This document shows, piece by piece, positions 1 to 64,000 of a stretch of 64,000 nt of DNA (position 1 is its first letter; every line of letters begins with the position of its first letter). Origin of the DNA: Aggregatibacter kilianii. GTDB taxonomy: Bacteria; Pseudomonadota; Gammaproteobacteria; Enterobacterales; Pasteurellaceae. The notes under the pieces were generated by a model. It was not told the origin of the DNA. It did not search any database and saw nothing but the letters and a program-made list of their open reading frames with translations. The translations under genes were made by a program, and so were the position numbers. The DNA is taken from positions 124,001 through 188,000 of the forward strand of contig NZ_NRCN01000002.1 of assembly GCF_003130255.1 (NCBI RefSeq), in the 5' to 3' direction.

Positions 1-1
1 A

Positions 2-112
2 CAAAATCTGAAAAAACGTCTGCTTGCTGATTTAGAAGATCTGGAAGTCTTAGATGCCGAAAATCTGTTGGATCGTCGTTATCAACGTTTAATGAGCTAC
101 GGTTACGTATAG
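2..112 (+). CDS. accA: Acetyl-CoA carboxylase carboxyltransferase subunit alpha, C-terminal end (partial)
   Basis: Only the last 36 codons are in the window; the gene enters from the left edge and ends in TAG. The tail reads [12 protein letters not shown], which matches the highly conserved AccA C-terminus (E. coli ends [12 protein letters not shown]). AccA with AccD forms the carboxyltransferase that moves CO2 from biotin to acetyl-CoA, the first committed step of fatty acid synthesis in the cytoplasm. The accA-to-tilS neighbourhood is conserved in Haemophilus and E. coli, which supports the call. Confidence 0.93.
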
Positions 113-175
113 AAAATAATAAAAAAATAAACCGTATTTGCTGTTTTTAAAGGGATTTAAAAGGAGAAAATAACA

Positions 176-1033
176 ATGAAAAACGTACTTTCAATTCAGT
201 CTCATGTGGTTTACGGCTATGCCGGTAATAAGTCGGCAACATTCCCAATGCAGCTCCTTGGTGTAGATGTTTGGGCATTAAATACCGTGCAATTTTCTAA
301 TCATACGCAATACGGCAAATGGACGGGAATCGTCATTCCGAAAGAACAAATTGCAGAAATTGTGCGTGGCATTGATGAAATTGATGCGTTGAAAAGATGT
401 GATGCGGTAGTTTCCGGCTATTTAGGCTCTGCAGAACAAATCGATGAAATCATCAAAGCCGTGCATAAAATTAAAGCCATCAATCCTAACGCGCTTTATT
501 TATGCGATCCTGTTATGGGTCATCCGGATAAAGGTTGTATCGTTGCCGATGGTGTGCGCGAAGGCTTAATTAACATCGTATCGGAAGCTGATATCATTAT
601 GCCGAACTTGGTGGAGCTACGTGAATTAAGCGGTTTACCGGTAGAAAATTTTGAACAGGCACTGACTGCCGTTCAAGCCATCTTGGCGAAAGGTCCGAAA
701 AAAGTGTTAGTGAAACATTTGAGCAAAGTAGGCAAAGACGCGTCTCAATTTGAAATGCTACTGGCAACCTCTCAAGGTGTATGGCATCTTTCCCGTCCAT
801 TACACCCGTTTGATCGTGAGCCGGTAGGCGTGGGCGATTTAACCGCCGGTTTATTCTTAGCCAATTTGCTGAACGGAAAATCAGATGTGGACGCTTTTGA
901 GCACATGGCAAACGCAGTCAATGAAGTCATGCAAACCACGTTAGAACGTGGCGAATATGAATTACAAATCATTGCCGCCAGAGATCACATCATCAATCCG
1001 CGTAGCCACTACAAAGCACAAAAAATCGCGTAA
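176..1033 (+). CDS. pdxY: Pyridoxal kinase PdxY
   Basis: Phosphorylates pyridoxal (vitamin B6 salvage) to pyridoxal 5'-phosphate. The 285-residue product has the usual length (E. coli 287) and typical PdxY features of the ribokinase fold: an N-terminal [15 protein letters not shown] substrate loop, the central YLCDPVMG segment and the C-terminal [10 protein letters not shown] motif with the catalytic Asp of the GxGD anion hole. A clear AAGGAG ribosome site precedes the ATG. It lies 63 bp after accA and 44 bp before tilS on the same strand, so the three may share transcripts. Confidence 0.94.
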
Positions 1034-1077
1034 CGCTCAACTTCCTCCCGTGGAACGGGAGGAAATTTTATCCGCCT

Positions 1078-2388
1078 ATGCTTCTTGAACAATTCTCACA
1101 GAGACTCCGACAACTCGCCCCGAACCAAACACAATTTCTTATCGGTTTCAGTGGAGGACTGGATTCCACTGCACTCCTCGCCTTATTCGCAAAACTCCGT
1201 GAAAATCAACCGCACTTTCAGTTGCGCGCCATTCATATTCATCACGGGCTAAGTTCAAACGCCGATGCTTGGGCAACTCATTGTGAAAATCTCTGCCAAC
1301 AATTCCAAATACCGTTGTTGATCCAACGGGTCAACGTGAATATGGCGAACGGCATTGAAGCCGGTGCCCGTCAGGCGCGTTATGAAGCCATTGCACAACA
1401 TATTTTGCCCCAAGAGTGGTTGGCCACAGCACATCATCTGCAAGATCAGACGGAAACTTTTTTTCTTGCCTTAAAACGCGGTAGCGGGTTGCAAGGCTTA
1501 AGCGCAATGCAAGCCCAAAGCACGGTTTACAACGTACCAATTTTTCGTCCGCTGTTATCTTTTAGTCGTCAGCAACTGCTCAATTTTGTGCAACAACAGG
1601 GAATCACGTGGATCGAAGATGAAAGCAACGCCGACAATCAATACGATCGCAATTTCTTACGCAATCAAATTCTGCCCGATCTACGTCAACGTTGGGGGCA
1701 TTTTGATTCGGCCGTGCAACGTTGTGCACAACATTGTTACGAACAACAGCAACTGTTAAATGAATTACTGGCAGAGGAATATCAAAAAAACGTTGATAAA
1801 ACTGACCGCACTTTTAAAGTGCAACACTTTGCCGATTATTCGGCAATTAAACAACGTGCCCTGTTGCGCTTGTGGCTACAAGAATGCGGCGTTGCCATGC
1901 CGTCATTAGTGCAATTAGAACACCTAATTTCCGATGTGGTTTTTGCCAAGCCTGATACACAGCCACAATTTCGATTAGAAAATAACATTGTACGTCGGTA
2001 TCAACACAAGCTGTTTCTCACACCGATTTTTGCCGATATTTCATCAAACGATATTGAAGCGGAATTGGATAAACCCATAGCGTTGCCCGATAATCTTGGA
2101 ACGCTTCAGTTGCACAAAACACCGCAGAAAATGACCGCACTTTGGCATGATGAAAACGGCAACATATATAAAGAAACCTTAGCGTTACCGTTAGAGGGAA
2201 TGAAAGTTTGGATTCGTTTCGGTTATTCGGGCAAAGTGAAATTAACCCCAAAGGGTATGAATCAGGATATTAAAAAAGTGTGGCAGAATTTGAACGTTCC
2301 GCCTTGGCAGCGCCAACGGATTCCGCTGATTTTCTACGATGATAAGTTGCAAAGTGCGGTCGGTTTTTTTATCGTTTCCCAAGATTAA
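1078..2388 (+). CDS. tilS: tRNA(Ile)-lysidine synthase TilS
   Basis: Converts C34 of the CAU anticodon of tRNA-Ile2 to lysidine using ATP, changing its codon from AUG to AUA and its identity from Met to Ile; essential. The 436-residue product has the PP-loop ATP-pyrophosphatase motif SGGLDST at residues 25-31, the AIHIHHGL and GARQARYEA segments, and the C-terminal TilS domain. Two uptake signal sequences lie inside the coding region, and a third (2351-2360) overlaps its last codons. It ends 52 bp from the convergent purine permease gene with a shared terminator between them. Confidence 0.95.
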
Positions 2389-2400
2389 GGCAAACAAAAA

Positions 2401-2420
2401 GGCGCATACTCATGCGCCTT
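2401..2420. terminator. Bidirectional intrinsic terminator between tilS and the purine permease
   Basis: GGCGCAT, a 4-nt loop, then ATGCGCC, flanked by an A-run on the left and T-rich sequence on the right, so it can act on both converging transcripts. Confidence 0.8.
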
Positions 2421-2440
2421 TGTTGTCTTTATCAAATGAC

Positions 2441-3772
2441 TTAAATCGCCCAACCACAAGCGTAGAATGCCACTAAAACAACGGCAATCACCACTGTGCC
2501 GACATTTAAGCGTTTTGCATCGCCACTCACAATTCGACCGATAACTAACGTTGCAAAACCTAACATAATACCGGTGACAATATTGGCGGTTAATACGATG
2601 AACACCGCGCAAATTAAACCGCTGATAGCGCCGACAATATCATCAAAGTTTAACTTGCTCACGTTACTTAACATGAGTAACCCCACATACATCAACGCCG
2701 GTGCGGTAGCGTAATTTGGGACTAAAAAGGCTAACGGTTGGAAGAACAACATTAACAGGAACAATACGCCGACCACGATAGCGGTAATGCCAGTTTTGCC
2801 GCCTGCGGCAGTGCCCGCGGCAGATTCAATATAAACTGCGGCGGGCGCCGTGCCGAAAATACCGGAAAATAAGCTGCTTATGGAATCGGAGGTCAAGGCT
2901 TTTCCGCCATTGATAATTTGACCGCTTTTATCTAACAAACCTGCCTGGCCTGCCACCGCACGAATGGTGCCGGTAGCGTCAAAAACAGCAGTCATCACGA
3001 GGGCGAATACGACAGGTAAAATTGCCGGTTGTAACGCGCCAAGCACATCTAATTTTAAGAATAAGGATTCATCACCAAACGATGGCATTTTAAAAATTTT
3101 ACCGTCAAAAGTCACATTCGGATCAAAAATTAAACCAATAATGGTAATGGCAATAATTACCCATAAAATACCACCTTTAACTTTTCTTTTTTCCAACCCA
3201 ATAATCAACGCTAAACCAATTAATGACATCATGACAGGAAATGCGGTGAAGTTACCTAATTTCACCGGCAAACCATTTTGATTGCCAACCACTAAGCCTA
3301 CGCCATTGGCGGCGATTAAAAGCAAGAACAAACCAATACCGATGCCCGCACCATGTGCAATACCTATCGGTAAATTACGCAAAATCCAAGCACGAATCCC
3401 CGTCGCGGAAATCAGAGTGAAAAAAACACCCATTAAAAAGACCGCACCTAACGCCACCGGAATACTCACTTTTTGCCCAATAACCAAACTAAAAGCAGTA
3501 AACGCAGTAAGGGAAATGGCACAACCAATTGCCATCGGCGCATTTGCCCAAAAGCCGATTAAAATGGAGCCAAGGCCCGCAACCAAACAGGTGGCGATAA
3601 AGACGGATTCCGCCGGAAATCCCGCCGCACTTAACATATTCGGCACGACAATAACGGAATACACCATGGCAAGAAAAGTGGTTAAACCGGCAACAATTTC
3701 TTTGCGCACGGTGGAGTCGCGTTTAGTCAACTCAAAACGTTGTTCTAACGCACTGGATTGTGAAGATGACAT
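2441..3772 (-). CDS. NCS2-family purine permease (AzgA/GhxP-AdeP type)
   Basis: Inner-membrane proton symporter for a purine base (adenine, hypoxanthine or guanine). The 443-residue product has about a dozen hydrophobic segments and the start characteristic of the AzgA-like branch of NCS2 transporters: a [20 protein letters not shown] segment, then [12 protein letters not shown], and [15 protein letters not shown] in the middle, where substrate-binding residues of the family lie. I cannot separate the adenine (AdeP) from the hypoxanthine/guanine (GhxP) type by eye. A good PurR-like operator 63 bp upstream fits purine control. Start chosen at the ATG preceded by AAAGG. Confidence 0.88.
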
Positions 3773-3834
3773 GAAAATTACCTTTAAAATGAAGGGAAGA
3801 TTAAGGAGGCCGTATTTTACCGAAAGCAGGCGAG

Positions 3835-3850
3835 AAGTAAACGTTTGCGC
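3835..3850. promoter_or_regulatory. Putative PurR operator
   Basis: AAGTAAACGTTTGCGC matches the E. coli PurR consensus ACGCAAACGTTTGCGT at 13 of 16 positions, including the whole AAACGTTTGCG core. It lies 63-78 bp upstream of the purine permease start, so purine-sensitive repression is likely. Position and match are seen; function is inferred. Confidence 0.65.
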
Positions 3851-4009
3851 AAATATTTTGCATAAAATTTACGTTATTTCGAAACGTTCGCAAACCAGTG
3901 TAGTCCAAAAGACTTGTATGCCTTGGATAGGGATAATTTTTTTCTGATTAAAATCAATCGGTGCTATACTGACGGGCAATTTAATCTTCATTATTTAAAA
4001 GGAAATAGA

Positions 4010-5026
4010 ATGACTATTTTAGTAACAGGCGGTGCCGGCTATATCGGTTCACACACAGTCGTTGAATTATTAAATGCGGGCAAAGAAGTGGTAGTTTTAG
4101 ACAACCTTTGCAACTCCTCACCGAAATCGTTAGAGCGGGTTAAAGAAATTACCGGAAAGACTGTGAAATTTTATGAAGGGGATGTATTGGATCGTGCATT
4201 GTTACAAAAAATCTTTGCCGAAAATACCATTCATTCCGTCATTCATTTCGCCGGCTTAAAAGCAGTTGGAGAAAGTGTGCAAAAACCTGCCGAATATTAT
4301 TTAAACAACGTCACCGGCTCCCTCGTCTTGGTACAAGAAATGAAAAAAGCCGGCGTGTGGAATTTTGTATTCAGCTCTTCCGCCACCGTTTATGGCGATC
4401 CTGAAATTATTCCAATTACAGAAAGCTGCAAAGTAGGCGGCACTACCAACCCGTATGGCACATCTAAGTTTATGGTAGAACAAATCCTGCGTGACATTGC
4501 CAAAGCGGAGCCAAAATTCAGCATGACCATTTTACGCTATTTCAATCCCGTGGGCGCGCATGCAAGCGGCTTAATCGGCGAGGATCCAAATGGTATTCCG
4601 AATAATCTCTTACCTTACATCAGCCAAGTGGCAATCGGCAAGTTACCACAACTTTCCATCTTTGGTAGCGATTATGACACCCATGACGGCACAGGTGTGC
4701 GCGATTATATTCACGTTGTGGATTTGGCTATCGGTCACTTAAAAGCGCTGGATCGCCATCAAGACGATGCCGGTTTGCACATTTATAACTTAGGCACCGG
4801 TGTGGGTTATTCCGTGTTGGATATGGTAAACGCCTTTGAACAGGCGAACGATATTCAAATTCCGTATAAATTGGTTGATCGTCGTCCGGGCGACATTGCC
4901 ACTTGTTATTCCGATCCGAGTTTAGCGGCGAAAGAATTAGGCTGGAAAGCGGAACGAGGATTAACAGAAATGATGAAAGATACATGGAATTGGCAAAAAA
5001 ATAACCCGAAAGGTTATAGAGATTAA
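4010..5026 (+). CDS. galE: UDP-glucose 4-epimerase GalE
   Basis: Interconverts UDP-glucose and UDP-galactose for lipooligosaccharide and galactose metabolism. The frame is open further upstream, but the true start is this ATG, preceded by AAAAGGAAATAG, giving 338 residues as in E. coli. The NAD-binding [10 protein letters not shown] motif is at residues 7-16, the SSSATVYG segment with the active-site Ser around 122-129, and the catalytic Tyr and Lys in NPYGTSK around 147-153. A TATACT box lies at 3965-3970. hypA follows after 5 bp, then ampG. Confidence 0.96.
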
Positions 5027-5031
5027 TCGCC

Positions 5032-5373
5032 ATGCACGAGCTCTCTTTGTGCCAAAACATCATCGAAATTGTTGAGCAACAATGCAAACAGCATAATGTC
5101 AACAAAGTGACCGACCTCTGGCTTGAGGTCGGCGCACTTTCTTGCATTGAACCGAGCGCCTTGGAATTTAGTTTTGAAATGACCGCTAAAGGCACTCCTG
5201 CCGAAAATTGCAAACTGCATTTAATTCCTATCCCGGCTAAGGCTTGGTGTTGGAATTGCAAACAATTCGTTGAAATTCAAGCCAATAACAGTACTTGCCC
5301 AAATTGCGGCGGTGTACATTTGCAACGCCAAAGTGGCGATGAACTACGAATCAAAGAAATTGCCGTTGAATAA
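5032..5373 (+). CDS. hypA: Hydrogenase maturation nickel metallochaperone HypA
   Basis: Delivers Ni2+ to [NiFe]-hydrogenases (or urease). The 113-residue product starts with the invariant MHE nickel-binding motif (His2) and has the zinc site built from CWNC (around residues 73-76) and CPNC (around 89-92). It is wedged between galE (5 bp) and ampG (3 bp after its stop), as if co-transcribed with them, and no other hyp or hydrogenase gene is in the window. In H. influenzae, as I recall, galE is followed directly by ampG, so hypA looks inserted here. Confidence 0.93.
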   Translation: MHELSLCQNIIEIVEQQCKQHNVNKVTDLWLEVGALSCIEPSALEFSFEMTAKGTPAENCKLHLIPIPAKAWCWNCKQFVEIQANNSTCPNCGGVHLQRQSGDELRIKEIAVE

Positions 5374-5376
5374 CCT

Positions 5377-6651
5377 ATGACAACTCCAGCCTCTAACCCA
5401 ACCCTTGCAAGCCAAATTTTCAGCCGTAACATGCTGATTTGTGTTTTTACCGGCTTTAGCTCAGGTCTCCCTCTATTTGTTTTATTGCAAATGTTGCCGG
5501 TATGGCTGACGGATAAAGGGCTTTCCGTTGAACTGATCGGCGTAGTGACGGGGGTCACCCTCCCCTACGGTTTAAAATTTTTATGGGCCCCCTTATTGGA
5601 TCGCTATTTTCCAAACTTTCTAGGGCGGCGGCGGAGCTGGTTGCTTATTTCACAAATCATTTTACTGATTTTGCTCTATGCCATTAGCCAATTCGATCCA
5701 AGTTCACAATTAACTATTGTGGCGAATATCGCTTTTCTCATTGCTTTCTTCTCAGCAACCCAAGATATTGTACTTGATGCCTATCGACGTGAAATTTTAA
5801 CGGATAAAGAACTTGGCTTGGGCAACACCATCCACATTAATGCTTATCGTGTCGCGGGCTTAATCCCCGGTGGGCTGTCTCTTTATCTCGCCACCCGCCT
5901 CCCTTGGGAAAGGGTTTTTTTATTGACCGCACTTTGTATGCTATTCGGTTTGTTTATGACCTTATTTCTCGCCAAAGAACCGAAAATTGCTGTTCAAGAT
6001 CGCGACAAACCATTCTATCTTGCCTTTTGGATCCCGCTTCAGGAGTTCTTTCAGCGCAAAGGTGTGGCACAAGCCTTGGGCTTTTTGCTTTTCCTATTTT
6101 TATATAAATTTGGTGATTCTTTCGCTACCACGCTACAAACCAAATTTATCTATGATATGGGCTTTAGCAAAGATGACATCGCCATCGTAGTAAAAAGTAC
6201 GTCACTCTGGGCCAGCATTTCCGCCGGACTCGTAGGTGGCGTAATCATGATAAAACTCGGCATTAACCGTGCGCTGTGGGTCTTTGGTTTCGTACAATTA
6301 ATCACCATCGGCGGATTTGTTTGGTTGGCAGGATTCGGACATTTTGCACAAATTACCGCGGTCGAACTGTGGAAACTCGGCTTCGTGATTGCCGCCGAAT
6401 ACATCGGTGTGGGCTTGGGAACTGCCGCTTTCGTCGCGTTCATGGCACGGGAAACCAATCCGCTTTACACCGCTACCCAATTGGCGCTGTTCACCAGTCT
6501 TTCCGCGTTACCAAGCAAGGGATTCGGTATGTTGTCGGGCTATTTGGTCAAAGCGGTGGGTTACTATAATTTCTTCTGGATCTGTTTATTACTTGCTGTA
6601 CCCGGAATGCTTTGTTTATTCTGGGTAGCTCCGTGGAATGAGAAAGAATAA
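5377..6651 (+). CDS. ampG: Muropeptide transporter AmpG
   Basis: MFS permease of the inner membrane that imports GlcNAc-anhydroMurNAc peptides released from murein for recycling. The 424-residue protein has about twelve hydrophobic segments and typical AmpG stretches: FTGFSSGLPLFVL near residue 26, LKFLWAPLLDR near 65 and ATQDIVLDAYRRE near 128, which carries conserved charged residues. It starts 3 bp after hypA and stands before adk, the order galE-(hypA)-ampG-adk. Confidence 0.93.
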   Translation: MTTPASNPTLASQIFSRNMLICVFTGFSSGLPLFVLLQMLPVWLTDKGLSVELIGVVTGVTLPYGLKFLWAPLLDRYFPNFLGRRRSWLLISQIILLILLYAISQFDPSSQLTIVANIAFLIAFFSATQDIVLDAYRREILTDKELGLGNTIHINAYRVAGLIPGGLSLYLATRLPWERVFLLTALCMLFGLFMTLFLAKEPKIAVQDRDKPFYLAFWIPLQEFFQRKGVAQALGFLLFLFLYKFGDSFATTLQTKFIYDMGFSKDDIAIVVKSTSLWASISAGLVGGVIMIKLGINRALWVFGFVQLITIGGFVWLAGFGHFAQITAVELWKLGFVIAAEYIGVGLGTAAFVAFMARETNPLYTATQLALFTSLSALPSKGFGMLSGYLVKAVGYYNFFWICLLLAVPGMLCLFWVAPWNEKE

Positions 6652-6671
6652 CTCTCCGGCTAGAAGGTTGA

Positions 6672-7448
<777 letters not shown>

Positions 7449-7468
7449 TCAACAAGAAATAAAAAAAG

Positions 7469-7494
7469 GCCATTCCCAAAGGAATGGCTTTTTT
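7469..7494 (+). terminator. Intrinsic terminator after adk
   Basis: GCCATTCC, loop CAAA, GGAATGGC, then six T residues, 20 bp past the adk stop. Confidence 0.88.
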
Positions 7495-7548
7495 GTCATT
7501 AAAAAAACAAGGAAAAACAAAAAAATTTAATTTTATTAATAGGGAATA

Positions 7549-7623
7549 TGGCTGGGGTACTAGGATTCGAACCTAGGAATGCCGAGATCAAAACCCGGTG
7601 CCTTACCGCTTGGCGATACCCCA
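7549..7623 (-). tRNA. tRNA-Gln (TTG anticodon)
   Basis: The reverse complement folds as a 75-nt tRNA with a 7-bp acceptor stem TGGGGTA/TACCCCA, an anticodon loop containing TTG, a T-loop GTTCGAATC, discriminator G and an encoded CCA. It is nearly identical to E. coli tRNA-Gln. Last gene of a three-tRNA leftward operon. Confidence 0.96.
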
Positions 7624-7651
7624 ACTACTATATTGATATCAATGAAATGAA

Positions 7652-7736
7652 TGGTGCGGGACGAGGGACTTGAACCCACACACCTCGCGGCGCCGGAACC
7701 TAAATCCGGTGCGTCTACCAATTTCGCCAGTCCCGC
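7652..7736 (-). tRNA. tRNA-Leu (TAG anticodon)
   Basis: An 85-nt class II tRNA on the reverse strand with acceptor GCGGGAC/GTCCCGC, long variable arm, anticodon TAG in the loop TTTAGGT, and encoded CCA. It lies between tRNA-Met and tRNA-Gln, the order of the E. coli metT-leuW-gln cluster. Confidence 0.96.
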
Positions 7737-7740
7737 AATA

Positions 7741-7817
7741 TGGTGGCTATGACGGGATTCGAACCTGTGACCCCAACATTATGAGTGTTGTGCTCTAACC
7801 AACTGAGCTACATAGCC
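7741..7817 (-). tRNA. tRNA-Met (CAT anticodon, elongator)
   Basis: A 77-nt tRNA with acceptor GGCTATG/CATAGCC, anticodon CAT and encoded CCA. It matches E. coli elongator MetT rather than the initiator (which has an unpaired first base and a CGGG start). First gene of the tRNA operon, just after a strong promoter. Confidence 0.95.
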
Positions 7818-7854
7818 ATTTATTTGCAATCATCTCATTGACTTTGCGGAGCGT

Positions 7855-7883
7855 ATTATGCGGATATCGACCCTACTCGTCAA
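7855..7883 (-). promoter_or_regulatory. tRNA operon promoter
   Basis: Reading leftward: TTGACG (7878-7883), a 17-bp spacer, CATAAT (7855-7860), then a GC-rich discriminator ACGCTCCGC. The near-consensus boxes and GC-rich discriminator are typical of stable-RNA promoters under stringent control. Confidence 0.85.
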
Positions 7884-8055
7884 CCATTTTTTTATTAAAA
7901 TAAATATTTTCGGAACATTCGAATAGAGATTAAACAAATCGTATTAATTTTATTCACAAGCTCGCATAGAAACCTACTCATTCCTTTGGATCTGTTGATA
8001 AAGCCAATATTCAAAAAACATTGTTTTTTGACCGCACTTTACAGCCTGAGTGTTT

Positions 8056-9279
8056 TTATTCCTCAATCAAACGACGCAACAAACTGCCGTCATACAATGC
8101 ACGCTTAACCAAAGCAAAGGCACCGATGACATCTTCATTGTCTAATTCGGATGCTTCTAACGGCGTATTTTGCACAAATGCAGGTAATGCGTGACTTTCT
8201 AAAGTGCGACGAATCGCAGCAAATAACACGTTTTTCGCTCGGGTAATTTCACCGGAAATCACAATTTTTTCCGGATTAAACATATTTACGCTCATCGCCA
8301 ACACACGCCCGATTTGCACGCCAACATGTTCAATTAACTCCGTTGCCACCGCGTCTTGTTTATTGCTGGCTTTACAAATCGCTTCAATATCATGAGCCTC
8401 TAAAGAAAGCCATTTGCTTTGATAGCCATCTTCCAATAACTCCGACATTTTATTTTCAATTGCAGAATTACTGACAACCGTTTCCAAACAGCCCACATTA
8501 CCGCACATACAACGCTTGCCTAATGGATCTACCTGAATATGTCCGATTTCACCCACATTATTCTTATAGCCCAAAAAAACTTCATGGTTAATCACAATTC
8601 CCGCACCAACGCCTCGGTGAATACGCAACAACAAAGAATCATAACAATCTTTTGTCACGCCAAAATAATGCTCGGCAAGGGCTAAACTGCGCACATCATG
8701 GCCAATAAATGTTGGTAAGTTAAAACGTGCCGTAATATGATTGGCCAAATCCCAAGGCTCATTGAGCTCAAAATGCGGTACTTGTTCAATCATATTACTT
8801 TTCATGTCCACAAATCCCGGCACAGTAATCCCGATAGCAATGAATTCGCTACTCCGTTTTTGATTAGCTTGAATGAACGCTTCTAAATGTTGGAATAAAA
8901 ACGCTTCAAATTCTTTCGGAGACTGATGGACAGGTAAATCAAACACCTCTTTTTTGAGTAGCTTGGTGGATAAATCCATAATCGCTAAAGTTAAGTGTTC
9001 ACGTCCTAAGCTGATTAAAACGGCACGGAAAGCTTTATATTCAGCTACGATAGAGGTTGCGCGACGACCGCCGGTGGACTCTTGTTGTTCCACTTCTTTA
9101 ATCAAACCACGTGCCAGCAAATGACGGGTAATTTTAGTCACACTTGCCGGTGCAAGTTGACTGGTTTCTGAAATTTGAATACGAGAAATAGGTCCTTGTT
9201 GATCGATAAGTTTATAGACCACCGCACTATTCATCTGTTTCACTAAATCAACATTTGCGATTTGATGATTTTCTCGCAT
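8056..9279 (-). CDS. nagC: ROK-family repressor NagC
   Basis: Transcriptional repressor of amino-sugar genes that responds to GlcNAc-6-phosphate. The 407-residue protein resembles E. coli NagC closely: VDLVKQMNSAVVYKLIDQ at the N-terminus, the helix-turn-helix ISETSQLAPASVTKITR around residues 36-52, and the ROK fold with the zinc motif CMCGNVGCLE around 256-265. It reads closer to NagC than to Mlc. I chose the ATG at 9277-9279 because GGGAG lies 7 bp upstream; a TTG five codons earlier is less likely. No nag operon is in view, so its targets lie elsewhere. Confidence 0.86.
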   Translation of the reverse strand: MRENHQIANVDLVKQMNSAVVYKLIDQQGPISRIQISETSQLAPASVTKITRHLLARGLIKEVEQQESTGGRRATSIVAEYKAFRAVLISLGREHLTLAIMDLSTKLLKKEVFDLPVHQSPKEFEAFLFQHLEAFIQANQKRSSEFIAIGITVPGFVDMKSNMIEQVPHFELNEPWDLANHITARFNLPTFIGHDVRSLALAEHYFGVTKDCYDSLLLRIHRGVGAGIVINHEVFLGYKNNVGEIGHIQVDPLGKRCMCGNVGCLETVVSNSAIENKMSELLEDGYQSKWLSLEAHDIEAICKASNKQDAVATELIEHVGVQIGRVLAMSVNMFNPEKIVISGEITRAKNVLFAAIRRTLESHALPAFVQNTPLEASELDNEDVIGAFALVKRALYDGSLLRRLIEE

Positions 9280-9341
9280 TTTATTCTCCCACAAAATATG
9301 AATTGAACTATTTTAAAGCGGATTTCATAAATAGGAAATAG

Positions 9342-10646
9342 CTATTCCTGCTCCATGCCAAGAGCTTTGGAAAACATTTGTAAACCGGTAGCATTGCCGT
9401 TTTTTACCATCGTCTGCATGGCTTGCGTCGGCGAATGAATTAACTTATTCATTAGTTTATAGCTTAATTCTTGCACCACCAGTTCGGCATCTTCACCCTG
9501 TTGTATTGCGTTCAAGGCTCTTTCCAATAAAACTTGTCGGGTTTGATCGGCATTTTCACGGTATTTGCGAATCAAATTAGAAAATTGATGCAATTTTAAC
9601 CACTCAAAGAAATCCTGACATTCCTGCCGAATAATCTCTTTTGCTTGCTCGGAAGCCTGTTCCCGCCGACTTAAGTTATGTTGGATAATATTTTGCAAAT
9701 CATCCACAGTGTAATGATAAACGCTGTCTAATTCCGCCGCACTTTCTTCAATATCACGGGGCACCGCAATATCCACCAACAACATCGGTTTATAATCCCG
9801 CTGTTGTTGTGCCATTTCCACCATTGTTTGCGTAATGAGCACGGTTGGACTACCCGTTGAACTAATCACGATATCCGCTTGATTCAATCCTTCTTGCAAC
9901 CGTTCCAGACCAATCGCCTGAACATTTTGCGGCCGCTCTAATTTGTCCAATAAGGTCTCCGCACGGGCTAAAGTGCGGTTAGCAATAACAATGTTTTTTA
10001 CACCATGGCGCAACAAATGGCGGCTAACCAATTCAATCGTCTCACCTGCGCCCACTAACAAAATCGTTAGCTCGCGTAAAGACTCAAAAATCTGACGCGC
10101 CAAGCTACACGCAGCATAAGCAACGGACACTGCACTTTCGCCGATATTGGTCTCAGTGCGTACCCGCTTCGCCGTCGCAAAGGTTTTTTGGAATAAACGG
10201 GAGAGTTCGCCGGAAATGGACTGATGTTCGTCTTGATAATACTCTTCACTCATTTGATAGGCTTGTTTCACCTGCCCTAAAATTTGCGGTTCGCCTAAAA
10301 TTAGCGAATCCAAGCCACAAGCTACTTCCATCAAATGATTTACCGCCGGCAGATTTTCATGAATATAAATACAACGATTAAGCTCAGCTAAATCCAACTG
10401 ATGGATCGTCGAAAACCATTGCACTGCCTGTGTAATCCAACTTTGTGCTTCTTGCGGTGAAACACGTTTATTGTGTAAATAGACTTCTGTTCTATTGCAA
10501 GTGGACAAAATAACCGCACTTTCCGCCAATTCGGTTTGCTGAATATTACGCAAGGCAAAAGCGCGCTTTTCGTCAGAAAACGCAACTTTTTCCCGTAACG
10601 CGACAGAAGCGGTTTTGTGATTGATACCCAGAACTAAAATCGTCAT
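9342..10646 (-). CDS. hemA: Glutamyl-tRNA reductase HemA
   Basis: NADPH-dependent reduction of glutamyl-tRNA to glutamate-1-semialdehyde, the first step of tetrapyrrole (haem) synthesis by the C5 route. The 434-residue protein has the N-terminal [10 protein letters not shown], the STCNRTE active-site motif with catalytic Cys around residue 50, the [17 protein letters not shown] signature around 110-126, the NADPH-binding domain LVGAGE and IANRT, and the C-terminal dimerisation helices. It lies just upstream of nagC on the same strand; the two are probably independent. Confidence 0.96.
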
Positions 10647-10961
10647 AAAAAATACATGAAAAAATCACCGCACTTTCTCTTTAAAATACAAATGCGGCGA
10701 AATTTGTCCCACAGAAAAATAAAAGATAGAAATTTAAACGGGCATATTCTAGCTGAATTGCCAACTTTTGGGCAAATTGATGTAAGAAAAAAGCCATTAA
10801 TCTGCAATTTTATTGCGTACCATCAAATAAGTGGGCACGGTCAAAACAGAAAAGCCGATTAACACGGTGATTGGTTATAAAAAATTCACTAATCTATTAA
10901 GGCATTTTGAGGTTGGTATTTGCCTCTTATCCGCCCTAAATTTTTATTTACCCTCAATTCG
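10647..10961. other. Intergenic region between gloB and hemA
   Basis: A 315-bp AT-rich gap between two leftward genes. It must contain the hemA promoter and the gloB transcript end. An uptake signal core lies at about 10668-10677. I see no RNA gene or credible ORF; the open frame on the plus strand has no Shine-Dalgarno site and no recognisable product. Confidence 0.5.
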
Positions 10962-11663
10962 CTAAAACTTATCTTTTGCCTGGCGTAATTGGGTAAATTG
11001 CGCCAAGTTGGTTGCCGTTAAAAATGGATTAATTTGTTTTTCCAAGCCTATCGTGGTCGGTAGGCTTGGTTTATTTTCAGCACGTAACTGCGCCACCAAA
11101 ACGCGATGATTTTCCACCGCACTTTTGTTTGCCCAAACGTTTTGCACAAACGCTAAATTGCTTAACGTATATTCATGCCCCGGGCAAACAATGGTGTCCT
11201 CAGGCAACGCCGCGAAACGCTGCATGGTGGCGAACATTTGCGCGTAATCACCGGTAAACACCCGTCCGCAACCGGCGGAAAATAAGGCATCACCGCAAAA
11301 CAAATGCCCATCCACCCAATGACTCACATGCTGCGCCGTATGCCCCCCGCTGGGTAGCACTTGAATTTGGTAATGTTCGGTGATAAGGTCGCCTTCATTA
11401 ATCACCTGCGTCAGCCCACAAGCAGTACACTCTGCCGGACCATAAATCGGTACTTGCGGGAAACGTTGTTTAAACGCCGCAACACCGTCCGTGTGATCCG
11501 CATGGTTGTGCGTGAGCAACAATGCTTCAACGGAAAAATGTTGTTCTTCCAACAAGTGAAATAGCTTGTCGGTTTCGGGCAAATCAACAATGAGCAACGG
11601 TAAATTTTCCCGTGCATAAAGCCAAATATAATTATCGTTTAACGCAGGAATCGGAATTAACAT
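10962..11663 (-). CDS. gloB: Hydroxyacylglutathione hydrolase (glyoxalase II)
   Basis: Hydrolyses S-D-lactoylglutathione to D-lactate and glutathione, completing methylglyoxal detoxification. The 233-residue metallo-beta-lactamase-fold protein has the bimetal-binding motif [10 protein letters not shown] around residues 51-60, then [24 protein letters not shown] and CPGHEYT, supplying the later metal ligands. It is about 18 residues shorter than E. coli GloB. It is divergent from the yafS-like methyltransferase, as in E. coli, and shares a genome with mgsA (at 23085), the source of methylglyoxal. Confidence 0.94.
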
Positions 11664-11680
11664 AGGACCTCGGAGTTACC

Positions 11681-12379
11681 ATGATGTGGCGTGCTAAATA
11701 TGAAAAGTCACTGGCGATGCCCACCGGTTGGCAACAACTGCCAAATGGGCGCGCTTATTGTAACGCATTAAACGCTTATTTTGCCCCTTGGTTTACAAAA
11801 ATTTGTGGTTATCAGATTCTGAAAATTGGCGGGCTTAGCGCAGAAATTCAATGTGATTTGCCCTTGCGCCACCAAATTAGCCTCAGTGAAAAAATAACGG
11901 AAAATTTGACCGCACTTTTAGACGATCATCATTCTATTGTGCAAGCCAAGCTCACCGAACTCCCCTTTATTCAACAGCAGTTGGATGCTTGTGTGCTGAC
12001 TAACACGCTGAATTTTGTCCAAGATCCCCATCAAGTTTTGCGCGAAACCCACCGCGTTCTCACCGATGACGGCTATTTGTTTCTCAGTCTGTTTAATCCG
12101 CTTAACGGCCTATTTTTTAAATCAAAAACGGGAGACTTCCCTTCACGTCATTATTGTATTTGGCGGATCATTGATTGGTTGGAATTATTAAACTTTGATA
12201 TTTTGGAACAGCGGAATTTGGCGCTATCCCATCAAACCACCGGTTGGTTTGCCCCGTTAACGGTTATCGTGGCGCAAAAACGCACCTACCCATTAACGCT
12301 TAATCCGCAAAAAGTGCGGTCAAAAATCCCAGCGTTTTTACAACCGGCAGAAGCGTTGAAACAAGCGGAAGATCTTTAG
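11681..12379 (+). CDS. YafS-like SAM-dependent methyltransferase
   Basis: Class I methyltransferase of unknown substrate, 232 residues. The Rossmann core is weakly marked: an ILKIGG segment stands in the place of the SAM-binding glycine motif, ACVLTNTLNFVQDPHQVLRETHRVL around residues 101-125 is the usual post-motif region of ubiE-like enzymes, and LTDDGYLFLSLFNP follows. The gene is divergent from gloB with a 17-bp gap, the arrangement of gloB and yafS in E. coli. Start ATG at 11681 or the next Met codon. Confidence 0.75.
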   Translation: MMWRAKYEKSLAMPTGWQQLPNGRAYCNALNAYFAPWFTKICGYQILKIGGLSAEIQCDLPLRHQISLSEKITENLTALLDDHHSIVQAKLTELPFIQQQLDACVLTNTLNFVQDPHQVLRETHRVLTDDGYLFLSLFNPLNGLFFKSKTGDFPSRHYCIWRIIDWLELLNFDILEQRNLALSHQTTGWFAPLTVIVAQKRTYPLTLNPQKVRSKIPAFLQPAEALKQAEDL

Positions 12380-12430
12380 AAGAATAAGAAAACCTGTTTT
12401 CTAATTAACACTCTGTTTTAGATAAAAAAA

Positions 12431-12450
12431 ATCGGCACCGAAGTGCCGAT
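12431..12450 (-). terminator. Intrinsic terminator after yegP
   Basis: ATCGGCAC, loop CGAA, GTGCCGAT; on the leftward strand it is followed by a run of seven T residues. It may also stop the converging methyltransferase transcript. Confidence 0.82.
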
Positions 12451-12472
12451 AGTCTCAATTTATTACTGTATG

Positions 12473-12811
12473 TTATGCGGTAAGATCCCGAATATCTTCG
12501 CTAGACGCGTTATTCATCACGGATTCCATACCTTTTTGTGCCGCCGCCTGTGAGGAATAATATTGGCTACGACCGATTTCTTGGTGGTTGGCCGCTTTCA
12601 ATACGAAATACGGTTGATCGCTTTTGGTAGTGCGAAACTCAAAGTTTTTCTCATCTACACCGTTTTTCTGCACAGAAGCAATACCATTTTGCGCAGAAGC
12701 TTTGGTTTTATAAAGCTCGCTGGTTAAAATGACTTGCCCGTTAGTGGCGATCAAGTTGAACATAAATTGACCGTCTTTTGCTATTTTTAATTCATAATGT
12801 CCTTGTGCCAT
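12473..12811 (-). CDS. yegP: YegP family protein (two DUF1508 repeats)
   Basis: Small cytoplasmic protein of unknown function, 112 residues, made of two similar halves of about 50 residues: GHYELKIAKDGQFMFNLIA with SELYKTKASAQNGIASV, and FEFRTTKSDQPYFVLKA with SQYYSSQAAAQKGMESV. This tandem DUF1508 layout is that of E. coli YegP, for which no firm role is established. It is preceded by an AGGAGG-type ribosome site and followed by a good terminator, so it is monocistronic. Confidence 0.9.
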   Translation of the reverse strand: MAQGHYELKIAKDGQFMFNLIATNGQVILTSELYKTKASAQNGIASVQKNGVDEKNFEFRTTKSDQPYFVLKAANHQEIGRSQYYSSQAAAQKGMESVMNNASSEDIRDLTA

Positions 12812-13013
12812 TTTTATTCCTCCTAGGGTTAATTCAATGGTGTTAACCGTCTAAAATTTAATTCGACAAAGGAGAAAAATACCTTGCAAAATAGGAATTT
12901 TAGACATCGTTAAATGTATAAAAAAAGAACGTTTATAGCAACAGTCAAGAGTGAAAATGTGCTAAAATGCGCGCCCAATATAACGCGACAAAACACTGAC
13001 GGAGGAAATTAAC

Positions 13014-14216
13014 ATGGCCGGTATTTATCAACTGAAAGGCTGTATTCAACCTTATGTTTGGGGTGGAAAACATTATATTGCGAACTTGCTAAATGTCACA
13101 AATGCTCAAGAACCATACGCTGAATATTGGTTAGGCGCACACACCTCAGCCCCGTCACAATTACTTATCACCAACGGTGAAATATCATTACTTGATTTTT
13201 TACACAAAAATCCCACCGCACTTGGTACACAAAGCCGTCAATTGTTTGGTGATAATTTGCCTTATTTGCTGAAAATTTTAGATGTTGCCAATCCCCTTTC
13301 CATTCAGTTGCACCCAACCAAAGAACAAGCTGAAATCGGCTTTGCGCAAGAAAATGCCGCCGGCATCCCGTTAAATGATCCGAAGCGCACCTATAAGGAC
13401 GATAACCATAAGCCGGAAATGATGATTGCTTTGTCCGATTTTTGGCTTTTACATGCTTTTAAAACCAAAGCCAAAATTCTCGACACCCTACGCCAACGCC
13501 CGTCACTTGCGGATCTGGCAACAAAATTGGCCTCGCAGAATTTAGCGGATTTTTATGCTGACATTATGTTGGCAACACAAGAGCAATTAGCACAATGGCT
13601 CTTGCCGATTATTGATGACCAACAGGAGGCTTACGAGCAAAATCAACTTGCCATGCAGGATCCTGACTACTGGGTGCTTTACACATTGCACGCCATGAAG
13701 ATTTCCCGAGACAAGTTAGATGCGGGGTTAATGAGTTTTTACTTGTTCAATATTGTGAATTTGCAGGTTGGCGAAGGTATTTTCCAAGCGGCCGGCGTGC
13801 CACACGCTTATTTACGCGGACAAAATCTTGAACTAATGGCCTGTTCCGACAATGTCATTCGTGGCGGTCTAACGCCAAAACACGTTGATATCGAACAATT
13901 GCTAAAAATCATCGATTACAGTGAAATTGTCCCTCAGATTATCGCGCCGGCACCTAAAAATCAGGTTTACACCTACCCGACGCCCATTGCCGATTTTGCC
14001 TTGAGCAATATGCCTTACGCAAAAAACACCGAGATTTCCGACCGCACTTTAAACGGCACGATTCTCTTAGTGATGGCGGGCGAAATCACATTGGAAGCCA
14101 CACAACAAAAATTCACTTTGAAACAAGGACAAGCGGCGTTTATTGAAGCTGATACAGACTATCGCGTGCATGGCATGCAAGAAGGTTATGCCGTGCTCGC
14201 CGGGCTGCCGCTTTAA
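13014..14216 (+). CDS. manA: Mannose-6-phosphate isomerase, class I
   Basis: Zinc enzyme interconverting mannose-6-phosphate and fructose-6-phosphate. The 400-residue type I protein has VWGGKHYIA near the start, the metal-binding QLHPTKEQAE around residues 99-108, NHKPEMMIAL around 135-144, and the C-terminal GVPHAYLRGQNLELMACSDN segment. A GGAGG ribosome site precedes the ATG and TAAAAT at about 12963 may be the -10 box. It is followed after a short gap by ycaO. Confidence 0.93.
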   Translation: MAGIYQLKGCIQPYVWGGKHYIANLLNVTNAQEPYAEYWLGAHTSAPSQLLITNGEISLLDFLHKNPTALGTQSRQLFGDNLPYLLKILDVANPLSIQLHPTKEQAEIGFAQENAAGIPLNDPKRTYKDDNHKPEMMIALSDFWLLHAFKTKAKILDTLRQRPSLADLATKLASQNLADFYADIMLATQEQLAQWLLPIIDDQQEAYEQNQLAMQDPDYWVLYTLHAMKISRDKLDAGLMSFYLFNIVNLQVGEGIFQAAGVPHAYLRGQNLELMACSDNVIRGGLTPKHVDIEQLLKIIDYSEIVPQIIAPAPKNQVYTYPTPIADFALSNMPYAKNTEISDRTLNGTILLVMAGEITLEATQQKFTLKQGQAAFIEADTDYRVHGMQEGYAVLAGLPL

Positions 14217-14313
14217 ATTCAGTTTATCTTCCCCTCGCCCATTTACGGAAGAGGGGAAAAATTCATATTTTTATTGGTTATTCAAGAAAAAAGACGTCAA
14301 AAAAAGGAACATT

Positions 14314-16077
14314 ATGACCAAACAAACCTTTATTCCCGGCAAAGATGCCGCCCTTGAGGAAAGTATTGAAAAATTTCAGCAAAAACTGACCGCACTTGGC
14401 TTTAACATTGAAGAAGCCTCGTGGTTAAATCCCGTGCCAAACGTGTGGTCGGTACATATTCGTGACAAAGACTCCCCGCAATGTTTCACCAACGGCAAGG
14501 GTGCCAGTAAAAAAGCGGCATTAGCTTCCGCATTAGGCGAATATTTTGAGCGTCTTTCCACCAACTATTTCTGGACGGATTTCTATTTAGGGCAAGATAT
14601 TGCCAACAGCGATTTTGTGCACTATCCGAACGAAAAATGGTTCCCTATTGAAGATGAAGCCCTATTGCCCCGTGGTATTTTAGACGATCATTTATTTGAA
14701 CATTTCGATCCGAATCAGGAGCTAACTCCTGAACTTTTAGTGGATTTGCAATCGGGCAACTATGAGCGAGGTATTGTCGCGCTGCCTTATGTACGCCAAT
14801 CGGATCAACAGACGGTGTATATTCCGCAAAATATTATCTCTAACCTCTATGTTTCCAACGGTATGTCTGCCGGCAACAGCCAATTTGAAGCCCGTGTACA
14901 GGGATTGTCGGAAGTGTTTGAGCGCTATGTGAAAAATAAAATCATCGCAGAAGCGATCAGTCTGCCGTTAATTCCGCAAGACGTGATGGCGCGTTATCCT
15001 TCCATTCAAGCCTCTATCGACAAACTGGAACAGGAAGGTTTCCCGATTTTGGCGTATGACGCCTCTCTTGGCGGTAAATATCCGGTGATTTGTGTCATTT
15101 TGCTCAACCCGACCAATGGCACTTGCTTTGCCTCTTTCGGTGCACACCCAAAATTCCAAGTGGCATTAGAGCGCACCGTCACCGAATTATTACAAGGTCG
15201 CAGCCTAAAAGAGTTGGACGTTTTCGCCCCGCCATCATTCAACAACGATGATGTGGCCGAACACGCCAATTTGGAAACCCACTTTATTGATTCCAGCGGT
15301 TTAATTTCTTGGGATTTATTCAAAGACACACCGGATTACGAGTTCGCCGATTGGAACTTCTCGGGCAAAGATACCCATGAAGAATATGATAATCTCATGA
15401 CGATTCTCCGCGAGGAAAGCAAAGAGGTTTACATCATGGATTATAACCACTTAGGTGTTTACGCTTGTCGCATCATCGTGCCGGGCATGTCCGATATTTA
15501 TCCGGCGGACGACTTAATTTACGCCAACAGTAACATGGGCATGGACTGGCGCGAAATCCTGCTAGATTTACCGCACTTCCACCACGACCAAGAAACCTAT
15601 CAAGAACTGTTGGAGGAACTGGATGAACAAGGCGTTGACGATGCCACCCGCGTACGCGAATTTATCGGCATCGTGGCACCGAAAGCCAGCGGTTGGACGA
15701 CCTTGCGCATCGGTGAATTAAAATCCATGCTTTATCTCGCTTTAGGCGACTTGGCAATGGCGTTAGACTGGGCGAACTGGACATACAACATGAATAGCTC
15801 CGTATTCACCGCCGAACGCGCCAACTATTATCGTTGCTTAATCAGCAGCCTTGAATTATTTATGGACAGCAAACGCACGCCACAACAATACCGCATGGTA
15901 TTCGAAAAAATGTACGGCAAAGACGCGGTGGAATTTGCGTGGGGTGCGATTCAAGGTGGAAATCCGTTCTATAACCTGCCAGCCAGCGACGAAACTCTCG
16001 CTAACTTTAGTGAACATCAAAAATTATTAGCAGCCTATGCTAAATTGCAAAAGGCAAAACGTGAAAATTGGCAGTAA
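14314..16077 (+). CDS. ycaO: YcaO, 30S S12 methylthiotransferase accessory factor
   Basis: YcaO-fold ATP-dependent enzyme; in E. coli it assists RimO in beta-methylthiolation of Asp88 of ribosomal protein S12. The ATG at 14314 follows AAAAAGGAAC and gives 587 residues, the family length; the frame is open further upstream but overlaps manA, so longer starts are unlikely. The ATP-binding glutamate region SKKAALASALGEYFERLS is around residues 66-83, with QFEARVQGLSEVFERYVK further on. The C-terminal half carries the TPR-like extension of the E. coli type. Confidence 0.92.
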   Translation: MTKQTFIPGKDAALEESIEKFQQKLTALGFNIEEASWLNPVPNVWSVHIRDKDSPQCFTNGKGASKKAALASALGEYFERLSTNYFWTDFYLGQDIANSDFVHYPNEKWFPIEDEALLPRGILDDHLFEHFDPNQELTPELLVDLQSGNYERGIVALPYVRQSDQQTVYIPQNIISNLYVSNGMSAGNSQFEARVQGLSEVFERYVKNKIIAEAISLPLIPQDVMARYPSIQASIDKLEQEGFPILAYDASLGGKYPVICVILLNPTNGTCFASFGAHPKFQVALERTVTELLQGRSLKELDVFAPPSFNNDDVAEHANLETHFIDSSGLISWDLFKDTPDYEFADWNFSGKDTHEEYDNLMTILREESKEVYIMDYNHLGVYACRIIVPGMSDIYPADDLIYANSNMGMDWREILLDLPHFHHDQETYQELLEELDEQGVDDATRVREFIGIVAPKASGWTTLRIGELKSMLYLALGDLAMALDWANWTYNMNSSVFTAERANYYRCLISSLELFMDSKRTPQQYRMVFEKMYGKDAVEFAWGAIQGGNPFYNLPASDETLANFSEHQKLLAAYAKLQKAKRENWQ

Positions 16078-16107
16078 AGTGCGGTCATTTTTTTCAGCGT
16101 TTTTATC

Positions 16108-16130
16108 AGGGTGAAGCAATTCACCCTTTT
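16108..16130 (+). terminator. Intrinsic terminator after ycaO
   Basis: AGGGTGAA, loop GCAA, TTCACCCT, then a T-run. Confidence 0.8.
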
Positions 16131-16245
16131 TATTTCTGTTAAGGGAATGTAGAAAAACCCATCAACTTATTGAATTAAAAAGGAAAAATACTATAATCGC
16201 AAACCTACACAACGCCTCACATATTCAATAACCTAGGAAAATTTT

Positions 16246-16554
16246 ATGAAAAAAATACTTGCAACAATATCAATAACACTATTATTAAATGCTTGTTCCA
16301 CTCTTGAAACCTTAGATAAACCTAAATTTTACAGTGGTACACGAACGGATATTGAGGCGCTTAATGATCGTTCTCGATCTCACGGAACATCGGCTGATTT
16401 AGCAGATGCATTCATAAAACCGTTGTATTTACTAGATTTACCATTTAGCTTTGTAGCCGATACTGCCTTTTTACCAATTAAAACCATTCAAGTTTTAGCT
16501 AGTGGCGATGAAGAAGATAAAACTCAACGTTCGGATGTGCCACCTCATCAATAA
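16246..16554 (+). CDS. YceK/YidQ-like (DUF1375) lipoprotein
   Basis: Small outer-membrane or periplasmic lipoprotein of unknown role, 102 residues. The signal peptide ends in the lipobox LLNAC, with Cys17 as the lipidation site. The rest has YSGTRTD, LLDLPFSFVADTAFLPI, the YceK/YidQ pattern of Y-x-G-T-R followed by an (L/I)D(L/W)P-xSF-xADTA-xLP motif. A paralogue with the same motifs is at 45471-45797. RBS is weak (ACCTAGGAAAATTTT). Isolated gene. Confidence 0.83.
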   Translation: MKKILATISITLLLNACSTLETLDKPKFYSGTRTDIEALNDRSRSHGTSADLADAFIKPLYLLDLPFSFVADTAFLPIKTIQVLASGDEEDKTQRSDVPPHQ

Positions 16555-16692
16555 CCCAAAATGACCGTTTAAAAACGAAGTTGTCATTTTTTTATGAAAA
16601 ATTTTCGTTCTGTGATCTAACACATAGAAATACAAAAACGTTCAAGCTATGATCTAACCAATTGTTTCACATAAATTTAGAGGAGGTTATTT

Positions 16693-17100
16693 ATGCAAAG
16701 TTGGACAACTGAAATGTGGCAAGCTGCGTTAATCGGTTTAGTGGTTGGTTTTGTTATCGGTTATTTTTTATTGCGGTTAACCAAAGAGTCCGCCAAAAAA
16801 CAAGTGAAAACCGAAGCGGAATTACGCGCCGCAAAAGAACAGTTGGAAAATCAAAAACAACAATTGGAGAAACATTTTTCGGAAAGTGCCGATTTGTTGA
16901 AATCCCTTGCGCAGGATTATCAAAAACTGTATCAACACCTTGCACAATCCTCTAATCGGTTATTACCGGAACTCACTGACAAGGCATTGTTCCAACATAA
17001 TTTATTGGATGACAAAGGGAATCCGTTGCCGACAAATTCAGACGACCAGCCGAAAGACTATTCCGAAGGATCTTCAGGGATTTTCAAGGCAGAAAAATAG
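16693..17100 (+). CDS. zapG: ZapG/YhcB (DUF1043) membrane protein
   Basis: Inner-membrane protein linked to cell division and envelope growth in E. coli. The 135-residue product has one N-terminal membrane span (about residues 9-28, AALIGLVVGFVIGYFLLRL), a coiled coil (about 30-85, Lys/Glu/Gln-rich) and a conserved tail region with YQKLYQHLAQSS. AGAGGAGG ribosome site. Two ATGATCTAA-type half-palindromes just upstream (16610-16660) resemble weak CRP sites, but I do not call them. Confidence 0.88.
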   Translation: MQSWTTEMWQAALIGLVVGFVIGYFLLRLTKESAKKQVKTEAELRAAKEQLENQKQQLEKHFSESADLLKSLAQDYQKLYQHLAQSSNRLLPELTDKALFQHNLLDDKGNPLPTNSDDQPKDYSEGSSGIFKAEK

Positions 17101-17125
17101 TTGCTCCATCTTCGCGCAAACATAG

Positions 17126-17167
17126 AAAGTGCGGTCAGAAAAACAATCATTTTTTTGACCGCACTTT
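17126..17167. terminator. Uptake-signal dyad after zapG
   Basis: AAAGTGCGGTCA (17126-17137) pairs with TGACCGCACTTT (17156-17167), a perfect 12-bp stem with a T-rich loop; likely zapG terminator and two uptake sites. Confidence 0.7.
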
Positions 17168-17277
17168 TATTCCTCTATCTAAAAATATTTATGCGGAATA
17201 ATTGACATTTAGTGTCCTAGCCCTTACCTTACACAAAGGTTTCAACCTATTATTTTCTTTACACTAAAGGAGCTTTT

Positions 17278-17940
17278 ATGCAATCTCGTATTATTGTTGA
17301 CAGCAGAGAAGAATCGTTACTTAGTACGCACAAAGTACTGCGCAACACGTATTTCTTATTGGCGTTAACATTAGCATTTTCCGCCGTGGTGGCTTATGTT
17401 TCTATGGCAATGGATTTACCTCGCCCGGGGTTAATCGTTCTGCTTGTGGGTTTCTATGGTTTGCTTTTCTTAACGAACGCCTTGGCGAATAGTGGGTTAG
17501 GTATTTTGGCTGCGTTTGCATTCACCGGCTTCTTGGGTTACACCATTGGGCCAATTTTGAATATGTATGTAAGCGCGGGTTTGGGTGATGCTATCGTGTT
17601 AGCGTTAGCCGGTACGGCAATTACCTTCTTTGCTTGTTCCGCTTATGTGTTGACCACCAAGAAAGACATGTCTTTCTTATCCGGTACAATGTTGGCGTTA
17701 TTCGTTGTATTGTTAGTTGGCATGGTAGCGAGTTTCTTCTTCCACTTCCCGGCACTTTATGTGGGTATCAGCGCGCTATTCATCGTATTCTCCACCATGG
17801 GGATTTTGTATGAAACCAGCAACATTATCCACGGCGGAGAAACCAACTATATTCGCGCGACCGTAAGTTTATTCGTGTCTATCTATAACCTGTTTATCAG
17901 CTTATTAAACTTGCTTTCATTCTTCTCTTCTAGAGATTAA
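17278..17940 (+). CDS. yccA: Bax-inhibitor-1 family protein YccA
   Basis: Inner-membrane protein with seven hydrophobic segments, 220 residues, of the BI-1 (TMBIM) family; in E. coli it is a substrate and modulator of the FtsH protease. The family core [12 protein letters not shown] lies around residues 122-133 and [18 protein letters not shown] around 180-197. AAAGGAGC ribosome site. It is next to tusE, as in E. coli, and is followed by a strong terminator. Confidence 0.93.
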
Positions 17941-17963
17941 TTATTAATTTGATAGATAAATTC

Positions 17964-17988
17964 AACGCCCCTTCTTTGGGGCGTTTTT
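17964..17988 (+). terminator. Intrinsic terminator after yccA
   Basis: AACGCCCC, loop TTCTTT, GGGGCGTT with following T-run. A TATAAT box begins right behind it (17990-17995) and probably serves tusE. Confidence 0.85.
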
Positions 17989-18025
17989 GTATAATCAAAC
18001 CCATGAAAACAATAAGGTTATCACG

Positions 18026-18355
18026 ATGTTGAGTGTAAATAATAAGCAAATTGAAACTGATGCGTCAGGCTATTTATTAAATATTAATGATTGGACCCCG
18101 GATGTGGCATTGGCTATTGCAACATTAGAAAATTTAGAACTCACCGAAGCGCATTGGGAAATTATCCATTTTGTGCGGGATTTTTATCAAGAATATAAAA
18201 CCTCTCCTGCTATTCGAATGCTAGTAAAAGCCACTGCACAAAAACTGGGTGAAGACAAAGGGAATAGCCGTTATTTACAGCGTCTGTTTCCTGAAGGTCC
18301 TGCCAAACAGGCCTCCAAACTGGCAGGACTGCCAAAACCGGCAAAATGTTTATAA
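18026..18355 (+). CDS. tusE: Sulfur relay protein TusE (DsrC family)
   Basis: Takes persulfide sulfur from the TusBCD complex and passes it to MnmA for 2-thiouridine at the tRNA wobble base. I chose the ATG at 18026, behind AAGG with 8-nt spacing, which gives 109 residues exactly as E. coli TusE; the frame is open 39 nt further up. The family marks are [11 protein letters not shown] near residue 17, [15 protein letters not shown] near 43-57, and the redox-active penultimate Cys in KPAKCL at the C-terminus. Confidence 0.93.
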
Positions 18356-18372
18356 AATTCAAACATTTTATT

Positions 18373-18387
18373 TGATAATCATTTGCA
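18373..18387. promoter_or_regulatory. Putative Fur box upstream of yfeA
   Basis: TGATAATCATTTGCA fits the 7-1-7 Fur consensus TGATAATNATTATCA at 12 of 14 specified positions. It lies 78-92 bp before the yfeA start, with TATAAT boxes at 18415-18420 and 18436-18441 between. Iron-dependent repression of the yfe operon is inferred. Confidence 0.7.
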
Positions 18388-18464
18388 TTTAAAAACAAAA
18401 AGCATATAATGCCTTCGCAACTTATGTTGTTATTCTATAATTTAAAAAACTAAGGAGAAAAATC

Positions 18465-19346
18465 ATGCGTTTACTCGCAACCCTCATCAGCGTACTGGCA
18501 TTAAGTTTAAGTAGTAGCTTGGCTTATGCAAAATTCAAAGTAGTTACCACCTTCACCATCATTCAAGACATGGCGCAAAATATCGCCGGTGATGCTGCTA
18601 CCGTAGAGTCCATCACCAAGCCCGGAGCGGAAATTCATGATTATGAACCGACACCAAAAGATATTGTGAAAGCCCAATCTGCCGACTTAGTATTATGGAA
18701 CGGTTTAAATCTTGAACGTTGGTTTGAAAAATTCTTCCAAAATGTGAAAGATAAACCGGCAGTTGTTGTTACCGACGGCATTGAGCCGATATCCATTCAT
18801 GAAGGTCCTTATACCGGCAACCCGAATCCGCACGCTTGGATGTCTCCTTCCAATGCATTGATTTACATTGAAAACATTAAAAATGCGTTGGTCAAATACG
18901 ATCCGCAAAATAAAGAAACGTACGAAAAAAACGCCGCACTTTATGCACAAAAAATCAAAGAGTTGGATAAACCGTTACGTGAAAAATTAGCTCAAGTGCC
19001 GGAAACCCAACGTTGGCTGGTTACCAGTGAAGGCGCATTTAGCTATCTCACCCGCGACTACGGTTTTAAAGAAGCTTACTTATGGCCGATTAATGCCGAA
19101 CAACAAGGTACACCACAACAGGTTCGTAAAGTCATTGAAACCGTAAAAGCCCACAATATTCCGGTAGTTTTCAGTGAAAGTACCATTTCACCAAAACCGG
19201 CAAAACAAGTGGCGAAAGAAACCGGTGCTAAATACGGTGGCGTGCTTTATGTTGATTCGCTTTCCAATAAAAAGGGCCCGGTACCGACTTATGTCGATTT
19301 GTTAAATACCACCGTTTCCACTATCGCAAAAGGATTTGAAAAATAA
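18465..19346 (+). CDS. yfeA: Iron/manganese ABC transporter, periplasmic binding protein (YfeA/AfeA/SitA type)
   Basis: Cluster A-I metal-binding protein that captures chelated Fe2+/Mn2+ in the periplasm. The 293-residue product has a cleavable signal peptide (about residues 1-22, ending AYA) and typical metal-ligand segments: [12 protein letters not shown] (His around 63), NPHAWMSP (His around 125), an [10 protein letters not shown] Glu/Ser region and the C-terminal VDSLS Asp. A strong TAAGGAG precedes the ATG. It heads a tight four-gene operon with overlapping stops and starts and a Fur box upstream. Confidence 0.93.
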
Positions 19347-20236
19347 TGTCATCTAATATTGCCTCGATCTGTGTTGAAGACGTGACCGTTCGCTATAACA
19401 ACGGTCACACCGCCATCCACGATGTCACCTTTCACTTAGAAGGCGGCACCACTTGCGCTCTTGTGGGTGTAAATGGAAGCGGAAAATCAACCCTATTTAA
19501 AAGTCTAATGGGGTTGATTAATCCACAACGAGGCAATATTAAGTTGTGTCATTTGCCGATTAAACAGGCGTTAAAACAAAACCTTGTCTCTTATGTCCCG
19601 CAATCGGAAGAAGTGGACTGGCAATTTCCGGTATCTGTTTATGATGTGGTGCTCATGGGACGTTACGGCTATATGAATTTCCTGCGCCGCCCAAGTGAAA
19701 CCGACAAACAAAAAGTGCGGGAAGCCATGCAACGGGTGAACATTGAGCACCTTGCCCATCGTCAAATCGGCGAGCTTTCCGGTGGACAGAAAAAGCGCGT
19801 ATTTTTAGCTCGTGCGCTTGCTCAACAAAGTAAGATTATTTTACTGGATGAACCTTTTACCGGCGTTGATGTGCAAACAGAAAATGCCATTGTCGATTTA
19901 CTCGGGCAATTACGTAGCGAAGGCCATCTCATTTTGGTCTCTACCCATAACTTGGGTGCTGTACCGGATTTTTGTGATCAGGTGGTGATGATTAATCGTA
20001 CCGTAATTGCAGCCGGCTCAACGGACACGACCTTCAACCAACATAATTTGGAACTGGCCTTTGGTGGCGTATTGCGCCACATTAAGTTGCTCGGTTCAGA
20101 CCTACACGATGACGAAGATCCGCGAGCAGTGACAGTGCTTACCGATGATGAACGGGCGGCGGTGTTCTATGGTAAAACCAAAGTCGATCCACCTGCGCCG
20201 ATTGTGAAACACTGTAAATCAGAGGAAAAACCATAA
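19346..20236 (+). CDS. yfeB: Iron/manganese ABC transporter, ATP-binding protein
   Basis: Cytoplasmic ATPase of the YfeABCD importer, 296 residues. Walker [10 protein letters not shown] is around residues 38-46, the Q-loop region [10 protein letters not shown] around 82-91, the ABC signature LSGGQKKR around 144-151 and Walker B ILLDEPF around 165-171. Its ATG overlaps the yfeA stop by one base and its end overlaps yfeC by one base, so translation is coupled. Confidence 0.95.
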
Positions 20237-21093
20237 TGTTAGATCTCTTACTGGAACCTTTTTCCTATGATTATATGGTGAAAGCCATCTTGCTCAGTTC
20301 CGCAGTAGGTGGCGTATGTGCTTTTTTATCTGCCTATTTGATGCTAAAAGGTTGGTCGCTCATTGGCGATGCCCTTTCCCATTCCGTTGTTCCCGGTGTT
20401 GCCATCGCTTATGCGCTTTCCCTGCCTTATGCATTAGGCGCTTTCTTCTCCGGCATTTTAGCTGCTGTGTCCATTTTATGGGTAAAATCCATTACCAAAC
20501 TACGTGAAGATGCGGTCATCGGCTTTATTTTTACCACATTTTTTGCTCTCGGCTTGCTGATCATTTCCCTCAACCCGACTTCTGTCAATGTGCAAGATAT
20601 TGTGTTAGGTAACATCCTGGGCATTGCGGATGAAGATATTATTCAAGTGGCGATTATCATCGGTATTAGTCTGATTTTATTACTCATTTTTTGGAAAGAT
20701 CTGTTATTAATTTTCTTTGATGAAGTCCATGCCACTTCCGTAGGCCTCACACCGATTTATTACAAAGTGCTGTTTTTTACTTTACTCAGCGCTTGTGTCG
20801 TTGCCGCCTTACAAACCGTCGGCGCTATTTTGGTTATCGCTATGGTCATCACACCGGGCGCAACCGCTTATTTACTTACCGATCGATTTAAAACCCTTGC
20901 TATCATCGCGACTATCCTAGGTATCCTTTCCAGCGCCATTGGGGTTTATATCAGCTATTTCTTAGATGGTGCGACCGGTGCCGTCATTGTCTGTATTCAG
21001 ACCGCACTTTTCCTATTGGCCTTCATTTTCTCACCAAAATACGGCTTATTACGTCAACGTAAACCGATTACGCAAGAAGAGGTGCAACAATGA
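20236..21093 (+). CDS. yfeC: Iron/manganese ABC transporter, permease YfeC
   Basis: Inner-membrane permease of the metal importer, 285 residues with about eight hydrophobic segments. The family pattern KGWSLIGDALSHSVVPGVA is near residues 39-57, the start of the coupling region of ABC-3 family permeases. It is paralogous to the next gene; the two presumably form a heterodimer. Overlaps its neighbours on both sides. Confidence 0.94.
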   Translation: MLDLLLEPFSYDYMVKAILLSSAVGGVCAFLSAYLMLKGWSLIGDALSHSVVPGVAIAYALSLPYALGAFFSGILAAVSILWVKSITKLREDAVIGFIFTTFFALGLLIISLNPTSVNVQDIVLGNILGIADEDIIQVAIIIGISLILLLIFWKDLLLIFFDEVHATSVGLTPIYYKVLFFTLLSACVVAALQTVGAILVIAMVITPGATAYLLTDRFKTLAIIATILGILSSAIGVYISYFLDGATGAVIVCIQTALFLLAFIFSPKYGLLRQRKPITQEEVQQ

Positions 21094-21938
21094 CCGCCAT
21101 TTATCAGTGGTTCACCGAGCCTTTCGCCTATCCGTTTATGCAAAACGCATTAATCACAGCGTTATTAGTCTCCATTATTTGCGCCATGCTATCTTGCTAT
21201 TTAGTGTTGAAAGGCTGGTCGTTGATGGGAGATGCGATTTCTCATGCCGTTCTACCGGGCATTGTGGTGGCCTTCTGGTTAAGTTTGCCTTTAGCTCTCG
21301 GCGCTTTTGTCGCGGGATTGCTCTGTTCTGTCTGCGTGGGATATTTAAAAGAAAATAGCCGCATCAAAGAAGATACCGCCATGGGTATTGTCTTTTCAGG
21401 GATGTTTGCTCTTGGGATTGTATTGTTTACCAAAATTGAAACGGATCAACATTTAACCCATATCTTATTTGGTAACTTGCTTGGCGTGAGCGATGCAGAA
21501 ATGCTTCAAACACTGGTCATAAGTGCGGTCATTTTTCTGGTTGTTTTTTTGCGTCGAAAAGATTTTTTACTTTATTGTTTTGATGCTACGCAAGCCAAAA
21601 TCGTTGGTCTATCACCTCGACTCTTGCATTACAGCTTACTGATCCTCCTCGCCTTAACCATCGTCAGTGCAATGCAAGTTGTTGGGGTTATTTTAGTCGT
21701 TGCTATGTTAATTTCACCGGGCATTACGGCATTTATTTTAACCAAACGTTTTGATTACATGATTACCATTGCATTGGTGACCTCAATCAGCACAAGTATT
21801 TTAGGCACGATTATCAGTTATCATATTGACGGCGCAACCGGTCCTTGTATCATCTTGCTCCAAGCAGCAGTATTCTTAATTGCGCTTGTGTATAGCAAAA
21901 TAAAACTCAGATTTAATGTAGCACCTGAAACTCGGTAA
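21090..21938 (+). CDS. yfeD: Iron/manganese ABC transporter, permease YfeD
   Basis: Second ABC-3 permease of the operon, 282 residues with about eight hydrophobic segments and the motif KGWSLMGDAISHAVLPGI near residues 41-58, closely parallel to YfeC. It starts in a 4-bp ATGA overlap with yfeC. Its 3' end overlaps the convergent acyP gene by 26 bp, so there is no room for a terminator between them. Confidence 0.94.
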   Translation: MTAIYQWFTEPFAYPFMQNALITALLVSIICAMLSCYLVLKGWSLMGDAISHAVLPGIVVAFWLSLPLALGAFVAGLLCSVCVGYLKENSRIKEDTAMGIVFSGMFALGIVLFTKIETDQHLTHILFGNLLGVSDAEMLQTLVISAVIFLVVFLRRKDFLLYCFDATQAKIVGLSPRLLHYSLLILLALTIVSAMQVVGVILVVAMLISPGITAFILTKRFDYMITIALVTSISTSILGTIISYHIDGATGPCIILLQAAVFLIALVYSKIKLRFNVAPETR

Positions 21939-22185
21939 ATTCCCGTTCGCTAAGGTAATCTTCCACAAAAACTTGCGTTACCTTAGCGGTACGCGGCCCG
22001 TGATGCAACCATGCAGAAAAGGTTTCAATTTGCTCCTCGGAACCACAAGCTATCACCTCCACAGAGCCATCCCATAAATTTCGCACAAGACCTAACACAC
22101 CGATTTTTTGTGCTTCGTTCCAAGTAAAATAACGAAATCCAACACCTTGTACCCGACCATAAACAAGAAAGCGTTTTTTCTGCAT
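21913..22185 (-). CDS. acyP: Acylphosphatase
   Basis: Hydrolyses the carboxyl-phosphate bond of acylphosphates; 90 residues with the usual small alpha/beta fold. The active-site loop GRVQGVGFRYF with catalytic Arg is near residues 9-19 and the catalytic Asn is in LVRNLWDGSVEV near 36-47. I chose the ATG at 22183-22185, preceded by AAGGAGAC; a longer frame upstream lacks such a site. The gene converges on and overlaps yfeD. Confidence 0.93.
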   Translation of the reverse strand: MQKKRFLVYGRVQGVGFRYFTWNEAQKIGVLGLVRNLWDGSVEVIACGSEEQIETFSAWLHHGPRTAKVTQVFVEDYLSEREFTEFQVLH

Positions 22186-22339
22186 TTTTGTCTCCTTAAT
22201 GTTGTACAAAAGCAAAAAATCCCGATTAATCTGAATTTTCTGTTTTCATTTTGCCTAATTTGGAATAGCATACAGGCTACGCTTTATGCTATAAAGTGTC
22301 ATCTAATTTTAATTAATGTCCTTCAAAACAGGAGTAAAT

Positions 22340-23011
22340 ATGAAATTTCGTTTCGCTGCATTAGCTGCAACACTTTTAGCCAGTACTGCGAGCTTTGCAG
22401 GTGTGGTAACAGGTTCATCAAACATTGATTTCTTAGCCATTGACGGCCAAAAACCGAGCAAATCCCTCTTAAAAGAAACCCGCTCTTTCAATATCAACGA
22501 TATGCAAAAACACCAAGTGGTGGTACGTGTATCCGAAATTGTTCAAATGGGTTCTGACCGCTCTTTATTTGAATCAGATCCAATTGTGGTGACCTTCCAA
22601 GGTTCAAATGAAGACATCGCGATTTCTGCTCCGCGTTTGCAAAATGAACGCGACATTAATGCTTTCAAAAAATCCCCTGTTATCAGCGTAAAAACCCAAT
22701 CAGGCGCGAATGTTGCTAATCAACAAGAATATTTAAAGCAGGAAGGTTTCTTCCCGGCAACGAGCTTAATCAAAGACTTAGGTGAATATAATGCCTCCGG
22801 CGCACCAGCCGCCGTACCGGCATTCGCAAGTGCAACCGCAGCACCTGCCGCAGCTGTTGTTGCCGGTGGTGCAGCAAGCGGTAAAGTTAATAAAGGTAAA
22901 GTGACTTTACAAGGTGGAAACGTCGCAGAACAAATGTTGCAATATTGGTATCAACAAGCCGATAAAGAAACACAAGCGCGTTTCATTGATTGGGCTAAAA
23001 AACAAAAATAA
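22340..23011 (+). CDS. UPF0319 (DUF2057) family protein, CsgI/YccT-like
   Basis: Predicted periplasmic protein, 223 residues with a signal peptide (residues 1-20, ATLLASTASFA). DUF2057 features include the start of the mature part GVVTGSSNIDFLAIDGQK and the phrase QKHQVVVRVSE. E. coli YccT (CsgI) of the same family restrains curli assembly; no curli genes are visible here, so that role is not transferred. An Ala-rich stretch (about 148-175) is unusual. It stands before mgsA as in the E. coli ycc region. Start chosen behind ACAGGAG. Confidence 0.82.
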   Translation: MKFRFAALAATLLASTASFAGVVTGSSNIDFLAIDGQKPSKSLLKETRSFNINDMQKHQVVVRVSEIVQMGSDRSLFESDPIVVTFQGSNEDIAISAPRLQNERDINAFKKSPVISVKTQSGANVANQQEYLKQEGFFPATSLIKDLGEYNASGAPAAVPAFASATAAPAAAVVAGGAASGKVNKGKVTLQGGNVAEQMLQYWYQQADKETQARFIDWAKKQK

Positions 23012-23041
23012 TCGGTGATCTATTCCGTTACATTTATTTGC

Positions 23042-23072
23042 AAAAAGTGAGCCCGCCCGCTCACTTTTTATT
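23042..23072 (+). terminator. Intrinsic terminator after the UPF0319 gene
   Basis: AAAAAGTGAGC, loop CCGCCC, GCTCACTTTTT: an 11-bp stem ending in T residues, directly before the mgsA ribosome site. Confidence 0.85.
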
Positions 23073-23084
23073 TTAGGAGCAATT

Positions 23085-23543
23085 ATGCAAACAACCTATC
23101 GCACATTACCGGCAAGTAAGCACATCGCATTAGTGGCTCATGACCACTGTAAAGCAGACCTCATAAACTGGTGTAAAACCCACCGCACTTTATTGGCCAA
23201 TCACACTCTATATGGCACCGGCACCACCGGTAATCTCATTCATAGGGAAACTAGCTTAACGGTAAACAGTTTGCTCAGCGGGCCTATGGGTGGTGATCAA
23301 CAATTGGGCGGATTAATCGCTGAAAATAAAATTGATTTGATGGTTTTCTTTTGGGATCCCATGAATGCGGTGCCACATGATCCCGATGTGAAAGCGCTTA
23401 TGCGAATCGCAACGGTGTGGAATATTCCGGTGGCGATGAATATTGCCAGTGCGGATTTTTTAATCACCTCGCCATTATTTAATAGTAACAGCGATATCCG
23501 TATTCCCGACTATCAAGGTTATTTAGCTGAACGTTTGAAATAG
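23085..23543 (+). CDS. mgsA: Methylglyoxal synthase
   Basis: Converts dihydroxyacetone phosphate to methylglyoxal, a glycolytic overflow bypass. The 152-residue protein matches E. coli MgsA in length. It has [10 protein letters not shown] around residues 14-23, the phosphate-binding [10 protein letters not shown] around 45-54 and the catalytic Asp in [13 protein letters not shown] around 66-78, with FFWDPM further on. RBS TTAGGAGC. yccF starts immediately after. Confidence 0.96.
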
Positions 23544-23551
23544 TGATGCTT

Positions 23552-24007
23552 ATGAACTTAAGTTTAATTTTAAATATTCTGAGCTTTGTCCTCGGGGGCT
23601 TTATAACGACATTAGGTTGGTTATTTGCTACCGTCATGAGTGCTGCATTGATTATCACGCTTCCCTACACCCGTAGTTGTTGGGAAATTTGTAAAATGTC
23701 GTTGCTCCCCTTCGGCAATGATTTGATTCATGTTAAATATTTAGAACCCAAAAGTGCGGTGGGAAATTCCATTGGATCGTTGCTGAATATTATTTGGTTT
23801 GTGTTTTTCGGTTGGTGGCTGTTTATCTTCCATATTCTTTGTGGCATTTCCCAATGCCTTACGATTATCGGCATCCCGACCGGGTTGGCTCATTTCAACA
23901 TTGCCAGAATCGCATTATTTCCGGTGGGGCAACGGGTCATCCCTAAAGACATGGCAGAGCTAATTCGTCAACGAAACGCAACACAATACGATCGTTTTTA
24001 TAAATAG
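23552..24007 (+). CDS. yccF: YccF family inner-membrane protein (DUF307)
   Basis: Membrane protein of unknown function, 151 residues from the ATG at 23552. Two copies of the YccF domain are visible: ILNILSFVLGGF-TTLGWL with LPYTRSCWEICKMSLLPFG, then LLNIIWFVFFGWWLFIFH with IGIPTGLAHFNIARIALFPVG. Alternative starts at 23543 (GTG, overlapping the mgsA stop) and 23546 exist; 23552 best matches E. coli YccF. It precedes yccS, the same pairing as in E. coli. Confidence 0.88.
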   Translation: MNLSLILNILSFVLGGFITTLGWLFATVMSAALIITLPYTRSCWEICKMSLLPFGNDLIHVKYLEPKSAVGNSIGSLLNIIWFVFFGWWLFIFHILCGISQCLTIIGIPTGLAHFNIARIALFPVGQRVIPKDMAELIRQRNATQYDRFYK

Positions 24008-24029
24008 TGCAGAAGAGCTAAGGTTAAGC

Positions 24030-26171
24030 ATGAATCATTGGTTTAATGCAAAAGTCATCGCCTCCATTCCTATCTTTATTGCCGTGAATCTGGCAATGAT
24101 TGCCATTTGGTATTTCAACATTTCCGAGCAAAGTATGCCGCTAGTGTTGGGTATTATCGCCGGTGGTTTGGTGGATTTGGATAACCGCTTAACCGGCCGA
24201 ATTAAAAATGTGTTTTACACGCTTCTCGCCTTTTCTATTTCTTCTATCAGCGTTCAACTCAGCATTAATCACAACTGGCAATTTATGCTGTTAATGACGG
24301 CGATGACCTTTGCCTTTACAATGATCGGCGCTATTGGCCAACGTTATAGTACTATCGCGTTCGGCACCTTGGTTGTGGCGTTATACACGACATTAACCTA
24401 TTTGCCTGAAACCGTTTGGTATATGAATCCGCTGATGATTTTGTGCGGAACATTGCTGTATAGCGTAACAACCCTATGTGTGCATTTATTTTTCCCTAAC
24501 CGCCCCGTCCAGGAAAGCGTAGCAAAATCGTTTATTGCGTTAGCAAATTACCTTAATGCGAAATCCACCTTTTTCGATCCTGACGATATCGATCAGATTG
24601 AGAATAAGCATATCACCATGGCAATGAAAAACAGCGAGCTCATTAATGCGTTTAATGACGCCAGAACCGCTCTGTTTTATCGTATTCGGGGGCAACATCG
24701 TCACAGTCGTACCACGAAAATGATTCGCTATTATTTCTCCGCACAAGATATTCACGAGCGAATCAGTTCAAGCCATTTTAATTATCAAATGCTGGCTGAA
24801 CACTTAAAAAATACCGATTTGATTTTCCGCATTCAACGCCTACTGGAGCTACAAGCACAGGCGTGTCGTGATATTGCGCTCAGCTTGCAACAAAACAAAA
24901 CCTATCGTTACGACTCCCGCGTGGAAAAAGCCATTAATGGCTTAAACCAATCTTTTGAGCTTTACTACAACACACACGGCACAGAAAACGAGATCCTGAT
25001 TAATATCCAAACCTTGTTGGATAATTTAAAAAGCGTGGACTATCAATTACGCCATATCGATCAAGAAATAAACGAGCTTGAACAAACCGACACGGCTCAA
25101 ATTTATACGGAACAAATTACCGGCCTGAAAAATATTTTATTCACCATTCGTAGCCATTTTAATTTTAATTCACAACTGTTCCGCCATGCCGTACGTTTAT
25201 CTATTGTGGTTTTTATTTGTTGTACGATCGGTGAGTTTTTACCGTTAGATCGCGGTTATTGGGTATTACTCACTGCAGTATTTGTTTGTCAGCCTAACTA
25301 CACCGCCACCAAATTGCGACTTAAGCAACGAATCCTCGGTACTATTCTTGGTGTAGTGTTCGGTTCTTTACTCCCCTATGCCAACCCAACCTTAGAATTA
25401 CAATTAGGGCTCATTGTCCTCACTAGCACCCTATTCTTCTTTTTCCGTACCAATAATTACAGTTTTTCCACCTTTTTCATTACGTTACAGGTAATTTTCA
25501 GTTTTGACGTGATGGGATTCGATGTGGAACAAGCGCTATATTCACGGGTGATTGACACGCTCATTGGCGCCACCATTTCATGGTTTGCCGTTTCTTATTT
25601 GTGGCCGGATTGGAAATATTTACAATTGGAGAAAGTGAGTCGTCAAGCGATAAAAAGCAATGCCAAATATTTGTTGCATATCGTCAGTCAACTACAATTT
25701 GGTAAAGGAGATAATTTAAAATATCGCATTGCCCGCCGTTATGCCCATGAATATGCGGCGGCATTAAGCGCGACAATATCCAACATGAACCACGAACCAA
25801 AAAAATACCAAGCACATTTGCAGGCGGGGTTTGAATTATTAAAAATTAATTATTCTTTGCTTAGTTACATTTCCACCCTCGGCGCTTATCGCAGCAAAAT
25901 GAAGCGACAGCAACAAAGCACATTCTTTTTAGCCGAATTTTACCCGGCGGCGAAGAAAATTATTTATATTTTGGAACATATTGAACAGTTGCCACCGGCA
26001 ATTTTTGACAAGCTACAACAAGCGATTGAAACCGCCTTAAAAGAGGCGCAAAACCACTTAGCGCAAAAAGATAAAGCCACGCAACAATCGTCCCATATTC
26101 CCATGCAACAGCTCAACATGATAAATCAGATTTTGCCCTCGCTTTATCGTGCGATTCGGCAGTTTGACTAA
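24030..26171 (+). CDS. yccS: YccS family putative transporter
   Basis: Large inner-membrane protein, 713 residues, of the YccS/YhfK family, related to fusaric-acid-resistance and aluminium-activated malate-type exporters. There is a cluster of about five to six membrane spans at the N-terminus (about 10-150), a long cytoplasmic helical stretch, a second cluster near 385-520 with LPLDRGYWVLLTAVFVCQPNY, and a cytoplasmic C-terminal region. Substrate unknown. Its last 4 bp overlap the convergent smrB gene. Confidence 0.88.
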   Translation: MNHWFNAKVIASIPIFIAVNLAMIAIWYFNISEQSMPLVLGIIAGGLVDLDNRLTGRIKNVFYTLLAFSISSISVQLSINHNWQFMLLMTAMTFAFTMIGAIGQRYSTIAFGTLVVALYTTLTYLPETVWYMNPLMILCGTLLYSVTTLCVHLFFPNRPVQESVAKSFIALANYLNAKSTFFDPDDIDQIENKHITMAMKNSELINAFNDARTALFYRIRGQHRHSRTTKMIRYYFSAQDIHERISSSHFNYQMLAEHLKNTDLIFRIQRLLELQAQACRDIALSLQQNKTYRYDSRVEKAINGLNQSFELYYNTHGTENEILINIQTLLDNLKSVDYQLRHIDQEINELEQTDTAQIYTEQITGLKNILFTIRSHFNFNSQLFRHAVRLSIVVFICCTIGEFLPLDRGYWVLLTAVFVCQPNYTATKLRLKQRILGTILGVVFGSLLPYANPTLELQLGLIVLTSTLFFFFRTNNYSFSTFFITLQVIFSFDVMGFDVEQALYSRVIDTLIGATISWFAVSYLWPDWKYLQLEKVSRQAIKSNAKYLLHIVSQLQFGKGDNLKYRIARRYAHEYAAALSATISNMNHEPKKYQAHLQAGFELLKINYSLLSYISTLGAYRSKMKRQQQSTFFLAEFYPAAKKIIYILEHIEQLPPAIFDKLQQAIETALKEAQNHLAQKDKATQQSSHIPMQQLNMINQILPSLYRAIRQFD

Positions 26172-26674
26172 ACATCAATTAACATCAAAATTGCCGCATC
26201 ACCGCCCCACGCTTTTGGGGCTTGGTGCAAGGCGCGTACTTTAGGGTGTTGTACCAACCAACGAGGAATTTGACGCTTTAAGGTGTAAGTGCCGTATCCC
26301 GTCATCACACTGGCACAATAAATATGCTCTTTCTCACAAGTCTGAATTAATGCCGCCAATTCCAGCTTCGCCTGCTCGCGGGTTAAGCCGTGTAGATCCA
26401 AAAAAATCTCGGGCGAAAAATCCCCTCGCCGCAATTGTTTCAATAAATGGGAGTCTTCATTTTCACGCAAATATTTGACCGCACTTTCATCGTTTAACAG
26501 CGGTTCATATTCATCAGAAAAATAAAACAGCGTGTCCTGTTGTTCACGCATATCCTTCAAGGTAATTTGAGCTTTCTTTTTATTCTGCCGAGGCGACAAA
26601 AACGTATCTTGTTTTAACTTTTTAACGCCTTTCATTTCGGCGCGAAAAAGAGAAATGTCGTCTTCATCCAACAT
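26168..26674 (-). CDS. smrB: SmrB-like ribosome-collision endonuclease
   Basis: Smr-domain protein, 168 residues; in E. coli SmrB cleaves mRNA between collided ribosomes to start rescue. The DLHGL motif is around residues 92-96 and the C-terminal ALHQAPKAWGGDAAILMLI matches the family. The second conserved motif, which I recall as HGHGKH in E. coli, reads TGYGTY here (ACG codon for Thr), losing the His and Lys. It is divergent from prmB, as in E. coli. Confidence 0.88.
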   Translation of the reverse strand: MLDEDDISLFRAEMKGVKKLKQDTFLSPRQNKKKAQITLKDMREQQDTLFYFSDEYEPLLNDESAVKYLRENEDSHLLKQLRRGDFSPEIFLDLHGLTREQAKLELAALIQTCEKEHIYCASVMTGYGTYTLKRQIPRWLVQHPKVRALHQAPKAWGGDAAILMLIDV

Positions 26675-26738
26675 TTTCGCTTTCCTATTTCAAATATGAT
26701 ATAACTAGCCCCAATTTTAACATTGATAAGAGAAAATC

Positions 26739-27689
26739 ATGAACGAAATTACCTTTAATCAGGAATTGATTGACGATATTTATTCCTCCAGCGTACAAAA
26801 CGACCTACACAGCATTAAAGATTTTCTACGCTGGACTTACACTGTTTTCAACCGTGCCGATATTTTCTACGGACATGGCTATGACAACCCTTGGGATGAA
26901 GCACAACAACTCGTGCTGGCAACCTTACACCTACCGCCAGATTTTCCAAGCGAATTGTACGATGCCCGTTTAACCATGGCGGAAAAATCAGAATTAATTC
27001 GTTTAGTCATGATTCGTTTGGAAAAACGCGTCCCTATTGCTTATTTAATTCATCGTGCATGGTTCTGCGGTTTAGAATTTTATGTGGACGAGCGGGTCAT
27101 CATTCCACGCTCACCGATTGGCGGTCTCATTCAACAGCGCTTTGCAGGACTCTTAAACTACGAACCAAAACGAATTTTAGACATGTGCACCGGTAGTGGT
27201 TGCATTGCCATCGCTTGCGCCGAACAATTCCCACAAGCTGATGTAGATGCGGTTGATTTGTCTATTGATGCACTCAATGTGGCGGAAATGAATATCGAAC
27301 GCCACAATCTGAGCCACCGTGTTTTCCCGATTCAATCGGATTTGTTCTCTCATTTATTGGAAGAACAATACGATCTCATCGTTGCTAATCCGCCTTATGT
27401 CGATTTGGAAGACCTCTCCGATATGCCGGAAGAATTTCATTATGAGCCGGAAATGGCACTTGGTTCGGGCAATGACGGCCTGGACATTACCAAAGAAATT
27501 TTACGCATGGCACCTAAGTATCTCGCCGACAACGGTCTATTGATTTGCGAAGTCGGCAACAGCATGGTGCATTTAATGGAACAATACCCCGATGTCCCAT
27601 TCCATTGGTTGAATCTCCCTAATGGTGGCCTCGGCGTGTTTGCCCTCACCAAAACTGAATTAATGGCACATCAAGCTGCATTTGCTTAA
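26739..27689 (+). CDS. prmB: 50S ribosomal protein L3 N5-glutamine methyltransferase PrmB
   Basis: Methylates a glutamine of ribosomal protein L3. The 316-residue product has the N-terminal helical domain with [18 protein letters not shown] around residues 29-46, the SAM motif [17 protein letters not shown] around 140-156 and the catalytic [12 protein letters not shown] around 211-222, followed by [10 protein letters not shown]. It is divergent from smrB with a 64-bp shared promoter region. Confidence 0.94.
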
Positions 27690-27696
27690 TTGATAA

Positions 27697-27746
27697 AAAA
27701 AGTGCGGTCAGTTTGAAAAATGTTTTTTAAACCGACCGCACTTTTT
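27697..27746. terminator. Uptake-signal dyad between prmB and dispersin B
   Basis: AAAAAGTGCGGTC (27697-27709) and GACCGCACTTTTT (27734-27746) form a perfect 13-bp stem with T-runs in both directions, fitting a bidirectional terminator for the converging genes. Confidence 0.8.
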
Positions 27747-28920
27747 ATTTAATCTCACTATTCGTCTTTTGAATCACCGCCTCCAGTAAGCCTTTTGTAT
27801 TTTTCTGAATGGCTTCACTTTTCAAGGCCTTGACATCTTCCCCCCAAATAGACAAGGCTGCACCGGCAATTTTATGGGTGTCTTGCACTTTATTTTCCGT
27901 ATTTTGCCCATCCCAAACACTAAGATCCCAATGATTTAAAACGTCTTTTTGAGCAAAGCTCGCATCATGAGAAAGTGTTGAAGAGGTTTTAGGATTTATA
28001 TAAAGATAATAAGAATTATAATTTAAAACGGTAAAACCTTTTTCGACCAATTCCGGCAAACTCACCCGCAAATGACGACGTCGATTTGCCTCGCCTTCAT
28101 CTTCCGTATCACCGTCATAACTCCAGTAGGTAATTTCAATGTCAGAGTTTAATTGATCAACGGTATTTTTAATTAAACCATCGTTCCAAATTCGGGTTTT
28201 TAATCCTTTTTCTCTTAAAAAATCAGCCAATTTATTGGCATAGGTAATAAATTCATGATTACTATTTTCATCATAACCAAACTCATCACCGCCAATATGA
28301 AAATGCTTGGTACTATCGCTAAAGGCATGAATTACCTCAGCTAATAAAGATTGCATGAAGGCAATACTATCCGGATTGGTAATGTTAATTTCCTCATCAT
28401 TTTGTGGTGATTTTAACGATTGAAGATAATTTTTTCCTTTTTCTTTTTTTAATAACGTAAAAATCGCCGTCATGTGATTCGGGCTATCTAATTCGGGAAT
28501 TAGCTCAACGCCTTTTAATTTTGCATATGCTTTAATATCATCAAGCTGTTGGTAACTCAAAAATGGCTTATTGGTGTAAGGATTAATATAAATTCCTCTT
28601 TTATCTTGAATCGCATTTTCCACACGCTGATTCAGCAACCGACTTTCTAAAGCATAATTTTCGTGATCGGAAAAATGTAAATGCAGAAATGTCCCGCCCG
28701 ACTGGCTAATAGTATCAATAAAAGATTTAATAACTTCAGGCGGATAAAAGTGCCTTGCAATATCCAGCATTAATCCGCTTTCTTTTAAAGCTGTTTTTTG
28801 CATAGATAGTGCATTGATATTGGAGGTATCAGAAGATGTCTTTACATCGGCAAGACTATTTAACGGGTTCAACAAAAGCAAAGATGGGAGTAAAAAGATA
28901 GTTTTTTTTATATTTTTCAT
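27745..28920 (-). CDS. dspB: Dispersin B-like beta-1,6-N-acetylglucosaminidase (GH20)
   Basis: Secreted glycoside hydrolase that cleaves poly-beta-1,6-GlcNAc, the biofilm adhesin, releasing cells from biofilm. I chose the ATG at 28918-28920, behind GAGG, giving 391 residues with a signal peptide (about 1-25). Mature-enzyme features match dispersin B: GLMLDIARHFY with the substrate Arg, LHFSDHENY, ELDSPNHMTA, the catalytic Asp-Glu pair in HIGGDEFGY, ITYWSYDGD with the binding Trp, and LSIWGED. From memory of the A. actinomycetemcomitans sequence it differs at many positions, mostly in the mature N-terminus and the linker loops, so this is an orthologue from a sister species. Confidence 0.93.
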   Translation of the reverse strand: MKNIKKTIFLLPSLLLLNPLNSLADVKTSSDTSNINALSMQKTALKESGLMLDIARHFYPPEVIKSFIDTISQSGGTFLHLHFSDHENYALESRLLNQRVENAIQDKRGIYINPYTNKPFLSYQQLDDIKAYAKLKGVELIPELDSPNHMTAIFTLLKKEKGKNYLQSLKSPQNDEEINITNPDSIAFMQSLLAEVIHAFSDSTKHFHIGGDEFGYDENSNHEFITYANKLADFLREKGLKTRIWNDGLIKNTVDQLNSDIEITYWSYDGDTEDEGEANRRRHLRVSLPELVEKGFTVLNYNSYYLYINPKTSSTLSHDASFAQKDVLNHWDLSVWDGQNTENKVQDTHKIAGAALSIWGEDVKALKSEAIQKNTKGLLEAVIQKTNSEIK

Positions 28921-29312
28921 AAAAGCCTCAAAAAAGGAAAGAATGCAATAAAACACCTTAATTTTTCACCGCACTTTAATTTATTTTAATATTATTTAGC
29001 TGACATAAAAATCTAATTTATTCAATGATAACTGCAGACCAAGTTTGCAAGATGGTCGCTTTACACCATAACTAAAAAGCGTACAGCCTTCGATAAAATG
29101 AAAAGAATTGTCAAGATATTGATATTTTTCATGGGGTGAGATGAGTGCCACACTTATACCCCCTCAAAATATTGCGAATCCTACAACCAACGCCCCTCCA
29201 TGCGCAAGCGATTTATCATGTATCAAATAAAAAATTCATTGTGTTATCAACGCAATATAAATAAATCACATAAAAGCCACCGTGCATTGTATAATACGCC
29301 CGATTTTCAATT
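28921..29312. other. Intergenic region between dspB and the preQ1 riboswitch
   Basis: About 390 bp without a supported gene. It carries an uptake signal (about 28967-28976), presumably the dspB promoter, a two-part hairpin at 29133-29162 (GGGGT/ACCCC enclosing TGAGTG/CACTTA) that has no T-run, and the que promoter near 29290. A 23-codon frame on the reverse strand (29061-29132) starts like a signal peptide but has no ribosome site. Confidence 0.5.
29290..29295 (+). promoter_or_regulatory. Probable -10 box of the queDE transcript
   Basis: A perfect TATAAT 18 bp before the preQ1 aptamer. No convincing -35 box is seen (CACATA at 17-bp spacing). Confidence 0.55.
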
Positions 29313-29347
29313 TGTAGTTCGCAAACCTCCTACATAAAAAAACTAGG
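29313..29347 (+). promoter_or_regulatory. preQ1 class I riboswitch
   Basis: A compact aptamer upstream of queosine genes. P1 is TGTAG (29313-29317) with CTACA (29330-29334), a 12-nt loop TTCGCAAACCTC follows P1, and an A-rich tail ends ACTAGG. Loop CCT (29326-29328) can pair with AGG (29345-29347) to close the H-type pseudoknot. The loop and tail resemble the B. subtilis and Thermoanaerobacter preQ1-I aptamers. The AGG is also the Shine-Dalgarno of an ATG 6 nt downstream, so ligand binding should block translation initiation there. Confidence 0.85.
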
Positions 29348-29353
29348 TATCAC

Positions 29354-29425
29354 ATGACATTTCCTCTTTTCTTTCCAACCACCTCTGTGATTGCCGATGA
29401 TATTTTATGTTGGCGGACGGTTTAG
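29354..29425 (+). CDS. Short leader ORF under the preQ1 riboswitch
   Basis: A 23-codon frame beginning ATG ACA TTT and ending GTT TAG, whose ribosome site is the AGG held in the preQ1 pseudoknot. The product (starts MTFPLFFPTTS, ends DDILCWRTV) is unknown to me. It ends 30 nt before queD. It may be a leader peptide that couples riboswitch control to queD, or the stub of a lost gene. Coding is suggested only by the position of the ribosome site. Confidence 0.45.
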   Translation: MTFPLFFPTTSVIADDILCWRTV

Positions 29426-29455
29426 ATCATTATTAACCACATTAACAGGCTGATT

Positions 29456-29881
29456 ATGTTTAAAGTTTCTAAAGAATTTAGTTTTGATATGGCTCATTTG
29501 TTGGATGGGCATGACGGGAAATGCCAAAATCTGCACGGGCATACGTATAAATTACAAGTTGAAGTGTGCGGTAATTTATATGCAAGCGGTGCCAAACAGG
29601 GCATGGTGATTGATTTTAGCGATCTCAAAAGCATTGTAAAACGTGCCGTTTTAGACCCTATGGATCATGCTTTCATTTACGATCAAACCAGCGAGCGGGA
29701 AAGCAAAATCGCCACATTGTTACAACAGCTGGATTCCAAAACCTTTGGTGTACCGTTTCGCACGACGGCCGAGCAGCTGGCACAGTTTATTTATCGTCGT
29801 TTGAAAGACGAAGAAAATCTGCCGGTTTCTGCCATCCGTTTATGGGAAACCCCAACGTCATTTTGTGAATATGAGGAATAA
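29456..29881 (+). CDS. queD: 6-carboxy-5,6,7,8-tetrahydropterin synthase QueD
   Basis: Converts 7,8-dihydroneopterin triphosphate to 6-carboxytetrahydropterin, the second step to queuosine. The 141-residue T-fold protein has the zinc ligands in FDMAHLLDGHDGKCQNLHGHTY (His around 14, His/His around 27-29, split over two short motifs: the Cys in GKCQNLHGH is catalytic), DFSDLK, DHAFIYDQ and the C-terminal Glu in ETPTS. It is followed after 5 bp by queE. Confidence 0.93.
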   Translation: MFKVSKEFSFDMAHLLDGHDGKCQNLHGHTYKLQVEVCGNLYASGAKQGMVIDFSDLKSIVKRAVLDPMDHAFIYDQTSERESKIATLLQQLDSKTFGVPFRTTAEQLAQFIYRRLKDEENLPVSAIRLWETPTSFCEYEE

Positions 29882-29886
29882 GTACA

Positions 29887-30516
29887 GTGCAAAAAATTGA
29901 CGTTTTTACGCCTTCTTACAATATCGTTGAGATTTTTGAGAGCCTACAAGGTGAAGGGTTTAACACCGGTATGCTAAGCATTTTTGTACGTTTCGGTAAA
30001 TGTAACCTCGCCTGTCCTTGGTGCGACACTAATTACAATCAATTTGAACGCATGACTTTAGCGCAAATCATGGAAGAAGTGCGGTCATTTTCCGCAAAGA
30101 ATATTATTATCACCGGTGGCGAGCCGACCATTGTGCCGAATATTGAGCTTCTGCTGGATCAAATGAAATCGGAGGGCTATTTTCTTGCCATTGAGACGAA
30201 CGGCTTGAAACCGATTCCCACACAAATTGACTATATCGCCACCAGTCCGAAACGGTTATATCAACATAAATATGAACAGCGTTGTATTGAATTTGCCGAT
30301 GAAGTACGCATTGTTGCAGACGGCGATGTCCGTGATTTTTGTGCGTTAATTGAAGAGAACATTCAGGCGACTCGCTACTACCTTTCCCCTTGTGAAATCA
30401 ACGGTAAAATGAATTTGCTGGAAACCATTACCCAATTAGGTTTATTAAACCAACGCCCCAACAAGCCCAAGTGGTTATTAAGTGTACAAACGCATAAATT
30501 AATTGGCATAGCATAA
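29887..30516 (+). CDS. queE: 7-carboxy-7-deazaguanine synthase QueE
   Basis: Radical SAM enzyme forming the deazaguanine ring from carboxytetrahydropterin, the third step to queuosine. The 209-residue protein starts at GTG (29887), 5 bp after queD. It has FESLQGEGFNTGM around residues 17-29, the cluster motif CNLACPWCDTN (CxxxCxxC) around 38-48, ITGGEPT around 74-80 and the C-terminal LSVQTHKLIG. Together with queD it forms a preQ1-controlled operon; queC is not adjacent. Confidence 0.93.
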   Translation: MQKIDVFTPSYNIVEIFESLQGEGFNTGMLSIFVRFGKCNLACPWCDTNYNQFERMTLAQIMEEVRSFSAKNIIITGGEPTIVPNIELLLDQMKSEGYFLAIETNGLKPIPTQIDYIATSPKRLYQHKYEQRCIEFADEVRIVADGDVRDFCALIEENIQATRYYLSPCEINGKMNLLETITQLGLLNQRPNKPKWLLSVQTHKLIGIA

Positions 30517-30545
30517 ATTTCTTGTCGAAAAAACTTAAATTTAGC

Positions 30546-30573
30546 TTGATCGTTATATATTAAATTGTATAAT
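30546..30573 (+). promoter_or_regulatory. Promoter of a candidate small RNA
   Basis: TTGATC (30546-30551), a 16-bp spacer and TATAAT (30568-30573), in the gap after queE. The start would be near 30580, with no ORF before the terminator at 30616-30676. Confidence 0.6.
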
Positions 30574-30579
30574 GAAGTC

Positions 30580-30677
30580 GTTTTTATTTAAGATAGTCGT
30601 CATTCTTAAACACAGTGGCCGGTGCAAAAACTCCCCCACGTCTTTGTTAAAAGATCTTCGCATCGGCCATTTTTTTC
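30580..30677 (+). ncRNA. Candidate small RNA between queE and ybgI
   Basis: A roughly 95-nt transcribed unit is predicted from the promoter at 30546-30573 to an intrinsic terminator. It holds a 5' hairpin TTTAAGA/TCTTAAA around 30586-30610 and a 3' hairpin TGGCCGGTGC (30616-30625) with GCATCGGCCA (30660-30669) followed by seven T residues. The 34-nt terminal loop contains an exposed CTCCCCCAC. No ORF. It could instead be only the queDE terminator; I do not recognise the RNA. Confidence 0.5.
30616..30676 (+). terminator. Intrinsic terminator in the queE-ybgI gap
   Basis: A 10-bp stem (one G-U pair) with a long 34-nt loop and a T7 tail. Confidence 0.7.
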
Positions 30678-30740
30678 TTCTTATTCCACGCTAAAGCCAT
30701 TATTATTACGCCATTCTTTTTCTTTATTCAGAGAACGTTT

Positions 30741-31496
30741 ATGCAAAATTTAGCCCTAGAAAATCTGCTTAATCAAAAGCTCAATAGCGATACTATTAAC
30801 GACTACGCACCAAATGGCTTACAAGTGGAAGGCAAAGCCGAAGTAAAAAAAATCATCACCGGCGTCACCGCCAGCCAAGCCCTAATTGATTATGCCGTTG
30901 AGCAAAAAGCCGATGCATTGCTCGTTCATCATGGTTATTTTTGGAAGAGCGAAAATCCTTGTATCCGCGGCATGAAAGGCAAGCGAATCAAAACCTTATT
31001 AGTCAATGAGATCAATTTATATGGCTATCATTTGCCTTTAGATGTTCACCCCGAACTCGGCAACAGCGCCCTACTTGCCCGCTTACTTGGCATTGAAAAT
31101 CTTCAACCGTTAGAACAAAACGCCGTCAGCATTCCGGTGTGGGGCACCTTAAAAGAACCGTTAACCGCCGAACAATTTGCCGAACGCATTGAACGTGTGT
31201 TAAACCGCAAGCCGTTAATTTGCACGGAAAACGGACCGCACTTTATTAGTAAAGTCGGTATTTGTACCGGCGGCGGACAGGGATATATCGATCTTGCCGC
31301 AGCACAAAATTGTGACGCTTTTATCACAGGTGAAGTCTCTGAACAAACCATTCACTCCGCCAGAGAGCAAGGGATTCATTTCTTTGCTGCCGGGCACCAT
31401 GCCACCGAACGTTACGGCATTAAGGCGCTCGGCGAATGGTTGGCTAAAGAACACGGTTTTGACGTGGAATTTAAGGATATAGATAATCCGGCTTAA
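30741..31496 (+). CDS. ybgI: Nif3-like dinuclear metal-centre protein YbgI
   Basis: Member of the DUF34/NIF3 family, 251 residues, which forms hexameric toroids with a two-metal site; the biochemical role is unsettled. Metal-ligand segments are LLVHHGYFWK around residues 60-69, HLPLDVHPELGN around 96-107, and the C-terminal AAGHHATERYGI. NGLQVEG near residue 26 is a family hallmark. RBS is weak. Confidence 0.92.
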   Translation: MQNLALENLLNQKLNSDTINDYAPNGLQVEGKAEVKKIITGVTASQALIDYAVEQKADALLVHHGYFWKSENPCIRGMKGKRIKTLLVNEINLYGYHLPLDVHPELGNSALLARLLGIENLQPLEQNAVSIPVWGTLKEPLTAEQFAERIERVLNRKPLICTENGPHFISKVGICTGGGQGYIDLAAAQNCDAFITGEVSEQTIHSAREQGIHFFAAGHHATERYGIKALGEWLAKEHGFDVEFKDIDNPA

Positions 31497-31585
31497 CTGG
31501 TTAAACCAAAAACCGCCACATTGCTCAAGACCGGCAAAACAAGTATAATCTTGCCACTTTTTAACTCAAACAATTAGGAATAACT

Positions 31586-32374
31586 ATGGGTTTCTTAACA
31601 GGTAAACGTATTTTAGTCACAGGTCTCGCCAGCAACCGCTCTATCGCTTACGGTATCGCTAAGGCCATGAAAGAACAAGGTGCAGAATTAGCCTTCACTT
31701 ATTTAAATGAAAAATTACAACCGCGTGTTGAAGAATTTGCCAAAGAATTTGGCGCAAACATCGTTCTTCCGTTAGACGTTGCCACCGATGAAAGCATTCA
31801 AAACTGCTTTGCAGAATTAAGCAAACACTGGGATAAATTTGATGGTTTCGTACACGCCATCGCATTCGCACCGGGCGATCAATTAGACGGCGACTATGTG
31901 AATGCGGCAACCCGTGAAGGTTATCGCATTGCCCACGACATCAGCGCATACAGTTTTGTAGCAATGGCGCAAGCAGCACGTCCATATTTGAATCCTAACG
32001 CGGCATTATTAACCCTTTCTTACTTAGGTGCAGAACGTGCTATTCCAAACTATAACGTGATGTGTTTAGCCAAAGCCTCTCTTGAAGCGGCAACCCGTGT
32101 GATGGCAGCAGATTTAGGCAAAGACGGCATTCGCGTGAACGCCATTTCCGCAGGCCCGATTCGTACCTTAGCGGCTTCCGGTATTAAAAACTTCAAGAAA
32201 ATGTTGGCAACCTTCGAGAAAACCGCTGCATTACGCCGTACCGTGACCATTGAAGATGTGGGCAACTCCGCAGCGTTCTTATGCTCTGATTTAGCCTCCG
32301 GGATCACCGGTGAAATCGTCCATGTTGATGCAGGCTTCAGCATCACCGCCATGGGCGAGTTAGGCGAAGAATAA
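31586..32374 (+). CDS. fabI: Enoyl-[acyl-carrier-protein] reductase FabI
   Basis: NADH-dependent reduction of enoyl-ACP in the last step of each fatty acid elongation cycle; the triclosan target. The 262-residue SDR protein begins [20 protein letters not shown] with the FabI-type nucleotide motif, has the active-site Tyr and Lys in the [15 protein letters not shown] region (around residues 156-170), SYLGAERA upstream of it, and ends with [20 protein letters not shown] ribosome site. A double hairpin follows. Confidence 0.96.
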
Positions 32375-32396
32375 TTTTTTCTTCCTTTATTTTATC

Positions 32397-32420
32397 GGCA
32401 GGTTTTTTAACCTGCCTTTT
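32397..32420 (+). terminator. Intrinsic terminator after fabI
   Basis: GGCAGGTT, loop TTTT, AACCTGCC, then TTTT. Confidence 0.85.
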
Positions 32421-32423
32421 CTA

Positions 32424-32486
32424 TTTGTAAGGCGGATTTTAATCCGCCATTTTATGACGGCTTTGGCGGACTCCACTCTGCCCTAC
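32424..32486. repeat. Palindromic intergenic repeat upstream of rnb
   Basis: It contains a perfect 18-bp palindrome GGCGGATTTTAATCCGCC (32431-32448), then a related GGCGGACTCCA segment and a CTGCCCTACG end. The layout of TGTARGGCGGA...CCGCC units resembles dispersed REP-like repeats of this family; copy number elsewhere cannot be seen. Confidence 0.5.
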
Positions 32487-32499
32487 GATAAGAATAATT

Positions 32500-34479
32500 A
32501 TGTTCCAAGATAATCCATTACTCGCACAACTCAAACAACAAATTCACGATAGCAAAGAACGCGTGGAAGGCATAGTAAAAAGCACCGATAAGGCTTATGG
32601 CTTTTTGGAATGCGACAAAAAAAGCTATTTCATCTCCCCTGTCGCTATGAAAAAAGTGATGCACGGCGACAAAATCAGCGCCACTATCGAAAAACAAGGC
32701 GATAAAGAACAAGCGGAACCGGAAGCCTTAATCGAGCCGATGCTTACCCGTTTTATCGCGAAAGTGCGGTTCAATAAAGACAAGAAATTGCAGGTGCTTG
32801 TTGATCACCCTAACATTAATCAGCCCATTGGCGCCGCGCAAAGCAAAGCCGTCAAAGAAGAATTACAGGAAGGCGATTGGGTTGTGGCAACCTTAAAAAC
32901 CCACCCTTTGCGCGACGATCGTTTTTTCTATGCGCAAATCACTCAATTTATTTGCCACGCTGATGATGAACTGGCACCTTGGTGGGTGACCCTTGCGCGT
33001 CACGAACAACCGCGTGAACCGGTACAAGGACAAGATCACTATGAAATGCAGGATCAAGAAACGCGCGAAAATCTGACCGCACTTCACTTCGTCACTATCG
33101 ACTCTAAAACCACGCAGGACATGGACGACGCCTTGTATATTGAGCCTATTGCCTCAAACGGTGAACAAACCGGCTGGCAATTAGTGGTGGCAATTGCCGA
33201 TCCAACTGCTTATATCGCTCTGCATTCACAAATCGAAAAAGACGCCAAACAACGTTGTTTCACCAATTATCTACCCGGCTTCAATATTCCGATGTTGCCA
33301 CGGGAACTTTCTGATGAGCTTTGTTCCTTAAAACCTCATGAAACCCGTCCGGCATTGGTTTGCTACATTCAAACAGACTTACAGGGCAACATCAGTGCAC
33401 CGGCAAAATTTGTGTTAGCCGATGTGCAATCAAAAGATAAATTGACGTACAACCAAGTTTCCGATTACTTAGAAGGCAAAGACAATGCTTGGCAGCCGGA
33501 AAATCCGGAAACGGCACAGCAAATTCAGCGGTTGCATCAATTCACCCTAACCAGAACGCAATGGCGCAAAACCCACGCACTGCTTTTTAAAGAAAAACCG
33601 GATTATTCTTTCGTGCTGGCAGAAAATGGCAAAGTACAAGATATTAAGGCGGAGTATCGCCGTATTGCCAACCAAATCGTGGAAGAATCCATGATTATCG
33701 CGAATATCTGCGCCGCCCAATTTTTACATGAAAACCTGCAATGCGGTATTTTCAACACGCACAGCGGATTCGATAAAAAATTCTTGGAAAACGCCCACAA
33801 TTTCTTGTTAGCCAATTTAGCCAATGATGAAAACAAAGCGGACTTACAAACCCGTTATGCGCTAGAAAATCTTGCAACCTTAAACGGCTATTGCCAAATG
33901 CGCCATGATATAGAACCGATTGAAGGGGATTATTTGGAATTCCGCCTGCGCCGTTTCCTCACTTTCGCAGAATTTAAAGCAGAATTGGCACCGCACTTTG
34001 GTTTAGGCTTAAAGGGCTACGCCACATGGACATCGCCAATCCGCAAATATTCCGATATGGTAAACCATCGCTTAATCAAAGCCTATTTAGCCAACCGCGA
34101 TTTTGCCAAACCGGAAGAAACGGTACTTGCCCGTTTGCAAGAAGCTCGTCGCCAAAATCGTTTGGTGGAACGTGATATTGCCGATTGGCTATATTGTCGT
34201 TATTTGGCGGATAAGGTGGAAAGCAAAGTCGAATTTGAAGCCGAAGTACAAGACGTCACCCGCGGCGGCTTGCGTGTCATGCTGTTGGAAAACGGAGCCT
34301 CCATGTTTATTCCGGCCTCCACACTCCATGACAACCGAGAGGAAATCACCATAAATAATGATGAAATAGCCTTCTACATTAAAGATCAGCGCCAATATAA
34401 AATCGGCGATCTTATCCGTGTGCAACTAACCGAGGTAAAAGAAACCACGCGAAGTATTATCGGAACCGTCTTAAAATAA
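32500..34479 (+). CDS. rnb: Exoribonuclease II (RNase II)
   Basis: Processive 3'-5' hydrolytic exoribonuclease for mRNA decay. The 659-residue protein has N-terminal cold-shock OB domains (about 15-170), the RNB catalytic domain with the metal-binding aspartates in DSKTTQDMDDALYI around residues 201-214, the downstream FNTHSGFDKKFLE and ATWTSPIRKYSDMVNHRLI segments, and a C-terminal S1 domain. The usual length (E. coli 644) is slightly exceeded. RBS is poor. Confidence 0.94.
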   Translation: MFQDNPLLAQLKQQIHDSKERVEGIVKSTDKAYGFLECDKKSYFISPVAMKKVMHGDKISATIEKQGDKEQAEPEALIEPMLTRFIAKVRFNKDKKLQVLVDHPNINQPIGAAQSKAVKEELQEGDWVVATLKTHPLRDDRFFYAQITQFICHADDELAPWWVTLARHEQPREPVQGQDHYEMQDQETRENLTALHFVTIDSKTTQDMDDALYIEPIASNGEQTGWQLVVAIADPTAYIALHSQIEKDAKQRCFTNYLPGFNIPMLPRELSDELCSLKPHETRPALVCYIQTDLQGNISAPAKFVLADVQSKDKLTYNQVSDYLEGKDNAWQPENPETAQQIQRLHQFTLTRTQWRKTHALLFKEKPDYSFVLAENGKVQDIKAEYRRIANQIVEESMIIANICAAQFLHENLQCGIFNTHSGFDKKFLENAHNFLLANLANDENKADLQTRYALENLATLNGYCQMRHDIEPIEGDYLEFRLRRFLTFAEFKAELAPHFGLGLKGYATWTSPIRKYSDMVNHRLIKAYLANRDFAKPEETVLARLQEARRQNRLVERDIADWLYCRYLADKVESKVEFEAEVQDVTRGGLRVMLLENGASMFIPASTLHDNREEITINNDEIAFYIKDQRQYKIGDLIRVQLTEVKETTRSIIGTVLK

Positions 34480-34483
34480 CGCC

Positions 34484-34549
34484 AAAGTGCGGTTGAATTT
34501 TGGGATGTTTTATTCTTTAAAATACAATAAAAAAATTCACCGCACTTTT
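34484..34549 (+). terminator. Uptake-signal dyad after rnb
   Basis: Opposed uptake signals with flanking complementarity (AAAGTGCGGT...GAATTTT with AAAATTC-ACCGCACTTT, one bulge) form a long stem-loop just after the rnb stop. Confidence 0.6.
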
Positions 34550-34556
34550 AACAAAA

Positions 34557-34594
34557 AAATCCTGCCCTAACATACGTTAAAGCAGGATTTTCTT
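34557..34594 (-). terminator. Intrinsic terminator after dps
   Basis: AAATCCTGC (34557-34565) pairs with GCAGGATTT (34582-34590), with an inner TAAC/GTTA helix. A-run on the left gives a T-run for the leftward dps transcript. Confidence 0.8.
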
Positions 34595-34609
34595 TTGGAT
34601 TAGGATTAA

Positions 34610-35092
34610 TTAACCGCGGCAGCTTTGGCAAGCAGCTTGGAACATCCAGATCAATTTTTCTTGTTCTTTGATGTAGTCACTCATTTGTGATGAGGTACCT
34701 TCATCATCAGCATCAGATGCCAAGCTTAAAATTTCACGTTGTTGGCCAAGTAATACTTTAAAACCGTCCAATATGCCTTTTAAGCAATCTGCCGCCGTGC
34801 TAACCGCAATCTCTTCTTTAATACGAGATTGGCTTAAATATTGACTAAATCCGTTTGCCGGCGTGTGACCTAATGTTAAGATGCGCTCGGCAATTTCATC
34901 AACTTTTTCTACAAGATCCGTGTAAATTTCTTCAAATTTTGCGTGAAGTTCAAAAAAGTTAACACCTTTAATGTTCCAGTGATAACCACGTACATTGGTG
35001 TAGAAAACTTGATAAGTGGCTAATAATTCATTTAACTTGGTTGCTAATACTTCTGATTGTGCTTTATCTAAACCGATAGATGTTTTTGACAT
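34610..35092 (-). CDS. dps: Dps/ferritin-like DNA-protection protein
   Basis: Forms 12-mer shells that oxidise and store iron and guard DNA against peroxide. The 160-residue product has the intersubunit ferroxidase ligands in NVRGYHWNIKG (His around residue 38), FFELHAKFEEIYTDLVEKVDEIAER (with H, E and D ligands; split as ELHAKFEEIY and KVDEIAER). The Cys-rich tail CQSCRG is unusual. It is divergent from emrA with 201 bp between. Confidence 0.92.
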   Translation of the reverse strand: MSKTSIGLDKAQSEVLATKLNELLATYQVFYTNVRGYHWNIKGVNFFELHAKFEEIYTDLVEKVDEIAERILTLGHTPANGFSQYLSQSRIKEEIAVSTAADCLKGILDGFKVLLGQQREILSLASDADDEGTSSQMSDYIKEQEKLIWMFQAACQSCRG

Positions 35093-35293
35093 AATATTTC
35101 TCCTCTAGGATTGTGATTTATGTTTGATTGAAAATAAAACGAGTAAAACAAATGCCGTGTTTCTCGTTTTTTGTTGGCGTAAGTATAGAAAAAAGCAGAT
35201 AATAGCGGAAATTGTTACATTCAATAGAATTGATAGTTTATACATATAGAATAATCAAAATTCCAACAACAAAACCTATCAAAGGGACACTCC

Positions 35294-36457
35294 ATGGAAA
35301 ATAACGCTGAAACAGAATTAGCCTCCGAGCAAAAAACAAAACGCAAAAAAGCATTCGGCATTTTCTTTTTCATCCTAATCATCACTACTGCACTTACTGC
35401 TTTATATTGGTTCTTTTTTCTTAAAGATTATCAAAGCACGGAAGATGCCTATGTCAATGGCAATCAAATAATGATTTCATCACAAGTCGCAGGCAATGTG
35501 CGTCAAATTAATGTTGAAAATATGGATTTTGTGCATGCGGGAGATGTGTTACTTGAGTTGGATGATACGGATTACCAACTGAGTTTCAGCCAAGCACAAA
35601 ACACATTAGCCGGTGCGGTACGCCAAATTTCGCAGCTTGGCTACACCGTTAAACAACTGGAAGCAACTGTTCAAGCCAACCAAACGGCGTTGACGAAAGC
35701 ACAAGGCGATTTAGCGCGCCGTGAACAGTTAGGGAAAAGCGGAGCGATTGATAAAGAATCGCTACAACACGCCAGAGAAGCGGTAATGACAGCGGAAGCC
35801 AACTTAAAAGCCGTTAAAAACCAACTTGCTGCTAATAAATCCTTATTAATGAATGTACCACTGAAAGAACAGCCGGAAATTCAAAAAGCCATCAGTTCCG
35901 TAAAACAGGCGTGGCTCAATTTACAACGCACTAAAATCACCAGCCCGATTGATGGCTATGTGGCACGCCGAAGCACGCAAGTGGGACAAAAAGTCGCCGT
36001 GGGGAGTGCTCTGATGGCGGTCATTGCCAACGACCAAATGTGGGTGGATGCCAATTTTAAAGAAACCCAACTCAAAGATATGCGAATTGGGCAACCCGTG
36101 AAGTTATCTTTTGATTTATACGGCCATGATGTGAAATTTGATGGCAAAATAGAAGGTATCGAAATGGGCACCGGTAGCGCATTTTCTGTGTTACCCGCAC
36201 AAAATGCCACTGGCAACTGGATCAAAGTGGTACAACGTGTCCCTGTTCGCATTAGTTTGGATCCGCAACAAATTACCCGCTACCCGCTACGCATTGGCTT
36301 ATCCACCTTAGTGGAAGTCAATATTGCCGATACAAAGGGAGAAATGTTATCGCAGCAAAAACGTACGGCGCCACTTTATGCTACCAACACGCTCAGCTAT
36401 GATGAAAGTGCGGTGGAAAATTTGATCGAAAAAATTATTCGCGATAACACAAACTAG
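35294..36457 (+). CDS. emrA: Multidrug efflux periplasmic adaptor EmrA
   Basis: Membrane-fusion protein linking the EmrB pump to an outer-membrane channel. The 387-residue product has one N-terminal membrane span (about residues 21-45), a STEDAYVNGNQ segment typical of EmrA, lipoyl half-domains with ENMDFVHAGDVLLELDDTD, a long alpha-hairpin, and the second lipoyl half with TKITSPIDGYVARRSTQVGQ. Followed after 8 bp by emrB. AAAGGGAC ribosome site. Confidence 0.94.
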   Translation: MENNAETELASEQKTKRKKAFGIFFFILIITTALTALYWFFFLKDYQSTEDAYVNGNQIMISSQVAGNVRQINVENMDFVHAGDVLLELDDTDYQLSFSQAQNTLAGAVRQISQLGYTVKQLEATVQANQTALTKAQGDLARREQLGKSGAIDKESLQHAREAVMTAEANLKAVKNQLAANKSLLMNVPLKEQPEIQKAISSVKQAWLNLQRTKITSPIDGYVARRSTQVGQKVAVGSALMAVIANDQMWVDANFKETQLKDMRIGQPVKLSFDLYGHDVKFDGKIEGIEMGTGSAFSVLPAQNATGNWIKVVQRVPVRISLDPQQITRYPLRIGLSTLVEVNIADTKGEMLSQQKRTAPLYATNTLSYDESAVENLIEKIIRDNTN

Positions 36458-36465
36458 GATTTGGC

Positions 36466-37983
36466 ATGATGCAAAAACCGGTTGAAGGTGTCGCTCTCGG
36501 CATAATGACATTAGCACTATCACTTGCCACCTTTATGCAAGTGTTAGATTCAACTATTGCTAATGTTGCCATCCCAACAATTTCAGGTGATCTTGGTGCC
36601 TCATCAAGCCAAGGCACTTGGGTTATCACCTCATTTGGTGTAGCAAATGCCATATCTATTCCCATCACAGGTTGGCTCGCCAAACGTTTTGGCGAAGTAA
36701 AATTGTTTTTAATTGCCACCGCACTTTTTATTTTCGCCTCTTGGTTATGCGGCATTTCCCATAGCTTGGAAATGCTCATTGTGTGTCGTGTGTTCCAAGG
36801 CTTGGCGGCAGGTCCGATTATTCCGCTGTCACAGAGTTTACTACTCAATAACTACCCACCGGAAAAACGGGGCATGGCATTGGCATTTTGGGCGATGACT
36901 GTCGTTGTCGCGCCGATTTTCGGGCCCATTCTCGGCGGTTGGATCAGTGATAATTTACATTGGGGTTGGATCTTCTTTATTAACGTCCCCGTGGGTATCA
37001 TTATTATTGGTGCCAGTTGGAAAATTTTGATGCCTCGGGAAAGTAAAATTCAACATAACCCAATTGATATAGTTGGATTAGTGCTATTAGTACTTGGTGT
37101 CGGTTGTTTACAATTAATGTTAGATCAAGGGCGTGAACAAGATTGGTTCAACTCCGCTGAAATCATCATTCTTGCCGTCATTTCCGCCGTGACGTTAATC
37201 GCACTCGTCATTTGGGAACTCACGGACGACAACCCTGTGGTGGATATTTCCCTGTTCAAGCAACGCAATTTCAGCGTCGGCTGTCTGTCCACCAGCCTTG
37301 CCTTTTTGGTTTATCTGGGGTCTGTGGTGCTCATTCCCTTGCTGTTGCAACAAGTTTATGGTTATACCGCCACTTGGGCAGGTTTAGCATCAGCACCTGT
37401 GGGCTTATTCCCGATTTTATTATCACCATTAATCGGTAAATACGGCTATAAAATCGATATGCGAATTTTAGTCACCGTCAGCTTCATTGTTTATGCCATT
37501 ACATTCTACTGGCGCGCCGTCACGTTTGAACCGGGAATGTCCTTCGCCGATGTGGCATTACCGCAACTTGTGCAAGGCCTGGCTGCAGCTTGTTTCTTTA
37601 TGCCGTTAACCTCAATCACCCTCTCCAATTTACCGGCTGATAAAATGGCCTCCGCCTCCAGTTTATTTAACTTTTTGCGTACCTTGGCAGGATCTATTGG
37701 AACATCATTAACCACTTTCTTATGGTACAACCGCGAAGCCGTACACCATAGCCAACTGACTGAAATCGTGACAAATTACAATCCAATCGTCCAACAATAC
37801 TATCAAACAATGGAACGTTTCGGCATAAGTGAAGAACAAACTTCCTCCATGCTTGCCCGTAATATCACATCGCAAGGTTTTATCATCGGTGCCAATGAAA
37901 TTTTCTGGTTATCTGCCATTATGTTTTTAGTGTTGTTCATTTTGGTCTGGTTTGCCAAACCACCTTTCGGAAGCCGTCAATAA
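36466..37983 (+). CDS. emrB: Multidrug efflux MFS transporter EmrB
   Basis: DHA2-family proton antiporter, 505 residues with about 14 membrane spans. The first span carries TFMQVLDSTIANVAIPTI, motif C-like APIFGPILGGWI lies around residues 146-157 and the DHA2 hallmark NVPVGI around 175-180. Partner of EmrA just upstream. The gene is followed by a single uptake signal and then the promoter and TPP riboswitch of the next unit. Confidence 0.94.
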   Translation: MMQKPVEGVALGIMTLALSLATFMQVLDSTIANVAIPTISGDLGASSSQGTWVITSFGVANAISIPITGWLAKRFGEVKLFLIATALFIFASWLCGISHSLEMLIVCRVFQGLAAGPIIPLSQSLLLNNYPPEKRGMALAFWAMTVVVAPIFGPILGGWISDNLHWGWIFFINVPVGIIIIGASWKILMPRESKIQHNPIDIVGLVLLVLGVGCLQLMLDQGREQDWFNSAEIIILAVISAVTLIALVIWELTDDNPVVDISLFKQRNFSVGCLSTSLAFLVYLGSVVLIPLLLQQVYGYTATWAGLASAPVGLFPILLSPLIGKYGYKIDMRILVTVSFIVYAITFYWRAVTFEPGMSFADVALPQLVQGLAAACFFMPLTSITLSNLPADKMASASSLFNFLRTLAGSIGTSLTTFLWYNREAVHHSQLTEIVTNYNPIVQQYYQTMERFGISEEQTSSMLARNITSQGFIIGANEIFWLSAIMFLVLFILVWFAKPPFGSRQ

Positions 37984-38017
37984 AGTGCGGTCAAAAAAGA
38001 AATATTTTTCATTTTTA

Positions 38018-38046
38018 TTTACAAATCAATTACAAACACCTATAGT
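38018..38046 (+). promoter_or_regulatory. Promoter of the TPP-regulated transcript
   Basis: TTTACA (38018-38023), a 17-bp spacer, TATAGT (38041-38046), placing transcription start just before the riboswitch. Confidence 0.7.
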
Positions 38047-38051
38047 AATGC

Positions 38052-38142
38052 CCGTTAGTCGGGGTGCTCCGTTATTCAAATAGCGGAGCTGAGAAATACC
38101 CGTGAACCTGATACAGTTAGCACTGACGTAGGAAACTAATGC
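38052..38142 (+). promoter_or_regulatory. TPP (thiamine pyrophosphate) riboswitch
   Basis: A full THI element: CGGGGTGC near the 5' end, GCTGAGA, ATACCCGTGAACCTGAT, CAGTTAG and ACTGACGTAGG, closing with CTAATG paired to CGTTAG (P1). TPP binding should repress the downstream binding-protein gene. A GGGTTT/AAGCCC hairpin with TTTT (38163-38184) downstream may be the terminator of the expression platform. Confidence 0.95.
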
Positions 38143-38238
38143 ACTTCACTCTGCTTTTCAATGGGTTTATTTCAAGCCCGTTTTCCCCGTTTAGATGTTG
38201 ACTGGTTTTGTTTTTCAATCTAACCGAGGATTAAATCA

Positions 38239-39294
38239 ATGACCAATCTTTCTAAAAATTATTCACCACTAAAAACATCCTTAAAAACGACCGCACTTTG
38301 CTTGCTTCCGATGCTGTTTTATACGCACAATGCCCAAGCGGAAGGCAAACTCACCGTTTATTGCAGCGTACAAAATGTGACCTGCGAAAAAGTCACGAAA
38401 CGCTTTGCCGAAAAATACAATGTCGATGCACAATTTGTACGAAACAGCACCGGCACCGTGCTCGGTAAAATCAAAGCAGAAAAAGAGAATCCACAGGCGG
38501 ATGTGTGGTTTGGCGGTACTTTTGAGCCGCACTTACAAGCCGCCGACCAAGGTTTACTCGCGACGTACCGCTCGCCATTACAAAAAAACATCATGCCGCA
38601 ATTTAAGAAATTAATGGATAAACGAGGCGATTACACGTCGATCATTTATTTAATGGAAGTTGCCATCGGCGTGAATACGGAAAAATTAAAACAGCTCAAT
38701 ATTCCGGAGCCGAAATGTTTTGCCGATTTGCTCAAACCGGAATTCAAAAATCAAATTCAATATGCCGATCCTCGCGTGTCCGGTACGGGCTATTCTCTTC
38801 TGACGACATTAGTGCAGCTTTGGGGCGAAGAAAAAGCGTTTGATTACTTGAAAAAACTCAACGCTAACGTGGCACAATATTCTAAAAGCGGCTTAGCCAC
38901 CGGTAACTTAGCCACCGGCGAAGTGGGCGTTGATATTGCCTTTATGCACGGCTATGTACGTGAAAAAGGCAAAGGCGCGCCGGTAAAAGGCATTTTGCCT
39001 TGTGAAGGCGTAGGCTACACATTAGGATCGGTAAGCATCATCAAAGGCGCACGCAATCTTGAAAATGCTAAACGCTTCGTGGACTTCGTCCTTGACACCG
39101 AAGCGCAAGAAATCCCATGGAGAGAATCCGACTCTTACCAACTTCCAACGAATATCTATGCAAAAGTGTCACCTAAATCTAGCGATCCAACCAAATTAAA
39201 TTTATTGGATATTGACTTCATCCGCTTTGGCGCTGACGCAGAAAGCAAACGCTTAATTGAGCGTTGGGTTGAAACAGTCAAAGGAGAAAAATAG
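38239..39294 (+). CDS. ABC transporter periplasmic substrate-binding protein under TPP control
   Basis: Family 1 (iron/thiamine/phosphorylated-sugar type) binding protein, 351 residues with a signal peptide ending NAQA (about residue 35). Mature part starts EGKLTVYCSVQNVTCEK and has NSTGTVLGKI, NPQADVWFGGTFEPH, ADPRVSGTGYSLL and GVGYTLGSVSIIKGARNLENAKRF (shown in short parts), which resemble AfuA-like proteins more than ThiB. The TPP riboswitch predicts thiamine or a thiamine precursor/phosphate as ligand. No permease or ATPase gene follows; hipBA does. An uptake signal is built into the signal-peptide codons (KTTALC). Confidence 0.82.
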   Translation: MTNLSKNYSPLKTSLKTTALCLLPMLFYTHNAQAEGKLTVYCSVQNVTCEKVTKRFAEKYNVDAQFVRNSTGTVLGKIKAEKENPQADVWFGGTFEPHLQAADQGLLATYRSPLQKNIMPQFKKLMDKRGDYTSIIYLMEVAIGVNTEKLKQLNIPEPKCFADLLKPEFKNQIQYADPRVSGTGYSLLTTLVQLWGEEKAFDYLKKLNANVAQYSKSGLATGNLATGEVGVDIAFMHGYVREKGKGAPVKGILPCEGVGYTLGSVSIIKGARNLENAKRFVDFVLDTEAQEIPWRESDSYQLPTNIYAKVSPKSSDPTKLNLLDIDFIRFGADAESKRLIERWVETVKGEK

Positions 39295-39334
39295 CAGAGA
39301 GAAAAGTGCGGTGGAAATTTTAATCGTTTACAGC

Positions 39335-39354
39335 TTATATTACATAGAATATAA
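39335..39354. promoter_or_regulatory. hipBA operator O1
   Basis: TTATAT-N8-ATATAA, the most distal of four 20-bp palindromic sites spaced exactly 28 bp apart upstream of hipB. Confidence 0.65.
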
Positions 39355-39362
39355 ATCATAAA

Positions 39363-39382
39363 TTATACTTTACAAGATATAA
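39363..39382. promoter_or_regulatory. hipBA operator O2
   Basis: TTATAC-N8-ATATAA, 28 bp after O1. Confidence 0.7.
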
Positions 39383-39390
39383 AACAAACT

Positions 39391-39410
39391 TTATACTTCA
39401 TAGCGTATAA
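39391..39410. promoter_or_regulatory. hipBA operator O3
   Basis: TTATAC-N8-GTATAA, a perfect inverted repeat, 28 bp after O2. Confidence 0.78.
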
Positions 39411-39418
39411 AATAATTT

Positions 39419-39438
39419 CTATACGCTATAGCGTATGA
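39419..39438. promoter_or_regulatory. hipBA operator O4
   Basis: CTATAC-N8-GTATGA; its inner 16 bp ATACGCTATAGCGTAT is a perfect palindrome. It abuts the hipB ribosome site (TGAGGAG), so HipB binding should block both transcription and access to the start. Confidence 0.78.
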
Positions 39439-39447
39439 GGAGTCACA

Positions 39448-39726
39448 ATGGTTATCACCACCGCAAAAATGCTTTCTCATGTCATTCGGGAATTTCGCTA
39501 TCAAGGCGATCTGTCACAAACTGATGTTGCTAAACTCGCCGGAACGACCCAAGCTAGAATTTCAGCGTTTGAGAATGAGCCGGAGCGTACTAAATTAGAA
39601 ACACTATTTAAAATTCTGGCTGGACTAGAACTAGAGCTTATTGTGCAACCACGCAAAAAGTCATCTGATACTGCCCATTCAATCAAAGAGCCAACAGCAA
39701 CATACGATGACGATGAGGCATGGTGA
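39448..39726 (+). CDS. hipB: HipB-like antitoxin (XRE family)
   Basis: DNA-binding antitoxin and autorepressor of a type II toxin-antitoxin operon, 92 residues. A helix-turn-helix is visible around residues 23-52 (LSQTDVAKLAGTTQARISAF), followed by LETLFKILAGLELELIVQPR as in E. coli HipB, and an acidic tail. The stop overlaps the hipA ATG by one base (TGATG). Four operators lie upstream. Confidence 0.9.
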   Translation: MVITTAKMLSHVIREFRYQGDLSQTDVAKLAGTTQARISAFENEPERTKLETLFKILAGLELELIVQPRKKSSDTAHSIKEPTATYDDDEAW

Positions 39727-41006
39727 TGAGTAACTCGATTCTAAACGTTGCTATGAATGGTTTGTTAGTCGGTGAATGGCGAAAACTCACCAGTGGCGCA
39801 ACCGAATTTCAGTATGCGGAAAAATGGCTTGAATCTGTTCGCTCACGCCCTATTTCATTGTCACTGCCCTTGTCGCATAAAATTTATCGAGGAGATTCCG
39901 TTTACAATTTCTTCGATAATCTCCTTCCAGACAACGAGCAGATTCGTTCACGCATTCAACAACGTTTCCAAACCTCTACGAAATCCCCATTTGATTTACT
40001 TTCGGCAATTGGACAGGATTGTATCGGCGCAATTCAGCTTTATCAGGGAGAAAGCCACTCAGTACGCCAAATTTATGCAGAACCGCTAAATGACAAAGAG
40101 GTGGAAAACGTGCTGAAAAACTACCGCACTTTTCCTCTCGGCATGGAAGAAAGCGAGGATTTCCGAATTTCTTTAGCCGGCGCTCAGGAAAAAACAGCGC
40201 TCCTTTATTATCAGAATCAATGGCAGCGCCCTTTGCATTCCACCGCGACCAGCCATATTTTTAAACTCCCGATTGGTATGGTGGCACAAGGGCAACTTGA
40301 TCTTTCCGGTAGCTGTGAAAATGAATGGCTTTGCTTGAATATTATGAAAGCCTTCGGTTTGCCGGTTCCTCGAAGCCAAATTCAGTATTTCGGTGAAATG
40401 AAAGTGCTGATTGTGGAGCGCTTCGATCGCCGTTGGTCTGAAAATAGAAGTTGGCTAATTCGTTTACCACAGGAAGATATGTGCCAAGCACTCAACATTG
40501 CCCCTGCGCGAAAATATGAAAATGACGGCGGGCCGAGTATTCTTCAAATTATGTCGCTTCTCAACGGTTCATCCAACACCCAAGCAGATCGCAAGCAGTT
40601 TTTTAAAGCGCAAATTATTTTTTGGTTACTTTGTGCTATTGACGGCCATGGCAAAAATTTCAGTTTATTTTTGGAACAAGAGAATCGCTATCGTCTAACG
40701 CCTTTTTATGACGTGATGTCCGCCTATCCGCTCATCAAACACAACGGACTACAAAAGCAAAAAGTCAAAATGGCAATGGCGTGGCACGGAGAAAATAAAC
40801 ATTATTTATGGGATAAAATACAGCTCCGCCACATTTTCAACACCGCCAAACTCACAGGCTTGGCAAAGGAAACCGTAGAAGGCATTTTGCATGAGATCAG
40901 AACTCTATATCCAAGAGTAAGTGAAATAAATACCCATGGATTGCCTGATGAAATTGTCGAGCCTATTTTAATGGGATTAGAAATGCAGATGAAAAAGATA
41001 AGTTAA
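39726..41006 (+). CDS. hipA: HipA-like serine/threonine kinase toxin
   Basis: In E. coli HipA phosphorylates glutamyl-tRNA synthetase and induces growth arrest and persistence. I chose the ATG at 39726 overlapping the hipB stop (426 residues; E. coli 440). Visible are the Ser autophosphorylation/P-loop region FRISLAGAQEKTALL around residues 143-157, FDRRW and RLPQEDMCQ, catalytic IDGHGKNFSLF around 304-314 and the metal Asp in PFYDVMSAYP. All key residues appear intact, so the toxin should be active. It is close to the K-12 type rather than the short HipT type. Confidence 0.93.
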   Translation: MSNSILNVAMNGLLVGEWRKLTSGATEFQYAEKWLESVRSRPISLSLPLSHKIYRGDSVYNFFDNLLPDNEQIRSRIQQRFQTSTKSPFDLLSAIGQDCIGAIQLYQGESHSVRQIYAEPLNDKEVENVLKNYRTFPLGMEESEDFRISLAGAQEKTALLYYQNQWQRPLHSTATSHIFKLPIGMVAQGQLDLSGSCENEWLCLNIMKAFGLPVPRSQIQYFGEMKVLIVERFDRRWSENRSWLIRLPQEDMCQALNIAPARKYENDGGPSILQIMSLLNGSSNTQADRKQFFKAQIIFWLLCAIDGHGKNFSLFLEQENRYRLTPFYDVMSAYPLIKHNGLQKQKVKMAMAWHGENKHYLWDKIQLRHIFNTAKLTGLAKETVEGILHEIRTLYPRVSEINTHGLPDEIVEPILMGLEMQMKKIS

Positions 41007-41037
41007 AAAAGTGCGGTGGAAATTCACCGCACTTTTT
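41006..41037. terminator. Uptake-signal dyad after hipA
   Basis: AAAAAGTGCGGTG, 6-nt loop, CACCGCACTTTTT: a 13-bp stem with T-runs on both strands, serving hipBA and possibly the converging restriction-gene remnant. Confidence 0.85.
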
Positions 41038-41038
41038 A

Positions 41039-41672
41039 CTATAAGAATCTAATTTGTATATTTAACTTAATAAAAAACTCGCTATTTCTTTCATAAATAT
41101 AACCAAAATCATGTCTTGACGAACTCGGTGTATCAAATTTTGTATTATGGTATAAATAGTCTTCAAAAGAATTCTTACTATAAATATGATAACAAAGAAT
41201 TTCTCCATCCTCTTTTACTACCAAATATCCGCCTATTGCATCATATTTCCCTAACCAAACATCATCGGGACGCATACCTAAAGCGACATCATTAAGAAAG
41301 TGTTTTACTTTATATTCATAATAATTATGGTTACAGGATAAATTATAATTTAAGGGATTTAATCTACTAATATGCTCCGTCACATCATCTATTTTATTTA
41401 GTTTAGAAGAATAGTAAACCAATATCATCTCAGCAAAAATATCAGGTAACTTGGTATCTATTAATGTAAGATTATTAGAAAATCTTACAATTTTCAACTT
41501 TAACAAATTCTAATTTACCGCCTTGAGAAAAAATTTCTTTTACTCTATCCATTATTCCATCAAGAGAATTAATACATTCAATATTATTTCCAAGGCTCTT
41601 TATTTTAAAAATAAAACTAGTATTTATACCATCATTAAAAAATATCAATCCCGATCTAATAACTCTATACAT
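41039..41672 (-). pseudogene. HpaII-like type II restriction endonuclease, truncated and frameshifted
   Basis: Two overlapping frames make up the C-terminal part of an HpaII-family (CCGG) restriction enzyme. 41475-41672 encodes the piece starting MYRVIRSGLIFF and ending VKVENCKIF; 41039-41506 continues in another frame with RFSNNLTLIDTKLPDIFAEM, GGYLVVKEDGEILCYHIY and the end FGYIYERNSEFFIKLNIQIRF, typical of the family C-terminus. A one-base shift near 41480-41495 breaks the frame, and roughly the first third of the protein is missing: an in-frame TAG directly precedes the ATG, 12 bp from the upstream gene's stop. No HpaII-type cytosine methylase is present. Confidence 0.72.
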
Positions 41673-41683
41673 CTAATAACTTT

Positions 41684-42451
41684 CTATCCTTTAAAAATAT
41701 TTTCTCTATGAAATTGTAAAAAATCTAAACTTGGTATAAGCCGTTCTGGCAAAATAATTTCTTTATTTTCATAAGACTTAAACCACTGCATAGTATTTTC
41801 TGAGGAATAGAGTTGATGAGATAAGGTAACTCTAAAATTTTCATCTAACGTAAACAATCCTCTATCAAAGGCTTTATCATGAAGGGCGTTAAGACACAAT
41901 CCATTTTGTGGATTCAAGCGATTTTCCACATCATCTTTCCAAGGCTTAATATGACTCGCAATTAATAGTTCAGGAATTTCAATACCAGTGATACAACAAC
42001 GATAATTATAAGCAGCTAAAACACTATCTCTAAAAAAAGATTGGTTCATGCGCACATTTACTTCTCTTTTTTCTTCTTTCCCATGGAAAAGATTATATCC
42101 CGACATTAATGATGCGTCCGGTACTTTCTGCTCTTTATTTAAGAATTGATTGACAACATGCTGATACACTTCATCAAGTAGGTTCCACCTACCTTCAAAT
42201 TCTAGCCAGACATTTCTATCTAATTGGCTTGCGTTAGATAAACCACCAATATTTTTTTCACGTAACGTCTTATCAAAACTCCCTAAATTACCGATCTTCA
42301 TTGTTAATGCTGATGGCGTTCGTCCTATTAAGGCAGCATATTCTTTAATTAAAGGATGAAACTTATTAACCTTGCTAAAAGGAATCGTAAAATAGAGATA
42401 AAGTGCAACAATGACTTCATCTCTCGTCCAGTTTTTACGTTTGTCATTCAT
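41684..42451 (-). CDS. HNH endonuclease
   Basis: Putative restriction-type HNH nuclease, 255 residues from the ATG at 42449-42451 behind GGAG. The N-terminal half has NWTRDEVIVALYLYFTIPF and RTPSALTMKIGNL, seen in many stand-alone HNH proteins; the nuclease motif spans YRCCITGIEIPELLIASHIKPW (in parts: RCCITG, ASHIKPW), then NPQNGLCLNALHDKAFDRG. The gene and its neighbour are strikingly AT-rich compared with valS, which suggests acquisition by transfer. No methyltransferase lies nearby, so whether it restricts DNA is unknown. Confidence 0.85.
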   Translation of the reverse strand: MNDKRKNWTRDEVIVALYLYFTIPFSKVNKFHPLIKEYAALIGRTPSALTMKIGNLGSFDKTLREKNIGGLSNASQLDRNVWLEFEGRWNLLDEVYQHVVNQFLNKEQKVPDASLMSGYNLFHGKEEKREVNVRMNQSFFRDSVLAAYNYRCCITGIEIPELLIASHIKPWKDDVENRLNPQNGLCLNALHDKAFDRGLFTLDENFRVTLSHQLYSSENTMQWFKSYENKEIILPERLIPSLDFLQFHRENIFKG

Positions 42452-42518
42452 TTGATTCTCCAAGTATAAAAAAACAGCTAACCCATTTTCATAGATTAGC
42501 TGCTTTTAATATCAAAAA

Positions 42519-45383
42519 CTACAACGCCTCAATCGCCTTATACTGCTCACGAATTTTTTCTAATCCGGATTGGTATTCGGCTTGTTTTTCGCGTTCTTTG
42601 GCGATAACCGCTTCCGGGGCTTTAGCGACGAAGGCTTCGTTGCTGAGTTTGCTTTCAATACGTTTAACTTCGTTTTGATATTTTTCAATCTCTTTAGTTA
42701 AACGGGCAAGCTCGGCTTCTTTGTTGATAAAGCCAGCCATCGGTACGAGGATTTCGGTATTACCGACTAACTTCGCTACAGCTAACGGCGCTTGTTCGCC
42801 CTCTTTAAGCACGCTGACATTGTCTAACTTCGCCATGGCTTGTAAAAGTGCGGTCTGTTTTTCCAGTATTTTTTGCTCGTCGGCTGGAATATTACGGAAT
42901 AACAGATCGAGGCCTTTACTTGGCGCAATGTTACTCTCAGCACGAATGTTACGCACGGAAACAATCACTTCTTTGAGCCAGTTAATATCGGTTTCAGCCT
43001 CAGCATCAAACGCATTTTCTTCCACGCGAGGGAAAGATTGCAACATAATGCTGTCCGCGGTGATACCCATAAAACCTTTCACTTTTTGCCAAATTTCTTC
43101 GGTTATAAATGGCATGAGCGGGTGAGCTAAACGCAACAATTTTTCCAACACCTGAACCAAGGTTTGGCTTGTTGCACGAATTTGCGCAGCGCTGCCGTTG
43201 GCAAATACCGGTTTGGTAAGTTCTAAATACCAGTCGCAGAATTGGTTCCAAGTGAATTCATAAATCGCATTGGCACAAAGGTCGAAACGGTATTGGCTTA
43301 ATGCGCTACGGAACGTTTCTACTGTGCGATTGAATTCTGATTGAATCCAACGGTCTGCCACGGAAAATTCAATTTCGCCTTGGCTTAAATCTAATTTTTC
43401 ATTCGTAAGAACGAAACGGCTTGCATTCCACAATTTATTACAGAAGTTGCGATAGCCTTCTAGGCGTTTCATATCCCAGTTGATATCACGACCGTTTGAA
43501 GCCAATGCAGCTAGTGTAAAGCGCAATGCGTCTGTGCCATGCGCTGCAATACCTTCTGCAAACTCTTTGCGGGTCGCTTTGGCAATTTTCTCTGCCAATT
43601 GCGGCTGCATCATGTTACCGGTGCGTTTTTCAAGTAAATCTTCAAGGCTAATACCATCGATCATATCGATTGGATCAAGCACGTTGCCCTTCGATTTCGA
43701 CATTTTTTGACCTTGCTCATCACGGATTAAACCCGTTACGTACACCGTTTTGAATGGCACTTGCGGTTTTCCGTTTTCATCTTTCACAAAGTGCATCGTA
43801 AACATAATCATACGGGCAACCCAGAAGAAGATGATGTCGAAGCCTGTGATTAACACATCCGTTGGGTGGAACATTTTGAGTTCTTTGGTTTGCTCCGGCC
43901 AACCTAAGGTGGAGAACGTCCACAAGCCTGATGAGAACCAGGTGTCTAACACATCTTCATCTTGTTTAAGTTCAACCGCAGAATCTAAGTTATATTTTGA
44001 CCGCACTTCTTCTTTGTTGCGTGCAACATAAACGTTGCCTTCTGCGTCATACCACGCCGGAATACGGTGTCCCCACCAAAGTTGGCGAGAGATACACCAA
44101 TCTTGAATATCACGCATCCAAGAGAAATAAAGGTTTTCGTATTGTTTCGGCACGAATTGGATTTCGCCGTCTTCCACCGCTTTAATCGCCACATCAGCCA
44201 GCGGTTTCACGCTGACATACCATTGGTCGGTTAACATCGGCTCAATTGGCACGCCACCACGGTCACCATAAGGGACTTTGAGATCGTGCGGTTTGATTTC
44301 GTCTAATAAACCCAGCGCTTCAAAATCTGCCACGATTTTCTTACGTGCAGCAAAACGCTCTAAACCACGGAAATCAGCTGGAATTGTCGCTTCATAACCT
44401 GCAAGTGGTTTGCCGTCTGTGCCGATAATTTCCGCTTCATCACGAATATCCGCATTTAAGGTTAACACGTTAACCATCGGCAAGCTGTGACGTTTACCGA
44501 CTTCGTAGTCGTTGAAGTCATGGGCAGGGGTAATTTTCACCACACCGGTACCGAATTCACGATCCACATATTCATCAGCAATAATTGGAATTTCACGGTT
44601 AGCCAACGGCAGAACCACGGTTTTACCGATTAAAGATTGATAACGATCATCTTCCGGATGCACCGCCACCGCCGTATCGCCCAACATAGTTTCCGGACGG
44701 GTGGTTGCCACCACTAAATAATCTTTACCATCTGCCGTTTTTGCACCGTTTGCTAACGGATAACGGAAATGCCAAAGGGAACCTTTGCTCTCTTTGTTTT
44801 CCACTTCTAAATCGGAAATCGCAGTGTGAAGTTTTGGATCCCAGTTCACCAAGCGTTTGCCACGGTAAATCAAACCTTCTTCGTGCAAGCGAACAAACAC
44901 TTCTTTTACCGCGTTAGATAAACCATCGTCCATAGTGAAACGCTCACGTTCCCAGTCGATGGAGTTACCTAAACGGCGCATTTGTTGGCTAATTGTGCCA
45001 CCTGAATAAGCTTTCCAGTCCCAAATTTTGTTGATAAACGCTTCACGACCATAATCGTGGCGAGTTTTGCCTTCTTCTGCGGCAATTTTACGCTCCACCA
45101 CCATTTGGGTTGCGATACCCGCATGGTCTGTCCCCGCTTGCCATAAGGTGTTATGCCCTTCCATACGGTTAAAACGGATTAAGGTATCCATTAAGGTTTG
45201 CTGGAAAGCATGCCCCATGTGCAAAGAACCTGTGACGTTCGGCGGCGGAATCGCAATGCAATAGCTCGGCACGTTTTCATTTTCAGACGGTTTAAAATAA
45301 CCGCTCTCTTCCCAATGTTGATAAAGGGCTTGTTCTACCGCAGACGGATTAAAACGGTCTGCCATTTCGAATTTTTGTGTCAT
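42519..45383 (-). CDS. valS: Valyl-tRNA synthetase
   Basis: Charges tRNA-Val. The 954-residue class I synthetase has the HIGH-type motif [10 protein letters not shown] around residues 54-63, the editing domain with [12 protein letters not shown] around 227-238, the [12 protein letters not shown] motif around 555-566 and the C-terminal coiled-coil arm (about 885-950, [20 protein letters not shown]). Expected length. In E. coli holC directly precedes valS; here a lipoprotein gene, yqfB and a repeat lie between. Confidence 0.97.
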
Positions 45384-45470
45384 TTATTTTTCTCTTGCTT
45401 TAGTAGGGTGAGTATAAACACACCGTTATATTAAATACTTGGCACGTTTATACACGCACCCAACAACTGA

Positions 45471-45797
45471 TTAATTTTCTTCTTTCTTTTTTATCCAAGG
45501 ATGCTTGTTATTCGGATCGCCATATTGTCCGCATGATGCTCTTACTTCTTCATCCGATGAATAGTAACGAGGAATATTGATAGGTAATAATGCTGTATCA
45601 ACAAAAAAAGACACAGGCCAATCAATTAAATAGAATGGACGGGTCATGTGTTTAAACCCAACACCATCATAAAAATTGCCAGTAACCATATTGTAATCGT
45701 ATCGAGTTCCAATATAAGGGCAAGGATCCTTCAGTGTAGTTAAGGTTCCACATCCATAAAGAAACATACTTAATAATACAAGAACGATTTTTTTCAT
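45471..45797 (-). CDS. YceK/YidQ-like (DUF1375) lipoprotein
   Basis: Small lipoprotein, 108 residues, with lipobox LYGC (Cys16) and the family motifs PYIGTRYDYN, TRPFYLIDWPVSFFVDTALLP. It is a paralogue of the gene at 16246-16554, sharing the Y-x-G-T-R and D(L/W)P-xSF motifs. Function unknown in the whole family. It sits between valS and yqfB on the same strand. Confidence 0.85.
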   Translation of the reverse strand: MKKIVLVLLSMFLYGCGTLTTLKDPCPYIGTRYDYNMVTGNFYDGVGFKHMTRPFYLIDWPVSFFVDTALLPINIPRYYSSDEEVRASCGQYGDPNNKHPWIKKKEEN

Positions 45798-45872
45798 TTT
45801 AATTTTCCGCTCACAAAGTTCTGTTGAAATCCCAAATTGATTGGGACCTGTAAATGTACCTTACAAATTTAT

Positions 45873-46187
45873 TCATTTATTAAATTGTAGTATAAACTCA
45901 ATCACATAAAATCGTTCTTCACTTGGATAAATCCCCCGAATCACTTCTTTCAATTCATCCAATCCCATATTCTCCTGCTTGGCATGCTGTTCCGTCAGTT
46001 CATCAAGAGTAATCGGCGACACGCTTAACACTTCAATGGTGCAGAAATATTGATTATCTTCAAACCGTCCCACTCGCAGAATATCGCCCAGTTTAAAATG
46101 GCTTTCGGATTTGTCCCGAATAGTGATGGTTTTTCGCCCGGCGAGAATATCGGCTTCAAAGCGTTGATAAAAAGTGATGTCGTTCAT
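45873..46187 (-). CDS. yqfB: ASCH-domain N4-acetylcytidine amidohydrolase YqfB
   Basis: Small ASCH-fold protein, 104 residues. E. coli YqfB hydrolyses N4-acetylcytidine in nucleoside salvage. [25 protein letters not shown] at the N-terminus (in parts: [19 protein letters not shown]) carries the catalytic Lys/Thr region and [14 protein letters not shown] is the conserved end. It is preceded by an uptake signal and an inverted repeat pair that separates it from holC. Confidence 0.9.
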
Positions 46188-46226
46188 AAAAGTGCGGTCA
46201 ATTTTTTAAGTGTTTTTTGTAATCCA

Positions 46227-46260
46227 CCCCCTCTTTGGCAAAGAGGGGTTAGGGGAGATT
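46227..46260. repeat. REP-like unit, left copy
   Basis: CCCCTCTTT/AAAGAGGGG hairpin with loop GGC, then TTAGGGGAGATT. It is the mirror image of the unit at 46308-46342; together they form an approximately 115-bp inverted pair between yqfB and holC. Confidence 0.65.
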
Positions 46261-46307
46261 CGGCAGAAGTTATATCAACCTCATAAAGAAATTCAAGCTT
46301 GTAATCA

Positions 46308-46342
46308 AATCTCCCCCTGCCCCTCTTTTCTAAAGAGGGGAG
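46308..46342. repeat. REP-like unit, right copy (inverted)
   Basis: AATCTCCCCCTG, then CCCCTCTTT/AAAGAGGGG hairpin. The reverse complement differs from the left unit at few positions. A T-run follows (46343-46350), so it may also act as a terminator. Confidence 0.65.
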
Positions 46343-46356
46343 TTTTTTTTATATCG

Positions 46357-46803
46357 TTATACCTGCTCCGTACTCAACGTCCAGCCTAACTGTCTCAACT
46401 GTTTATAACGCTCACGCGCCAAGGCTTTTGGTTGCTCTTCCACAGGAACAAAATCGATAATTTGGTTAAAACTATTAATATATTCCGGCAGTTGCGGTTG
46501 CAGATTAATCAGCAAATCACGACTTTGTGCATTGCGTTTGCCCGTCCAACTAATTTCAATGGGCGTGGCATACGTAGTGGCTTCGCCGGAAAGGTTGTGT
46601 GGGACGAACTCATCGGGTTCCCGTTGCCACAGAGCCTCGTCAATTTTCAACGCCTGCGCCTCACTTTCGCACACCAACAACACTCGCTTGCCAAGTCGCC
46701 ATGCAGAGGCGGCAAGATCACACGCCAAACTTTCCATAGCGGATAAATTTGGTCGGACGGGCGAGGTGTCGGTAAGTAAGTAAAATTGCGCGTTTTTTGG
46801 CAT
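46357..46803 (-). CDS. holC: DNA polymerase III chi subunit HolC
   Basis: Clamp-loader accessory subunit that binds SSB. The 148-residue product (E. coli 147) from the ATG at 46801-46803 has AQFYLLTDT at the start, ASAWRLGKRVLLVCESEAQ around residues 35-53, DEALW and FVPHNLSGE around 60-80, and IDFVPVEEQPKALARERYKQ (split) near the end. A TTG four codons upstream is a less likely start. Confidence 0.93.
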   Translation of the reverse strand: MPKNAQFYLLTDTSPVRPNLSAMESLACDLAASAWRLGKRVLLVCESEAQALKIDEALWQREPDEFVPHNLSGEATTYATPIEISWTGKRNAQSRDLLINLQPQLPEYINSFNQIIDFVPVEEQPKALARERYKQLRQLGWTLSTEQV

Positions 46804-46906
46804 AAAAAAGTTCAAAAATTGAGAATTTTAACCGCAAGATTTTAGCGGAAATCAGCCCAAATAGAAAATGTTAATTTCCGAAACATTTTGCAAACCGACC
46901 GCACTT

Positions 46907-46922
46907 TATGATCTAAGTCACA
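46907..46922. promoter_or_regulatory. Putative CRP site upstream of fumC
   Basis: TATGATCTAAGTCACA matches TGTGATCTAGATCACA at 13 of 16 positions. With the predicted promoter at 46950-46978 it would be centred near -71, the usual place for class I activation. Confidence 0.55.
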
Positions 46923-46949
46923 AAACTGTTTTTCTGTTTATGATTTCAG

Positions 46950-46978
46950 TTCATAGATTGGTTTGCCGGTGTTAGAAT
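46950..46978 (+). promoter_or_regulatory. Probable fumC promoter
   Basis: TTCATA (46950-46955), a 17-bp spacer and TAGAAT (46973-46978), 42 bp before the fumC ATG. Confidence 0.5.
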
Positions 46979-47019
46979 CCGACTAACTTTTCATTAATAA
47001 TCAATAAGAGGTAATTACA

Positions 47020-48414
47020 ATGGCATTTCGCATTGAAAAAGACACGATGGGTGAAGTTCAAGTTCCTGCAGATAAATACTGGGCTGCGCAAACCGAACGT
47101 TCTCGTAATAATTTTAAAATCGGACCGGCAGCTTCTATGCCTCATGAAATTATCGAAGCCTTTGGTTATTTGAAAAAAGCAGCAGCATTTGCCAACCATG
47201 ATTTAGGCGTGTTACCTGCTGAAAAACGTGATTTGATCGCACAAGCCTGCGATGAAATTTTAGCAAATAAATTAGACGATCAATTCCCGTTGGTGATTTG
47301 GCAAACCGGTTCCGGTACACAATCCAACATGAACGTGAACGAAGTGGTGGCAAACCGCGCGCACGTTTTACATGGTGGCAAATTAGGAGAAAAATCTTTC
47401 GTTCACCCAAATGATGATGTGAACAAATCCCAATCTTCTAACGATACCTTCCCAACCGCTATGCATATTGCAGCATACAAAAAAGTGGTTGAACACACTA
47501 TTCCTTGTGTAGAACGCTTACAAAAAACCTTTGCGGCAAAATCTGAAGCATTCAAAGATGTGGTGAAAATCGGTCGTACGCACTTAATGGATGCGACGCC
47601 ATTAACATTAGGTCAAGAATTCTCTGCTTATGCGGCACAATTGGACTTCGGTTTGCGTGCGTTAAAACACACTCTTCCGCATTTAAGTCAGTTAGCCCTT
47701 GGCGGCACAGCGGTAGGTACCGGTTTGAACACGCCAAAAGGTTATGATGTGAAAGTGGCGGAATATATTGCAAAATTCACCGGACATCCTTTTGTGACCG
47801 CAGAAAATAAATTTGAAGCCTTAGCCGCGCATGATGCCATTGTGGAAACCCACGGCGCATTGCGTCAGCTTGCTATGAGCTTGTTCAAAATTGCTAACGA
47901 CATTCGTTTATTGGCATCCGGTCCGCGTTCCGGTATCGGTGAAATTTTAATCCCTGAAAATGAACCGGGTTCTTCCATCATGCCGGGCAAAGTCAATCCG
48001 ACCCAATGCGAAGCGTTAACTATGGTGTGTGCGCAAGTATTCGGTAACGATACTACTATTGCTTTCGTTGGCTCACAAGGCCACTTCCAATTAAACGTGT
48101 TCAATCCGGTTATGGTGGCAAATTTCTTACAATCTGCGCAATTATTGGGTGATGCTTGCGTATCCTTTGATGAACACTGTGCAGTCGGCATCGAACCGAA
48201 CTACCCTCGCATTAAACAACAATTGGAAAATTCATTGATGTTAGTGACCGCACTTAATACATATATCGGTTATGAAAATGCGGCAAAAATTGCGAAAACC
48301 GCACACAAAAACGGGACAACCTTACGCGAAGAAGCCATTAATCTTGGCTTGGTGTCAGCCGAAGACTTCGACAAATGGGTGCGCCCTGAAGACATGGTGG
48401 GCAGCTTAAAATAA
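47020..48414 (+). CDS. fumC: Class II fumarate hydratase FumC
   Basis: Reversible hydration of fumarate to malate without an iron-sulfur cluster. The 464-residue protein has [14 protein letters not shown] around residues 98-111, [13 protein letters not shown] around 140-152, [14 protein letters not shown] with the catalytic His around 186-199 and the flexible [16 protein letters not shown] loop with the catalytic Ser around 317-332. AAGAGGTAA ribosome site. Ends with a strong terminator. Confidence 0.97.
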
Positions 48415-48436
48415 GCCTCCCAAAAGCAAAATGAAA

Positions 48437-48464
48437 AAGACGAGATCGCTTTCTCGTCTTTTTT
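48437..48464 (+). terminator. Intrinsic terminator after fumC
   Basis: AAGACGAGA, 6-nt loop, TCTCGTCTT, then TTTT. An extended -10 (TGTTATAAT, 48464-48472) for the next gene begins at its end. Confidence 0.88.
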
Positions 48465-48504
48465 GTTATAATCGCCCACATAACATTTTTCTGACGGATT
48501 GTTT

Positions 48505-49113
48505 ATGAAACTGAAATCATTACTGTTTATTTTAAGTTTACTACCGACCGCACTTTCCGCGCAGTGGGTGAATGTGGGGAATGCCGATTATAACTGGGGA
48601 CCGTTTTTGGTGTATTCCATCAATTTGGCGACAGAAAATGGCGAATACAAAGAAAACCAACTCCCGATGATGCTTTCGTTCAAATATGAAAAACCTGTTG
48701 AAGGCAAAAATTTTGCCATTAGCTTAATTAAAGAAATGGAACACTTGAAAGCAGATAAAGCCAAAATGGATTTGTGGCTAAAAGCAATGCAAGAGATTTT
48801 CCCCGATTTCTCGCCAAATGCCGTATTGCGCTATATTGCTTTGCCCGACAAAGGTTATTTCATTTTGAATGATTCCATTTTGGATCATGAGTTTGAACCG
48901 GAATTTAGCCAAATGCTTATCAACATCTGGTTATCGCCGGAAAGTAATTTCATCAAATTACAACCGCAATTATTAGGCAAAGAAAAAGGGGCAACTTCGC
49001 CGAATGAGTTTAAAACCGAGCCGGAAATTGATCCGATGGGTGAAGATGATGCCAGCCCTCAACTGCCACCGAATTTCCCGCTGAATACGTTAGATCCTGA
49101 GGCGGGCGGTTAA
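48505..49113 (+). CDS. Secreted chalcone-isomerase-like protein
   Basis: Predicted periplasmic protein of 202 residues with a signal peptide (about 1-20, ending LSA). The pattern QWVNVGNADYNW, FLVYSINLATENGEY, LWLKAMQEIFPDFS, LPDKGYFILND and FSQMLINIWLSPESNF fits the chalcone isomerase-like fold family of bacterial secreted proteins; function unknown. The tail (about 165-202) is acidic and Pro-rich. An uptake signal encodes the PTAL of the signal peptide. Start at 48505; a TTG two codons upstream is less likely. Confidence 0.72.
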   Translation: MKLKSLLFILSLLPTALSAQWVNVGNADYNWGPFLVYSINLATENGEYKENQLPMMLSFKYEKPVEGKNFAISLIKEMEHLKADKAKMDLWLKAMQEIFPDFSPNAVLRYIALPDKGYFILNDSILDHEFEPEFSQMLINIWLSPESNFIKLQPQLLGKEKGATSPNEFKTEPEIDPMGEDDASPQLPPNFPLNTLDPEAGG

Positions 49114-49119
49114 CAAAAA

Positions 49120-49145
49120 AGAGTCGTATTTAACGACTCTTTTTT
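49120..49145. terminator. Bidirectional terminator between the chalcone-like gene and ycfP
   Basis: AGAGTCG, 7-nt loop, CGACTCT, with A-run before and T-run after, serving both converging genes. Confidence 0.85.
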
Positions 49146-49152
49146 ATTGAGG

Positions 49153-49692
49153 TTACGCCTCTTTAAAGGCTTTAATTTGTTGCAAATGCTGGGAAATCTG
49201 CTTGAATTTGTGGGTTTCTACGGCATCCCAAATCACGTCATAATAAGGCGATAGAACCTTGGCACTGCGTTGGGAATCTAAAACACCGTCTTCCACGGAC
49301 AAAAACACCAAACAATGGGCTTTATTTTTCAAACGGAAATTTTCCACGCACTTGGTCGCAATGTCTTCATATTCTTCCGGACGATCGATTTTGCCACCCA
49401 TATTTTCCTGCGGGAATAAATTCGGGTTAAAAATCGCTTGTTTAATGCCACACAAAAAACCAATGCGTTCCGCCCAATAACCGCCAAGCCCTACGCCACA
49501 AATTAACGGTTTCTCATCTTTCGATTCGGATACCAATTTATGCACTTCTTTTAAAAGAAATTGCATATCATGACGCGGGTGCAATGTGCTGTAATTAATA
49601 AAACGCACATCATCATCGATGAATTTCAGCTGCAATACTTTTTCGTGATTGCCCGGGCTACTGGAATCAAAACCGTGTAAATAAATAATCAT
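49153..49692 (-). CDS. ycfP: YcfP/UPF0227 alpha/beta-hydrolase-fold protein
   Basis: 179 residues, very close to E. coli YcfP (180): [18 protein letters not shown] at the start, [16 protein letters not shown] in the nucleophile-elbow region and [10 protein letters not shown]. The elbow is GVGLGG, without the usual Ser nucleophile, so hydrolase activity is doubtful. The gene overlaps the end of rimK by 4 bp, making an nfsA-rimK-ycfP operon. Confidence 0.92.
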
Positions 49693-50606
49693 TTTATTAC
49701 TCCAACCTGATTACGAATCTTTTGTTCTAAATGTAAGATCATCTGCAAGGCAATATCAATACCACTGGTTTTCTCGATCATTTCAAGCCCCGGACTGGCA
49801 TTGACTTCCAATACCAACGGGCCATTGGCTGAACGGATTAAATCCACGCCTGCCACGTCCAAGCCTAACACTTTCGTTGCGTTTAAGGCAATGTGTTTTT
49901 CTTGTTCGGTTAATACAACTTTTTCTGTAGTGGCACCACGGTGACAATTAGCACGAAATTCACCATTTTGCCCGATGCGTTGCATGGTTGCGATAATGCG
50001 GTTGCCCACCACAAAGCAACGTAAATCGGCGCCTTGGGCTTCCGCAATAAATTCCTGCGCTAATGCCGGCACATTCGCCTGCTTCAATGTTTCTAAAATA
50101 CTGACCGCACTTTGTGGCCGTTCCGCCAAAATCACGCCAATACCTTGCGAGCCGCTTAGGGTTTTCAAGATAGTTGGCACACCGATGTGTTGCACCGCAC
50201 GATTGGCATCCACTTCCATACCGGCAAGTATAGAATCCGGCACGGCAATGTCGTGTTGCAACAACATTTGCAAGCTCAGCCATTTATCTCGCGCATTGCA
50301 AAAGGCTTCTACATTATTCAAGCAAGGTACACCCAAGGCTTGAAAATAGTGCAATACACGACAGCCCATGAGCATACTGCCTGTGCCAAAGCGGGGTAAC
50401 ACGGCATCATATTGCGGCAATAATTGCGCTTCACTTTCCACATCCGCCTGATAATACAAAGCAAAGTGCGGTGGATTTTTACGGAGTTTTATCAAACAAC
50501 GATTCGGATCGAGAATATCCATTTGATGGCCGTTTTCTTCCGCCGCCTGTTTTAAACGCCGACAGCTATACAAACGCGGTTCACGGCACAACATTAATAG
50601 TTTCAT
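49689..50606 (-). CDS. rimK: RimK-like ATP-grasp glutamate ligase
   Basis: ATP-grasp enzyme that in E. coli adds glutamates to the C-terminus of ribosomal protein S6. The 305-residue product has [13 protein letters not shown] around residues 97-109, the ATP-binding [13 protein letters not shown] around 146-158 and the metal-binding [15 protein letters not shown] near 264-278. It follows nfsA with 7 bp between, as in E. coli (nfsA-rimK). Confidence 0.93.
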
Positions 50607-50613
50607 TGATATA

Positions 50614-51348
50614 TTACTTTTTAATAAAACCTTGTTGCTGCAAATAAGCCAATACTTTCGGGCGAATCGGCTTATCCAAACTCTTAATCACATTACGCGA
50701 CCAATCCATGTCGATATTACTACGCTGACGGTAATATTCCGCCACGGTTTGGTTATATTCGTCCAATTTGGTGGTATCCAACGGTTGGTAGGCATTTTCA
50801 AAGAATAAGGTTTCTTTTGGTAACCGTGGTTTACTCGGCGGTTCTTGATCAGGATAGCCCAAGCACATGCCGACCATTGGTAAGCAATGTTCCGGCAAGT
50901 TTAACAATTTGCCGACAGCTTCCATTTCATTACGCAAAGAACCGATATACACTCCGCCAAGCCCTAAACTTTCCGCCGCCAACAACACGTTTTGCGACAT
51001 AATACCGGTATCCACCGCGCCGATGAGCAACACTTCCGCATAATCTAACTGCGCGGTTGGGCAAATTTGTTTATGTTTATGAAAATCCACACAAAATACC
51101 CAAAACTCCGGTGCGCTTTTCACATATTCCTGATTAGAGCTATACACCATCATCTGCTCACGCAACGCAGGATCGGTAATACGCACAATAGAAACGCATT
51201 GCAAATGGTTAGAGGTGGACGCAAAACGGGCCGCATTGACTAATTGCTCAATGACCTTCTCTTCTATTGGTTCAGGCGTGAAACAACGAATAGAACGATG
51301 GGATAATATGCAATCTAAAGTGAAAGACGTATATTTTTTTTCAGACAT
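50614..51348 (-). CDS. nfsA: Oxygen-insensitive NADPH nitroreductase NfsA
   Basis: FMN flavoprotein reducing nitroaromatics and quinones by two electrons. The 244-residue protein (E. coli 240) has the FMN-binding [14 protein letters not shown] around residues 13-26, [23 protein letters not shown] around 129-140 and the NADPH-contact RPRxPKETL-like KPRLPKETL. It is divergent from grxA, the E. coli arrangement. Confidence 0.94.
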
Positions 51349-51474
51349 AAAATTTCCTCATACGACGGCGTTAAAATTCGCTGTATTTTACACCAACCGC
51401 CTCAAAATCACTTTATTCTTTTTCGTGCACGCCGTAAAATCAGCGCGTTTATTTACTACACAAAAGGAAAAATG

Positions 51475-51735
51475 ATGTTTGTGACAATTTATGGCCGCCT
51501 AAGCTGCCCATACTGCGTACGCGCTAAAGCCTTAGCGGAAAAATTAAAAACTTCGGTGGATAATTTTGATTATCGCTATATCGACATTATCGAGCAAGGT
51601 CTAAGCAAAGACGATATTGCCAAAATTATCGGCAAACCGGTACAAACCGTGCCGCAAATTTTAGTTGATGAAAAACACATTGGCGGCTGTACTGACTTCC
51701 AAGCCTTCGTGCGTGAACAATTTGGCATTGACTAA
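51475..51735 (+). CDS. grxA: Glutaredoxin 1 GrxA
   Basis: Glutathione-dependent thiol reductase, 86 residues. The active site CPYCVRAK is at about residues 11-18, the cis-Pro in QTVPQI and GGCTDF near the end bind glutathione. The ATG at 51475 matches homologues and has better spacing from AAGG than the ATG at 51472. It converges on the SrfA/VWA cluster across a long uptake-signal terminator. Confidence 0.95.
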   Translation: MFVTIYGRLSCPYCVRAKALAEKLKTSVDNFDYRYIDIIEQGLSKDDIAKIIGKPVQTVPQILVDEKHIGGCTDFQAFVREQFGID

Positions 51736-51754
51736 TTTTTCAGTGTGATAAAAC

Positions 51755-51800
51755 AAAAAGTGCGGTTAAAAAAACAAATAAATTTTTAACCGCACTTTTT
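51755..51800. terminator. Uptake-signal dyad terminator between grxA and the VWA cluster
   Basis: An 18-bp perfect stem: AAAAAGTGCGGTTAAAAA (51755-51772) with its complement (51783-51800), loop of 10 nt. It ends both the grxA and the leftward cluster transcripts. Confidence 0.85.
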
Positions 51801-51815
51801 TATTTCACCAATTTA

Positions 51816-53213
51816 TCAGTTAGGCACCGTCACATCGGCAATCAATTTCAAATCCGGGTTCACATAAACCACACGGAAATCATCACCTTGTTTTACCACT
51901 TCCAGCATTTTGATTTTGTGTTGGCAATCCCGAATCGGCTTGCGATAAGCGTAGGTTCGCATTCTGTCATTGAGCTTAATTTGTAGCTCAAATCCATGAC
52001 CGCTATCAAGCATTTTACACATATAACCGCCCGGCACTTGGTGCGCACCGAATTGTTCTACGGTGAAAACATAACTGCCGTTTGGCATTTGGTTACGACT
52101 CTTCGCCACAATATTTTCCACCGGCGAGGTGAAATTCCGTTTTTTGCTGCCGCAACCTACACCATTCATATCCACGTCAAGCACAGCATAGCCATTAGAA
52201 CATTTATTGGCGTGGGCGTTTAACGTATTTAATTGTAAGTCCAAATCCTCGCCATTATGCCATGCCAAAGAAGCCCGGAAATCACCGTTCGGGTTACCAC
52301 CGGAGGCTTTGACTTTTTCCGCAATGCTATTATCAATTTTCGGCTTAGGCGGCTTTTTCTCTTCTTTTGGTTTTTCCTTCATCGGCTCAGGCTTTTTCAC
52401 CTCTTTTTTCGGTTCCGATTTTGGCATTTCTTTCACCGGTTCGGGTTTTGGTGCTGCTTTCACCGGTTCAGGTTTAGGCGCTTCTTTCACCGGTTCAGGT
52501 TTAGGCGCTTCTTTCACAGGCTCCGGTTTAGGTTCCTCCTTCATCGGCTCGGGCTTTGGCTCTTCTTTTATAGGCTCGGGTTTTGGTTCTTCTTTCGGCG
52601 GTTCCGTTTTTGGCTCCGGTTTGGCAATTTCAATTTTTACCGGCACTGTCGGTTCCGCTTTAATCGGCTCCGGACGGAAATAGAACCACCATGCTAACCC
52701 GCCTAACAACAATAACAATAATAATGGCAACAACCACAGCCACCAACGGGGCTTTTTCACCAGAGGTGCAGGCGGCACAACAGGCATCGGCTTTTTGCCC
52801 AAGCCCCAACCGATAATCACAGGTTGCTTGTTCACCACATAAATGTGGATAGAATCATGTTGCGCCGCCTCGACTAAGCTTTCCAATAAAGTCGCTTGTT
52901 CGGTGGTAATCGTGCCTTTTTGTAACAAATCCGTACGCAATTTATCCACTGCGTCCAAACGTTGAGATATCAGCGTTTCAGCTTGTTTGCGGGTTGCTTG
53001 TTCCCGTTCGGTATTGCCTAACAAATATGGTTGTCCTTGCAACTCGGAATACCATTCCACCACATTACCATTGACTTCAGGACGTGCAAACATAGAAGCC
53101 GTACTGGGCGGTAGGTGCCGATTTAACAGACTGACAATTTCATCATAATGGCCAAATAACTCGACAGCAGTCGGATTTTGCTGTTCCAAATTGACTCGTG
53201 CAAGACGTTGCAT
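51816..53213 (-). CDS. SrfA-like N-domain membrane protein with Pro/Glu/Lys stalk and distinct C-terminal domain
   Basis: 465 residues. Residues 1-140 form a cytoplasmic domain shared with the three genes upstream in transcription (MQRLARVNLEQQN start, EWYSELQGQPYLLGN, VNKQPVIIGWGLGKK) and reminiscent of the SrfA virulence-factor family. A membrane span follows (about 157-178, Leu-rich), then a stalk of PEPxKEEPK repeats (about 200-285). The C-terminal 165 residues are not VWA: LAWHNGEDLDLQLNTLNAHA and a pair-rich set of Cys suggest a beta-sandwich resembling DUF2135-like domains of secreted proteins. Last gene of the cluster. Function unknown. Confidence 0.8.
   Translation of the reverse strand: MQRLARVNLEQQNPTAVELFGHYDEIVSLLNRHLPPSTASMFARPEVNGNVVEWYSELQGQPYLLGNTEREQATRKQAETLISQRLDAVDKLRTDLLQKGTITTEQATLLESLVEAAQHDSIHIYVVNKQPVIIGWGLGKKPMPVVPPAPLVKKPRWWLWLLPLLLLLLLGGLAWWFYFRPEPIKAEPTVPVKIEIAKPEPKTEPPKEEPKPEPIKEEPKPEPMKEEPKPEPVKEAPKPEPVKEAPKPEPVKAAPKPEPVKEMPKSEPKKEVKKPEPMKEKPKEEKKPPKPKIDNSIAEKVKASGGNPNGDFRASLAWHNGEDLDLQLNTLNAHANKCSNGYAVLDVDMNGVGCGSKKRNFTSPVENIVAKSRNQMPNGSYVFTVEQFGAHQVPGGYMCKMLDSGHGFELQIKLNDRMRTYAYRKPIRDCQHKIKMLEVVKQGDDFRVVYVNPDLKLIADVTVPN
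52359..52616 (-). repeat. Coding repeats of the Pro/Glu/Lys stalk
   Basis: Imperfect tandem units of about 27 bp encode PEPVKEAPK-type repeats (residues about 200-285). The opposite strand is open and gives spurious Gly/Ser-rich frames. Confidence 0.75.
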
Positions 53214-53263
53214 AATCTCTCCAACTTCAAAAACGCGGTGAAAAACGACCGCACTTTATCACA

Positions 53264-54763
53264 TTATTTACACTCTTCTTTTTCCACCATCGGCTTAATA
53301 GCTTGGTTAATCATGCTGGTGACTTGTGCCTTGCTATTGGCGGTAAACACTTTGCCTTTGGTCGCGGTGGCCAAACAATTTGCGGCTTTAGTGCCCCCAA
53401 TATCCACTACGTTAATTTTCAATTTCGGTTTATTTTTCGCGATTTGACGGGCGAGGCCGCATACGTCGTGTTTTACTCCGTTACAGAAATCATCACCATC
53501 ACTTAACACTAAAATAAACGCCTCACGCTTAACACCATCAACCATTGATGCCGCTTGCTGTAAACCACTATAGAGCGCGGTGCCAGTGCCCTGATCACTG
53601 TCTTTCGGTTGCAATGCATTGATTTGGGCTTTTAGTGCTTTCCGCTTACCTGGGCCGAACATGCCATGATTTCTGGCTCCTGGACACACTTTTAAACTCA
53701 CCAATCCAATATCAATATTCGGATCAATCTTATCAATGATTGCCGCAGCAGATTTCTTCGCCGTACTAATACGGTTTGGCTCACGGCGCATATAATCGAA
53801 ATCTGCGTCGGAGGAATACTGCGAATCAATAAAACGTTGAATAGACGCCGGACTTTCCAACAATGAAAACAACATCGACAAGGAATCATCAAATACAATC
53901 ACCATTTGCGGACGTTGAGCCGGGGTGATGGTTTTGGTGCAATATTTCGGTTTTTCCGGTTTAGGTGGCTCCTTCACTTTCAACGGCTCCTCAACCTTCG
54001 GTGGTTCTTCGACTTTTGGCGGTTCTTCCACTTTTGGAGGTTCCTCTACTTTTGGCGGTTCCTCTACTTTTGGCTCTTCCGGCTCCGGAATAAACTCAAG
54101 CCGCTGTGGCTCGGGCTTCGATTCCTCTTTTGGCGGTTCCGGTTTCGGTTCTTCTTTTGGTGGCTCCGGTTTGGAAATTTCAACTTTTACAGGCTCCATT
54201 GGTTGAGATTGAACCGGCTCAGGGCGGAAGAACAACCACCACGCCAAACCACCTAGTAATAGCAATAATAACGGTAACAACCACAGCCACCCGCGGGATT
54301 TACTTGGTACAGGCACAACAGGTGGTGGGACTGGAATCGGCTTTTTACCCAAGCCCCAACCGGTAATCACGGGTTGTTTGTTGACGATATAAATTTGGAT
54401 GGAATCATGCTGTGCCGCATCAACCATGCGCTCCAATAAAGTCGCTTGTTCTGCACTGATACTGCCCTTTTGCAACAACTCCGCACGCAGTTTATCTACC
54501 GTAGCCAAACGCTGTGAAATCAAGCCCTCAGCCTGTTTTCTAGCCTGCTGTTCCCGTTCGGAGTTACCTAACAAATATGGTTGTCCTTGTAACTCCGAAT
54601 ACCACTCCACTAACTCGCCATGCACGTCAGGTCGCGCCAACATAGTGGCTGTGCTTGGTGGAAGATGACGAAGTAAAATTGTCGTGACCTCATCATAATG
54701 GCCAAACAACTCCACGGCTGCGCTATTTTGTTGATCTAAATTAACTCTTGCTAAGCGTTGCAT
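53264..54763 (-). CDS. SrfA-like N-domain membrane protein with C-terminal VWA domain (copy A)
   Basis: 499 residues: shared N-domain (1-140), Pro-rich linker, membrane span (about 158-179), KPEP and VEEPPK stalk (about 198-270), then a VWA domain (about 286-495). The metal-ion-dependent adhesion site is intact: DDSLS (292-296), Thr in GTGTALY (about 395) and Asp in LSDGDD (about 422). Several Cys suggest disulfides, fitting a periplasmic location. It starts with the same MQRLARVNLDQQN as its neighbours and is separated by 50 bp from the next gene with an uptake signal between. Confidence 0.83.
   Translation of the reverse strand: MQRLARVNLDQQNSAAVELFGHYDEVTTILLRHLPPSTATMLARPDVHGELVEWYSELQGQPYLLGNSEREQQARKQAEGLISQRLATVDKLRAELLQKGSISAEQATLLERMVDAAQHDSIQIYIVNKQPVITGWGLGKKPIPVPPPVVPVPSKSRGWLWLLPLLLLLLGGLAWWLFFRPEPVQSQPMEPVKVEISKPEPPKEEPKPEPPKEESKPEPQRLEFIPEPEEPKVEEPPKVEEPPKVEEPPKVEEPPKVEEPLKVKEPPKPEKPKYCTKTITPAQRPQMVIVFDDSLSMLFSLLESPASIQRFIDSQYSSDADFDYMRREPNRISTAKKSAAAIIDKIDPNIDIGLVSLKVCPGARNHGMFGPGKRKALKAQINALQPKDSDQGTGTALYSGLQQAASMVDGVKREAFILVLSDGDDFCNGVKHDVCGLARQIAKNKPKLKINVVDIGGTKAANCLATATKGKVFTANSKAQVTSMINQAIKPMVEKEECK
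53966..54073 (-). repeat. 18-bp coding tandem repeat (PKVEEP)
   Basis: About six 18-bp units encode PKVEEP; the unit length preserves the frame, so copy-number change would only lengthen or shorten the stalk. Confidence 0.85.
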
Positions 54764-54813
54764 AATCTCTCCAACCTCAAAAATACGATGAAATATGACC
54801 GCACTTTATCACA

Positions 54814-56310
54814 TTATTTACACTCTTCTTTTTCCACCATTGGTTTAATGGCTTGGTTAATCATATTAGTAACTTGTGCTTTACTGTTAGCGGTGAACAC
54901 TTTGCCTTTGGTCTCCGTTGCCAAACAGTTTGCGGCTTTCGCACCACCAATATCGACGACATTAATTTTCAGTTTTGGTTTTTGTTTGGCTAATTCTTGT
55001 GCTATAGCACACACATTAGTATTACCTTTATCACAACTTTCCTCACCATCGCTCAACACTAAAATAAAAGCATCACGTTTAACGCCATCTACCATGGCTG
55101 CGGCTTGTCGCAAACCGCCATGAAGCGCCGTACCTATATTCTCCTCGCCCTCTTTCGGAAACAATCCTCTAATTTGAGCTTTTAGTGCTTTACGCTTACT
55201 CGGACCGAACATACCATGATTTCTGGCTCCAGGGCATCTTCTTAAACTTACCAATCCAATATCAATATTAGGATCAATCTTATCAATAATATCTGTAGCC
55301 GCTTTTTTTGCTGTAGTAAGACGACGTGGTTCACGGAACATATGTGCTTTTTCCTCTTCCGAGATTATCTCATTATTACGCCAACGATCCCAAAATGCGT
55401 TAATTACTGCACTGCTTTCATTTAAACTAGCCAACATAGATAAGGAATCATCAAATACAATTACCATTTGCGGACGTTGAGCCGGCGTAATAGTTTTAGT
55501 GCAATATTTTGGTTTTTCCTGTTTAGGAGGTTCTTCCACTTTCGGAGGATCCTCAACCTTTGGAGATTCCTCCACTTTTGGTGGTTCCTCCACTTTCGGT
55601 GGTTCTTCTACTTTCGATGGTTCTTCCGGCTCAGGAATAAACTCAAGCTGTTGAGGTTCCGGCTTCGGTTCCTCTTTTGGTAGTTCCGGTTTTGGTTCTT
55701 CTTTCGGTGGCTCCGGTTTAGAAATTTCAATTTTCACCGGTTCTATCGGTTCAGGCTGAATAGGCTCAGCGCGGAAGAACAACCACCATGCCAAACCACC
55801 TAGTAATAGCAATAATAATAGTAACAACCACAGCCACACGCGGGATTTACTTGGTACAGGCACAACTGATGGCGGAACAGGAATCGGCTTTTTGCCTAAG
55901 CCCCAACCTGTTATTACGGGCTGTTTATTCACCACATAAATTTGAATGGAATCATGCTGTGCTGCATCAACTAAGCGAGCTAATAATGTAGCGCGCTCTA
56001 CGCTGATGCCACCTTTTTGTAATAGCTCTGCACATAACTTATCTACTGCCGTCAAACGTTGTGAAATGAGTGCCTCTGATTGTTTTCGGAGATGTTGATC
56101 GCGCTCCGAATTACCTAATAAATATGGCTGACCTTGTAGCTCAGAATACCATTCCACGATATTCCCACTTACTTCTGGACGCGCAAACATAGCCGCTGTA
56201 CTCGGCGGCAGATGATGGCGTAAAATCGTCATGATGTCATCGTAGTGATGAAATAACTCAACGGCTGCTATATTTTGTTGTTCTAAATTGATTCTTGTTA
56301 GGCGTTGCAT
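54814..56310 (-). CDS. SrfA-like N-domain membrane protein with C-terminal VWA domain (copy B)
   Basis: 498 residues, the closest relative of copy A: same N-domain (start MQRLTRINLEQQN), membrane span (about 158-179), stalk of KVEEPP units (about 233-262) and VWA domain (about 284-494) with intact DDSLS (287-291), GTALHGG and LSDGEES. The C-terminal 55 residues differ from copy A at only three positions, whereas the front of the VWA domain (about 295-330) is quite different, which points to duplication followed by local conversion or divergent selection. Confidence 0.83.
   Translation of the reverse strand: MQRLTRINLEQQNIAAVELFHHYDDIMTILRHHLPPSTAAMFARPEVSGNIVEWYSELQGQPYLLGNSERDQHLRKQSEALISQRLTAVDKLCAELLQKGGISVERATLLARLVDAAQHDSIQIYVVNKQPVITGWGLGKKPIPVPPSVVPVPSKSRVWLWLLLLLLLLLGGLAWWLFFRAEPIQPEPIEPVKIEISKPEPPKEEPKPELPKEEPKPEPQQLEFIPEPEEPSKVEEPPKVEEPPKVEESPKVEDPPKVEEPPKQEKPKYCTKTITPAQRPQMVIVFDDSLSMLASLNESSAVINAFWDRWRNNEIISEEEKAHMFREPRRLTTAKKAATDIIDKIDPNIDIGLVSLRRCPGARNHGMFGPSKRKALKAQIRGLFPKEGEENIGTALHGGLRQAAAMVDGVKRDAFILVLSDGEESCDKGNTNVCAIAQELAKQKPKLKINVVDIGGAKAANCLATETKGKVFTANSKAQVTNMINQAIKPMVEKEECK
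55525..55614 (-). repeat. 18-bp coding tandem repeat (KVEEPP)
   Basis: Five degenerate 18-bp units encode KVEEPP/KVEESP/KVEDPP; fewer and more diverged than in copy A. Confidence 0.82.
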
Positions 56311-56352
56311 AACTTCTCCAAAGTCAAAAACGCAGTAAAAAACGACCGCACT

Positions 56353-57636
56353 TTATTCGCAAATTTCTTGTTGTACCGGCTTCATGGCTTGTTTAATCGC
56401 ATCGGTTAATTTTTCTTGGCTGGTCATGTCATGATCAAAAATCTGCCCGCCTGTCGCGGTTGCCAAGCAGTCTGTGACATTCCAGGGGGAATTGATACTC
56501 ACAATATTCACTTTCAATTTTGGCCGTTCTTTTGCCACATTTTCCATTAATGCACAGATTTTTCGTTCGGTGCAATCGCCGTTACCTTCGGTAATCAACA
56601 CAATCAAGGCTTCCCGCTTTTTACCATCAAGCAATGTTAAGGCTTTTTCAATGCCCTCATAAATAGGCGTGCCCGGTACTCGATGGTCACGCACCGTCAT
56701 ATTTTGTACTTTATTTTTTAATTCCGTACGTTGTGCACCGGTAAAAATACCATGGTTAATCGCAGCCGATACATCAGGCGATTTGCTGACGCAACTTTGT
56801 AGTTCAATCAAGCCGATATCTACGGCATTCGGAACATCATTAATCAAGTGCGTCACTGCCTCCTTGGCAGCTACAGAGCGATTCGGTTGACGATCCATAT
56901 AATCAATTTCGGATTGTGGCAGGATTTGTTGTTGCAATTTTTCATCAAATGCATTGATCGCGGCTTTACTTTCCAACAAAGTATATTTCATACCGGTAGC
57001 GTTATTAAAAACAATCGCTAACTGTGGAATATCCGCTGGCTTCTCCACTTTTCGGCAATTTTTCGGCACAATTGACTCAATTTTTACAGTTTTAGTAACA
57101 GGCGACATTAAAAACAACCACCCAAGAATGGCCAAAATAGTGAAAGTGGAAAGTAATAGCGGCAATAACCAACGATGGGGTGTTTTTGTCTCTGTCACTG
57201 GCGGTGTCTGCTCAGCAGTGATATCTTTTTTCTGCCCCCAACCGATAATCACAGGTTGTTGGTTGACGCTGTAAATTTGAATATCGTGTTGTTTTACGAT
57301 ATGTGTGAATTGTTTTAAATAATCAGCAATAGTGGGTTCAATCGCCTCTTTTTGCAATAACTCGGATACCAATGCATCAATGGAAGTCAAACGTTGCACA
57401 ACAAGCGCGTTGGCTTCTGCATAGTGGCTTGAATGGACGTCTAATAATTGTGGTTGCCCTTGCAATTCGGAATACCATTCCACCATATTGCCCTTCACTT
57501 CAGGGCGCGCCAATATGCTTGCCGTGCTAGGTGGCAAATAGCGATTTAATATCGCTACGATGTCATCGTAATGGTGAAATAACTCGATCGCTTCCCGGTT
57601 GTATTGATCCAAACCAACCCGTGCCAGACGTTGCAT
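56353..57636 (-). CDS. SrfA-like N-domain membrane protein with degenerate VWA domain
   Basis: 427 residues. The N-domain (1-135) and membrane span (about 155-178) match the three downstream paralogues, but the repeat stalk is absent. The VWA-like domain (about 205-420) has lost the metal site: DDSLS is replaced by NNATG (211-215) and the later Asp of LSDG by Glu (ITEG). Probably structural or inhibitory rather than metal-dependent ligand binding. First gene after the terminator that ends the lipoprotein gene. Confidence 0.78.
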   Translation of the reverse strand: MQRLARVGLDQYNREAIELFHHYDDIVAILNRYLPPSTASILARPEVKGNMVEWYSELQGQPQLLDVHSSHYAEANALVVQRLTSIDALVSELLQKEAIEPTIADYLKQFTHIVKQHDIQIYSVNQQPVIIGWGQKKDITAEQTPPVTETKTPHRWLLPLLLSTFTILAILGWLFLMSPVTKTVKIESIVPKNCRKVEKPADIPQLAIVFNNATGMKYTLLESKAAINAFDEKLQQQILPQSEIDYMDRQPNRSVAAKEAVTHLINDVPNAVDIGLIELQSCVSKSPDVSAAINHGIFTGAQRTELKNKVQNMTVRDHRVPGTPIYEGIEKALTLLDGKKREALIVLITEGNGDCTERKICALMENVAKERPKLKVNIVSINSPWNVTDCLATATGGQIFDHDMTSQEKLTDAIKQAMKPVQQEICE

Positions 57637-57697
57637 AGTATTCCTTAAAAAACATCCCCAAAAATCACCGCACTTTGAGGATCACAAAAAGTAAAAA

Positions 57698-57726
57698 GAG
57701 GGCCACCAACATCGTTGGTAGCCCTC
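57698..57726 (-). terminator. Intrinsic terminator between the relay operon and the VWA array
   Basis: Reading leftward, GAGGGC and GCCCTC enclose CCAAC/GTTGG with loop GAT, then TTTTTAC. It lies just after the lipoprotein gene stop, so the four paralogues are a separate or attenuated unit. Confidence 0.82.
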
Positions 57727-57736
57727 AGTATTCGCA

Positions 57737-58225
57737 TTATAAGCCTAATGCTTTTTGTAGATTAGATAACTTGCGTTGTAATTGTTCTAATTCCGCTTGT
57801 TTTTCCATTTCAGAACCGCTGCTGTTATTGACGGCTTTCATTTGTTTCTCTACTTCGGCAATTTCCGCCTGCAAATCTTGTCTGCCTTTGGCTTTTTGTT
57901 TTAACTCGGCTGTGAGTTTACCCACAGACTGGTCGAGTTTAGCCTGTTGCGCTTTTTTCTGTGCAATAGATTGGTTAACAGATTTTTGTTGCGCTTTAAT
58001 ATCGGCATAAATTTTATTAAATTTGGCATTTTCTGTCTTCGCGTCTAACACCAATTTTTCTTTTTGTTCAATACGCTTGTCATAACTGCCCGAAAACTGA
58101 CAGGTCGCTTTACTGAACATATTGAGTTCAACACTCGGATCGCACTCTTCCGGCGTGTTGGTGCAGGCAGAAAGCAACACGGCAGCACCTAAAAGTGCGG
58201 TGGTTTTTAGCAATGTTTTTTTCAT
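57737..58225 (-). CDS. Coiled-coil lipoprotein
   Basis: 162 residues. Signal peptide with lipobox LLSAC (Cys21); an uptake signal encodes its TTALL. A short Cys-containing segment (CDPSVELNMFSKATC) is followed by a long coiled coil (about 55-160, rich in K, Q and E). With the next gene it probably plays the TagQ-like role of a lipid-anchored partner of the permease/ATPase system. I do not recognise a specific family. Confidence 0.75.
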   Translation of the reverse strand: MKKTLLKTTALLGAAVLLSACTNTPEECDPSVELNMFSKATCQFSGSYDKRIEQKEKLVLDAKTENAKFNKIYADIKAQQKSVNQSIAQKKAQQAKLDQSVGKLTAELKQKAKGRQDLQAEIAEVEKQMKAVNNSSGSEMEKQAELEQLQRKLSNLQKALGL

Positions 58226-58234
58226 AGCATCTCC

Positions 58235-58948
58235 TTAGCCGACATTTAACGCATTACGTTGTTGTGATACAACAGCAACTTGTTTTTCCAAGGCGGTAAT
58301 CTGTTTTTGATATTGCGCGATTTGCGAGTCTAATTTCGCCACGTTCATACCGCTGCCACGCTCTTTCTTCGCCACTTCTTTCCAATCTCTCTCGCTTTCT
58401 TTCATTTTTTTCAACTTTTCATTTAAGTAAGCGATGTTACCATCTATTTCTTTCAACTGACGTTTGGCTTCGTCTTTTTGAATGCTGTTATCTTTTAACT
58501 TACGATTCAAATTCGCCAACGTTTGTTGATTTTGGGTCAACACGGTTTTCGCAGAATTCGCCAAAGTTCTGGCTTCTTGGGTGTTTTTGTTTAAATCTTT
58601 CAAATAAGCATTTAAACGTTCTTCTTTATTGGCGTAACTGGTACGTTGTTGTTCCAAATAATAGTTACCGCCCATTAAGATACCGCAACCGGCCACCGCA
58701 GCCACCGCAGAACATAGCGCGGCATTATCGGTTCCGCTTAATAAACACGCCCCCACACCTGCAGCCGCACCGGCTGCACAGGCAGTTAATCCGGATTTAC
58801 TAAAGAATTCTGCTTGATTGCCAGAGGTTAAACGCTTGTCCACATTAGAAGAACCGAGATTGGACATACTTTCACAACCGGCTAAAGCCAATGTTGCGGA
58901 TAAAGTCAAAACACCGACAATAGATTTTTTAGATTGAAAATTAAACAT
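58235..58948 (-). CDS. Glycine-rich coiled-coil lipoprotein
   Basis: 237 residues with lipobox LAGC (Cys24). Residues about 52-95 are Gly/Ala-rich with three Cys (AAGAAAGVGACLLSG, AVAAVAGCGILMGG), a likely hydrophobic hairpin able to enter a membrane. A coiled coil runs from about 100 to the end. It lies between the FGE-like gene and the smaller lipoprotein, in the position where a TagQ lipoprotein would be expected. Confidence 0.75.
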   Translation of the reverse strand: MFNFQSKKSIVGVLTLSATLALAGCESMSNLGSSNVDKRLTSGNQAEFFSKSGLTACAAGAAAGVGACLLSGTDNAALCSAVAAVAGCGILMGGNYYLEQQRTSYANKEERLNAYLKDLNKNTQEARTLANSAKTVLTQNQQTLANLNRKLKDNSIQKDEAKRQLKEIDGNIAYLNEKLKKMKESERDWKEVAKKERGSGMNVAKLDSQIAQYQKQITALEKQVAVVSQQRNALNVG

Positions 58949-58981
58949 AAGATGCTTCCTTTTTTATTTTAGTGAGGTGGG

Positions 58982-60592
58982 TTATTTTACTTGACGGCAA
59001 CGTTTTAACCAAGCGTCACGGTCAACTTTTCCATCTTTATTATATTGGGATAATTGTTCCCAATAAGATTGAATAAACTGTGCGGCATTATTTTTTTCAC
59101 GATTTTGTAAGCGTTGTTTAGTCGCCTCCACTTGTTTCTCGATCATCGCCACATTATATAAAGTTGCATTATCAACTAAGGTATCTGCGTAATATTTTAA
59201 GGTGAATTTCAACGCATTTTCCGCTTTCAATTTTTTCTCATTGAGATTATTGATTTGATCGTCGGTACACAAACCTTCTTTCGGTGCACCGTCACAGGTT
59301 TGTTTGATATTTTCCGCCAAACTCAACGCGTTTTGGTAAGTATTATCCAAATCGACCACATTGCTACACAAGAATCCGCCCAAGCGTAATGAGGCTTGAA
59401 TAGCCGAATCACGCTGTTCATCACGGGCTTGGTTGGCTTGCCGCAAAGTGTCGTTTAATTTTTTCAGTTCTTTTTCCAACTGTTCCTTGGCAATGGTTTG
59501 ATTTTGCACGTCTTGTGCCAATTTTTCCAATTGCCCAACCACATTGGAACCCGCGCCGTGCTTATCATCTTTGTTATCATCACGACCCAGCTTAGCCCAT
59601 TCTTCTTTCAAGTCTTTAATTCGTTGTGCGGAGGTTAATACGGGTGCTACCATCGCCACGCGAAAACCGATATCTTTAGCTTTGTCCGCATTGCCATTGT
59701 GATATAAAGGACGCTCAATACGATAAGCATTAGTTAAACTTTCTGCCGAATTTAAATAACTGCCGCCACGCACGGTGACACCACCACTTTGCCCGTGGTA
59801 ATGATCTAAACGGTTGAGTTTGAAAGCATCAAACATCATTTCTGCAGCATTACCCAAAGTGTCAAACAGGCCTAGCGGATTGCCCTCCAACTGCCCGGTG
59901 AGCTGAATTTTGCCGTTAGCATTTTTGTTGCTCCATACATATTTCTCCGCGCCATCTTTCATTGGGAAAAGCGGTTCACGAAATTCGGAAGAAGACACCG
60001 CCGCACCACCGCGCGCCGCGTACTCCCATTCCGCATTGGTCGGTAAACGGACAAACCCTTTTGTGCCGTCTTCACTTGGTAATTTATCTGCCGCATTTTT
60101 TAGCAACCATTCATTATATTTGCGGGTAAATTCCACGGCATCAAACCAACTCACTTCTGTCATCGGCAAACGCCCTTTCATGTTGGCTGACGGGCATTGT
60201 TCGTTCATTACCGATTGATATTGCAACTGTGACACTTCATATTTGGCCATTAAAAAATACCGGCCCTGAGACTTGTCGCCAAAACTGCCGGCAATGGCAT
60301 TTGGGGTAGAATGTTCGGCAATTTGGTCGGCAGAATTGTCACTGCCCAAAATGATGCTTTTTTCTTCCAACGGCGAATGGGTTTCCGTTTTTACCATGCG
60401 AAAAACCATACTGCCTTCACAAGGCATAGGTAACATCACATCGCCTTCCAAAGGTTTTGGATTATAAAATTTCTCTTCCCATGGAGCCGCATAAGCAGAC
60501 TGCGCTACCAATTGCGTCAAAAGTGCGGTGGAAAAAATAGCTATTTTTGTCTTACGCCGTGGCTGTTGCATTTTTGGGGTTATTTTAGACAT
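58982..60592 (-). CDS. tagR: TagR-like protein with formylglycine-generating-enzyme (SUMF1) fold
   Basis: 536 residues, exported (signal peptide about 10-36, ending AYA; an uptake signal encodes its STALL). Residues about 55-320 have the FGE-sulfatase fold: LMAKYEVSQLQYQSVM, MTEVSWFDAVEFTRKYNEW, RLPTNAEWEYAARGG, LGNAAEMMFDAF and VRGGSYLNS. The catalytic Cys pair of true FGEs is absent, as for TagR of Pseudomonas, so it is a binding protein. The rest is coiled coil (about 350-400) and a helical C-domain. Its start overlaps the permease stop by 8 bp. Confidence 0.8.
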   Translation of the reverse strand: MSKITPKMQQPRRKTKIAIFSTALLTQLVAQSAYAAPWEEKFYNPKPLEGDVMLPMPCEGSMVFRMVKTETHSPLEEKSIILGSDNSADQIAEHSTPNAIAGSFGDKSQGRYFLMAKYEVSQLQYQSVMNEQCPSANMKGRLPMTEVSWFDAVEFTRKYNEWLLKNAADKLPSEDGTKGFVRLPTNAEWEYAARGGAAVSSSEFREPLFPMKDGAEKYVWSNKNANGKIQLTGQLEGNPLGLFDTLGNAAEMMFDAFKLNRLDHYHGQSGGVTVRGGSYLNSAESLTNAYRIERPLYHNGNADKAKDIGFRVAMVAPVLTSAQRIKDLKEEWAKLGRDDNKDDKHGAGSNVVGQLEKLAQDVQNQTIAKEQLEKELKKLNDTLRQANQARDEQRDSAIQASLRLGGFLCSNVVDLDNTYQNALSLAENIKQTCDGAPKEGLCTDDQINNLNEKKLKAENALKFTLKYYADTLVDNATLYNVAMIEKQVEATKQRLQNREKNNAAQFIQSYWEQLSQYNKDGKVDRDAWLKRCRQVK

Positions 60593-61811
60593 CTCGTAAA
60601 CTCTCCGCCGGTTGGATTTTCACCGCTTGTCGCGCACCGATTCCTGCCACAATGGCAGCGAGGCATAAGGCGATCGCAAAAGCGATGAATAAATGAATAA
60701 AATTCAAGCTACTGATAAAAATATCGTTGGATAAATTCTGACCTAATACGAAATTAAATACCTGACTGCCTGATAAGAATAAGAAATATGACAGTACAAA
60801 AGCGAAACTGCTCAAACACAGCGCTTGCATAATTAAATATAAAATCACCGCGCCGCTTTGAAAACCGAATAGACGTAGCAGTGCAATTTCTTTCCGCTTA
60901 CGATCGATATTGGCTAAGAACGCACCTATCAGCGATAATACACAACCCAACACCGCTGTCGCTGCAATGACCATAAAAATCACGTTGAGCACACCGTCAA
61001 TGGCTTTGACGTTTTCAATAGCTTTGGCTTCTGTTGAGGTTTCAATATTTTTCTGCCGTAATTTTAACGCCAAAGGTGCTACATCATCTAAGCTATTAGC
61101 ATAAATGCGGGCGCGGGCGAAGTGTTCCCGCTGTTGCGGACGGTCAGGATCCTGTTGATTGGCAAAAATAGCGGTTTGGTAACCATCCCGAAAATCCTCC
61201 ATTGCCAATAAGGTGTCCAACTGCACAAAGGCACCCGAACGGGCAAAACGGGTTTCAGGCACAATACCTTCCACCGCCAATTGGCTAATGGCTTTTTCCA
61301 CCTGATTATTTTGCGAACGGGTGACCACCAAATTGATTTTATCGCCTTGTTTTACATTTAATTTCTCTGCGGTTAAGGCACTTAATAACACACCATTGGG
61401 TTTACTTAGTGCTTGTTCCGTTAAAGGATCGTTAACGGCTGTCGGAATCACTTCCACATCCTGCACAAATTTCTTACCACCATTTTGATTGGCAGACAAA
61501 TCGGCAATGGTATTTAAAGAACGGGTCAACGGCACCACAAAACGGGTTTCCGGCTGTTGTTGTAACCAATCAAACCAGTTCTTATCTAAATTGAGATTGC
61601 CGATAATTTTAATTTCAAGATTGCGCGGATCATTAATTAACTGATGGCGTAACTGGGAAACTACGCCGAATTTCAAGCTGAAAAGCAACAATAACGGCGC
61701 AATTACCGCAATAAGAGACGCAATGATGCAAAAAGACACTTTGCGATCGTAATACAAATCCCGCAACGCTAATTTGCCCAGGAACATATAAGACAGATTA
61801 ACTTGCTGCAT
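60585..61811 (-). CDS. tagS: TagS-like ABC permease (FtsX family)
   Basis: 408 residues from the ATG at 61809-61811; a longer upstream frame overlaps the ATPase gene and is unlikely. Topology is one N-terminal span (about 25-48), a large periplasmic domain, then three C-terminal spans (about 280-310, 322-350, 370-395) ending in QPAESLRDV, the MacB/LolC-type layout. Such permeases act as mechanotransmitters. Its start overlaps the ATPase stop by 14 bp. Confidence 0.85.
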   Translation of the reverse strand: MQQVNLSYMFLGKLALRDLYYDRKVSFCIIASLIAVIAPLLLLFSLKFGVVSQLRHQLINDPRNLEIKIIGNLNLDKNWFDWLQQQPETRFVVPLTRSLNTIADLSANQNGGKKFVQDVEVIPTAVNDPLTEQALSKPNGVLLSALTAEKLNVKQGDKINLVVTRSQNNQVEKAISQLAVEGIVPETRFARSGAFVQLDTLLAMEDFRDGYQTAIFANQQDPDRPQQREHFARARIYANSLDDVAPLALKLRQKNIETSTEAKAIENVKAIDGVLNVIFMVIAATAVLGCVLSLIGAFLANIDRKRKEIALLRLFGFQSGAVILYLIMQALCLSSFAFVLSYFLFLSGSQVFNFVLGQNLSNDIFISSLNFIHLFIAFAIALCLAAIVAGIGARQAVKIQPAESLRDV

Positions 61812-62523
61812 GATGCGTTTCCTTCGGTAAAAACACCGCTTGCGCCGGTGTGGATAAATCTGCATACAGACTTGGCAAATGATTATTTTCCACCAAATCC
61901 CAATCATGGGTAACTAAAAGCGCCGTAATTTTTTGCTCTTCCGCCAATTTAATCATTAATGAAAATAAGATTTGTGCATTATTCGGATCAAGCGCGGCGG
62001 TAGGCTCATCTGCCAATAACAGACTTGGTTTGTGAATCACCGAACGAATAAAAGAAACCCGCTGCCGCTCTCCAATAGAAAGCTGACGCGGGTATTTAGT
62101 AAGCAATGATTGAATATTTAAGGCATCCGTTAAATACAAAAACCAGTCTTTATCCATGGTGCTATTTAACATTGAACAAGGCAATTCAATATTCTGTTGT
62201 ACCGACAGAAAAGGCAATAAGCCTCCCGTTTGCAACATGAAACCTAACTTTCCTGCCCGTAGCTTAGAAAGTGCGGTCTGATTTTTTTGTAAAATTAACG
62301 GTTGCAAATCCACTACATCACCGGCATCCCCTAATTGATAGCGAACCAAACGATCGGGCTGCAAAATCAACCCGATCATTTCCAATAAGGTACTTTTGCC
62401 ACAACCACTGGCACCTTGAATGGCCAAAATCTCGCCATCCTGCAATTCAAGTTTAGGCAACAACACATTAAATTGTTGGCTCCCCTGCCCACGCCGAATC
62501 GCCATTTCTTCAATAAATAACAC
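61798..62523 (-). CDS. tagT: TagT-like ABC transporter ATP-binding protein
   Basis: 241 residues of the LolD/MacB class. Walker A GASGCGKST around 36-44, Q-loop LQTGGLLPF, ABC signature LSIGERQRVS (an LSGGQ variant), Walker B LLLADEPT and the switch His in LVTHDWD. With the permease it forms an ABC unit that does not import anything obvious. 30 bp, with an uptake signal, separate it from the VWA gene upstream. Confidence 0.87.
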   Translation of the reverse strand: MLFIEEMAIRRGQGSQQFNVLLPKLELQDGEILAIQGASGCGKSTLLEMIGLILQPDRLVRYQLGDAGDVVDLQPLILQKNQTALSKLRAGKLGFMLQTGGLLPFLSVQQNIELPCSMLNSTMDKDWFLYLTDALNIQSLLTKYPRQLSIGERQRVSFIRSVIHKPSLLLADEPTAALDPNNAQILFSLMIKLAEEQKITALLVTHDWDLVENNHLPSLYADLSTPAQAVFLPKETHHAAS

Positions 62524-62553
62524 CGCACTTTTCCTGTTATGTAAATGAATAAA

Positions 62554-64000
62554 TTATGGTAACGCCTCAAGCGGTACAGGATAAACGTAATCGCGTGGAT
62601 CGCTGCCTTCCGATAAAGAAATCCAGCGGGATTGGTCCTCGTTAAACACGCGGTAATGACGTAACTTGCTGTTTAAATCACGAATAAATTTTTCTTGCTC
62701 TAGGGCACTCATACCTTTCCAAATTTGTTCGTCCAATCCGGTGACTTGGCTTTTATACGGTATGCCGTCCAAATATTCTCCTAACAAGCCTAACTCGCCC
62801 AGTTTGGTGGAGTTTTCTTGTTTTAATTTATTCGGGTCTTGTCCCATTGCCGCGGCAACAGAACGTAATTGGGCAAACATCGAATCCGGTGAAATTAACC
62901 CTTCATTCGCGGCATCGGCAATTTTCTTCACTACATCGCTTAAATCGCTTAATTGCGCTTTAGTCATCAACACGCGGGCTTCTGCTGTCGGAATCGTTGG
63001 TTTAAGGAAATCCTTATCGCTAATCCAAGCTTTAAATACCGGCGGCGCTTTGGCGCCATTTTTATCACCTAAATAAGCCAACTGCATTGCTTTGCCCAAT
63101 AATTCCGCATCTTGCTCAATTTCAGTTTTGGCTTTTTCTTGCTTAGGCTCATCAACGATCGTGCCTGCTGCATTTTCCCCTTGGTATGCCAATTTCACTT
63201 GCGATGTCAAGGCACGAGCCAAAGCACCTACTTTTTCACCAAACTCATTCACATCACCGGCATTCACCGCATAATACAAGGGCTTGTTCAAGTAGTTATT
63301 GAAAGATAAATCGCTATATTGGGTTTTCGCCTGTTCGTGATTTTTTACCCCAGCCGGAGTTTTTAAGTGCAAGGTATAAATCGCCACGCCACGATGTTGT
63401 GCTTCTAAGCGCAATTGTTTTGCGTCCATTCCGGTGGAGGATAATGGATTATTACCGTCTAATGCCCCCGCATCGGTCACCAACACAATGTAGCGACCAC
63501 CGAAATTGTTCCAGTTAATTTCATTTAATGCCTGTGAAATACCGGCAAATGAATCTTCGCTAAACTCTTTACTGGATACTTTCGCCTGTTTTAATTCAAC
63601 AGCTTTTTGCAAGAAATCTTGCGTATCTTTCACCGTACTTGGGTCAACAAACATTTTAGAGACGTATTCCAATCCCGGCACCGCCTTGGTGCTGGAACGG
63701 AAACCGACCAAACCAAACTTAACCTGTTTGCCTAGGTTTTCTTTTTCAATTTGTTCGGAAACTTGTTTAATCACATCACGGGTACGATTGATGTAAGGAT
63801 CCATGGAAATACTGGCATCCACCACAAATACCACCGCAGCACTGAACCCGGTCAACACTTGCGGTTCACTTTTCGGATCAGACTTATTGGTTTTCGGATC
63901 GGTTTTTGATTGTGTTGCCTGTTGAACCACAGGATCCGTTTTACTCACAGACGCCACTTCCAAAATACGCTCATAGAAACCTTGTGAGTTCATGACTTCT
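62554..64000 (-). CDS. PpkA-like VWA-domain protein (partial, runs off the right edge)
   Basis: At least 479 residues are visible from an ATG at 63991-63993, but the frame is open to the window edge, so it is probably the C-terminal part of a larger protein. A VWA domain spans about residues 50-250: intact DASIS metal site in FVVDASISMDPYI, FGLVGFRSS and VLVTDAGALDG. The rest is helical with YVYPVPLEALP at the end. VWA-plus-long-tail is the C-terminal layout of PpkA kinases of type VI secretion, and the next genes are tagT-, tagS- and tagR-like. A kinase domain, if present, lies beyond the edge. Confidence 0.72.
   Translation of the reverse strand, partial: EVMNSQGFYERILEVASVSKTDPVVQQATQSKTDPKTNKSDPKSEPQVLTGFSAAVVFVVDASISMDPYINRTRDVIKQVSEQIEKENLGKQVKFGLVGFRSSTKAVPGLEYVSKMFVDPSTVKDTQDFLQKAVELKQAKVSSKEFSEDSFAGISQALNEINWNNFGGRYIVLVTDAGALDGNNPLSSTGMDAKQLRLEAQHRGVAIYTLHLKTPAGVKNHEQAKTQYSDLSFNNYLNKPLYYAVNAGDVNEFGEKVGALARALTSQVKLAYQGENAAGTIVDEPKQEKAKTEIEQDAELLGKAMQLAYLGDKNGAKAPPVFKAWISDKDFLKPTIPTAEARVLMTKAQLSDLSDVVKKIADAANEGLISPDSMFAQLRSVAAAMGQDPNKLKQENSTKLGELGLLGEYLDGIPYKSQVTGLDEQIWKGMSALEQEKFIRDLNSKLRHYRVFNEDQSRWISLSEGSDPRDYVYPVPLEALP

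Follow-up and report, generated by a model that had tools for sequence, protein, structure and literature searches.

A Tag-type relay without a kinase shares an operon-like run with srfABC in Aggregatibacter kilianii

In Aggregatibacter kilianii, a 14-gene operon-like run, entirely on the minus strand, joins two modules: a relay related to the TagQRST-PpkA system and SrfABC. The relay, which senses envelope damage and is known so far as a trigger of type VI secretion (T6SS), occurs here within an SrfABC operon, without a kinase and without T6SS markers. We propose that it acts as a kinase-free transenvelope relay, wired through the one-helix protein tm330 and SrfA to SrfC and SrfB, that would drive local membrane remodelling. 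We give this reading a probability of roughly 0.4.

Positions 51816-64000 of the window (the whole 64,000-nucleotide stretch analysed) hold a VWA protein (vwaP), an ABC ATPase, an FtsX-type permease, an FGE-fold protein lacking the active-site Cys, two lipoproteins and four SrfA-like stalked membrane proteins (Table 1). All genes that a first-pass annotation had named were present on this one strand, and family searches agreed with it. The run begins beyond the window edge with srfA, srfB and srfC, followed by tm330. The junction of a relay with SrfA-like proteins, claimed from the window only, is thus borne out: srfA, srfB and srfC lie directly to its right, and their products exceed the family cut-offs (325.8, 1396.6 and 1104.1 bits, respectively). 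The VWA gene described as open at the edge does cross it and is complete in the genome, which rules out a truncated gene. Lip2 and sv1 are 100 bases apart, and a stem resembling an intrinsic terminator lies in this interval.

Table 1. Features of the run in transcription order; positions above 64,000 are extended window coordinates, beyond the window.
Feature	Position	Strand	Remarks
srfA	71299-73245	-	start probably near 72996
srfB	68222-71269	-	1015 aa
srfC	65544-68237	-	897 aa
tm330	64536-65528	-	one-helix protein
vwaP	62554..64000, continuing to 64539 past the window (L005:1554-3539)	-	exported VWA protein, no kinase domain; 661 aa
tagT	61798..62523	-	ABC ATPase, ABC_tran 76.8 bits
tagS	60585..61907 (listed ORF)	-	FtsX-type permease, FtsX 46.9 bits
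tagR	58982..60592	-	exported FGE-fold protein without active-site Cys
tagQ-like lipoprotein	58235..58948	-	lipobox LAGC, Glu after Cys
lip2	57737..58225	-	coiled-coil lipoprotein, lipobox LSAC, Thr after Cys
terminator-like stem	57698..57726	-	13 pairs, 8 G-C, then TTTTTACTTT; consensus match only
sv1	56353..57636	-	SrfA-type N-domain, membrane helix, almost no stalk, VWA-like domain
sv2	54814..56310	-	architecture as sv3; VWA_2 28.5 bits (cut-off 27)
sv3	53264..54763	-	SrfA-type N-domain, membrane helix, Pro/Glu stalk, VWA domain
sv4	51816..53213	-	SrfA-type N-domain, one membrane helix, Lys/Pro/Glu-rich stalk

In 76 of the 80 named loci (the best 80 of 581), srfC comes with the vwaP-tagT-tagS-tagR block, too often for a chance arrangement; as these 80 are the nearest loci, the figure overstates conservation. 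For trees, we took 88 loci, dropped four in which one of the four genes was missing, left out 27 near-copies and included our own relay, giving 58 rows; a further set of 58 rows also excluded L157 and added L194. Analysis A8 covered 109 of 182 cluster representatives.

Homology to the Tag system, as the first-pass annotation had proposed, extends through the block. VwaP is 37% identical to the periplasmic part of PpkA over the full length of that part, and its VWA domain scores 25.8 bits against PF00092 (cut-off 23.8). The tagT translation contains a Walker A motif (GASGCGKST), a signature (LSIGERQ), a Walker B motif (LLADEP) and a switch His (VTHD). Since the listed tagS frame overlaps tagT by 110 bases, tagS likely starts at an internal Met, at 61811. 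TagR has an FGE fold by sequence (PF03781, 123.2 bits; FGE entries in the PDB match too), and none of 77 relatives carries a Cys after the RGG motif, the place of the active-site Cys in FGE enzymes, which agrees with the missing catalytic Cys noted earlier. The TagQ assignment is weaker: the protein scores 31.8 bits against the curated model NF041250 (cut-off 300), a local tagQ profile gives T6SS TagQ 58-71 bits, and low-scoring TagQ hits are widespread, in 241 of 398 genomes.

An ABC pair beside two lipoproteins and several stalked proteins whose tips are exchangeable could instead be a true exporter or lipoprotein mover of the MacB or LolCDE kind, which assembles or extracts envelope proteins, with the VWA and SrfA-like proteins as the substrates of an adhesion or surface apparatus. 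The first-pass annotation had likewise suggested that the output could be an adhesion or stress apparatus. The FtsX-type permease and the resemblance of the ATPase to LolD and DevA (about 127 bits each) fit this idea. However, the curated models lie far above the observed scores (LolD 126.6 against a cut-off of 307.75, LolCE 33.2 against 362.45, MacB 93.9 against 966 bits), and we rejected membership in these systems. The result named beforehand as refuting the first-pass inference, a lack of srfB and srfC upstream together with firm placement of the ABC pair in LolCDE or MacB, did not arise. The pair is nearer to T6SS-linked TagT and TagS (245-356 bits), which act in signalling according to the accessible text of PMC6082577, and family searches of the operon picked out no gene for an outer-membrane channel. 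We consider an exporter unlikely.

The four SrfA-like proteins share an N-domain (55-79% identity to one another) that matches the SrfA family model weakly, at 24.4-40.4 bits (cut-off 150). A wider N-domain alignment used 60 of 107 stretches. Between sv2 and sv3, identity is 79% in the N-domain and 74% in the C-domain. Their description as a SrfA-like VWA array stands for the common N-domain, and for the VWA domain in sv2 and sv3 (sv3: VWA_2 30.8 bits, cut-off 27; metal site DDSLSM). It fails for the VWA domain of sv1, which reaches 19.1 bits, under the cut-off of 27, with a degenerate metal site (NNATGM), and of sv4, whose C-domain matched neither VWA nor any other family in profile searches.

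In print, SrfB and SrfC figure as putative virulence factors with no clear mechanism, and PMC3608642 (accessible text) describes their function as unclear. Among the best 80 of 581 loci, SrfC contains a P-loop in 79 and a DxPG motif in 80. Its predicted structure, folded from an alignment of 43 of these 80 loci, resembles the dynamin-like proteins SynDLP, BDLP and IniA in Foldseek, supporting assignment as a putative dynamin-like GTPase. SrfB has the phosphate 1 and 2 motifs in 79 of the same 80 and matches Hsp70/actin ATPases by hhalign (P 8.3e-5); these motifs point to a candidate Hsp70-like ATPase. Several observations weigh against our proposal. The TxxD guanine motif of SrfC occurs in just 61 of the best 80 of 581 loci, TM-scores over the full length are low (0.13-0.20 for the first eight matches), and the SrfC sequence had no PDB match below E 0.1. 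SrfB likewise matched neither Pfam HSP70 nor the PDB, and its scores with FtsA, from the wider superfamily, and with MreB are poor (P 0.012 and 0.5). In addition, genomes of the Enterobacteriaceae type have srfABC but no relay, and SrfABC has been cast in print as a cytotoxin.

One rival reading makes SrfABC a three-part cytotoxin or set of effectors and puts its release under the control of the relay. Xenorhabdus SrfABC is toxic to insect and HeLa cells and a toxin was proposed, as the available portion of PMC6950479 states, and PMC3608642, in its accessible text, likewise suggests such an output. Here, both SrfB and SrfC are large, carry NTPase motifs and have no predicted membrane helix. 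The proteins also occur in Halomonas, in many Pseudomonas and in Azotobacter, of which A. vinelandii carries the operon. Neither TssC nor TssK was found in a whole-genome search for these two T6SS markers, in keeping with the first-pass report of no T6SS gene at hand. A released toxin therefore seems distinctly improbable to us. Less likely again is that a GTPase of the dynamin or GBP kind acts on membranes to defend the cell from phages or attackers, a reading that would suit a dynamin-like effector and the patchy distribution of SrfC (over cut-off in 13 of 101 Pasteurellaceae genomes); among eight proteins scanned, the sole match to a PADLOC family was TagS to a 2TM effector, at 16.8 bits, and we rejected these families.

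One claim that did not hold was that of a threonine-phosphorylation path headed by a kinase-like gene. VwaP contains no Ser/Thr kinase domain (PF00069), and profile searches of the genome found no Pkinase match over cut-off (positive controls, 157 and 162 bits), no PP2C (PP2C_2) phosphatase such as pppA and no FHA protein. Because kinase, PP2C and FHA are all missing from the genome, we conclude that this is not a phosphorylation path. Signalling through a kinase encoded elsewhere, to which the homology of vwaP to part of a kinase might point, is scarcely credible given these searches and the fact that 12 of the 13 Pasteurellaceae genomes with SrfC also lack a Pkinase match over cut-off.

We infer the direction of signalling, the role of tm330 and membrane remodelling as follows. 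The relay module would consist of the TagQ-like lipoprotein and lip2, TagR, a TagT/TagS pair of the mechanotransmission type and exported vwaP. In the second module, SrfA and its paralogues would be bitopic, with the common N-domain inside and the stalk and exchangeable tip outside, alongside SrfB and SrfC. Outer-membrane damage or load may be sensed by the lipoproteins and TagR, and ATP cycles of TagT/TagS could hand the signal on to vwaP. Tm330 and SrfA would then carry it across the inner membrane without a kinase, recruiting or switching SrfB and SrfC at the damaged spot, where these might remodel or mend the inner membrane.

If the relay is indeed kinase-free, TagTS, TagR and the VWA protein would pass a signal through the envelope with no phosphorylation step, and the kinase would be an accessory. 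A broader and more doubtful possibility is that the VWA-TagTSRQ relay was kinase-free in origin and had interchangeable outputs, that PpkA and its T6SS link arose from one kinase fusion, and that SrfABC is the older, general partner, making Pseudomonas weapon control a late derivative. The SrfABC output would then be a local inner-membrane remodelling response to a damage sensor. If SrfC and SrfB are read as a dynamin-like GTPase and an Hsp70-like ATPase linked to a relative of the envelope-damage relay that has been studied best, their function becomes directly testable.

Compared with the Pseudomonas H1-T6SS system, TagT, TagS, TagR and the periplasmic VWA part of PpkA are homologous. Gene order is also shared: six kinase-bearing clusters are transcribed as ppkA-tagT-tagS-tagR-tagQ, identical to the order here, and the reversed order claimed in the first-pass annotation is wrong. 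Unlike the Pseudomonas system, ours has no kinase domain on vwaP and no PP2C, FHA, TssC or TssK in the genome; it has the extra lipoprotein lip2 and is joined to srfABC and tm330. The srfABC-tagQRST neighbourhood and its linkage were published in 2013 (PMC3608642) and noted again in PMC6950479, as far as the accessible text of each goes. In the literature searched, we did not find the absence of the kinase, a third relay context, a dynamin-like SrfC or tip swapping in the SrfA-like array. That third context, seen in one genome, is a group of envelope genes that includes an S41 peptidase; under the broader possibility above, it would be one of the relay's interchangeable outputs. Host-associated Deltaproteobacteria carry the same gene set (srfABC-tagQRST-ppkA), mostly without T6SS; the available part of PMC3608642, the description from which we know these proteins, regards their PpkA as a threonine kinase, whereas the counterpart here has no kinase.

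The Salmonella and Xenorhabdus srfABC operon shares the SrfA, SrfB and SrfC family models with ours. SrfC of the Enterobacteriaceae type is shorter, with open frames of 717-826 aa in 12 genomes versus 885-927 aa in seven genomes of that sample that bear the relay; in an eighth such genome (G212), the SrfC frame lies on a short contig and has 644 aa. VwaP was not found in the 12 Enterobacteriaceae-type genomes, and nine of the 12, read at the locus, have srfABC without the relay. Thus, SrfABC can work without it. The bacterial dynamin-like proteins SynDLP, BDLP and IniA have a fold like that predicted for SrfC, at a sequence identity of about 10-17%.

The relay genes belong to a run of 14 genes transcribed in one direction in the order srfA, srfB, srfC, tm330 (which encodes a one-helix protein), vwaP (which encodes a VWA protein homologous to the periplasmic part of PpkA), tagT, tagS, tagR, tagQ, lip2 (a lipoprotein gene) and sv1-sv4 (which encode SrfA-like stalked membrane proteins with a common N-domain), with intergenic gaps of -110 to 100 bases. 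The first three products passed the family models for SrfA (325.8 bits), SrfB (1396.6 bits) and SrfC (1104.1 bits), and the srfB and srfC homologues sought to the right of the window are thus present. Past srfA, an aromatic amino-acid permease gene lies on the opposite strand. The relay shares 92% identity with its counterpart in another A. kilianii locus (L088).

Coordinates of the features discussed
Feature	Sequence	Position	Remark
Window	G000:C2 (genome of 2.46 Mb)	124001-188000	
Fourteen-gene run	Window, extended coordinates	73245-51816	
sv2-sv4	Window	51816-56310	Putative tip-swapping paralogue array
Strong terminator-like stem between lip2 and sv1	Window	57726-57698	Consensus match only
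Frames beyond tyrP, on the right of the operon	L004	4833-10827	Resemble a type I restriction-modification system, as read from translations
SrfA frame with two N-domain copies	L132 (Xenorhabdus griffiniae)	5000-6907	Copies at residues 29-145 and 191-303
Relay without srf genes	L194 (genome G113)	8520-16345	vwaP-tagT-tagS-tagR-tagQ-lip2; 19 kb read

A vwaP profile built from 78 loci and the A. kilianii protein aligned with the C-terminal part of six proteins (990-1164 amino acids), each of which has a Ser/Thr kinase motif in its N-terminal part. The clusters encoding them were located with the curated TagQ model, which was over cut-off in 6 of the 398 genomes of a phylum sample. In Pfam scans of 10 proteins from two of these clusters, L178 and L183, each cluster matched Pkinase (157 and 162 bits) and TagF; L178 also has PP2C, VipA, VipB, TssF and a TssA-like protein, and L183 has IcmF. 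We therefore regard both as T6SS-linked PpkA clusters; the scan for tss genes covered these two, and the other four are termed T6SS-linked from TagQ, kinase and gene order. All six are transcribed as ppkA-tagT-tagS-tagR-tagQ, the order at the A. kilianii locus, so the reversal relative to Pseudomonas that the first-pass annotation described does not hold. Profiles of the Srf-linked proteins scored 245-254 (TagT), 334-356 (TagS) and 296-304 bits (TagR) against the six clusters, compared with 82 and 101 bits for two unrelated ABC ATPases within the loci.

The Ser/Thr kinase domain envisaged to the right of the window is not there. The A. kilianii VwaP (661 amino acids) has only VWA-type matches in the family search and, from our reading of its N terminus, probably carries an export signal. 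In its genome, the single Pkinase match stayed below cut-off (19.4 against 31.7 bits); short sub-threshold matches of similar kind occur in most Pasteurellaceae searched. FHA and PP2C_2, for the FHA protein and phosphatase also looked for, had no match in this genome at E 0.001, nor did TssK and TssC, which for these two markers extends to the whole genome the earlier remark that no T6SS gene was in view. TssC is missing from 12 of the 13 Pasteurellaceae genomes in which SrfC exceeded its cut-off, G059 being the exception. Pkinase reached its cut-off in one of the 13, G038, and there the kinase match is on a different contig from srfC. No kinase motif was present in any ORF of at least 150 amino acids in 80 Srf loci, the best 80 of 581. 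Two of the VwaP frames, in L159 and L161, are listed at 978 and 967 amino acids and look over-long, since the homologous part begins at residues 325 and 314, adjoining signal-peptide-like sequence.

The distribution of SrfC is patchy: it was over cut-off in 13 of 101 Pasteurellaceae genomes (14 at E 0.001) and in 21 of 398 in the phylum sample. Relay genes adjoin srfC in all 12 loci read among the 13 Pasteurellaceae (11 read by stretches, A. kilianii included, plus L089; G100 is outside the count). The best 80 of 581 related loci come from Pasteurellaceae, Orbaceae, Pseudomonadaceae, Morganellaceae, Alcaligenaceae, Halomonadaceae, Aeromonadaceae, others and one Ignavibacteriota MAG, and in 76 of these 80 srfC is accompanied by vwaP-tagT-tagS-tagR. 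Three of the remaining four (L136, L139, L148) are shorter loci, where the block may be cut off; matches to tagR and tagQ lie upstream of srfA in L139. In the fourth, from Ventosimonas gracilis (L131), srfABC-tm330-vwaP is present, and tagS and tagR were not found within the 22.6-kb locus. In L160, L163 and L164, tagQ-lip2-sv is placed before srfA rather than behind tagR; the lipoproteins and a stalked protein travel as one unit. The MAG (Stygiobacter, L161) has the whole operon and groups with Insolitispirillum in the tree, reflecting either cross-phylum transfer or a binning error.

At E 1e-30, the vwaP profile matched 15 of the 398 genomes: eight with SrfC, six with the kinase-bearing form and one in a third context. 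The 13 SrfC genomes without vwaP comprise 12 of Enterobacteriaceae type, nine of which were read at the locus and revealed none of tm330, vwaP, tagS or tagR, and G237. In G237, vwaP was not found but the stretch following srfC gives a tm330-like match, which may place tm330 on the Srf side.

In the third context (L194), the relay neighbours encode Sel1/MORN-repeat proteins, a protein with MG2/A2M-like matches and an S41 peptidase. Its VwaP (754 amino acids) has no kinase match, nor any Pfam match at E 0.001; only the family profile recognized it (382.6 bits). A tree of concatenated VwaP, TagT, TagS and TagR separates the six kinase-bearing rows from all others at a branch with full SH-aLRT support. 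When G113 served as outgroup, the kinase-bearing clade, a divergent Srf clade (f50) and the main Srf clade met at an unresolved deepest fork, and the tool warned that long branches meet. A single gain of the kinase would be the simplest reading, as yet unproved.

Identity among the proteins encoded by sv2, sv3 and sv4 is 76-79% for the N-domain and 63-88% for the helix and stalk, compared with 22% between the sv4 C-domain and the others. The genes thus resemble an array with the same base, repeat-rich stalks and an unrelated tip in sv4. The region contains 29 terminator-like sites versus 16.1 expected, so the stem between lip2 and sv1 counts as a consensus match; given this stem, the array may be expressed separately from the core or, by attenuation, below it.

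Damage to the outer membrane, mechanical or chemical, is described as eliciting a response in P. aeruginosa that requires TagQ and PpkA (excerpt of PMC11881912), and TagR is proposed to act on PpkA at its periplasmic part (excerpt of PMC6082577). The homologous part in A. kilianii is a soluble exported protein, and the kinase's role in Pseudomonas would have to be taken by another membrane-crossing protein. The best candidate is tm330, whose gene lies between srfC and vwaP and overlaps vwaP by 4 bases; SrfA is the next. SrfC, a proposed dynamin-like GTPase, and SrfB, a proposed Hsp70-like ATPase, would be natural local effectors at the inner membrane. The poor swarming reported for Salmonella srf mutants (excerpt of PMC4219756) fits an envelope role and proves nothing.

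Expression of srfB and srfC has been reported as up-regulated in an acapsular Pasteurella multocida fis mutant strain (excerpt of PMC2816674). In host-associated Deltaproteobacteria, srfABC occurs with tagQ, ppkA and ligA, mostly also with tagR, tagS and tagT, and T6SS machinery is missing in all but one, according to the relevant passages of PMC3608642; in Xenorhabdus, genes for post-translational T6SS control adjoin srfABC (passage in PMC6950479). Because these neighbourhoods are published, the linkage of srfABC to the relay was already known; what is new, as far as literature searches show, is the missing kinase and the proposed mechanism.
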